DNA of 31,685 bases from a virus, in the IMG/VR virus record IMGVR_UViG_3300036860_000846, positions 1 to 31,685 of that record; one strand, 5' to 3'. Each line of letters begins with the position of its first letter. Within the stretch, counting starts at the first letter, position 1. Positions 1-31,685 of the stretch are shown here, piece by piece. The translations under genes were made by a program, and so were the position numbers. The notes under the pieces were generated by a model. The model worked only from the letters and a program-made list of their open reading frames with translations, did not search any database and was not told the origin of the DNA.

Positions 1-456
1 GATGAGGAGGGCCTGCTGGTTCGGCGGATAGACACTCAGGTCGATTGCCGGGACTTCCGTCGTCGCAGTCCTGGCCTCGTAGCTGACGATCACGACGCCG
101 ATTCCAGCGGCGTTGACGGTGTCGTCCATCGCCTCGTCCATCGCAACGCCAACCTTCTCTTTCGTGAGGGCGTCGTTCAGGACCTTGGCGAAGACAGGGA
201 CCGCGTCGTTGAAGCTCGGATGCTTCGGCGTGAGCATCACCTGCGGGACTTGCGAGAAGAGCTGAGCCTTCTTGCTCTTCGTCATCGACCAGTCGATCGA
301 GACGGCTACGCGGTCCTCGTCGGAGTCGCTGTCGAAGCACTTGCCGCGCCGGTAGTCGATGTTCTTCTGCCACTCGGGCAGGAGGTCGCGCATCTTCTGC
401 TTGGAGGTAGCGATGCGGGCCTTCCACGCCTGGAGGCGTGAGGTGGTTTCTGGCAT
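1..456 (-). CDS. Phage portal protein, N-terminal part (runs off left edge)
   Basis: Reading the minus strand from 456 gives 152 residues with no stop, starting MPETTSRLQAWKARIATSKQ. An in-frame TGA lies directly before the ATG, so this is the first possible start. The opening is basic and helical (WKARIATSKQKMRDLLPEW), followed by a stretch on handling a target pool (SKKAQLFSQVPQVMLTP) and VGVAMDEAMDDTVNAAGIGVVIV. This pattern is seen at the start of portal or head-tail connector proteins of short-genome phages. The portal forms the dodecameric ring through which DNA enters the head. Its position at the end of the visible late operon, after the capsid gene, is unusual. No good Shine-Dalgarno is present. 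The family call is by general resemblance only, as more than half of the protein is missing. Confidence 0.6.
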   Translation of the reverse strand, partial: MPETTSRLQAWKARIATSKQKMRDLLPEWQKNIDYRRGKCFDSDSDEDRVAVSIDWSMTKSKKAQLFSQVPQVMLTPKHPSFNDAVPVFAKVLNDALTKEKVGVAMDEAMDDTVNAAGIGVVIVSYEARTATTEVPAIDLSVYPPNQQALLI

Positions 457-475
457 TCAGGAGGCGGGGAAACAC

Positions 476-514
476 AAAAGGGCCCCGAACAGCCATCTCT
501 GGCTGCGGAGCCCC
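476..514 (-). terminator. Rho-independent terminator between the 160-aa gene and portal
   Basis: On the minus strand a long GC-rich hairpin is followed by TTTT. The inner stem CAGCCA/TGGCTG closes a GAGA loop, and the outer part pairs CCG/CGG and GGG/CCC around small bulges. The T-run ends only about 20 bases before the portal start, so it probably attenuates rather than fully separates the portal gene. Confidence 0.65.
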
Positions 515-604
515 TGTTGACTGAGGAGGTTCAGTCTGGATGGGGCGAAGGACGCCCCATGCTGGTTTGGCGGCACACCGCGCCGCGTTGACGCTCGGGT
601 CCGG

Positions 605-1087
605 CTACTTGCTGGAGGAAGGCGCGCTCTGTGCGCCCTGTTCGGCCGCGATCTTGTCGATCAGGTCGGCGAAGCTGGTGAAGTGAGCCGCCAGGGCCAT
701 GCGCTGGTCCGGCGTCTTGTTCTTGTAGAGGAGGAACGTCTTCTTCTCGCTTGAATCGCCCATCGGCGATTCCTCCACTAGGACGGTCACAACGCCACCG
801 AGGTAGCGTCCGGGCTTCAGCTCATGGAGCTTGTTGATCGTTGAGTCGCTGAGGCCGTTCGGATTCACCGGATAGGCGTTCTGAAACGCTGGATTCTTCA
901 GCTTCGGGATCGGATTCTTCGCCAGGTATTCCGGCGTAATCGCATCGACCTTCGGCCGCAGAGATTCGAGAATATCCGCCTGGAGCTTCGCTGAGTCCGA
1001 GTTCTGCTTCAGCAGTTCGAGGATTGCCGCTTCGAACGGCGACATCTCGTCTTTGGTCGTTGACTTGTCGGGGGTGGCTTTAGCCAT
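605..1087 (-). CDS. Conserved phage protein of unknown function, late operon
   Basis: This 160-residue acidic-basic protein sits between the putative decoration gene and the portal in the minus-strand late operon. A Shine-Dalgarno (AAAGGA) stands 7-8 bases before the ATG at 1087. The N-terminal third is charged and helical. The middle holds a proline-rich stretch (KNPIPKLKNPAFQNAYPVNP), then a short strand-rich segment (GGVVTVLVEES), and the tail is serine-rich. There is no membrane segment or signal peptide. The place in the operon suggests a virion or assembly protein, but I do not recognise the family. Confidence 0.75.
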   Translation of the reverse strand: MAKATPDKSTTKDEMSPFEAAILELLKQNSDSAKLQADILESLRPKVDAITPEYLAKNPIPKLKNPAFQNAYPVNPNGLSDSTINKLHELKPGRYLGGVVTVLVEESPMGDSSEKKTFLLYKNKTPDQRMALAAHFTSFADLIDKIAAEQGAQSAPSSSK

Positions 1088-1114
1088 GTCTTGTCCTTTG
1101 AGATTGCGGGGGAA

Positions 1115-1164
1115 CCCTCGCCTCTATGCGTGCATGAGCGAGGTGAGGGAGCCCGAAGGCTCCC
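1115..1164. other. Overlapping hairpins after the 163-aa gene
   Basis: Two hairpins share bases. One pairs 1115-1124 with 1140-1149 (9 of 10 matches). The other pairs GGGAGCC (1147-1153) with GGCTCCC (1158-1164) around a CGAA loop, directly after the stop codon of the minus-strand gene ending at 1168. Because they overlap by three bases they cannot both form. No T-run follows, so this may be an RNA-processing or stabilising element rather than a terminator. Confidence 0.4.
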
Positions 1165-1167
1165 CGG

Positions 1168-1659
1168 TTACGCTACGTTGATGCCGACGAACGGATCGTG
1201 GATTTCGACGGTTGCGAGACCTGCCGAATCGGCCGATCGCCAAATGGCGGGAACGATCTGACTTCCGGCTACGGACGTGTCATCGCAGATGAAGACCGTC
1301 GAAGTCGGGAAGACCTTTGCGTTGTCCGCGACGGTCGCAGCCCCTGCTGAGAAGGCGCCATCGCGCCCGTACCATCCGTACTTGCTCGCTACGACAGCCG
1401 CCGTGGCAATCGCAACCGGGCCGACGAGCGAGGCCGCCACGTCAGTGTCGAGGCCAGTTGTCGCGCCGTTCTCGTCATACGAGATCCACGACCCGGCGAT
1501 CGTGCTCGCCACGCCTGCGAGGTAGATGTACTTCTTCAGGACGTTGTTGATGGTGTCGTAGAACCAGGCTTCCATCCCGAGCGGATTCTGCTGCGAATCG
1601 TGAACCTCACCGGGAGCGCCCTTTGCGGCCATCGGATGGCCGACTCCAATTAGTGCCAT
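1168..1659 (-). CDS. Putative capsid-associated (decoration-type) protein
   Basis: This 163-residue protein is encoded directly downstream of the major capsid gene on the same strand, the usual place for a head decoration or stabilising protein. A Shine-Dalgarno (AAGGAAAG) precedes the ATG at 1659. The sequence is rich in Ala, Gly, Thr and Val. It has an internal hydrophobic run (VAASLVGPVAIATAAVVASK) that looks more like a buried strand/helix of a beta-rich protein than a true membrane span, because Asp and Lys residues lie close on both sides. I see no diagnostic motif. The role is inferred from position only. Confidence 0.7.
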   Translation of the reverse strand: MALIGVGHPMAAKGAPGEVHDSQQNPLGMEAWFYDTINNVLKKYIYLAGVASTIAGSWISYDENGATTGLDTDVAASLVGPVAIATAAVVASKYGWYGRDGAFSAGAATVADNAKVFPTSTVFICDDTSVAGSQIVPAIWRSADSAGLATVEIHDPFVGINVA

Positions 1660-1721
1660 GTCTTTCCTTGATCAAAGGTTGAGAGAGCGGCCGATTGCCG
1701 CCCTCCCTGGGTGAGGTGGGA

Positions 1722-2654
1722 TTAGGTGAATAGAACGCCCACTCGTGAGCGGTTGTTCGTGGCGAACTGCACCAGCGAGATGATCTTCATGTTCATCATC
1801 GCGGCGTTGACATGCTCGATGGCATCACGACGCTGCCGATACGCACCTTGCACGACGTAGAGCTTCGTGTTGTTCGTGTTGATGAAGAAGATGCTGTCGT
1901 TGCTCGACGCATTCGAGAACACGAAGTCGGCGGTCTTGAACTTCAGGATCTTGAAGCCACCGTCGCCGGTTGACGTCTCGAACCGCTGAAGCGGTGTGAG
2001 CTTGCCCTCAAACAGGCCCTGCTCGGTCGAACCGCCAACCAGAAGGTTGGGCGCCGACCCACCCGTGCCTTTGGCGCACGAGTTGTACAGAGTGGCCATG
2101 TCCGCCAGCAGCGTGGCGCCGGTGTCGTAGTCCTTGAACTGGTTCTTCCACCAGGTTTCGGTGCCTGCGACGATCGTTCCGAACGTGCCGGTCCCGTCCT
2201 CGGTGATCATCGTCCGGAGGCTCTCGAAGCCATCCGTGGCTGAAGCCGCGAAGAACGCAGTCTCCAGCGATCGATCGTGCGAGGCGATGGCGTTATCGAC
2301 CAGCGACGAAACGATGTCGATCTTCTGGTTCGTGTCCGAGTTCAGATACTCGTCGGAAAGGGTCCAGTTCACCGGAACCACCAGCGGCACGAACGTGTAG
2401 GAGGCCGCCGTAATGACCTCGGTCTTGGTCGTGCTGGTCGTGGTGGTGTCGGTGGCGAGGAAGTCCGCTCCCGAGTTGATCTGATAGTCGAGCGGGAGCT
2501 GGAGGGTGGCACCGCCGGGAACGCGCTTGACGCCCCCAAGCTTTTCGAGGTGATTGAGGAAGGCCGACTCGTGCCACTGATTGGCGGCCTTGTTGCGATC
2601 CTTAACGACGGCGTCGTACGTGGATGCAACGAGCTGAGTGAATGGAACTGACAT
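1722..2654 (-). CDS. Major capsid protein (HK97-fold type)
   Basis: A 310-residue protein starting MSVPFTQLVASTYDAVVKDR. A 10-residue upstream extension to 2684 is possible but unlikely. The layout fits an HK97-fold coat protein: an N-terminal helix, an extended E-loop-like stretch with a Thr run (LATDTTTTSTTKTEV), the segment TFVPLVVPVNWTLSDEYLN before a long spine-like helix (VSSLVDNAIASHDRSLETAFF), and a C-terminal region with FKTADFVFSNA. Phage coat proteins that bind their DNA target pool by abundance usually lie directly beside a scaffold gene. Here the scaffold-like gene is upstream, separated by an accessory gene on the other strand. No protease gene is visible, so maturation may be protease-free. 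Confidence 0.8.
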   Translation of the reverse strand: MSVPFTQLVASTYDAVVKDRNKAANQWHESAFLNHLEKLGGVKRVPGGATLQLPLDYQINSGADFLATDTTTTSTTKTEVITAASYTFVPLVVPVNWTLSDEYLNSDTNQKIDIVSSLVDNAIASHDRSLETAFFAASATDGFESLRTMITEDGTGTFGTIVAGTETWWKNQFKDYDTGATLLADMATLYNSCAKGTGGSAPNLLVGGSTEQGLFEGKLTPLQRFETSTGDGGFKILKFKTADFVFSNASSNDSIFFINTNNTKLYVVQGAYRQRRDAIEHVNAAMMNMKIISLVQFATNNRSRVGVLFT

Positions 2655-3048
2655 TGAAAGGGTTGCTCCCGGCGTGGGGGGCACGCCGATGGCCGCTGAC
2701 GCGGCCTGGGTTGAGGGCCTTGCTAACGCGAAGGCTGTTCGCGGCGAGCCGCGAAGGACGCGGCTGGTGGCGCCTGGAGGGCGCCGGGCTCTCTAACCTG
2801 GAGCTGGAGGAGGGAGCCTGGTTAACCGTTCACAGGCTTAGGAACCGACGCAGGGCGTGGGGTGGCTGCGTCCCCGCAGCCGTACTCCACTACGTTCGGA
2901 ATCCAAGCGGCTTACGTTCGCGGCTACGGCCTTTTGGCTCCCGCGGTATCAGGCGAAAGTTGGCCAATTGAATCCGACTCAGTAAAATCAAGCCCGTCCG
3001 TTACTTGATGGTCGACATTGGGAACGGTGGCATGCGGTTGCAGACGAT
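2655..3048. other. Structured non-coding stretch upstream of capsid gene
   Basis: About 390 bases without a convincing gene. Three compact hairpins lie close together: TTCGCGGC/GCCGCGAA (2738-2755), GGCGCC/GGCGCC (2769-2785) and GGCTGCG/CGCAGCC with a four-base loop (2864-2881). The stretch is the leader of the capsid gene on the minus strand and the upstream region of the DUF4145 gene on the plus strand. It may act as an RNA leader, a processing site, or a scar of accessory gene insertion. A 109-codon open frame on the plus strand is compositionally odd and not called. Confidence 0.4.
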
Positions 3049-3642
3049 ATGGCCAAACCTCCTCTTCAGATCCAGTGGAATCACCCGACCGCGCCCGAAC
3101 AGCAGCCGAGGCAGTACGTGTGCGGATTCTGTGAACGGCAGGTCGCCTCCGCGAGGGGATTCCTGGCGAGCGACAGCAATAGCCGCATCTACATTTGTCC
3201 GTATTGCCTTCGACCTACGTTTTTCGACGTTGGTGAACAGCATCCAGGCATAGCGTTCGGCGACCCTGTCAACCACCTTCCCGCCGACATCGGCGCGCTT
3301 TACGACGAAGCCCGTAGGTGTTGCAGCATCGCGGCGCACACAGCGGCAGCGTTAATTCTCCGCAAACTGCTTATGAACGTGGCTGTTCACAAGGGCGCGA
3401 AAACAGGGCTGACATTCATCGAATATGTCGAGCACCTCTCGGCGACGAACTATGTTCCGCCGGACGGCAAGGACTGGGTCGATCACATTAGGAAGAAGGG
3501 CAACGAGGCTACACACGAGATCGTCTTGATGACAGCGGGCGACGCTGAAGACCTCGTGAATTTTACCGAGATGCTCCTGAAGTTCGTCTACGAGTTCCCG
3601 GCTCTAATGAACGCGAAGAAGACCGCGGCCGCGAAGCCGTGA
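3049..3642 (+). CDS. Zinc-ribbon plus DUF4145-domain protein (accessory)
   Basis: A 197-residue protein encoded opposite to the late genes on both sides. Residues about 25-50 hold two Cys pairs (CGFC and CPYC), a zinc ribbon. Residues about 80-190 match the DUF4145 helical domain: LYDEARRCCSIAAHTAAALI, then LRKLLMNVA, then W-x2-HIRKKGNEATH, and a final FVYEFP helix. DUF4145 is often found near or fused to restriction and other defence proteins, but its own activity is not established. Insertion on the opposite strand between scaffold and capsid genes is typical of a moron. No clear Shine-Dalgarno is seen. The start ATG at 3049 keeps the complete zinc ribbon. Confidence 0.85.
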   Translation: MAKPPLQIQWNHPTAPEQQPRQYVCGFCERQVASARGFLASDSNSRIYICPYCLRPTFFDVGEQHPGIAFGDPVNHLPADIGALYDEARRCCSIAAHTAAALILRKLLMNVAVHKGAKTGLTFIEYVEHLSATNYVPPDGKDWVDHIRKKGNEATHEIVLMTAGDAEDLVNFTEMLLKFVYEFPALMNAKKTAAAKP

Positions 3643-3690
3643 GCGGACTTGCGACCTCTTGGCTTCGGACGCCGTCCATCTCGGTCCGTG

Positions 3691-4695
3691 TTATCGGGTG
3701 TTTCGGATGATCTCGGCGGCGATGTCCGCCGTCGTCCGAGGGCCGGACTGTGAGGTTGTCGGTGCCGTGGAGGCAATCGGGGCGGACGTGGAGCGTGGAG
3801 TGGCGTTGATTTCCTTCAGGACTTCCTGCCGAATCTGATCCCTCGATGCCTGAAGACGCGGAAGGGCAACCTTCTGGTACGCGGCATGGAAGCTGATATT
3901 CGGATTGGTCTGTAGCTCTTTCAGAACGGCTTCCTGAACCTCGTTCATCTTGCCGCTCGGATCGACCGGACCAAAGAGGGGCCACGACGCGGCCTCATTC
4001 AAGAGGTCCTGAACGGCCTTGTTCGCGCTGGCCTGGATCGTCTGCTGCCGCTGCGCTTCCTGCCACTGCCCCATCGTCTGCTCAAGCGGCTGATACCGCT
4101 GCGTGACTCGTTGCTCGACTTGTGCGGCCTGCCAGTCCAGCAGCTTCTGGAGCCCCTCCATCGAGTAGGTCTTGCTGCCATCTCCCAGGGCGATGTCGGG
4201 CTGCGGCATGGACGCTGCCGCGTCCACCTGCGCGACATTCGCGCCTGCCTGTGCTCCCAGGTAGCGGCCATAGGCGGGATTAATCTGGCTGAGCGTCTGA
4301 AGGAACACCTCCGGGTTGGTCTGCATCATCTGCTCGACCGCAGCCATCGCCTGACGTTCCTGCTCGTATACCTGAAGCTTGGTCGTGTGGTCGGCGACCT
4401 TGCCTTCCCATTCCGCCCGCTCCTTGGCGAGCGCCTTGTCGATGATCGACTTCACCCGGCTATGCGGAATACGGTTCTCTCGCTTGTAGCCGTTGCTCAT
4501 CGTCTCGTGCGACGGAATCGCCCCGAAGTCATCCGGATCCGTGGTGCCGGCGGCACCAGGAGTTTCAGTTGTGGGCGACTCGGGAACAGCCTGAACGGGC
4601 TCCGCAGAAGGGGCGGCACTATCGCCCGAGTCGGCGATGACCTGAGCGGCGATATCGGCAGTCGTGGAAGGTGTGGAAATGATCGGTTCGGACAT
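3691..4695 (-). CDS. Scaffold-like capsid assembly protein
   Basis: A 334-residue hydrophilic protein between the large terminase and the capsid gene. The N-terminal 60 residues are Ala/Pro/Thr-rich and probably disordered. Residues about 80-130 and 190-235 are Gln/Glu/Arg-rich helices of coiled-coil type (KAEVQRVTQRY-like heptads, QWQEAQRQQ). The C-terminal 40 residues are again low-complexity and basic. This composition and place match scaffolding proteins that direct procapsid assembly and are then released. The same short motif, TTADIAAQVIA near residue 11 and TTADIAAEII at the C-terminus, appears at both ends. The terminase gene ends 60 bases upstream, so the two are probably co-transcribed. 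Confidence 0.75.
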   Translation of the reverse strand: MSEPIISTPSTTADIAAQVIADSGDSAAPSAEPVQAVPESPTTETPGAAGTTDPDDFGAIPSHETMSNGYKRENRIPHSRVKSIIDKALAKERAEWEGKVADHTTKLQVYEQERQAMAAVEQMMQTNPEVFLQTLSQINPAYGRYLGAQAGANVAQVDAAASMPQPDIALGDGSKTYSMEGLQKLLDWQAAQVEQRVTQRYQPLEQTMGQWQEAQRQQTIQASANKAVQDLLNEAASWPLFGPVDPSGKMNEVQEAVLKELQTNPNISFHAAYQKVALPRLQASRDQIRQEVLKEINATPRSTSAPIASTAPTTSQSGPRTTADIAAEIIRNTR

Positions 4696-4755
4696 CTCTA
4701 AATGGGGGCTCCATCTCTTTGAATGGGTTCTCTGTCAACGGGGCGTTGTTCGCCC

Positions 4756-6288
4756 TTAGGCTGCGCGGCGTCTCACCGATTCGGAGCCCAGGCGGAACGT
4801 GCGGTGGCGTGATGGGAGGTATTCCTTCACCCACCACGGGGTCCCACTTCTGGCTGGCGCCTGCGTGGTCGGGATGTAGGACATCAGGAAGTACGCAAGG
4901 GCGACCGGGGCGTGATCGTGCTTGTGATCGGCGAGGCGGAGGGGATTCCGTTCGTCGTACCGCATCTGCGGCAACGACTTGATTAGGTAGGGACAGCCAG
5001 ATGCTCGCGGGTTCGACGGATTCCCTCGGAGGAACTGAATCCTGGGCACACCAGGCTCGACTTCTTCGAGGAGGGCTCGGTGGATGGCGTCGGCGAACTG
5101 CTCCCGGTTGTTGATGGACGGGTCCATCGTCAGGTGGACGCGGCGTTCGCGTCCGTCTGGATCGCGTTGCGTGATCCATTGCTGCTCCATCGAGTCCTTG
5201 ATGGACAGGATCGAGCCGTCATTCACATGGATGCTCGGATCGCAGTAGGTCGCCGTGACGTGCATCCCTCGGGAGTCGTTCAGGATGTCCCGAGCGATCT
5301 GGTCGCAATGGACCTGAAGCCAGGTGCGCTCCTTGAAGCAGATGATTCGCTTGCCGATGACCGCGAACCAAAGGCACACGGCCGGATCTCTCGCGAAGCC
5401 GTGGTCGTAGGCCCTGAACACTTGCACCCAGGGCTGCTCGAGGATCGACTTGCCATCGAACGTCGGCAGTTCCTCAATGACGTGATAGGGACGGCGCACC
5501 TCCCGGTGCGCGCCGGTGTCGGGGTCGATTTCGGCGTGCCGCTTTTCAGGCACCAGGGAGAAGAGGGCTCGTTCTTCGGAGAATTCGCCATCGAGCCAAG
5601 CCTTCCTTTGATGGAAAGGCAGGCCCGCGAACTGCTTTCGATATTCGTTGGCGTCGATGTACGGGTTGTCCGACATGACGGTGTGGATGGACCGCCAGTC
5701 GTTCGGGTTGTAGTCGGGATCCTCTTCCGGCTCGATGTCCTTCAGGACGAAGTAGCGGTTGATGTCGGGAGCCGACACGCCGAACGGGTTCGTGGCTGCC
5801 CTGAACAGGGCCTTGAGGCCACTCGTCTTCGTGACGCGAACCGAGGTCTTCAGGGACGTGACCATCTCCCACGGGAAGGTGGAGAGTTCATCGATCCCCA
5901 TCCACGCGAACTGCGCCGACAGCAGGTTCAGAACGTCTTCGTCAGTCGAGCAGTGCGAGAAGAACCCCTTCGAGCCGTTCGGGTAGGTGATGATCCGGTC
6001 GGTGCGGTGGTAGGTCGCTCCGAGCTTCTTCGCTTCCTGGTCGATGAACAGGAGATGCGACTTCTGAAGTTCGGGGTAGGTGCGGCGGAGGATGACGTAG
6101 GTGAAGCCGGGCGTCGTCAGCGCTCGGGCATGGGCTTCCCAACGAAGGGCGAGGGACTTCCCTGTTCCGCGTGAGCCGACGTAGAGAACATTCGGCTCCT
6201 CACAGGCATGGAACTCCTGCTGCTTCTGGGTCGGGTCGTAGAGGACTTCGGTCTTACCGTTTGAATGCGTGAGGGTGATTGGTTGCAA
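4756..6288 (-). CDS. terL: Phage terminase large subunit (left module)
   Basis: A 510-residue packaging motor. The ATPase domain shows Walker A GSRGTGKS (38-45) and Walker B ending in Asp133-Glu134 (WMGIDE). The C-terminal RNase H-like nuclease domain shows the acidic residues expected: Asp295 (FRAYDHG), Asp350 (ATYCD) and Asp454/Asp458 (ADHKHDHA). It drives DNA into the procapsid through the portal and cuts concatemers. The only start downstream of an in-frame TAG is TTG at 6288, with no clear Shine-Dalgarno. The next Met is far inside the ATPase domain, so a TTG start is probable. The small-terminase-like gene lies 1.9 kb upstream, separated by plus-strand accessory genes. Confidence 0.92.
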   Translation of the reverse strand: MQPITLTHSNGKTEVLYDPTQKQQEFHACEEPNVLYVGSRGTGKSLALRWEAHARALTTPGFTYVILRRTYPELQKSHLLFIDQEAKKLGATYHRTDRIITYPNGSKGFFSHCSTDEDVLNLLSAQFAWMGIDELSTFPWEMVTSLKTSVRVTKTSGLKALFRAATNPFGVSAPDINRYFVLKDIEPEEDPDYNPNDWRSIHTVMSDNPYIDANEYRKQFAGLPFHQRKAWLDGEFSEERALFSLVPEKRHAEIDPDTGAHREVRRPYHVIEELPTFDGKSILEQPWVQVFRAYDHGFARDPAVCLWFAVIGKRIICFKERTWLQVHCDQIARDILNDSRGMHVTATYCDPSIHVNDGSILSIKDSMEQQWITQRDPDGRERRVHLTMDPSINNREQFADAIHRALLEEVEPGVPRIQFLRGNPSNPRASGCPYLIKSLPQMRYDERNPLRLADHKHDHAPVALAYFLMSYIPTTQAPARSGTPWWVKEYLPSRHRTFRLGSESVRRRAA

Positions 6289-6299
6289 CTAGCTGCTAG
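6289..6299. promoter_or_regulatory. Short dyad between divergent genes
   Basis: CTAGC-T-GCTAG is a perfect 5-1-5 dyad directly upstream of the terminase TTG start and 43 bases before the divergent plus-strand gene. It could be an operator, but a repeat this short also occurs by chance. Confidence 0.25.
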
Positions 6300-6341
6300 A
6301 CTCGCGGCGCGTTGGGCACTGACAGCCGCAGGAGGGAACTG

Positions 6342-6671
6342 ATGGCCAAACATGAGACCGTGTTCGTTGTGGTGCGGAAGGATTGGATCAACACGGCCGG
6401 AATCAATCAGATCGTTGGACACGGCCGAGAGAGCAATGCGGAAGGAGATGCCCACCTGATCATCTCGGACCGTGGTTTTGACTTAAGCGATCACCGTGGC
6501 CTCTGGCTGAATCGGGTCACGACGACGGTCTTGACGCGCGATGGCTCGGAGATAGCAATGCGTTTCCTGATTCCCTGGTCTGCGGTTCTGGGCCTGGGAA
6601 TCCGTGATGCCGACGCAAGTCAGAACACCGTGGGCTTTACAGGTGCGGCTATGACCGTTCTCCCCGACTGA
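6342..6671 (+). CDS. Small protein of unknown function, accessory island
   Basis: A 109-residue protein. The start at 6342 is chosen because AGGAGGG lies six bases upstream. An earlier in-frame start at 6312 lacks such a signal. The sequence alternates short strands and turns (HETVFVVVRKDWINTAGINQ, LTRDGSEIAMRFLIPWSAVLGLGI) and looks like a small beta-barrel-type domain, with no Cys or membrane segment. It opens the plus-strand island that interrupts the late operon between terminase subunits. I do not recognise the family. Confidence 0.7.
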   Translation: MAKHETVFVVVRKDWINTAGINQIVGHGRESNAEGDAHLIISDRGFDLSDHRGLWLNRVTTTVLTRDGSEIAMRFLIPWSAVLGLGIRDADASQNTVGFTGAAMTVLPD

Positions 6672-6687
6672 TCCGCCTTCGCCGGGG

Positions 6688-6717
6688 TTGGCGTTTTATC
6701 AGTTTCTGATGTATGCT
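6688..6717 (+). promoter_or_regulatory. Promoter and candidate operator of the PadR gene
   Basis: TTGGCG (6688-6693), an 18-base spacer and TATGCT (6712-6717) form a sigma-70-type promoter. The -10 ends six bases before the ATG at 6724, so the transcript would be leaderless or nearly so. The spacer holds ATCAG-TTT-CTGAT (6698-6710), a perfect dyad that a PadR-type regulator could use to repress its own operon. Confidence 0.5.
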
Positions 6718-6723
6718 CCCGCC

Positions 6724-7035
6724 ATGACGTTGATTGACGTACGAGCCGCCCTCTTGCAGGCGTTGGTGCAGGGGGATTCCTACGGCCTAGAGCTGATTGA
6801 CCGGGTCAAGGCCGACACCGGGGGGCGGGCCAAACTGCTCGAAGGCAGGGTCTATCCCGCTCTCCGCGAGCTGGAGTCAGAGGGCTTGCTGGAGAGCTAC
6901 CCAGGTCCGGCGATGCCGGAGCGCGGTGGTCGTCCGCGCATCTACTACAAGCTCACGGCCGAAGGACGCCGCACGGCTCGCGCCGACGCGAAGGCTCTAT
7001 TTGGGCTCTTGAAGCCTGCGCTTGGGGTTTCGTGA
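6724..7035 (+). CDS. PadR-family transcriptional regulator
   Basis: A 103-residue winged-helix regulator. It begins MTLIDVRAALLQALVQGDSY and continues with the PadR-type signature GLELIDRV, then GRVYPALRELESEGLLES and GRPRIYYKLTAEGRR, which are the recognition helix and wing. PadR proteins act as dimers that bind dyads upstream of their own operon and release DNA on binding a small molecule or on stress. This one lacks the long C-terminal dimerisation coil of class 1, so it is short-type. The stop overlaps the next start (GTGATGG), so the membrane-anchored partner downstream is translationally coupled. Earlier in-frame Met codons at 6688 would sit inside the promoter. Confidence 0.88.
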   Translation: MTLIDVRAALLQALVQGDSYGLELIDRVKADTGGRAKLLEGRVYPALRELESEGLLESYPGPAMPERGGRPRIYYKLTAEGRRTARADAKALFGLLKPALGVS

Positions 7036-7559
7036 TGGCCACCTATCGGCGACATCGTGCGCCTCTTCGCACTCAACACGTGAGTGATGAACTCGAACTT
7101 GCGATCGAGGCCATCGAGCGACAGGTTGGACTCTGGATGAGGGAGCTGTCCAAGCGCGGGGTCCCACCTGAAAAGAGCACGTTCACTCCGGGGTTCGATG
7201 ACCGACGGCTGGTCACAGAGGCACTCCGACGAGGTTCGGCCCTGGGTCCATTGCGCGACTCGAAAACTGGAGATGCGCTAGCGTATGCAGCGTGGATGAA
7301 CGCCGTCGAAAGCTCCATCATCAGACGTGCTCAGCTCCGGCGAACCAGTCTTAGAGTTCTTGATGTCTGGACTCTGTGGATGCCGCAACGCATAGTCACC
7401 GAAGAACTCGGTGACTGCTTGGAGGACATCAATCGCCGCATCCGCATCGGTCAGTCCAAGTGGCTTGTCTGGGGCAGGGTTGTTGCCACAGCGTGGTGGC
7501 TTACCATCAATTCGATCGGGTACTTCTTGAAGGCGAGCGGGATCAGGAAGGCGAGCTAG
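7035..7559 (+). CDS. PadR-partner protein with C-terminal membrane helix
   Basis: A 174-residue protein starting with ATG at 7035, one base overlapping the PadR stop (GTG at 7032 is also possible). The first 110 residues are charged and helical. The end carries EELGDCLEDINRRIRIGQSK followed by a Trp-rich hydrophobic helix (WGRVVATAWWLTINSIGYFL) and a short basic tail, so the bulk would lie in the cytoplasm with a C-terminal anchor. A short acidic-helix plus terminal-anchor protein next to PadR is a common gene pair in mobile DNA. The function is not known. It may sense or signal to the regulator. Confidence 0.7.
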   Translation: MATYRRHRAPLRTQHVSDELELAIEAIERQVGLWMRELSKRGVPPEKSTFTPGFDDRRLVTEALRRGSALGPLRDSKTGDALAYAAWMNAVESSIIRRAQLRRTSLRVLDVWTLWMPQRIVTEELGDCLEDINRRIRIGQSKWLVWGRVVATAWWLTINSIGYFLKASGIRKAS

Positions 7560-8033
7560 ATGGCTTGGGACGCTCCCCGCACCTGGGTTACCGAGGAGAC
7601 GTGGACCGATCCTGACCTAGGGACCTTTACCGTCAAACACGTAGACGCAGAGAGAGTGGTGTTTGGATACGACGGACCACGCGGACGTGGGGACGCGGTG
7701 ATTCCCAGAGATGTCGCATCCGTCCCCGGCTTCTCCCTCGCGGCATGGCTTAGCGCAATCGCTCGCCATGCGGAAGTGGTGCTGGTCGCTACTGGTGTCC
7801 AGGGTCCGCCAAGCCCGCCCGACCCATCTGTCCGGGCTGTTGAGTGGTGCGCCGCGCGAATGCCGAGGCACCTCCCGTCGCCCCCATCTAGGGTCCCCCG
7901 GAAAGTTTCGGGCCGGGACTGGCGCACGAGACGCCGCTTAGCGCGGCGCTCGATTCCGTTCAGGAGTCAAGCTCTTTCCTCCGCGGCGAACAACGCCGCG
8001 ATTAGGTTGTCTACGACGGGTTGGTCGGGTTGA
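7560..8033 (+). CDS. Hypothetical protein, third gene of PadR operon
   Basis: A 157-residue frame starting with ATG directly after the previous TAG. The first 90 residues look like a real protein: WVTEETWTDPDLGTFTVKHV, VVFGYDGPRGRGDAVIPRDV and a hydrophobic helix LAAWLSAIARHAEVVLVATG. From about residue 95 the composition changes to Arg, Ser and Pro (PSPPSRVPRKVSGRDWRTRR), as expected when a frame is read past a frameshift. The gene may therefore be shorter than shown or damaged. No family is recognised. Confidence 0.5.
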   Translation: MAWDAPRTWVTEETWTDPDLGTFTVKHVDAERVVFGYDGPRGRGDAVIPRDVASVPGFSLAAWLSAIARHAEVVLVATGVQGPPSPPDPSVRAVEWCAARMPRHLPSPPSRVPRKVSGRDWRTRRRLARRSIPFRSQALSSAANNAAIRLSTTGWSG

Positions 8034-8164
8034 TGAGGGCTCGTTCAGCCCCGCTCCGAAAGGTGGAACCCCAAACGAATCGGCCTGAAAAGTGGCGCAC
8101 GCGGCGCAAACCACGCGCCGATCCGATCCGACTGGTGAGGGGCTGCTGATGGAGTGTTAGGTGA

Positions 8165-8605
8165 TCAGGCGGCCTCGTCGGCTTCCGGTTCGAGGTCGAT
8201 GACCTCACCCTCGATCGACGCGGCGTTTTTCGCCGCCGTGGCCAGGCCGCCGAGGGCAATGCCGATGTTGATAGTCGGCCCTCCTGATGGGGCGTTGCTT
8301 GCCCCGCGCTGGTTCTCGCCGATTCCGGCTCGGTCCAGGGCATCCTTGACGGCACCGAGGGCAGTCGGAAGGTGGTCGGTCTGCTGCGCCAAGGCGTCGA
8401 GGCGGGTGATCATGGGCTCGACCATCTGCTGAAGGCGTTCTTGCGCCTTCCTCTTCACCTGCGGCGCTCCCCCACCGTGGAAACGACACACCTCTCCACC
8501 GCGAATGGGCGGGTTGCCGCATCGCTGGCCTGTCTGTTTAGACCTAGCTTTGCATTGGCGCTCGAGGATACGTCCCGAGGCATTCAAGGGCTCGTCGGTT
8601 TCCAT
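8165..8605 (-). CDS. HGG-motif protein, probable small-terminase-like
   Basis: A 146-residue protein whose first 60 residues carry a four-Cys/His pattern: CKARSKQTGQRCGNPPIRGG, then VCRFHGGGAPQVKRKAQERL. This CxA...T.RC....I.G...CRFHGG motif is typical of phage proteins found directly upstream of large terminases and usually annotated as small terminase or its partner. The middle is helical (LDALAQQTDHLPTALGAVKDALD) and the tail is acidic. Small terminases bind the packaging site and feed DNA to the large subunit. Here the two are 1.9 kb apart, split by an accessory island. The upstream boundary is divergent with a membrane-protein gene. Confidence 0.7.
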   Translation of the reverse strand: METDEPLNASGRILERQCKARSKQTGQRCGNPPIRGGEVCRFHGGGAPQVKRKAQERLQQMVEPMITRLDALAQQTDHLPTALGAVKDALDRAGIGENQRGASNAPSGGPTINIGIALGGLATAAKNAASIEGEVIDLEPEADEAA

Positions 8606-8664
8606 GGGGTGGTGTTATTCGGTCCGGGCTTGCCAATACCAGAACAGAGCAGTCGGTCTACTAT

Positions 8665-8677
8665 CTGTAGGCTACAG
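8665..8677. promoter_or_regulatory. Dyad upstream of membrane-protein gene
   Basis: CTGTAG-G-CTACAG is a perfect 6-1-6 dyad in the 77-base divergent gap, five bases before the ATG at 8683. A possible -10 (TAGGCT, 8668-8673) lies within it. The position suits an operator, but the length is close to chance for a window of this size. Confidence 0.35.
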
Positions 8678-8682
8678 AGGGT

Positions 8683-9390
8683 ATGCCAAACCTGACATTG
8701 GGGGAATGGGGAAACGTCGCACAAATCGTAGCGACCATCCTCGCGTTGCTAGGTGTAGCCATTTCGATGTGGGTTGCCGCTAGAACGCTGCGCGAAATCG
8801 AGCACGATCGGCGCCTCCGGCATCGACCCTATCTCGCTTTCGAGCCCGGTGGGCATCGTATGGCGGTCGAATTTTCGAAGCGAGGAGCCGCGGTTCCGGG
8901 CGTGAATCCCGCTGCGGCGAAGCGCATGCTCGCTCATCTGCCAGCCGACGGCGAGTCCGTGGATCTCGTCTGGAACAATAACGGGCCTGACTACGGACGA
9001 CTCAAGAATTACGGCGCCGGTCCAGCCTTGGAGGTGAAAGTTCGGTGGATTGCTGAGCGAGTGTTTATAGGCGGCGATGGCTTCGAGGTGACAGAGGAGA
9101 AGCGGCTAGAGCCGTTATACGGCAGCAGCCTGAACACCATGCCCACGGTTCCATCTCACTTGGAGCCTGGCACGATCGGTCAATTGAGTCGAATTCCAGC
9201 CTTCATAGTGAAGGACTACGAGAAGAAGATCACCCGCGTCGATGGCTATTTCGAGATCACATGCCTCGACATCTTTCGCGAGGAGCACAGAGTTGTGCAG
9301 GAGTTCCATTTGTTCACCCAGTATCGGGAGCAACCTCCGAATGTCCATGTGACATTCTCCGCTTTGCGCTCTGATGAGGACGCCCGCTGA
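8683..9390 (+). CDS. N-terminally membrane-anchored protein, unknown function
   Basis: A 235-residue protein. Residues about 10-32 form a single transmembrane helix (IVATILALLGVAISMWVAAR), followed by a charged linker (TLREIEHDRRLRHRPYLAFE) and a beta-rich domain with LKNYGAGPALEVKVRWIAE and ITRVDGYFEITCLDIFREE. The N...GPA.....V pattern after a single membrane helix is common in uncharacterised proteins of phages and genomic islands. The layout is the same as that of the gene at 10477-11145, with the methyltransferase between them. The role cannot be told from sequence. Confidence 0.75.
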   Translation: MPNLTLGEWGNVAQIVATILALLGVAISMWVAARTLREIEHDRRLRHRPYLAFEPGGHRMAVEFSKRGAAVPGVNPAAAKRMLAHLPADGESVDLVWNNNGPDYGRLKNYGAGPALEVKVRWIAERVFIGGDGFEVTEEKRLEPLYGSSLNTMPTVPSHLEPGTIGQLSRIPAFIVKDYEKKITRVDGYFEITCLDIFREEHRVVQEFHLFTQYREQPPNVHVTFSALRSDEDAR

Positions 9391-9406
9391 CATTTGGGGC
9401 TACAAC

Positions 9407-10111
9407 CTACGCGGCTGCTCCCGCCGCACTCGGTAGTCGTTCCACGGCGATCTCGCAATACCGTTCGCCCAGCTCGATCCCGATCGCCTTCAGCCCAAGC
9501 TGTTCGGCGGCCACGAGCGTCGTCCCACTGCCCATGAACGGATCGACGACGATCCCTCCGGGCGGTACGGTGGCGCGAAGCAGGTCGACCATCAAGCCAA
9601 CCGGCTTCTCCGTCGGATGCAGGAGGGCCTTCGAGGCGGCTCGCTGATGCCGCAACACCGACTTCGGCCGTCCATTGGGGAACGCGAAGCGTCCTTTCGT
9701 GGCGAACCAGATCACGTCGTGCTGTGGCGCGAACGACGCCGACAGATCGCCCATGCCGTGGACCACGCGGTCCCACACGACCTGGCTCCTGACCTGGAAG
9801 CCTGCGGCCTCGATGGCCATTTTCCAGACATCTTCGACATCCCACCGGCACGAACACACCAAGCAGCCGCCCTCTTTGACGATGCGGAAGGCATCCCAGA
9901 GGAACCAGATGAACGGTTGGGTGTCGTTCAGAATTCGCTGATTCTTGCGGCCGTAGCCACCTGATTTCGGCTGTGTGCCATACGGTGGATCGGTGATGAC
10001 CGCATCGACACTCCCCGATGGCAAGTGGCGGAGCACGTCGAGGGCATCACCGTGGTAAATGGTGATGCCGACCTGCTGGAAAAAGGGAGTGGGCATTCGG
10101 TGGCTTGACAC
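9407..10111 (-). CDS. DNA methyltransferase, N6-adenine or N4-cytosine type
   Basis: A 234-residue enzyme of the N6_N4_Mtase family. Catalytic motif IV is DPPY (41-44) and the SAM-binding motif I is DPFMGSGTT (190-198). The order IV before I marks the beta class, as in CcrM-type or Type II enzymes. HPTEKP (165-170) is the conserved motif before the final Rossmann part. It adds methyl groups to DNA, probably to shield phage DNA from restriction, since no restriction endonuclease gene is beside it. The start may be GTG at 10111 or ATG at 10096. The gene is on the opposite strand to its neighbours. Confidence 0.92.
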   Translation of the reverse strand: MSSHRMPTPFFQQVGITIYHGDALDVLRHLPSGSVDAVITDPPYGTQPKSGGYGRKNQRILNDTQPFIWFLWDAFRIVKEGGCLVCSCRWDVEDVWKMAIEAAGFQVRSQVVWDRVVHGMGDLSASFAPQHDVIWFATKGRFAFPNGRPKSVLRHQRAASKALLHPTEKPVGLMVDLLRATVPPGGIVVDPFMGSGTTLVAAEQLGLKAIGIELGERYCEIAVERLPSAAGAAA

Positions 10112-10169
10112 GCGGACTCAGTCGGGGCGATCGTCCGGACCGCTGGCTAGAGACGAAAGGATTGTGTAG

Positions 10170-10412
10170 ATGGCGAAAAAGACGGCGGGTGGAACTGGTA
10201 AGGTCAAAGGCCTGATCGTGGCTGAGCATGACGGCATAACGATCAGTGTTCTGCCGCAAAAGGCGAAGCGAACCGGAAGGGACAGGCTCTGGGTTCAGAT
10301 TCGGCAGAACGGCAAGACCAAGAAGTGGAGGGTCGCTTCCAGTCTCAGCTACGCTCGAAGCGCAGACATCGAGTTCGTGGACGACCCGAGCGGTAAGGAT
10401 TGGTCGAACTGA
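10170..10412 (+). CDS. Small basic protein of unknown function
   Basis: An 80-residue protein that begins MAKKTAGGTGKVKGLIVAEH. A Shine-Dalgarno-like AAAGGA lies about eight bases before the ATG. It is Lys/Arg-rich with a likely short beta-sheet (GITISVLPQKAK, RLWVQIRQNGKTKKWRVASS) and no membrane segment. It is divergent from the methyltransferase gene, with 58 bases between the starts. The basic charge would suit binding of nucleic acid, but this is only a guess. Confidence 0.65.
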   Translation: MAKKTAGGTGKVKGLIVAEHDGITISVLPQKAKRTGRDRLWVQIRQNGKTKKWRVASSLSYARSADIEFVDDPSGKDWSN

Positions 10413-10476
10413 ACCTGCCACGCCGAGCTACCGCAGAACCCGTCGAAGCCTCGAACCTGTTGATATAGTGCGCGCC

Positions 10477-11145
10477 GTGTGGCAGACGCTGCTGGAATGG
10501 TTGCCGGACCTGACGGCCGGGACGTTTGAGATTCGAGACGCACTCAATCTTCTGATGACCGGCGTTGGTGCGGGGCTGGCCGCTTGGGCCATCGTTCTGG
10601 GCAGGCGACAGGCGAGGCTCGCGGAGCGGCAGGCGGCAATCGTCGAGGCCCAGAACGCCATCTTCGAGCAACAACTCGCAAAGCGGTCAGAGCTTCGCTT
10701 GTTCGGTGCTCGCCATTCTTACGGTTCGATGGTCGTTCTCCCAACAATCCAGGTCGAAAACGTTGGCACCAAATCGACCGATGGCTTCTATTGGGGCGTC
10801 TACATTCCCCGCTCCCTGCGCGGATTCGTTTCCTTCGCGGATGAGAGCGGTGAGGAGGTCGCCGGGCGTTTCACTCCTCTGGCTGAGGATGAACTCTGCG
10901 ATGGGCAGGATGGTTACCACACGAACCGACTCTTTCCTTTTGGTCCTGTCGAGGTCACTAGGCTCTACATTCGCACGCACAAGCGCACCGACGACTTCAC
11001 GATAAAGTGGCGGCTCGTCGGCGATGATGGTCCTGTTCCGAGCCACCGCAGCTACGGCGTGTTGCGCTTCAAGAGACGAGAGAGCGACGGGGTCTTCGAG
11101 ACTTCGGACGTCACGCCAGCCGAAAGGGAAGTGCGTACCGATTAA
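10477..11145 (+). CDS. N-terminally membrane-anchored protein, unknown function
   Basis: A 222-residue protein. A GTG at 10477 is preferred: TATAGT (10464-10469) lies seven bases upstream, so the message would be leaderless. GTG at 10468 would overlap that -10. Residues about 25-45 form one membrane helix (LMTGVGAGLAAWAIVLG), followed by an Arg/Gln/Glu-rich helix (RRQARLAERQAAIVEAQNAI) and a beta-rich domain with TIQVENVGTKSTDGFYWGVY and VTRLYIRTHK. The order helix, charged stalk and beta domain matches the gene at 8683. No catalytic motif is seen. The reading frame stays open upstream to 10246, but there it overlaps the previous gene. Confidence 0.65.
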   Translation: MWQTLLEWLPDLTAGTFEIRDALNLLMTGVGAGLAAWAIVLGRRQARLAERQAAIVEAQNAIFEQQLAKRSELRLFGARHSYGSMVVLPTIQVENVGTKSTDGFYWGVYIPRSLRGFVSFADESGEEVAGRFTPLAEDELCDGQDGYHTNRLFPFGPVEVTRLYIRTHKRTDDFTIKWRLVGDDGPVPSHRSYGVLRFKRRESDGVFETSDVTPAEREVRTD

Positions 11146-11150
11146 GGCGG

Positions 11151-11426
11151 TCACATCGAGCGCGGGAGCTGCTCCACTTTCAGTGGGTCTTTCGAGACCT
11201 GGACGGTCACCTTTGAGAGGAGGGCGATCTGCGGACGGGCGATGGTGATTTCCTGTCCGGTCGTCCCATTGACGAAGACGAGGGCCTCGGGGGATTCGGT
11301 CAGGCGGTCGCCGCGGTCCTCGCGGACGGCGAAGTCGAAATCGCGCCCGTTGCCGAGCGTGCCGCTGACCAACAGGCAGGGACCCTTCTCAGGCTCTTTC
11401 GGAAGAATCGTTTCGTTCATCGACAT
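11151..11426 (-). CDS. Small hypothetical protein
   Basis: A 91-residue protein (MSMNETILPKEPEKGPCLLV) reading toward the membrane-protein gene, with stops only five bases apart, so the two converge. An upstream start at 11456 is possible but the extra residues are Cys/Arg-rich and unlikely. The sequence shows alternating strands: FDFAVREDRGDR, ALVFVNGTTGQEITIARPQI, VTVQVSKDPLKVEQL. The small beta fold and acidic composition resemble phage accessory proteins, but no family is recognised. Confidence 0.6.
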   Translation of the reverse strand: MSMNETILPKEPEKGPCLLVSGTLGNGRDFDFAVREDRGDRLTESPEALVFVNGTTGQEITIARPQIALLSKVTVQVSKDPLKVEQLPRSM

Positions 11427-11816
11427 CGGACAGAAAGGGTCGGCCCGCTCGCGCACCCGGGTAGTCGATGAGTGCGGCGCCGCGTCCGGGGCTTCTCGAT
11501 TACGTTCTGAATCCGGCCACCATGCGTCAGCCGGGCACGGAAAGCGGCCCCCAGGTTACCGGAAGGGGGCGAGACGCCCAAGAACGGCGCCCCTGCGGCC
11601 CTCTTCACAGCCTAAGTAAACATTGCACGCGGCTGCACAGCCAAGCCCGTAGGAGGCGATTACAGGCGTTTTCAGCCTCAGGACGCCCAATGCCCATGTC
11701 CGGCTTGGCGAACGGGGCCCTACGGCGATCCTAGGCCGTCCTGGATCCACATAGGCGAAAGTTACACTCATGGCAGGGCATATGGCATTAACTTCATATT
11801 AATCAGTAGTTTAGGC

Positions 11817-11845
11817 TTGACAAATTTGAGTGGATGTGATAGGAT
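11817..11845 (+). promoter_or_regulatory. Sigma-70 promoter for the early module
   Basis: TTGACA (11817-11822), a 17-base spacer and TAGGAT (11840-11845) give a near-consensus promoter pointing to the replication genes. Its initiation site would be near 11852, leaving a leader of about 310 bases before the first gene at 12164. Confidence 0.7.
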
Positions 11846-11888
11846 TGTTTTGGACGGGTTGATGAAGGCACTGCACCTCGTTAAGTCA

Positions 11889-11911
11889 TTGTATATACAA
11901 GATTTGTCTTG
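11889..11911. promoter_or_regulatory. Two abutting dyads, candidate operator
   Basis: TTGTATATACAA (11889-11900) is a perfect 12-base palindrome. CAAGA-TTTG-TCTTG (11898-11911) overlaps its end. They lie 40-60 bases downstream of the early promoter, where a repressor could block elongation or a second promoter. No repressor gene is adjacent. The HTH protein at 12164 is a candidate ligand. Confidence 0.35.
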
Positions 11912-12163
11912 ACACACGAGCCCCAAATATGCGACTCTACAATGGGTAGCGAGAGCTAGGCACTTTCGCCCCAACTTAAGTCGGGAACCTTTCGACCCTG
12001 ATTCCCGCCTAAACCTTTTGTCCGACCGCCCCGCTCTTTGGGGCGCTTGGCACCGGCTCCGGCCTTCAAAGTGGAGCCCTTCCCTTCCCCAACTGCCCCG
12101 CCGTCGTAAAGGGCTTCATCGCGGCTGACCCCGGCTCCATCCCCGGAGCCCAGAGGTCTATCA

Positions 12164-12382
12164 ATGGCAATTCGTGTTCTTACCGCCACAGCGGCGGCTC
12201 GCTACGCCCTCTCGCGTGGCTTCAACATCTCGGTCGAAGACGTTCGCAACGCCATCAAGACCGGAGCCCTGACAACCTGCCCCGTCGTGTCGAAGGGCAT
12301 CCTGCCGATGGATGTCGATGCTTGGCTGGAGGATGCTTCCGCATCCGATGCCGAAGCGGACGCTTCGGAAGGAGGTCGGTAA
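12164..12382 (+). CDS. Small helix-turn-helix protein
   Basis: A 72-residue protein. Residues 8-55 (TAAARYALSRGFNISVEDVR, then NAIKTGALTTCPVVSKGILP and MDVDAWLEDA) resemble MerR/excisionase-type DNA-binding domains, where a first helix chooses the row and the final VDAWLE helix closes the fold. The tail is acidic. The gene is the first of the early plus-strand module. Its stop overlaps the helicase start by one base (TAATG), so both are translated together. It may be an excisionase, an origin-binding partner of the helicase, or a regulator of the upstream promoter. Confidence 0.65.
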   Translation: MAIRVLTATAAARYALSRGFNISVEDVRNAIKTGALTTCPVVSKGILPMDVDAWLEDASASDAEADASEGGR

Positions 12383-13566
12383 TGGCCTCCACCTACAACC
12401 GCACCGTCGGCGCGGCCGACATCACCATCAGCCGTATTCGCTGGTCGCGTGGGGGTGCCCTTCTCGGGCATCTCCGCGTCGAGGTCACTCCCCCGCTCGG
12501 CTCACACCGAGCACCGTTGACGATCTCTACCGACCTCACCCTGACCGATTACGGGAACGTGAGCAAGCTGGTGGATGCCCTTCGGCGCGACGACGACTAC
12601 CGCTCGGGTCTCCCCGCTGCCCTGCCCGGCTTCATCGCATCGGTCATCGATGCCGAGCGAGCCCTCCAACAGCCGATTCGGCTAAAGGACATCCGCCCCT
12701 CAGGACCAGACAACGTCGTGGAAATCGACGGCCTCCCAGTTCTGCTCCAGCATCCGATGATCGTTTATGGGGATGGCGGGCTCGGGAAGTCCTACCTGGC
12801 CCTCTGGCTCGCCGGGCGCTTGGCCCAACAGGGCCAGCGGGTGATGTATCTCGATTGGGAACTCGACGGTCCCGAGCACTCCAAGCGCCTGACCCAGTTG
12901 TTCGGCACGCCCTCTCCCGACGACATCTGGTACGAACGCGCCGAGGCACCCTTGGCCGCCATCGCGGACCAGCTCCGTGGACGAATCGAGGAACTTGGCA
13001 TCAGCTACGTCATCTGCGATTCGGCGGGCTTCGCCTGTGAGGGCAGTCCAAGTGAACCAGAAGCGGCGACATCGTTCTTCGCGGGCCTCCGCTCGGTCGG
13101 CCGCGTGGGCTCCCTGACGCTGGCGCACATCACGAAGAACGGCGACCAGGAGAAACCGTTCGGCTCCGTGTTCTGGCACAACGGCGCACGGGCGACCTGG
13201 TTCATGAGCCGTCTTGAGCAGACCGAGCGGCTCCTTCGCGTTCAGCTAATGCCCAAGAAGTCGAACCTCGCACCGAAGCTCCAGACCATCCTCGGCTTCG
13301 ATCTGGAAGGCGACGGAGGGGATGGCCGGATGACGATCAGCCCGTCCACGCCTGACATCGTGCCCGCCGCCCTCACCGAGAAGTTGGCGGACAAGGTCGA
13401 GGCGATTCTTCGAGAGAAGGGTCCGATGCTCCGAGATGACATCTACGCTGCCATCGACGAAAAGTCGGACTCGCTCAAGAAGTGCATCCAGCGAGGAGCC
13501 GGAAGGCGCTTTATGGTTCAGGGTAACCTCGTGAGCCTGCCCGACCAGCTCCTGATCGCCGCTTAG
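12382..13566 (+). CDS. RepA-like replicative helicase (AAA_25 type)
   Basis: A 394-residue ATPase of the RepA/DnaB-like RecA fold. Walker A is GDGGLGKS (130-137), followed by the RepA-type strand VMYLDWE (154-160) and Walker B YVICD (209-213). The conserved HITKN and PFGSVFWHNGARATWFM segments follow, as in the hexameric helicase RepA of plasmid RSF1010. It would unwind DNA ahead of the fork. GGAGG lies six bases before the ATG at 12382, which overlaps the previous stop. The C-terminal 70 residues form a winged-helix-like region (ILREKGPMLRDDIYAAIDEK). A large hairpin lies directly downstream and may belong to the origin. Confidence 0.9.
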   Translation: MASTYNRTVGAADITISRIRWSRGGALLGHLRVEVTPPLGSHRAPLTISTDLTLTDYGNVSKLVDALRRDDDYRSGLPAALPGFIASVIDAERALQQPIRLKDIRPSGPDNVVEIDGLPVLLQHPMIVYGDGGLGKSYLALWLAGRLAQQGQRVMYLDWELDGPEHSKRLTQLFGTPSPDDIWYERAEAPLAAIADQLRGRIEELGISYVICDSAGFACEGSPSEPEAATSFFAGLRSVGRVGSLTLAHITKNGDQEKPFGSVFWHNGARATWFMSRLEQTERLLRVQLMPKKSNLAPKLQTILGFDLEGDGGDGRMTISPSTPDIVPAALTEKLADKVEAILREKGPMLRDDIYAAIDEKSDSLKKCIQRGAGRRFMVQGNLVSLPDQLLIAA

Positions 13567-13596
13567 CTGAAAATCAAGGCTCCCCCACTGCCGGGA

Positions 13597-13640
13597 CGGG
13601 ACACTACGGGACAGGACTGAAGTCCTGTCCCTGTGTCCCG
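13597..13640. repeat. Long hairpin after the helicase gene
   Basis: CGGGACAC-TAC-GGGACAGGACT pairs with AGTCCTGTCCC-T-GTGTCCCG around a two-base loop, giving 19 paired bases with a small asymmetric bulge. GGGAC occurs three times in the left arm region. There is no T-run, so this is better explained as an origin or protein-binding element than a terminator. Its place after a replicative helicase mirrors the iteron-like repeat after the primase in the right module. Confidence 0.55.
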
Positions 13641-13748
13641 GTAAGTGCCCCGGCCCAATGATGTGGGAGGTCTGCCCAGCCTGGCATTCCGATTGCTCAA
13701 ATCCGCTGGCGATGCCACGCCTGACCACGAACAGAGACAAGGAGAACC

Positions 13749-14033
13749 ATGGAAAGGAAGACGACAGATCCGAACGTAGGGTACTGGTTCCACACACTGG
13801 ACGCTGATGGCCGTATCGCTTACCAGGGCCAGATCCTGAAGGCGAACAAGATCGACTATGACGTGCAGTTGTACGACTGGTTGATGGGCGAGCCGAGCGA
13901 CGTCATAAAGATCGCCCGATCCGCGATCAGTGATCCGACCAAGGTGCGACTCTATTCCAGTGATGCGGAGATGCGGGCGGCCTCGAAGGCCGAACAGAGA
14001 CAGCAGGAGGCCAGAGCCAAACACGTCGCCTAA
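13749..14033 (+). CDS. Small conserved phage-type protein
   Basis: A 94-residue protein with a good Shine-Dalgarno (AAGGAG, 3-4 bases before the ATG). It begins MERKTTDPNVGYWFHTLDAD, continues with GRIAYQGQILKANKIDYDVQ and LYDWLMGEPSDVIKIARSAI, and ends in a Gln/Arg/Ala helix. Proteins with this GYWFHT and Y.VQLYDW pattern are widespread in mobile elements, but I do not know a function. A terminator-like hairpin follows. Confidence 0.75.
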   Translation: MERKTTDPNVGYWFHTLDADGRIAYQGQILKANKIDYDVQLYDWLMGEPSDVIKIARSAISDPTKVRLYSSDAEMRAASKAEQRQQEARAKHVA

Positions 14034-14058
14034 CTTCTCACACTAGACGCACGGCTTC

Positions 14059-14091
14059 GGGGGCTGCCATTCGGGCGGTCCCCCGCAGCCC
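14059..14091 (+). terminator. Hairpin after the 94-aa gene, probable terminator
   Basis: GGGGGCTGCC pairs with GGCGGTCCCCC around ATTCG (14059-14084). In an alternative fold GGGCTGC (14061-14067) pairs with GCAGCCC (14085-14091). Only a weak CTTCT follows. Confidence 0.45.
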
Positions 14092-14145
14092 TTCTATCCC
14101 TGGCACGCCGCGAGCCTCACCGATCAAGGTGGCATCCCGTGCCAC

Positions 14146-14163
14146 GGCCGCTCAAGAGCGGCC
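14146..14163 (+). promoter_or_regulatory. Perfect hairpin in the leader of the AP2 gene
   Basis: GGCCGCTC-AA-GAGCGGCC is an eight-pair stem lying 23 bases upstream of the ATG at 14187, flanked by GTGGC/GCCAC pairing. It could limit ribosome access or be a protein-binding dyad. Confidence 0.35.
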
Positions 14164-14186
14164 ACCTCCCTCCATCAGGATCCCCA

Positions 14187-14504
14187 ATGTCTACCCACAC
14201 TCAAGACGGTCGTTCTGCGCGCAACTGGACCGACTGGAACCTCACCATGCACCACCGGAGCGCCTACGGACGCTCCGCCTTCAAGGGCGTCTCCCTCCTC
14301 CACACCGCAGGCAGCAGGAATCCCTGGCGCTCTGAAATCGTCATCGACCACAAGAAGCGATACCTCGGGAATCACCCGACCGAGGAAGCTGCAGCCCTGG
14401 CCTACGACCGAGCCGCCCTTGCCCACTACGGCCCCGACGCGAAATTGAACTTCCCCGCCCCAGAAATCGGGGCGCCTATCGAGGATGGTGCCGTCCATGT
14501 CTAA
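14187..14504 (+). CDS. Stand-alone AP2/ERF-type DNA-binding domain protein
   Basis: A 105-residue protein. Residues about 32-90 match the AP2 domain: FKGVSLLHTAGSRNPWRSEI (GV..., W.a.I strand), KKRYLGNHPTEEAAALAYDR (LG.F.T.EEAA.AYD) and YGPDAKLNFP. In phages and bacteria AP2 domains are usually fused to HNH homing endonucleases, where they give DNA specificity. Here no nuclease domain is present, so the protein would bind DNA only, perhaps as a regulator or as a part left from a homing enzyme. The start at 14187 is the first Met that leaves the domain complete, and an upstream one at 14139 would cross the hairpin. The 3' end overlaps the sigma-like gene. Confidence 0.8.
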   Translation: MSTHTQDGRSARNWTDWNLTMHHRSAYGRSAFKGVSLLHTAGSRNPWRSEIVIDHKKRYLGNHPTEEAAALAYDRAALAHYGPDAKLNFPAPEIGAPIEDGAVHV

Positions 14505-15414
14505 CCACTTCATCGACCCAGACCTCAACACCGAAGAGGAGACTTTCGACTCCTCTGGCGCGAGGGAGGAGGATCGCCTCCTCGACGCAGTCATGCGCGA
14601 CCTCGACACGCTCCCGCGCCTTTCCAACAAGAAGACCCGCCGCCTGCTTCGCCAGCTCGCCGCGATGCGACGTAATTCGCCGGAGTGGGTCGAGACGAGA
14701 AACAAGGTCGTTGAGGGATGGATTCGTCTTGCCGCGTGGGCTGCCCGCGAATTTGGCTCCCCTCGCCTCGACTACCTGGACAACCTCCAGATTGCCACCG
14801 GCTCGCTGTTGCGAGCCGTCGAGCAGGCCGATCCCGACCATCCCAACAAGGTCTCGACGTTCTTCGCCTCGGCGATTAAGAACGCCCTCTGGCAAGCAGC
14901 GGCGCGACAGACACGCCCGGTTGCCCTCCACTATGCGGAGATCCATCGCCTCCGCCGCGGGCGCATAGCACCCAACAGCCTAACCGCGGTTCGCCTCCAG
15001 GCCGCGTGGGACATCCCCCCGCTGGAGCTGTCGGCGCCGGTCATCGACGAGCATGGCCGCCCCACCGAAGACGTCGTCAGCGACACCATCGCCGACACGA
15101 TGTTCCCGCCGCCCGACCGCGGCCTCGAGGAAAGGGATTTCAAGCGACAGGTCCAAGCCCTCCTCGACGGCGCGATGCCGCCCCTCTCGGAGGATGAGAG
15201 GTGCGCCTACCGCCTGAGACACGGTCTGGCGACCGGCTCCGAGATGTCCAACGTGGAAGTTGGCCAGGCGATGAACGTTTCGATCGTCAGGAGCCGTCAG
15301 CTCATCGACCAGGCCACGAAGAAGGTCCGGAGGGGCGTCACCGCCCCTCAGGTCGAGAATCTCGTTCGAACGGCCGACTGGAAGATCCGCCGGGGCGCCA
15401 AGCGTGCCGCGTAA
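14485..15414 (+). CDS. Sigma-70-family-like factor, phage-encoded
   Basis: A 309-residue protein with two separated sigma-like regions. Residues about 75-150 resemble region 2: WIRLAAWAAREFGSPRLDYL, then DNLQIATGSLLRAVEQADP and KVSTFFASAIKNALWQAAAR, matching DLiQeG..gLlrAv..fDp...FsTyA...Ir. Residues about 225-285 resemble region 4: LSEDERCAYRLRHGLATGSE and VGQAMNVSIVRSRQLIDQAT, a typical recognition HTH. It would direct host RNA polymerase to phage promoters, giving temporal control of late genes. Start: ATG at 14485, or ATG at 14497. It overlaps the AP2 gene upstream and the zinc-finger gene downstream, so it is part of one operon. It is far from host sigma factors in region 2, so it could also be an anti-host regulator. 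Confidence 0.7.
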   Translation: MVPSMSNHFIDPDLNTEEETFDSSGAREEDRLLDAVMRDLDTLPRLSNKKTRRLLRQLAAMRRNSPEWVETRNKVVEGWIRLAAWAAREFGSPRLDYLDNLQIATGSLLRAVEQADPDHPNKVSTFFASAIKNALWQAAARQTRPVALHYAEIHRLRRGRIAPNSLTAVRLQAAWDIPPLELSAPVIDEHGRPTEDVVSDTIADTMFPPPDRGLEERDFKRQVQALLDGAMPPLSEDERCAYRLRHGLATGSEMSNVEVGQAMNVSIVRSRQLIDQATKKVRRGVTAPQVENLVRTADWKIRRGAKRAA

Positions 15415-15886
15415 GGGCGACCGTAAACCAATCACGGCCTGTCCCCATCCCGACCGGATTCATCACGCTCTCGGTCGCTGCCGCCCTTGTTGGACACGTC
15501 ACTACCGTGAGCGATTCGGCCGCAAGAACTTCCTGACACGATCGCCGGTTGAACCCGCAAGGTGCCATCCGGAGAGGGTGGCGGTCACCAGAGGCCCCAA
15601 CAAGGGCCGCTGCGCTCCTTGCGTCATGAAGGATGCGCGGGACCGACGGAAGGCCCTCGGGATGCCCTACCAGGTTCGGGTCGTGGACGTCTGCTCATGT
15701 GGCGCCCCCGCCACCCACTCCAAGAAATCGGTGCCTCGCTGTCGTCGCTGCTACGACCAACATCGGTGGCGACACGGTGGCCTCCTTCGGCGCCGACTCG
15801 CCCAAGATCGCCGACGAGGCGACAAAAGGACTCCGGTCATCGACTCGCCTTCAGTCCTTCGCATCGCATCGCACACGATGGCGTAG
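15404..15886 (+). CDS. Multi-zinc-finger basic protein
   Basis: A 160-residue, strongly basic protein starting with GTG at 15404 and overlapping the sigma-like gene by 11 bases. It has three similar zinc-binding units: C-x12-C-x2-C near residues 13-29 (ALGRCRPCW), CHPERVAVTRGPNKGRCAPC near 54-73, and CSCGAPATHSKKSVPRCRRC near 97-116. Each ends in RCxxC followed by aromatic and basic residues. Repeated units of this type occur in phage proteins that bind DNA or RNA. The Cys order suggests internal duplication. A function cannot be assigned, but coupling to the sigma-like gene suggests transcription control. Confidence 0.7.
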   Translation: MPRKGDRKPITACPHPDRIHHALGRCRPCWTRHYRERFGRKNFLTRSPVEPARCHPERVAVTRGPNKGRCAPCVMKDARDRRKALGMPYQVRVVDVCSCGAPATHSKKSVPRCRRCYDQHRWRHGGLLRRRLAQDRRRGDKRTPVIDSPSVLRIASHTMA

Positions 15887-16219
15887 GGCATGAGTCTTGT
15901 AGACCCTGTTGGTGGCGCCTTCGGCCGGACGAAGGCGGCATGTTAGGTTCGTCGGTCTTTACAACCAACCGCAGCAAAACGCTCTACGCGCACACACGCA
16001 CGTAGGGTGCGGTCATCCACTCGCAGTGTCTCTCGCGTAATCGCACGCGAGGCAGGTAGCGTAGCCTGCAATCTACGCCGGGAAGCGTCCCCGTAACGAC
16101 GCAGGCCACAGCGGTCGCCTCAAGCCACCGCAGGGTCGCGTTTCACCCCAACAACGCAATCAACAACCAACCGTTGTCTCCACCTACACACGTAGGGATG
16201 GAACGGCCGGAGGTATCCA
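15887..16219. other. Hairpin-rich intergenic stretch
   Basis: About 330 bases with no convincing gene. A perfect eight-pair hairpin (CGCCTTCG/CGAAGGCG, 15916-15937) stands 30 bases after the zinc-finger stop and may terminate the operon. Further on lie CTCGCG/CGCGAG (about 16033-16052) and GCAGG/CCTGC (about 16053-16070). The end holds the Shine-Dalgarno of the next gene. No promoter of good quality is seen. Confidence 0.4.
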
Positions 16220-16390
16220 ATGAGCGATTTAGTCAAGAGCTGTCCGGAGTGTCTTGAAAACGGAGAGACCTTCGCAATGCGTCTCGAAAAGCGGGCGCGC
16301 CCCGACGGGGGCGCGATGTTCGTCGGGGAGGACCAATGGGTCTGTCCCGAATGCGGCCACAGCGAAGACGTCGAACCGCCTGCGGCATGA
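16220..16390 (+). CDS. 56-residue zinc-ribbon protein
   Basis: A short gene with a strong Shine-Dalgarno (CGGAGG, seven bases before the ATG). The protein opens MSDLVKSCPECLENGETFAM and ends with WVCPECGHSEDVEPPAA. The two CPEC knuckles about 32 residues apart form a zinc ribbon of the type seen in phage proteins that contact RNA polymerase or DNA. Its stop overlaps the next start (ATGA), so the two are translated together. The signals and Cys pattern make it a real gene despite its size. Confidence 0.75.
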   Translation: MSDLVKSCPECLENGETFAMRLEKRARPDGGAMFVGEDQWVCPECGHSEDVEPPAA

Positions 16391-17007
16391 GAATCGAAGA
16401 AGGCGAACGCCAGCTCCGACGACAAGGGGCCTGCGCAGAGTGTGGAGAGTCCCGTGAACTTGCGGCTCACGGGCTCTGCTTCGCCTGCTATCGGAGGCAT
16501 GAACGAGAGCGCAAACGAGAACGCTCCGTTCCGGACGTGCCGGGTCTCCGCAAGGACCAAGCGGCCTTGTTGAAGGCCCACGCGAACCTCCTTGCCCTCT
16601 TGGGCAAGATTCGGGTGAGCGAGGCGGACATCACCGAGATTCGCCGAGTCCTCGACCGCTACTTCCTGCCCATCGTGGACCATGTCGTCCTGGTCGATGC
16701 GACCAGGGCCAGACAGATTCAGAACGGGGAACAGCTCAACGACGAGGATCTCGGACTCGACGCTGAAGCGGAACGCGCTGAGCCCGAAGAACTGACCTAC
16801 AAGGAGATTCCGCCAGAAATCCTGGCCATCACTTTGAAAGCAAAAGTGAACGCGAAACCAAACGCTGTTCACAGTTCACAGCCCGCACGCACGAAAGGTG
16901 TGGGCACTCTATCAACCGCCAAAGATCTTCAATCGCCACGGGTGACAAGGCCGCTCCCGCCGAAGCGATACCCCACCACCGACGAGAGCAGAAAAGAGTC
17001 CAAGTGA
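16387..17007 (+). CDS. Zinc-finger protein with helical C-terminal region
   Basis: A 206-residue protein starting at the ATG that overlaps the previous stop. Residues 15-35 hold CAECGESRELAAHGLCFACY, a four-Cys zinc finger followed by a long basic helix (RRHERERKRERS). Residues about 55-105 form a helix-rich region (LRKDQAALLKAHANLLALLG, RVSEADITEIRRVLDRYFLP) and the tail is disordered and basic. C-x2-C...LC-x2-CY fingers next to basic helices are common in small phage regulators. Coupled start and stop place it in one operon with the 56-residue zinc ribbon and the HNH gene. The exact role is unknown. Confidence 0.75.
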   Translation: MRIEEGERQLRRQGACAECGESRELAAHGLCFACYRRHERERKRERSVPDVPGLRKDQAALLKAHANLLALLGKIRVSEADITEIRRVLDRYFLPIVDHVVLVDATRARQIQNGEQLNDEDLGLDAEAERAEPEELTYKEIPPEILAITLKAKVNAKPNAVHSSQPARTKGVGTLSTAKDLQSPRVTRPLPPKRYPTTDESRKESK

Positions 17008-17570
17008 GAATCTTCAGAAGGCGTCTAGGGAGGGTGACGCGCTACCCGCAGGCGCATGCGGCCGGATTCCTCTCCACTGCTCGATTCGTCACCGAGGGCC
17101 CGTTTGGCCCCGACTCGCCTCTCGGTGCCTGCCACGAATGGACCGGAGGACTCGACGCGAACGGCTACGGTCGCATGCTGGTCAACGGCAAGTATGTGAG
17201 CGCCCATCGCCTCTCGTGGGAGCTAACCGACGACAACGGCCCGATCCCACCCGGCATGTCCGTGCTCCACAAGTGCGACAACCGCCGCTGCGTGCTGGGC
17301 GAGCACCTGTTTCTCGGCACCGCTGCGGACAACTCCGCGGACATGGTTCAGAAGGGCCGATCGAAAGCGTGCAACGCTCCCGGTGAGAAGAACTCCAACG
17401 CGAGACTCTCCGAAGAAGAGGTCGAAGAGATCCGTGAACGCTATCGGGCGGGAGACATCTCGCAGGCGGCTCTTGGCCGCGAGTTCGGCGTGACCCAGAT
17501 GACCATCTCGCTCGTCGTGCGCGAAGCGACCCACAAAAAGAAAAAGGGCCCCGCAATGGGGCCCTGGTAG
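17004..17570 (+). CDS. HNH homing-type endonuclease with C-terminal HTH
   Basis: A 188-residue protein starting with GTG at 17004, overlapping the previous stop. Residues 43-115 match the HNH_3 family: CHEWTGGLDANGYGRMLVNG, then YVSAHRLSWEL, LHKCDNRRCVLGEHLFLGT and ADNSADMVQKGR. His68, His89 and the N/H positions of CDNRRC...EHL would coordinate the metal and attack DNA. Residues about 130-178 (LSEEEVEEIRERYRAGDISQ and ALGREFGVTQMTISLVVR) form an HTH that gives target specificity. Free-standing genes of this type spread between phages. The last codons (KKKKGPAMGPW) lie inside a terminator used by the opposite strand. Confidence 0.88.
   Translation: MRIFRRRLGRVTRYPQAHAAGFLSTARFVTEGPFGPDSPLGACHEWTGGLDANGYGRMLVNGKYVSAHRLSWELTDDNGPIPPGMSVLHKCDNRRCVLGEHLFLGTAADNSADMVQKGRSKACNAPGEKNSNARLSEEEVEEIRERYRAGDISQAALGREFGVTQMTISLVVREATHKKKKGPAMGPW
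17536..17564 (-). terminator. Terminator of the minus-strand integrase operon
   Basis: On the minus strand GGGCCCC-ATTGC-GGGGCCC is followed by TTTTTCTTTTTG. The seven-pair stem and T-run mark a rho-independent terminator for the zinc-protein and integrase genes. It lies inside the coding end of the HNH gene on the plus strand, where it has no T-run and gives the peptide KKKKKGPAMGPW-like end. Confidence 0.8.
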
Positions 17571-17590
17571 ACAGGCTGATTCCGAAGGCC

Positions 17591-17806
17591 CTACCGGCCG
17601 AACTGCCAAGCGGAATCAGCGCCATCGCAGCCGTTCGGGCACTCCTGACAGGAATAGCAAACCGGCTGACGACACCCTCCACATCGAGTGCGCGTCTCTT
17701 CACCACACGCGATGCACTCGGCAGCGGCATACCGGCCATCTGCCTCTACCTGCTCATCCATCGCCGGGTTTGGAACGCGAGTGCTTCCAATCTTCTCCAA
17801 GCGCAC
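17591..17806 (-). CDS. Small Cys-rich protein next to integrase
   Basis: A 71-residue protein starting with GTG at 17806, five bases after the integrase stop. A shorter version from ATG at 17761 is also possible. Its centre has CIACGEETRTRCGGCRQPVC followed by YSCQECPNGCDGAD: eight Cys in CxxC and CxC spacing, enough for two zinc sites (a B-box or ribbon-like arrangement). Placed in one unit with the integrase, it could be a directionality or accessory factor, but there is no recognisable excisionase helix. The terminator at 17536 ends the unit. Confidence 0.6.
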   Translation of the reverse strand: MRLEKIGSTRVPNPAMDEQVEADGRYAAAECIACGEETRTRCGGCRQPVCYSCQECPNGCDGADSAWQFGR

Positions 17807-17811
17807 GCCCT

Positions 17812-18681
17812 CTACCGCACGATCATAGCTTTAAGAGGGCTGAACTGCTCGTGCCCCTCCCGCAGGTGCTCAACGCCCATGCTCCGCAGATAGAGCTGCG
17901 TCGTGGTCATGCTCGAATGACCGAGGATGCGCGACAGGCGGTAGACATCGAGGCCGTTCCTGGTGGAGTGAACCGCGAAGGCGTGGCGGAAGGCGTGGGG
18001 ATGCACCTTGCCCTTGATGCCGATCCGTTTGCAGAAATCCCGTAGGTCCTGATAGGCGTGGTTGCGCTCCATCCGCGCCCCATCCCCCTTCGAAAAGAGA
18101 TAGCGACTCGTGGCCTGGTTCCCCTTCCCTTGCTTGAGCAGGCGGAAGACGTGCTTCCGCAGCTCGGTCGAGATGGGGACGAGGCGTTCCTTGTTGCCTT
18201 TTCCGAGGACTCGAAGAATCAGGTTGTCCAGATCGACCTTGGCCCGCTCCAAGGTGAGGGCCTCGTTGATGCGGAGGCCGCAATCGAGAAGCAGAACGGC
18301 GAGGGTCCAGGTGCGGATCTCGATCTTGCCCTTCGGCCGATGCGCCATCAGCGTCCGGATGTCCGCATCGCTGAGGATGTCGATTGGCTTGGGTGGATTG
18401 CGTAGGAGCTTGATGCGGAATCGCTCCGGGAGATGGCCCTCTTCGTGGAGCCAGGTCAGGAACGAGTTGATCGACCGAACCCGTAGGTTCACCCCGCCGG
18501 GCGACAGCCCTCGTTGCCGAAGGCCGATGACCATCGCATCGAGACTTGCCCGAGTGATCGTGGGAGGGAGTTCGCGGAGCGAGGCGCGGTAGGTGCGGAC
18601 TGTATTGGGACTCCACTCGCGGAGGAACGTCCCGTGCTGAACGAAGGAATCGATCAGGGTCGCGAAGTTTGGTTGGATCAT
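17812..18681 (-). CDS. int: Tyrosine recombinase/integrase (left module)
   Basis: A 289-residue XerD-like integrase. The start at 18681 (MIQPNFATLI) is chosen because the open frame upstream runs through the tRNA half-gene. GGAGA lies 10-11 bases before it. The N-terminal SAM-like domain spans about 1-95. The catalytic set is complete: Arg137 (CGLRINEA), Lys161/164 (GKGNKER), His229-Arg232 (HAFRH), His255 (GHSS) and nucleophile Tyr264 (TQLYLR). It would recombine phage attP with a tRNA-Lys gene, since the 3' half of that gene lies 80 bases upstream. The same orientation as the tRNA half is usual for such elements. Confidence 0.92.
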   Translation of the reverse strand: MIQPNFATLIDSFVQHGTFLREWSPNTVRTYRASLRELPPTITRASLDAMVIGLRQRGLSPGGVNLRVRSINSFLTWLHEEGHLPERFRIKLLRNPPKPIDILSDADIRTLMAHRPKGKIEIRTWTLAVLLLDCGLRINEALTLERAKVDLDNLILRVLGKGNKERLVPISTELRKHVFRLLKQGKGNQATSRYLFSKGDGARMERNHAYQDLRDFCKRIGIKGKVHPHAFRHAFAVHSTRNGLDVYRLSRILGHSSMTTTQLYLRSMGVEHLREGHEQFSPLKAMIVR

Positions 18682-18759
18682 GATTAGGTTGTCTCCAGCG
18701 CCCTCTTGCGAGGGCTTGCTGGCGACCCAATCACTGCAACCTGTTGACGTCTTGGAAGT

Positions 18760-18806
18760 TGGTGGGCCCCCCGGGGATCGAACCCGGGACACCCTGATTA
18801 AAAGTC
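18760..18806 (-). tRNA. 3' half of a tRNA-Lys(TTT) gene, attachment-site core
   Basis: Reading the minus strand from 18806 gives GAC-TTTTAA (anticodon loop with TTT), TCAGG (3' anticodon stem), variable loop, a perfect T-arm (CCGGG-TTCGATC-CCCGG), the 3' acceptor GGGGCCC, discriminator A and CCA at 18760. The 5' half is absent: upstream bases (GCA before GA) do not pair with TCAGG, and no GGGCCCC acceptor follows. This is how an attP core (or the displaced att copy after integration) looks. It would rebuild an intact tRNA after integration. It is not a working tRNA on its own. Confidence 0.85.
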
Positions 18807-19089
18807 TGCCGCATCTGCAATTTCCTGAAACCGACTGCAACGATTGACTGACCTTTGTGGCCGGTCAAGCTATTGACCTGTAAGCACTTTCCTGTTTCCA
18901 TCCACTTCAATCTAGCTCGTGGTCATTTCACCTGATTGCGGAGTCGCTGTGACTTCCGGGTGACTGCGAGCGACATCGTTGAGCCCGGTCTGCCGACTCG
19001 CGACACTCTGAATTCGGCATACCGACTCGCCAACCGCTGCGCCTCGACGCCTGAGCAGTCACACGAGTCGCAGCGCAGCCGGGAGAGTC
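18807..19089. promoter_or_regulatory. Candidate integrase arm sites between the two integrases
   Basis: About 280 bases without a gene. ACTGCAAC followed by TTGAC occurs on both sides of the tRNA half (18733-18748 and 18834-18848), and CTGCAA again at 18815-18820. These are candidate arm-type sites for the left integrase. Further right GCGACTC or its inverse GAGTCGC occurs four times (about 18942, 18994-19001, 19023-19030, 19065-19071), including CCGACTCGC twice, which may be arm sites for the right integrase. The junction between the two modules probably lies here. Confidence 0.4.
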
Positions 19090-20289
19090 ATGCCAAAAAC
19101 AATCACCTTCATCACCGATGCAGAAATTAAGAGTCTAAAGCCGCGCGAACGCGCCTACTACATCGCGATTCCTGACTGTCCCGGTCTCGCATTGCGTGTT
19201 GCGCCAAGTGGCAAGAAGACATGGTCGGCGCGATACCGCATTGGTCGCCGCCAGCGGCGGTGGACAATCGGACAGTATCCGAAAACGACTCTCTCGCAAG
19301 CGCGAGAGGCTGTCAACAACCGCAAGGACGGCGAGGATCCTCAAGCGGCCAAGAAGGCGCATCGTGAGGCTGACACGTTCAAGGACTTCGCGGCTACCTA
19401 CATCGAGAAGCACGCGAAGCCGAAAAAACGCACGTGGAAGAGCGACAAGATGCAGCTCGACACCTACGTGCTGCCGGAATGGAAGCATCGCCTCGTCTGC
19501 GACATCACGCGTCGCGATGTCCGCGAACTGCTTGACTCGATAGCTGCGCGGCCTGCGCCAATCGTCGCCAACCGCGTCCGGTCGCTGCTGCACAAACTGT
19601 TCAACGTCGCGATAATCCTCGAGGTCGTAGAACACAATCCCGTCACCAAGACCGCGAAGCTGGCCGAGGAGCACGCACGTGATCGGTTCTTGACGCACGA
19701 CGAGATCCAGATTTTCTGGGAGAAGTCCGAGACGCTGCCTCAGGAAATGAGGGCTGCGTGGCAAATCCGACTGCTCACAGCCCAGCGTGGCGGTGAGGTC
19801 TATGGCATGCGGTGGCAAGACATCGACCTCAACACCGGGTGGTGGACCATACCGGCCACGGCTGCGAAGAACAAGAAGGCGCATCGTGTGCCACTGTCGC
19901 AGCCGGTGCTTGATTTGCTAACACCGTTGAAGGCCAAGGCGGATGAAGCGCTCAAGAAGCACCCTAAGTCGCCGCATGCCGTCTACGTGCTCCGGAACGC
20001 CCGAGGCAAACGGCAGCAAGCGCAAGCCGCCGCCATCTTCAGCATCAAGGATTTCCGCGGTCACGATCTTCGCCGGACGGCCGCGAGCCTCATGGCGTCG
20101 TCAGGGGTTCCCCGTCTGACGATCAGCAAGATTTTGAACCACACTGACTCCAGCGTCACCGCCATCTATGATCGGCACTCTTACGACGCAGAAAAGCGAA
20201 CGGCCCTAGACAACTGGGCACGTCAGCTGAGAACCATTGTCGAAGAACAGAACGGCGGGGCCGTGCTGCCATTCGCAGCGAGAGCATGA
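19090..20289 (+). CDS. int: P4-type tyrosine integrase (right module)
   Basis: A 399-residue integrase of the DUF4102-containing P4 family. Residues 1-90 hold the DUF4102 arm-binding domain (LTDAEIKSL-like start, then PGLALRVAPSGKKTWSARYR and IGQYPKTTLSQAREA). Residues 95-190 form the SAM-like core-binding domain. The catalytic set is Arg233 (AQRGGEV), a Lys near 260-263, His325-Arg328 (GHDLRRT), His351 (LNHTDSS) and Tyr360 (AIYDRHSY). Enzymes of this family insert satellites and genomic islands such as P4 into tRNA genes. The gene points away from the tRNA-Lys half, and no second tRNA fragment is seen near it, so its own att site is unknown. Confidence 0.93.
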   Translation: MPKTITFITDAEIKSLKPRERAYYIAIPDCPGLALRVAPSGKKTWSARYRIGRRQRRWTIGQYPKTTLSQAREAVNNRKDGEDPQAAKKAHREADTFKDFAATYIEKHAKPKKRTWKSDKMQLDTYVLPEWKHRLVCDITRRDVRELLDSIAARPAPIVANRVRSLLHKLFNVAIILEVVEHNPVTKTAKLAEEHARDRFLTHDEIQIFWEKSETLPQEMRAAWQIRLLTAQRGGEVYGMRWQDIDLNTGWWTIPATAAKNKKAHRVPLSQPVLDLLTPLKAKADEALKKHPKSPHAVYVLRNARGKRQQAQAAAIFSIKDFRGHDLRRTAASLMASSGVPRLTISKILNHTDSSVTAIYDRHSYDAEKRTALDNWARQLRTIVEEQNGGAVLPFAARA

Positions 20290-20632
20290 CGATCAGTGTT
20301 TCGCAGTGCGTGTTTGAAAGTTGGGCAAGATGACTTTTGCTCCCGAGCCCCAGTCGAGCACTTATTCCTGTTCTAACTGGGTTTTAGGCTTGACAGCTCG
20401 ACGGGCTCGTGTAGCCTAGCTCTCACGGGCGCCCAGTGCGCTCAGCCCTGAGCTGGAAGTCTCTGGCCCTCCGCTGGTAGTCGTCTCCTACGACTCACCG
20501 ATGGGCGGTGAGGTCACCTTCGCAGCAAACCGCCACAGCGCGGCCACCAGGCATGAGTTTCGATGATCATGCGACCGGTTGCCGCGTTTTTGTTTGTACT
20601 GCGCTGCCGGTCCACTTCCAACAGGAGTGACT
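20290..20632. promoter_or_regulatory. Control region between integrase and XRE gene
   Basis: About 340 bases without a gene. It includes the promoter at 20390-20417, the dyad AGTCGT/ACGACT (near 20478-20494) and an imperfect dyad around 20552-20571 (CATGA...TCATG). A repressor or AlpA-type protein from the next genes could bind here. The Shine-Dalgarno of the XRE gene is at the end. Confidence 0.45.
20390..20417 (+). promoter_or_regulatory. Promoter of the right-module operon
   Basis: TTGACA (20390-20395), a 16-base spacer and TAGCCT (20412-20417) point toward the XRE and AlpA-like genes. The -35 hexamer is perfect and the -10 is moderate. Confidence 0.6.
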
Positions 20633-20863
20633 GTGCCGCCGTACCTCCGCGCCAAGTTCGAACGACATCGGCTGCGGCTGTCCCAGCAAGACGTCGCACT
20701 GCGTGCCCACCTCGCGCAGACCACGGTGTCTGCGATTGAAAACGGCCGCGTGAACCCCACCACTAGCGAACTCGCGGCCCTCGCCGAAGTGTTCGGCATC
20801 GCTGATCCCTCGGCGCTCCTGCAGCCCGTGCGCCTGCAGGAAGAGGGAGGCGCACGTGGCTGA
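20633..20863 (+). CDS. XRE-family transcriptional regulator
   Basis: A 76-residue protein. GTG at 20633 is chosen over an earlier in-frame ATG at 20579 because AGGAG ends five bases before it and the earlier residues are Cys/Pro-rich. The sequence is a single HTH_XRE domain: LRAKFERHRLRLSQQDVALR, then AHLAQTTVSAIENGRVNPTT and LAALAEVFGIADPSALLQ. The helix-turn-helix is SQQDVALRAHLAQTTVSAIE. There is no peptidase or other C-terminal sensor, so it would act as a small repressor or activator of the element. Its stop overlaps the AlpA-like gene by eight bases. Confidence 0.85.
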   Translation: MPPYLRAKFERHRLRLSQQDVALRAHLAQTTVSAIENGRVNPTTSELAALAEVFGIADPSALLQPVRLQEEGGARG

Positions 20864-21104
20864 CACACAGCTGGCAGCGTCACAACCGGATGGGCATGCG
20901 GTCACGGACACGGACCGCAGCCGCACGCGCGTCATTCGAAAACCCGTCGTGCTCGCGCGAGTGGGCGTGAGCGACACCACGCTGTGGCGATTGGTGCGCG
21001 CCGGGAAGTTCCCCCGGCCGATGCAACTCTCGCCCGGCACCGTCGGCTGGCCAGAGCACGAAGTTGACGCCTGGATTGCCGCGCGAGCCGCGGAGCGCAA
21101 GTGA
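20856..21104 (+). CDS. AlpA-like regulator/excisionase
   Basis: An 82-residue protein starting with GTG at 20856 (GGGAGG five bases upstream). Residues 25-80 form an AlpA/MerR-type winged helix: RVIRKPVVLARVGVSDTTLW, then RLVRAGKFPRPMQLSPGTVG, WPEHEVDAWIAARAAE. AlpA-type proteins of P4-like satellites and CP4-57 switch on excision and replication genes. It is coupled to the XRE gene before it and to the methyltransferase-like gene after it (TGATG), which makes one regulatory unit. The family is clear, the targets are not. Confidence 0.85.
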   Translation: MADTQLAASQPDGHAVTDTDRSRTRVIRKPVVLARVGVSDTTLWRLVRAGKFPRPMQLSPGTVGWPEHEVDAWIAARAAERK

Positions 21105-22204
21105 TGTCGAGCACGTCACTTGCGGAAATGCCCAAGCCGAGCGCCATGGGCACCTGCACGGGGAGCCCCATGTCGGTGCTCGCGGCACTCGAACGTGCGC
21201 AACACGCACTCTCGCACGCCCGGACTGTGCAGGAGGTTCTGACCCATCACGCTGCAGCGAAAGCGGCGGCGGTCTACGCTCGGGAGCAGAAGCTTGGCCG
21301 AGAGGTGGTTCGTAAAGCACGCGCCGTGGTCTTTGAGGCCCTGCGCCGGCTGGGAGGCTTCTTAACCCTCACGGATCGGGCGGTCGGCGGTCGCCCCTAT
21401 CACGTCGGTACCGGTACACATCGTGTACCGGTAGCCACGCTAGATGAACTGGGGATCGACAAGAACACCTCCAGCTGGGCGCAACAGCTTTATCACCTTC
21501 CGCCGGAGGACTTTGCTGCAGTTCGTGACGGCTGCTCGACGTTGCGCCGTTTACTCACGGATCGGAAGCGAGCCCGCGACCTTGCAGAGGCTATGCGCTT
21601 CGCCCGAAGCATGCATATCGATGCGGACGACTGCGACCTTCGCGTCTGTGGACATCGCGAGCTGTTCACCTCTGGTTTCCGCCCGGACGCCGTCATCACC
21701 GCGCCTCCTGCAGGCCGAAAGCATCTGCAGGTCTTTCCAGAACTAGCCAGCGCCTGCAAACAGGCCGGTGTCTCGTTCGTCGCCGTCCAAGTATCCCCGC
21801 GGCATCTGTTCGAGGTGGGTCCGCAACTCTGCGCGTACCTCCCGTACCAGTGGGCGATTCCGAGCGGAGATAGCCGCACCCTCGGCGGCAACGTTCTCTT
21901 GTTGTTCGCCGACGACGCCGCCATGGAGCGTGGTCGTCACCGAATAAAGGGGACAGAGGCGTGGGCGAGCAATCTGATCGAACGCTTCACGGAGCCGGGG
22001 CAGCTCGTGTGCGATCCATTCCTAAATCGCGACGTGGCGATAGCCGCGCTGCAACTGAAACGGCGCTTCGTCGGCGCCCACGTTGACGGGGCGGTCATCG
22101 AGACCGCGAGACAGAAGATCGAGGACGAGTGCGCGATCTGGGAATATCGCCGGCGTTCGGTGCCCCGGGTTTCATCGTCGCAGATCGACTCGCCTCGAGC
22201 GTAA
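21104..22204 (+). CDS. DNA-methyltransferase-like protein with degraded motifs
   Basis: A 366-residue protein. The N-terminal region (LAALERAQHALSHARTVQEV) resembles phage proteins that accompany N6-adenine methylases. The C-terminal half follows the beta-class methyltransferase layout, but the catalytic DPPY is TAPPA (about 199-203) and the SAM motif DPFxGSGTT is DPFLNRDVA (about 304-312). The following AALQLKRRFVGAHVDGAVIE and ETARQKIED match the family. So the fold is kept while both the catalytic Asp/Tyr and the Gly-rich loop are lost. It probably cannot methylate and may bind DNA or a partner methylase. The start is ATG at 21104, one base overlapping the AlpA stop. The intact enzyme in the left module is at 9407-10111. 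Confidence 0.65.
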   Translation: MSSTSLAEMPKPSAMGTCTGSPMSVLAALERAQHALSHARTVQEVLTHHAAAKAAAVYAREQKLGREVVRKARAVVFEALRRLGGFLTLTDRAVGGRPYHVGTGTHRVPVATLDELGIDKNTSSWAQQLYHLPPEDFAAVRDGCSTLRRLLTDRKRARDLAEAMRFARSMHIDADDCDLRVCGHRELFTSGFRPDAVITAPPAGRKHLQVFPELASACKQAGVSFVAVQVSPRHLFEVGPQLCAYLPYQWAIPSGDSRTLGGNVLLLFADDAAMERGRHRIKGTEAWASNLIERFTEPGQLVCDPFLNRDVAIAALQLKRRFVGAHVDGAVIETARQKIEDECAIWEYRRRSVPRVSSSQIDSPRA

Positions 22205-22210
22205 CCATCG

Positions 22211-22789
22211 GTGGCTGCGATCAACGACAACGGCGCGACTGCCGACACGGTACCGGAGTGGTCCGACGTGGGCGAGATCCAACCGGACGACGCGCCCCCA
22301 CGTCCAACACCGCTCAGGGTTCAGGCAGAGGCGGTACCTGCCAGTTTGCTGGGGTGCCGACGCTGGGTCGTTTGGAACTACGAACTCAGCGACCTGAGGT
22401 GGACGAAAGTGCCATACGTGTCCACAGAGCCAGCGCGTAAGGCATCAAGTACCAACCCCGCGACGTGGCGCACGTCCAGAGAGGCGCTAGACACCTATTA
22501 CGACGGTAAGTGCGATGGGATTGGGTTCGTGCTCGGTCAGTTCGGCGATGCCGCCGACCGTGTCGTCGGGGTGGACCTCGATCACTGCGTGGACGAGTCA
22601 GGACTAGTCGCCGAGTGGGCGCAACGCATCATTGCCCGGCTCGATTCCTACACCGAACTGTCGCCGAGTGGCAGGGGCGTGCGGGTCTTTCTACTGGCGG
22701 ATGGTGTGCCCGGCCCGAGACGGAGAAAGGGCCCAGTCGAAATGTATGACACGGGCCGGTATCTCACTGTGACGGGGCATCACATTTGA
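22211..22789 (+). CDS. Prim-pol domain (AEP-type primase), separate frame
   Basis: A 192-residue protein starting with GTG at 22211. It holds the archaeo-eukaryotic primase-like domain found at the N-terminus of phage and P4-type replication proteins: CRRWVVWNYELSDLRWTKVP, DGIGFVLGQFGDAADRVVGV with the metal-binding DLDHC just after, then ELSPSGRGVRVFL and YDTGRYLTVTGHH. It makes primers, and maybe short DNA, at the origin. In relatives it continues into the helicase domain as one protein. Here a TGA ends it right after the TGHHI segment, and the helicase begins at the overlapping ATG (TGATG). It is unclear whether this is a natural split or a frameshift. Confidence 0.8.
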   Translation: MAAINDNGATADTVPEWSDVGEIQPDDAPPRPTPLRVQAEAVPASLLGCRRWVVWNYELSDLRWTKVPYVSTEPARKASSTNPATWRTSREALDTYYDGKCDGIGFVLGQFGDAADRVVGVDLDHCVDESGLVAEWAQRIIARLDSYTELSPSGRGVRVFLLADGVPGPRRRKGPVEMYDTGRYLTVTGHHI

Positions 22790-24570
22790 TGGCGACGACG
22801 ATGGCACGGACGCCGAGCGACCTCCAAGAACGAGGTGACGCACTGGCGGTGATCTACCGCGAGGTGTTTGCGGCAGACATGCGGGAGAACTCTCTGGCGG
22901 CAGGGGCAGACGGAACGCTGCACGCACACACCTCCGCTATCAGCATCGCGACCGAGCAGCTGAAGGCGCTACAGGCGATCCCAGACGACGAACTACTGAA
23001 GCGCATATTCGCCTCGAAGAGGGGCAAGAAGATCAAGAAGCTCTGGAACGGCGACACCTCCGCTCACGGCGGCGACCATTCAGTCGCCGATGCCGCGCTC
23101 TGCAGCCATCTGGCTTTTTGGACCGCGCATGACGTCGAACGGATGGACCGGCTGTTTCGGCAGTCGAAATTGTATCGACCGGACAAGTGGGACCGCGACG
23201 ACTATCGAGATCGCACCATCGCGCTCGCCTGTCAGTCAGCAAGCACGTATCAGCTGCCGTCAGGACGGACGGTCTCGACCGACGACTTCATTGCGTATCT
23301 GCCGCAGCACACCTACATCTTCGTGCCAACGCGCGAGATGTGGCCCTCATCCAGCGTCAACGCGAGCGTCCCTCCGATTCCAGCAGGCACTGCAGAGGAC
23401 CCGTCAGCCACCATGCCAGCCTCCGCTTGGCTGGATCGACATCGGGCCGCGGAGCAGATGACGTGGGCACCCGGCCAGCCGCTGCTGATTCGTGACCGGC
23501 TGGTGTCTGACGGTGGCTGGATTGAACGTCCCGGCTGCAACACGATCAATCTCTATCGTCCGCCCCAGATTGCGCACGGCGATCCCAGCCGAGCCGCGCC
23601 GTGGCTCACCCTCGTCCGCACGCTGTATGACGAGCATGCCGAGCACATCATCGCGTGGTTCGCGCATCGCGTGCGACGCGCATTCGACAAGATCAATCAC
23701 GCACTGGTGCTTGGCGGCCCGCCTGGCATTGGCAAAGACACCCTGCTTGAGCCTGTGAAGCAGGCAGTCGGTCCGTGGAACTTCAGCGACATCAGCCCAA
23801 CGAACCTGTTCGAGCCATTCAACCCCTACGTCAAGAGCGTGATTCTCCGCATCAGCGAAGCGCGCGACATGGGGGACGTGAATCGGTACGGATTCTACGA
23901 GCACATGAAGGTCTACGAGGCTGCACCGCCGGATGTGCTTCGGGTGAACGAGAAGAACATCCGTGAATACGCGGTCGCCAACGTCTGTGGCGTCATCTTC
24001 ACGACGAACCACAAGACCGATTGCCTGTACCTGCCTGCGGATGATCGTCGTCACTTCGTGCTGTGGTCAGAGCGGACGGCGACCGACTTCGCGCCCGACT
24101 ACTGGGACAAGTTGTGGCAGTGGTACGCGGACGGCGGCTTCGAACACGTCGCCGCGTACCTCGCGAACTACGATCTGACGTCCTTCAATCCCAAGGCACC
24201 GCCGCCGAAGACACCCGCTTTCTGGGACATCGTGGCGGCGAATCGTGCGCCGGAAAACGCCGAACTCGCCGACGCCCTCGACGCGCTGGACAATCCTGCC
24301 GCGATAACGCTGCAGCAACTTGTGTGCGCGGCCGCCGGGGAGTCCCTCGCCTTTCTGAATGATCGCAAATACGCGCGGCAAGTGCCGCATCGCTTGAGCG
24401 AGGCGGGCTATGTGCAGCTTCGCAACGACGCCGCGAAAGACGGGCTGTGGAAGATTCAGAAGAAGCGGCAGGCGGTCTACGTTCGGCAGGAGTTAGGACT
24501 GCGCGAACGGCAAGACGCCGTGAGGTCGCTGATCGCCACGCAAGAGCCTGCGCCACGGTCAGGTCGATGA
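22789..24570 (+). CDS. SF3-type replication helicase (primase C-terminal part)
   Basis: A 593-residue protein translated from the ATG at 22789 that overlaps the prim-pol stop by one base. Residues about 110-150 match the helical domain found before D5/P4 helicases (WTAHDVERMDRLFRQSKLYR, PDKWDRDDYRDRTIAL). The helicase core has Walker A GGPPGIGKDT (about 307-316), then ILRISEARDMGDVNRYGFYE, the sensor segment VCGVIFTTNHKTDCLYLPAD and DRRHFVLW. Members replicate satellites and phages by unwinding at an origin. The C-terminus has a winged-helix-like region. A prominent inverted repeat begins about 50 bases downstream. Confidence 0.88.
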   Translation: MATTMARTPSDLQERGDALAVIYREVFAADMRENSLAAGADGTLHAHTSAISIATEQLKALQAIPDDELLKRIFASKRGKKIKKLWNGDTSAHGGDHSVADAALCSHLAFWTAHDVERMDRLFRQSKLYRPDKWDRDDYRDRTIALACQSASTYQLPSGRTVSTDDFIAYLPQHTYIFVPTREMWPSSSVNASVPPIPAGTAEDPSATMPASAWLDRHRAAEQMTWAPGQPLLIRDRLVSDGGWIERPGCNTINLYRPPQIAHGDPSRAAPWLTLVRTLYDEHAEHIIAWFAHRVRRAFDKINHALVLGGPPGIGKDTLLEPVKQAVGPWNFSDISPTNLFEPFNPYVKSVILRISEARDMGDVNRYGFYEHMKVYEAAPPDVLRVNEKNIREYAVANVCGVIFTTNHKTDCLYLPADDRRHFVLWSERTATDFAPDYWDKLWQWYADGGFEHVAAYLANYDLTSFNPKAPPPKTPAFWDIVAANRAPENAELADALDALDNPAAITLQQLVCAAAGESLAFLNDRKYARQVPHRLSEAGYVQLRNDAAKDGLWKIQKKRQAVYVRQELGLRERQDAVRSLIATQEPAPRSGR

Positions 24571-24937
24571 AGTCAGTGAAGTCAGTGGTGGGCGACCCAG
24601 CGTCGCAGAGCTTGAGAGCGAGTCGGTCAGTGCAGTCAGCGAAGTCAGTGGTTGCCTATCCGCAGCCCCAGGCCCCTTTCCCACGCTCACCCCCATCCTC
24701 ATCGGGAGTGAGTGTGAAAAAGAGGGAGCGAGAGCGGGCCGAGACTGCGGATAGGGGACCACTGACTTCGCTGACCTCACTGACCGGGTTCTTGTGTTCC
24801 GAGTTCTTCAACCCATGTGGCTTCAGCTCGTTGAAGCGCGGCAAACGGTCAGCGTTGCCAGTTAGGCGGCGCAGAGACACCACGATTGGCTATCACAGTG
24901 TCCGATTCTGCAACTTGTTGAAAGCAAAGAGCCGGTG
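24566..24937. repeat. Iteron-like inverted repeat, candidate origin
   Basis: The gap between helicase and TerS genes. Units of nine bases near TCAGTGAAG occur as a direct run at 24572-24589 and inside two 41-base arms: 24624-24664 and, inverted, 24746-24786 (37 of 41 bases match). Each arm has three consecutive units (TCAGTGCAG-TCAGCGAAG-TCAGTGGT in the left one) plus CCTATCCGCA. The 81-base centre is purine/pyrimidine-skewed. A smaller hairpin follows at 24820-24837 (GCTTCA/TGAAGC). In P4 the helicase-primase binds short iterons at its origin, so this is a good candidate site for the helicase just upstream. Confidence 0.7.
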
Positions 24938-25594
24938 ATGAACGACGCGACTGAACAGTCACACCAGAGACTCGGACCGAGCGAGCCGTTAGCGCCGTCT
25001 GACGAACTGGGGACGTCTAGGGCGGCTTCTGACGGGTCTGCTCAGGGGACGCACTCCCAGTCGTCTGACGCTCGGCTCGCCGCTCCCAGCGTCAGCCAGC
25101 GCGTTGGAGACGTGCCCTCGCCCACCAAACAGCTCGACCCAGACTCAATCAAGCGCGACGACGCGCCCCAGCCCCGCGAGAACTCCGGGCGCTTTCAACC
25201 CGGCAACACCGCCGCGTTGAAACACGGTGGCAGACGTTCACTCGACCGCCCCGAAGCACTCATCGCCATCGCTGGGAAACGAGCGGAACTCACAGCGCAT
25301 CTCGGCGATCAGTCGTCTGTCATTCAGCAAGACATCGTCACTGACTACGCGCGCACCGACGTACTCATTGAATCGGTCGCTGCGAACATCGAGGTCGGCG
25401 GCATCTTCACGGCGAAGGGCCGCACGCGTGCGGCCGTCACGCTACTCCTTTCCCTGATGGATCGCCGACTTCGTCTGGCACAGACCCTCGGCATCGAGAA
25501 GAAGCAGCGACAGATCAACCCGCTCGACGCGGTGCGGGCGGCCGTCGCCGAAGCCAATCGACAAGAAGCGGACAACACCGATGACGCTTCTTGA
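24938..25594 (+). CDS. Small-terminase-like protein
   Basis: A 218-residue protein starting ATG at 24938 (GTG at 24935 is an alternative). The first 85 residues are Ser/Pro/Asp-rich and probably disordered. Then comes the motif typical of small-terminase and DNA-binding phage proteins: SGRFQPGNTAALKHGGRRSL, followed by helices (LIAIAGKRAELTAHLGDQSS, VTDYARTDVLIESVAANI) and a coiled C-terminus (LLSLMDRRLRLAQTLGIEKK). The gene ends 14 bases into the terminase gene, which is the usual small/large arrangement. It would bind the packaging site and recruit the large subunit. The site itself might lie in the upstream repeat. Confidence 0.8.
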   Translation: MNDATEQSHQRLGPSEPLAPSDELGTSRAASDGSAQGTHSQSSDARLAAPSVSQRVGDVPSPTKQLDPDSIKRDDAPQPRENSGRFQPGNTAALKHGGRRSLDRPEALIAIAGKRAELTAHLGDQSSVIQQDIVTDYARTDVLIESVAANIEVGGIFTAKGRTRAAVTLLLSLMDRRLRLAQTLGIEKKQRQINPLDAVRAAVAEANRQEADNTDDAS

Positions 25595-27071
25595 TTTCAT
25601 GTGGCTGTTCGCCGAGTTCCAGCACGCCAGTTGGAAGACGTGGCGTGCCGTCCTGTCGCGCCTCACGCCCAACGTGCGCGAGTTCTACGCCATCGTAGGG
25701 CGAGGCGCCGGCAAGAGCAGAATCGTGGCGCTGCTCGCCTGCTTCTTTGCGAGTCGTGAGTACCGTCGCGTCCCAGGTGAATTCGTCTACATCGGCATCT
25801 TCGCGCCTGATCGCAAACAGTCCTCGGTCACCTTCCGCTATGTCACCGGACTCTTGCGCAGTGTCCCTGCCCTTGATGCGCTGATCGTCAGTGAATCCAA
25901 AGACAGCGTCGAACTTTCGAACGGCATCATCATCGAAGTCATCACGGCGAGCGTGGCCGCGCCGCGCGGTCGTGCCTACGCACTTGTCATCGTCGAAGAA
26001 GCGGCATTCCTGCCGACTGACCAGAGCGCCAATCCCGACGTGGAGCTGCTGCGCGCCGTCCGTCCCGCTCTCGCAAGAGTGCCGGGCTCGCTGCTCGTCG
26101 TTGTCAGCAGCCCGTATGCCCGCAAAGGCATCATCTGGACCGCGTGGCAGAAGTACCACGGCAAGCCGGACTCTGACGTTCTGCTCGTGCAGGCATCCAC
26201 GCAAGAGCTGAATCCCACTTTCGACAGCCGCGCCATCTCGAAAGCCTACGAAGAGGACCCAGCCAGCGCCGCCGCTGAGTTCGGCGGGCTGTTCAGAACC
26301 GACGTCGAATCGTTCATTTCGCGCGACGCGGTTGACGCCGTTGTCGTCTCTGGCCGAATCGAGCTGCCGCGAATCGGCGGTGTGACCTACGAGGGCTTCG
26401 CCGACTTCGCAGGCGGTGGCAGTTCGACGGGCGACTCGGCAGTGTTGGCGATTGCGCACGCCGACAGGCGGGACCGTCGCGTGATCGCCGTGCTCGACGT
26501 CGTGCGGGAGGTCCGCCCACCCTTCTCGCCCGAGCAGGTCTGCGCCGACTTCGCTGCGACGTTGCAGAGCTACGGCATTCGGGAGATCAAGGCGGACCGC
26601 TGGGCGGGACAGTTCCCTGTCGAGCAGATGCGCAAGCACGGCATCACGGTCACGCCAAGTGAGCGCAGCAAGTCTGAGATCTACCGCGACGTGTTGCCAG
26701 CCATCAACAGTGTCACGTGCGAACTCCTGGATCTTCCCCGTCTCAGTGCGCAGCTGCTCGGTCTCGAACGACGCACGGCGCGCGGCGGGCGCGATTCCAT
26801 CGACCACGCCCCCGGTGGACACGACGACGTGATCAACGCCGCCGCAGGCGCCCTCGTGCAGACATTGGCTGCGTCATCGCATCGCGGCATGCGCGTGAGG
26901 GACATGTGGACCGGCGAAATCATTCACGGCGTCGACCATCACGGCGTCGAGTGGCGCGATGGCAAGGTGTGGCAGGGCGTTGTGCCAGCCCCTCGGGATG
27001 CGAAGGGCCGTCCGCTGGGCTACGCGAAGCGATATGAATCCGGCCAGTTCGTCGGCGACGTGGTGGTCTGA
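25581..27071 (+). CDS. terL: Phage terminase large subunit (right module)
   Basis: A 496-residue packaging motor. Walker A is GRGAGKS (40-46) and Walker B is VIVEE (136-140), with Glu replacing the usual Asp in the first acidic position. The motif III-like LLVVVSSPYA follows. The nuclease has Asp275 (GFADFAGG), Asp339 (KADRW) and Asp415-Asp416 (GGHDDVINA), so both activities look intact. It is different in sequence from the terminase at 4756-6288, so the two modules package DNA independently. The gene overlaps its TerS-like neighbour by 14 bases. The next gene follows after one base. No portal or capsid follows. Confidence 0.93.
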   Translation: MTLLDFMWLFAEFQHASWKTWRAVLSRLTPNVREFYAIVGRGAGKSRIVALLACFFASREYRRVPGEFVYIGIFAPDRKQSSVTFRYVTGLLRSVPALDALIVSESKDSVELSNGIIIEVITASVAAPRGRAYALVIVEEAAFLPTDQSANPDVELLRAVRPALARVPGSLLVVVSSPYARKGIIWTAWQKYHGKPDSDVLLVQASTQELNPTFDSRAISKAYEEDPASAAAEFGGLFRTDVESFISRDAVDAVVVSGRIELPRIGGVTYEGFADFAGGGSSTGDSAVLAIAHADRRDRRVIAVLDVVREVRPPFSPEQVCADFAATLQSYGIREIKADRWAGQFPVEQMRKHGITVTPSERSKSEIYRDVLPAINSVTCELLDLPRLSAQLLGLERRTARGGRDSIDHAPGGHDDVINAAAGALVQTLAASSHRGMRVRDMWTGEIIHGVDHHGVEWRDGKVWQGVVPAPRDAKGRPLGYAKRYESGQFVGDVVV

Positions 27072-27072
27072 C

Positions 27073-27411
27073 GTGACGGCATCTCACTTGTACCGCGTTG
27101 AAGATCCCACCTTTAGGCGCTGGTTCTGTCGATTCGCCGGTTGGCCGAGTCGCTACCTGGCCCGTTGCGAAACCGTCATCGAGCACCGAGCCGATGGTGT
27201 CGTTGTGCTCCACATCTCGAACGGTCTCTATGCGCTGCTCAGCATTTCGTGGGCACGTCAGCGCGCCTCATTGCTCCCCGGCTCGGCGCTGCTGTCGCCG
27301 GATGATCTGTGGGGCCTCGACGAGACGCTGACGATTCACGTTCGACGGTTCTTGCTTAAACATCGGCTCATCGACACACGAGGACGTTCAACACGGAGAC
27401 ACACAGCATGA
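27073..27411 (+). CDS. Small protein after the terminase
   Basis: A 112-residue protein starting GTG at 27073, one base after the terminase stop. The sequence begins VTASHLYRVEDPTFRRWFCR, then FAGWPSRYLARCETVIEHRA, VVVLHISNGLYALLSISWAR, and ends in a basic tail. It is helical with a hydrophobic middle, but not a clear membrane helix. It overlaps the next gene (ATGA). The place between terminase and scaffold-like gene is where portal genes usually lie, but it is far too short for a portal. No family is recognised. Confidence 0.65.
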   Translation: MTASHLYRVEDPTFRRWFCRFAGWPSRYLARCETVIEHRADGVVVLHISNGLYALLSISWARQRASLLPGSALLSPDDLWGLDETLTIHVRRFLLKHRLIDTRGRSTRRHTA

Positions 27412-27641
27412 CGCTCAGGGAATTCGCGAAGGCAGTGATCGACGACCCCGAATACCGCTCGACGGTCGTCGCCCGCGCCCACGCTGGCACGCTACCGCCA
27501 GACGTTGAGGCGCTGTTGATTGAAATGGCTGACGGACGGCTGTCGCCTCTGAGTGCGGAATGCGTGCCTACCTCCACGCAGAATCCGCGCACGTTGGCCC
27601 TGGTTCGTCCGTCGGCCACCGTTGAAGAGGAGCGGCCATGA
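27408..27641 (+). CDS. Small acidic protein, packaging operon
   Basis: A 77-residue protein with overlapping start (ATGA at 27408). It begins MTLREFAKAVIDDPEYRSTV and continues with VARAHAGTLPPDVEALLIEM, a small helical domain, then a Ser/Thr-rich tail. Short proteins with this FAK-V-DDPEYR opening are seen after terminases in phages and satellites, with unknown function. The overlap of start codons with both neighbours shows a tightly linked operon. Confidence 0.7.
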   Translation: MTLREFAKAVIDDPEYRSTVVARAHAGTLPPDVEALLIEMADGRLSPLSAECVPTSTQNPRTLALVRPSATVEEERP

Positions 27642-27958
27642 GCGACATCCCAGACATCGTGGCGATGATGCGCGTTGAAGTCATCAAAGTGTTGCCGTTC
27701 GGCCCCGATGTCACTGAAGCGGTCTTGCAGCATCTGGCGACGGTGCCGTATCGCGGCGATGACGCAGCCTATCTCGTCGAAGCAGGTCACGCGATCAAGC
27801 TCGCGGCGAAGAGGGCGGTGCAACCGCTGATCGATCAGTTGGAGGCTGAGGCGGCGGTCGCGAAGGCCAGAGCGGACACCCTCGAAGCACAGATGAAGGT
27901 CGCGCACCGTGAGTTCGAGGAGTTTCGGCGCATGGCAACGCCGAGCACGATTCAGTGA
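27638..27958 (+). CDS. Coiled-coil protein, packaging operon
   Basis: A 106-residue protein starting ATGA-overlapped at 27638. The first 60 residues are helical (IPDIVAMMRVEVIKVLPFGP, LVEAGHAIKLAAKRAVQPLI). The rest is an uninterrupted coiled coil (LEAEAAVAKARADTLEAQMK, VAHREFEEFRR). It is followed ten bases later by the scaffold-like gene. It could be a scaffold partner or a size-determining protein, but there is no direct evidence. Confidence 0.7.
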   Translation: MSDIPDIVAMMRVEVIKVLPFGPDVTEAVLQHLATVPYRGDDAAYLVEAGHAIKLAAKRAVQPLIDQLEAEAAVAKARADTLEAQMKVAHREFEEFRRMATPSTIQ

Positions 27959-27968
27959 AGGAGACACG

Positions 27969-28649
27969 ATGGCCTTGAAACCTGTGATTGACACGCTCGA
28001 TGGTCTGCCGCCCGCCATCCGCGAGCACTACGTGGCGAAGGACGGCAAGTACCAGCTCGCGCTCGACGGCGAACACCCCGACACCGTGCGGGTCGCGGAG
28101 TTTCGCGCGAACAACATCAGGGTGACCAAAGAGAACGAGGACCTGAAGACCAAGTTCGCCGGCATCGACCCCGACGCGGTTAGAGCGGACAAGGCAAGGC
28201 TCGAAACCCTCGAAGCGGCGAAGCCGGACGAGACGATTGCTGCACTGCGAGCCCAGCTCGCCGAGGCGCACACTCGTGCGAATGCCTCGGTGCTGAAGGA
28301 CGCGATCACCGCCGCGTTTCTGAAGAATGGCGGGCGGCCGAACGCGGTGGACTACATCGTGAGCAAGGCCGCCGACAAGTTCGCGGTTGAGGGCGGCGTG
28401 CTCGTCGGTAAGGTGTTCGACGCCAACAAGCCGGGCGAAAAGCTCACCGTGGACGGCTTCATCTCGCAGCACGTGAGGGATTCAGACTTCGCGTTCAAGG
28501 CATCCAGTGGCGGCGGCTCAAACCCGAGGCCGGGTGATGGCCGATCTTCTGGCGGGAAAGAGTTGCGCAATCCGGACGCGCGGACACTTGGGGCTAATGC
28601 CAACGCAATCGCCCGCGGCGAGATGCGCGTGGTTTACGACAACGACTGA
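27969..28649 (+). CDS. Scaffold-like protein (right module)
   Basis: A 226-residue protein with AAGGAG five bases before the ATG. It begins MALKPVIDTLDGLPPAIREH, then YVAKDGKYQLALDGEHPDTV, followed by a coiled coil (RAPDAVRADKARLETLE-type heptads to residue 110), a helical domain (VLKDAITAAFLKNGGRPNAV, DYIVSKAADKF) and a Gly/Ser/Arg-rich disordered end. A short DGL...YV..DG.Y start with a coiled coil and a basic tail is typical of phage scaffolding proteins. In satellites such a protein can set capsid size (as Sid or CpmB do), an analogy only, because no capsid gene is present here. Confidence 0.7.
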   Translation: MALKPVIDTLDGLPPAIREHYVAKDGKYQLALDGEHPDTVRVAEFRANNIRVTKENEDLKTKFAGIDPDAVRADKARLETLEAAKPDETIAALRAQLAEAHTRANASVLKDAITAAFLKNGGRPNAVDYIVSKAADKFAVEGGVLVGKVFDANKPGEKLTVDGFISQHVRDSDFAFKASSGGGSNPRPGDGRSSGGKELRNPDARTLGANANAIARGEMRVVYDND

Positions 28650-28657
28650 GAGGCGAC

Positions 28658-29299
28658 ATGACCCCCAAATATCGTCTGATTCGCGACACGCAGCGTCGAA
28701 ACGTCCGCTTCACGCAGTTGCCGATCACGGTGCTCGATCCACTGGAGGACTACGACGCGTTTGTCGTACAAGCCGTTCAGGCCAAGGCGGCGATTGAGGC
28801 GAACGATCACTTTGCCCCGAAAGGCCAGCGCGCGGAGAAGGACGCGAAGGTTGAATCGCTCGTCAAAGGGCTCGTCGATCTTCGCACGTCGCGTCTCGTG
28901 GGCTTTGACGCGGACATCGCCGCACACCGCGTCGCCCTGCTGCCTGCCAGCACGGAGCAGCCCGAAGCCCGCCGTATCGACTTCTTGCTGTCGCATCTGC
29001 GTGACCGGACGCCGCAGGAGATCGCAGTCTTCTACAACAGCGCGACGGACGAAGAGAAGCTGGTTCTTGAGGCTGCAGCGCAGAGTGTCGGTCGCATCCC
29101 GACGAAGACAGCTGACGGCGGTCTGGTCTGGGCCCCGCTGCTTCCGGCCGAGACGATCAACGAGAGCATCATCGCGCGTGCGAGTGCGCAGAACCCACAT
29201 GGCGCCCAGAAGCTGCAGGAGCTGGAGGAACTCCGCGCCATGCACGTGACCGTGGCAGGCATCGCCGAGGCGACAGTGCGCGAGGTATTGGAGGGCTAG
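28658..29299 (+). CDS. Unknown protein, last gene of packaging operon
   Basis: A 213-residue protein beginning MTPKYRLIRDTQRRNVRFTQ with GAGAGG before the ATG. The middle shows KAAIEANDHFAPKGQRAEKD and LVKGLVDLRTSRLVGFDADI, and the end shows FLLSHLRDRTPQEIAVFYNS. The composition is mixed helical, with no membrane segment, Cys or nuclease motif. It follows the scaffold-like gene after eight bases and ends before a strong ribosome-binding site (GGAGGG) at 29290-29295 that serves only a 20-codon remnant. It is probably a morphogenesis or DNA-handling protein, but I do not recognise it. Confidence 0.7.
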   Translation: MTPKYRLIRDTQRRNVRFTQLPITVLDPLEDYDAFVVQAVQAKAAIEANDHFAPKGQRAEKDAKVESLVKGLVDLRTSRLVGFDADIAAHRVALLPASTEQPEARRIDFLLSHLRDRTPQEIAVFYNSATDEEKLVLEAAAQSVGRIPTKTADGGLVWAPLLPAETINESIIARASAQNPHGAQKLQELEELRAMHVTVAGIAEATVREVLEG

Positions 29300-29302
29300 A
29301 AG

Positions 29303-29365
29303 GTGTCGGGCAGCCTGACGCGATCCATCACGTCGCGCTCGACGGCGCGCTGTCGGCTCGTTTGA
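29303..29365 (+). pseudogene. 20-codon frame with strong RBS, probable gene remnant
   Basis: GGAGGG (29290-29295) stands seven bases before GTG at 29303, but the frame stops after SGSLTRSITSRSTARCRLV. Such a good start signal for a useless peptide suggests that a longer gene began here and was cut by the insertion of the effector cargo. A possible matching C-terminal fragment is at 30331-30481. Confidence 0.35.
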
Positions 29366-29400
29366 TGATCGCTGGTTCTAAGAGATACCATCGTCGCGCG

Positions 29401-30330
29401 ATGGTGGAGCAAGAGTATCCGTGCCCTCTGTGTCAGAGCGCCCCCGCCACAGGCGATAACAGAGTGAATCCGTTCGGCTTCCGTTGTAAGCGGTGTGGCC
29501 TCTACGATCTTGAGTTCAGGTTTATGGCTGGCATCAAGACGATCAGTCAGGAGCAAGACTTTGTCAGGCTCTTGCCTTACCTCTGTGCTCACCTTCGGCA
29601 GGCGAGCGACCGTGGCGAAATCGTAGAAGTGGGGCACGACAATTGGAGAACACTAGCCGAAGGCCACGCGCACACGCCGGTGTCGCAAAAACTCGACATG
29701 GCGTTGAGGCTCTTCGCCGCTCGTTCAATCTCTCCAGGAACTGGCGTCGCTCTCGACGCTGATCACGACTTCGTGCTGTTGGATGCGGCAGACGCGGGTG
29801 AGATGCACTATTTGAGCCGCTCCCTCGTGGAGCAGCAGCTTCTTGAGCGTCGCGGACATCAATCTGACGCCACGTACGTCGTGACGCCGAAGGGTTGGGA
29901 ACGTCTTTCTCCTGTGGATTCCGGCGGCGTGCCTGGGACGTGTTTTGTCGCGATGGCGTTTGACCCGTCACTGGATGGAGTCTACGAGAGCGGGATCAAG
30001 CCCGCAGTGCAGGCGAGCGGCCTGACTGTAATCAACGTCGGCAAGGTGCAATACAACGGGATCGTCACGGACCTCATTCATGCAGAGATTCGTCGAGCCC
30101 AGGTGATCGTCGCAGACGTCACGCGTCAGCGCCCAAACGTGTACTTTGAAGCCGGGTTAGCTCTTGGCCTCGGACGAATTGTCATTTGGAGTTGTCGCGA
30201 AAACGAAATAGCCGACGTTCACTTTGACACTCGCCAATACAGTCACGTGGTGTGGAAAGACGCCGCAGACCTCCGGACCAAGCTCGAGGCGCGGATACGT
30301 GGGACCCTGGCCGTCGCGGTGAGGCACTGA
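29401..30330 (+). CDS. Zinc-ribbon protein with TIR/deoxyribosyltransferase-like domain
   Basis: A 309-residue protein, ATG at 29401 chosen to start just before the zinc ribbon (an in-frame ATG at 29365 is also possible). Residues 8-35 hold CPLC and CKRC pairs. Residues about 110-165 form a winged-helix-like part (LSRSLVEQQLLERRGHQSDA, TYVVTPKGWERL). Residues about 180-305 match the TIR/nucleoside-deoxyribosyltransferase-like domain: CFVAMAFDPSLDGVYESGIK, then IRRAQVIVADVTRQRPNVYF, EAGLALGLGRIVIWSCR and VHFDTRQYSHVVW. Such proteins are frequent in defence islands and may act on NAD or nucleotides, but the activity here is inferred. It is inserted after the packaging operon as cargo. Confidence 0.8.
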   Translation: MVEQEYPCPLCQSAPATGDNRVNPFGFRCKRCGLYDLEFRFMAGIKTISQEQDFVRLLPYLCAHLRQASDRGEIVEVGHDNWRTLAEGHAHTPVSQKLDMALRLFAARSISPGTGVALDADHDFVLLDAADAGEMHYLSRSLVEQQLLERRGHQSDATYVVTPKGWERLSPVDSGGVPGTCFVAMAFDPSLDGVYESGIKPAVQASGLTVINVGKVQYNGIVTDLIHAEIRRAQVIVADVTRQRPNVYFEAGLALGLGRIVIWSCRENEIADVHFDTRQYSHVVWKDAADLRTKLEARIRGTLAVAVRH

Positions 30331-30481
30331 CTTCAGGAGAACTGTAGACGACTTCCACTCAGCGGCGGCAGAGCAGGTGCGGGAGCTGAGCGGAGATTCG
30401 GGCGGTTCAGGTCGCACTCTCGAACGTGGCGCTGTCGGAAATCAACCAGTTCAATGAACGCAAGACGGAGACGAACGGGTA
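30331..30481 (+). pseudogene. Fragment of a broken gene
   Basis: The stretch reads as the end of a protein (AEIRAVQVALSNVALSEINQ, then FNERKTETNG and a stop at 30479-30481) in one frame, with DDFHSAAAEQVREL in another frame just before it. A stop separates the two frames, so one base change or a shift appears to have broken it. With the remnant at 29303 it may form the two ends of one gene interrupted by the effector cargo. Low certainty. Confidence 0.35.
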
Positions 30482-30496
30482 AGGGGGATTTGGAAC

Positions 30497-30841
30497 ATGG
30501 CCAACGGCGACCAACTACTTCGCGGATATGCCGTACTTTCGTCGCTCAAGGCGAATCTGCCTGACGGGTACGAGGTTGAGGCCGAATGGGTCCGACAATT
30601 CAATACCGCTGTCGAAAAGGTTGAACAGGGTTCCGGGATCGATCTGGCCGACTTCAAGGTGCCGGAGCGGGATTTGTATAGATCCGTTGCCACTCGGAGC
30701 ACCATCACGGACGAAGTGACCTACAGCGACGGCCTGTGGCTGCGGCGCAGCGTCCTGATGCAGCGGATTGATGCGATTCTCACGTACTTCACCGGGCTGC
30801 AGGGCGGGGCCGAGCGGCGGATCGGCTTCTCGAAACAGTAG
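30497..30841 (+). CDS. Hypothetical protein at the end of the right module
   Basis: A 114-residue protein with GGGGGA about eight bases before the ATG. It begins MANGDQLLRGYAVLSSLKAN and continues with YEVEAEWVRQFNTAVEKVEQ and LADFKVPERDLYRSVATRST, ending with LWLRRSVLMQRIDAILTYFT. It is a compact helical protein of unknown function found as cargo in mobile DNA. The next gene converges on it after 16 bases, so it is the last plus-strand gene of the window. Confidence 0.7.
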   Translation: MANGDQLLRGYAVLSSLKANLPDGYEVEAEWVRQFNTAVEKVEQGSGIDLADFKVPERDLYRSVATRSTITDEVTYSDGLWLRRSVLMQRIDAILTYFTGLQGGAERRIGFSKQ

Positions 30842-30857
30842 AAATGGATCGCCGCGG

Positions 30858-31049
30858 TCACTTGTTGCTCGGAACGGCCCCCCGAGGGAAGAAGGAATCG
30901 ACGAAGCCGGACATGGTCCAGAGGACCCACCCGATGGCCGCAGGCTTCCACACCGCCCCGATGCCAGCAAACGGTTCGAGCCACAGCGTGAGGAGGGCGG
31001 CGACCCAACCCATGACGACGTAGCTGATCGTGACGATTGCGATCTTCAT
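30858..31049 (-). CDS. Small two-helix membrane protein (holin-like topology)
   Basis: A 63-residue protein with two hydrophobic helices: IVTISYVVMGWVAALLTLWL (about 4-24) and VWKPAAIGWVLWTMSGFVDS (about 33-51), with a short loop and a basic tail. Phage holins often have this size and topology, but no lysozyme or endolysin is beside it, so the role stays open. Its minus-strand orientation matches the late genes of the left module, and it follows the coiled-coil membrane-anchored gene by about 57 bases. Confidence 0.6.
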   Translation of the reverse strand: MKIAIVTISYVVMGWVAALLTLWLEPFAGIGAVWKPAAIGWVLWTMSGFVDSFFPRGAVPSNK

Positions 31050-31106
31050 CGGAGTGTGAACCTCAAGAGGCCAAGTATCGACGCAACGTGTTCGGGCTGC
31101 CGCGCG

Positions 31107-31685
31107 TCACTCTGGCCTGAAGTCGCCTTCGATGAAAATGCGTCGTGACGTGTTCCGGAGCAAGCCTTTGTTGTCGAAGAAGAATGTATACGTGCCGTGC
31201 GCAGACACCTTCACGAAGAAGCGGCCCGACGACGGAGCGCCGGCTGAACTCGACGACGACTCGATTATCGAGTCCTGTGGATCGGTCAGCCGAAACGCTG
31301 CAATCGTGTCGTTCGCGCCGCCGAATCCCTGGCCACTCGACCGCCACGATCCGGAGAGAGTGCCAGGAACGACGCTCGGCGTGAACTCGAACCGCTGGAT
31401 CGTGCCGGCCTGAACGACAAGTTCCTGATTGATGCGGGTGACGGCTGCCTGCTTCGTTTCAAGAGGGCGGAGCTTCGCCTGAAGTTCGGCGTTCTGTGCC
31501 TGAAGATCGGTGGCCTGCTTTCGTGCGGAGGAAGCCTCACTCTGGAGATTCGCTCGATCCGTCTCCAGCATAGAGATCCGGTCTTCCAAGCTGGCCGCGT
31601 GCCCCGATGAACGGACCAACAGCGCGACGACGATCACCAGAGCGACCCCGAGAGCCGCCATCGCGGACACGGCAAGCTTGCGCAT
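31107..31685 (-). CDS. Membrane-anchored coiled-coil protein with beta C-terminal domain
   Basis: A 192-residue protein whose ATG is the last codon of the window, so the start is complete. Residues 4-26 form a signal anchor (LAVSAMAALGVALVIVVALL). Residues about 32-90 form a coiled coil (LEDRISMLETDRANLQSEAS, LQAQNAELQAKLRPLETK). Residues about 100-192 form a beta-rich domain (SGSWRSSGQGFGGANDTIAA, GTYTFFFDNKGL) that ends in IFIEGDF. The GxYxFxFDN motif recalls GOLD-type domains. It could sit in the periplasm or at the cell envelope. Whether it is phage or host DNA cannot be told. Confidence 0.7.
   Translation of the reverse strand: MRKLAVSAMAALGVALVIVVALLVRSSGHAASLEDRISMLETDRANLQSEASSARKQATDLQAQNAELQAKLRPLETKQAAVTRINQELVVQAGTIQRFEFTPSVVPGTLSGSWRSSGQGFGGANDTIAAFRLTDPQDSIIESSSSSAGAPSSGRFFVKVSAHGTYTFFFDNKGLLRNTSRRIFIEGDFRPE

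Follow-up and report, generated by a model that had tools for sequence, protein, structure and literature searches.

The window, that is the whole stretch of DNA analysed here, corresponds to one complete IMG/VR record, 31,685 bases long. Its right-hand module (19090-29299) carries, in this order, an integrase, XRE, AlpA, a methylase-like gene, a PrimPol, a helicase, the putative origin (ori), terminases and a scaffold gene. The features around the helicase and the putative origin are:

22211 to 22789, plus strand: separate PrimPol-like primase/polymerase half (phrog_13901, E = 3.7e-37; phrog_1829), sharing a 4-nt overlap with the helicase gene
22786 to 24570, plus strand: DUF5906 SF3/D5-like helicase with an NrS-1-type helix-bundle domain (Pfam, profile and fold), putative iteron-binding initiator
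24250 to 24495, plus strand: C-terminal winged-helix domain of the helicase (residues 489-570; model with pLDDT about 95), putative iteron reader according to Mantel tests
24562 to 24589, plus strand: outer iteron array on the left, with three 9-bp units at 24563, 24572 and 24581; it overlaps the stop codon of the helicase
24625 to 24652, plus strand: inner iteron array on the left, with three 9-bp units at 24626, 24635 and 24644; outer portion of the 41-nt arm
24653 to 24666, plus strand: inner box adjoining the left array, TGCCTATCCGCAGC; family consensus TTTYCYATYNCC
24653 to 24757, no strand: spacer between the inner iterons, 105 nt, 65% GC
24745 to 24757, minus strand: inner box adjoining the right array, inverted
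24758 to 24785, minus strand: right iteron array, three inverted 9-bp units (24758, 24767, 24776)
24935 to 25594, plus strand: terminase small subunit, weak match (phrog_370, E = 0.0036); context, outside the putative origin
25581 to 27071, plus strand: terminase large subunit (phrog_2, E = 6.2e-25); context

The order integrase, AlpA and primase-helicase-ori is of the PICI type, and with its terminase and scaffold genes the right-hand module resembles capsid-forming satellites. Around it, neither convincing att repeats nor element borders were found. A second phage gene set on the opposite strand (capsid, terminase large subunit, methyltransferase), accompanied by another tyrosine integrase, lies to its left (605-10111 and 17812-18840, both minus strand), and two adjacent elements may be present in the record. 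The protein encoded at 29362-30330 has a zinc-ribbon-like start, a C-terminal part that by eye is nucleotide-binding effector-like and a weak Lar match (E = 0.0035); an accessory or defence gene is possible.

The helicase contains DUF5906 and the NrS-1 helix-bundle domain (HBD; PF22763, E = 1.2e-20) as its only Pfam content, and Pfam gave no match for the PrimPol-like protein of 22211-22789. The AlphaFold2 model of the helicase has a mean pLDDT of 84, which rises to about 95 in the C-terminal domain, and its best PDB fold match is the C-terminal region of the NrS-1 polymerase (6k9c, E = 2.0e-17), followed by AsfvPrimPol, D5/E5, SaPI PriRep1 and the SaPI5 primase-helicase. The profile search agrees with the fold search on the NrS-1-like nature of the protein, and the best matches among named phages reach about 36% identity over half of it. 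Judged by Pfam, profile and fold, the helicase is NrS-1-like: the HBD and the helicase fold are present and the PrimPol half resides on a separate, overlapping gene. Hence, it is not a P4 alpha protein, and the P4-type assignment of the earlier note gives way to an NrS-1/D5-like DUF5906 helicase accompanied by a PrimPol-like gene.

Both inverted arms are composed of 9-bp units near GTCAGTGAA. The arms (24624-24664 and 24746-24786) are complementary at 37 of 41 positions and separated by 81 nt, which confirms at the same place the nine-base units and the pair of 41-base arms that the earlier note had described. Lengthened inwards, the same arms reach 65 nt with an 80% match and a 33-nt loop. 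The units within each array are in phase. In the spacer, the left half is pyrimidine-rich (0.73) and the right half purine-rich (pyrimidine 0.21); given its 65% GC and AT runs that never exceed 5 nt, it offers no obvious melting segment. The left array is duplicated, with 37-nt copies at 24562-24598 and 24625-24661 that are 78% identical, and the right side has one copy; extra units are also present in some relatives.

That this arrangement lies far above chance, as claimed before, is borne out by three measures. Compared with its own opposite strand, the stretch gives a BLAST E value of 2.4e-21; folded as single-stranded DNA it reaches -70.9 kcal/mol (z = -8.25), which none of 200 shuffles equalled; and with an inverted-repeat score of 30 it stands well above 264 random stretches taken from related loci, whose median is 8. 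The gene layout marks the stretch as non-coding, with the helicase stop at 24570 and the next likely start at 24935. Searches found no Rfam family in the window, no terminator-like site (T-tract) in the array and no promoter-like site in 24000-25600 (sigma-70 consensus only). Cumulative GC skew, which the earlier note had put forward as a check, fails to indicate the array: the minimum of the right half lies at about 26-27 kb, and the skew mainly tracks gene orientation.

A scan for GTCAGTGAAGTCAGTG retrieved other contigs with mirrored arrays directly 3' of homologous helicases, 46-55% identical to that of the window. The exact 16-mer count (34 in viral contigs) is no evidence by itself; the architecture is. 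With an alignment of these helicases as query, 52 viral and 46 genome loci were collected; their sources are Alpha-, Beta- and Gammaproteobacteria together with MAGs that bear labels such as Gemmatimonadales and Acidobacteria. An inverted repeat with a score of at least 14 lies close to the stop codon of the helicase in 62 of 85 nonredundant relatives, and about a quarter of the relatives have no clear array under the criteria used. The same score is attained by 67% of 109 loci, near-copies included, but by 1.1% of 264 stretches drawn at random from such loci. Where the repeat is present, its first arm begins a median of 4.5 nt past the helicase stop. The earlier note had named loss of the repeats beside a retained helicase as evidence against an origin; most relatives retain the array, which favours that earlier reading. 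Prevalence is low in the three orders surveyed (5/398, 2/399 and 3/397 genomes).

The 9-bp step is likewise a property of the family. Period 9 occurs in 65 of the 85 loci and periods 7, 8, 10, 11 and 12 in at most 7 each; period 6 reached 46 loci, but at a threshold that is weak for so short a unit. At lag 9 the arms have an autocorrelation of 0.57, and other lags give 0.20-0.31. One locus (L365, 2395-2664) carries four direct GTCGGTGA-type double units, 78-87 nt apart. Across the family a box near TTTYCYATYNCC adjoins the inner iteron on both sides, and the spacers have a median length of 97 nt and a mean GC content of 44% (median 46%), compared with 60% in the helicase end. Half of the spacers, against 15% of shuffles, contain a CG-rich alternating hexamer, and the left half is more pyrimidine-rich than the right in 61 of 63 loci, an asymmetry to which the inverted inner parts contribute at least partly. 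The only constant partner of the array is the helicase. The primase partner varies between AEP (fused or separate), TOPRIM/DUF7146, RepB-type and PolA fusion, and the genes 3' of the array include terminases of several unrelated families, HNH, SSB, methylase and portal.

More distant homologs extend the picture to plasmids. Two circular plasmids of 8.7-9.0 kb encode distant DUF5906 proteins (19-25% identity) and have 9-bp inverted repeats no more than a few hundred bases 3' of the gene: the iterons CGGTTACAA in Proteus pW47-1 (L446, 5371-5640) and GGTTCC/GTTCTA-type units, read by eye, in Moellerella pW18-2-d (L447, 5198-5308). Both plasmids are circumstantial support for the layout working as a replicon. 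A Klebsiella plasmid of similar size showed no clean 9-bp step, and directly downstream of the distant homologs in the Thiohalocapsa, HMSP1-Susan, Vibrio 1.021, ctNMl277 and ctvy9321 phages no 9-bp arrays were found. In pW47-1, the stretch just 3' of the DUF5906 gene resembles sequences in 47 E. coli records, to which it is 80-90% identical. Serratia phage JS26 (L452, from about 4450 onward) has mirrored repeats of another step, 11 bp (CTACGCAATCC), 3' of a distant primase-helicase gene. In a Roseomonas mucosa plasmid (L449, 3944-5110) an IS21 element follows the PrimPol gene where the helicase part is expected, possibly a broken replication gene.

The unit itself varies between elements (GTCAGTG, GTCGGTG, GTCCGTG, GCGCGTG and others), and the two arms of one element share one unit. 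When the left unit was picked with no knowledge of the right arm, the inverse of that unit was found downstream in 66 of 74 loci; as controls, dissimilar units taken from other loci gave 13% and the same strand 18%. Turnover is considerable, as position 4 of the iteron alone requires 16 changes on the ATPase-domain tree. In a first set of loci, unit distance correlates with winged-helix distance (Mantel r = 0.32, p = 0.0005), also when the ATPase domain is controlled for (partial r = 0.28, p = 0.001), whereas the reverse partial correlation is 0.02 and not significant. In 34 other loci the winged-helix partial r is 0.23 (p = 0.001) and the reverse -0.005. Across these sequences, then, the divergence of the unit follows the winged-helix domain of the helicase and not its ATPase domain, in both locus sets.

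Within the winged helix, a candidate code first spotted by eye links the class of the residue at L554 to iteron base 4 (L/M = A; Q/Y/F/A = G; R = C). The pair L554/base 4 ranks top of 2,826 column-position pairs in the first set (z = 14.9), and 14 of 16 disjoint tree contrasts are concordant. Well-supported branches leave only 6 independent pairs, for which the sign test is not significant. As a one-residue rule the code failed in the second set, with 13 of 33 loci predicted correctly against 9.9 expected (p = 0.15), and it is kept as a lead only.

Since the array, with a changing unit, accompanies the same helicase in dozens of other mobile elements, it is very probably a docking site at which the helicase begins DNA copying. 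For the window, we are largely confident that 24562-24785 constitutes the ori of the right-hand element and that the helicase of 22786-24570 binds the 9-bp iterons via its C-terminal winged helix. Retention of the array beside the helicase in most relatives speaks, as far as sequence comparison reaches, for the earlier proposal that the repeats are a replication origin which the neighbouring helicase recognises. It is coevolution that argues for this binding, and autoregulation would account for it equally well. By analogy with SaPI, Cch2 and pRN1, one helicase assembly would form on each inward-pointing array through the winged-helix domain, so that two rings might be loaded face to face around the spacer. 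The rings would then melt or extrude the spacer and separate outwards, and the adjacent PrimPol could prime the exposed strands.

Transcriptional control offers a different account of the same repeats, in which the helicase or a small repressor acts on the iterons as an operator or attenuator between early and packaging transcription and replication starts elsewhere. The position of the array between helicase and packaging genes agrees with this, as does the covariation of unit and winged helix. Iteron initiators often act both in replication and in autoregulation. However, the gene 3' of the array differs among relatives, two facing arrays about 100 nt apart better match an origin, the search of 24000-25600 for the sigma-70 consensus gave no promoter-like site, and the sequences at the equivalent position in SaPI/PICI and pRN1 are origins (PMC6092414, PMC4234260). 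We therefore regard control of transcription in place of replication as unlikely. Slightly less probable still is an origin recognised by its structure, the 65-nt arms forming a cruciform or hairpin that acts as the signal and the 9-bp repeats being incidental. The stability of the predicted hairpin would suit such an origin, for which the pRN1 ori is a precedent, being a stem-loop needed as a structure and free of iterons (PMC4234260). Yet a hairpin requires no 9-bp periodicity, whereas period 9 dominates here and the unit follows the DNA-binding domain; the pRN1 analogy moreover rests on a system in which specific binding could not be demonstrated.

The earlier note had also considered a packaging start, and in the window the array does precede the terminase pair, whose small subunit might read it as a pac or cos site. 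Among relatives this association dissolves: terminases, if present, come from several unrelated families, many loci have other genes in that place, and it is the helicase that stays constant. A packaging start is accordingly unsupported and very improbable. For an intrinsic terminator or a chance repeat there is hardly any room, for although a long hairpin follows the stop codon, the array contains no T-tract terminator, the window has no Rfam match, and recurrence across loci with replicated statistics makes this reading unlikely in the extreme.

Taken beyond the window, the replication-origin reading leads to a tentative proposal, which we hold with somewhat less than even confidence: a large undescribed family of origins in which the winged helix of a DUF5906 helicase reads mirrored 9-bp iterons, the iteron sequence turns over with the protein, the primase module is swapped freely and, in one clade, a wing residue (L554 in the window) is a candidate determinant of iteron base 4. 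For many uncultivated prophages and satellites the array gives a sequence signature by which to find the putative origin, and the naturally matched protein-iteron pairs form a series for studying how initiator helicases choose origins. If true, the role of L554 would make origin specificity partly predictable from sequence.

Several described systems share parts of this design. In P4, the winged helix of the alpha helicase binds ori repeats, according to a citation in PMC4234260; compared here by description only, P4 alpha differs in having a TOPRIM-type primase on the same chain. The polymerase of phage NrS-1 is the closest solved structure to the window helicase and has one recognition site per strand, in mid-genome, but these sites are 8-nt priming template sequences needed for primer synthesis and not arrays (PMC7102993). 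The pRN1 ori consists of a 100-nt stem-loop that lies 3' of an AEP-SF3-winged-helix protein; it is required as a structure and has no iterons, and specific protein binding to it could not be shown (PMC4234260). pRN1 and phage BIP-1 are like the window in the kind of protein, the position, the strong inverted repeat and its poor sequence conservation (PMC4234260), and differ in that iterons are not described there.

SCCmec Cch2 is, like the window protein, a D5-like helicase with repeats downstream of its gene, and binds them with its C-terminal domain (PMC7581432). It differs in using three 5-nt repeats, and its own inverted repeats are dispensable for binding (PMC7581432). The reader role established for the C-terminal domain in SaPI and Cch2 is one that coevolution suggests for the window helicase. 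Origins of SaPI/PICI elements lie 3' of rep and contain two iteron sets (PMC6092414). In common with the window, the ori immediately follows the replication helicase gene and two sets of short repeats flank a spacer. Unlike in SaPI/PICI, the window helicase belongs to a different clade and its arrays are often followed by the element's own terminase genes; its units are mirrored and combined with an inner box, and their 9-bp step may be a further difference. The central segment of PICI origins is AT-rich, whereas the window spacer is GC-rich and those of its relatives are AT-richer on average. On present sequence evidence the array is best read as a replication origin of SaPI/PICI-like design that belongs to an NrS-1-like helicase clade.
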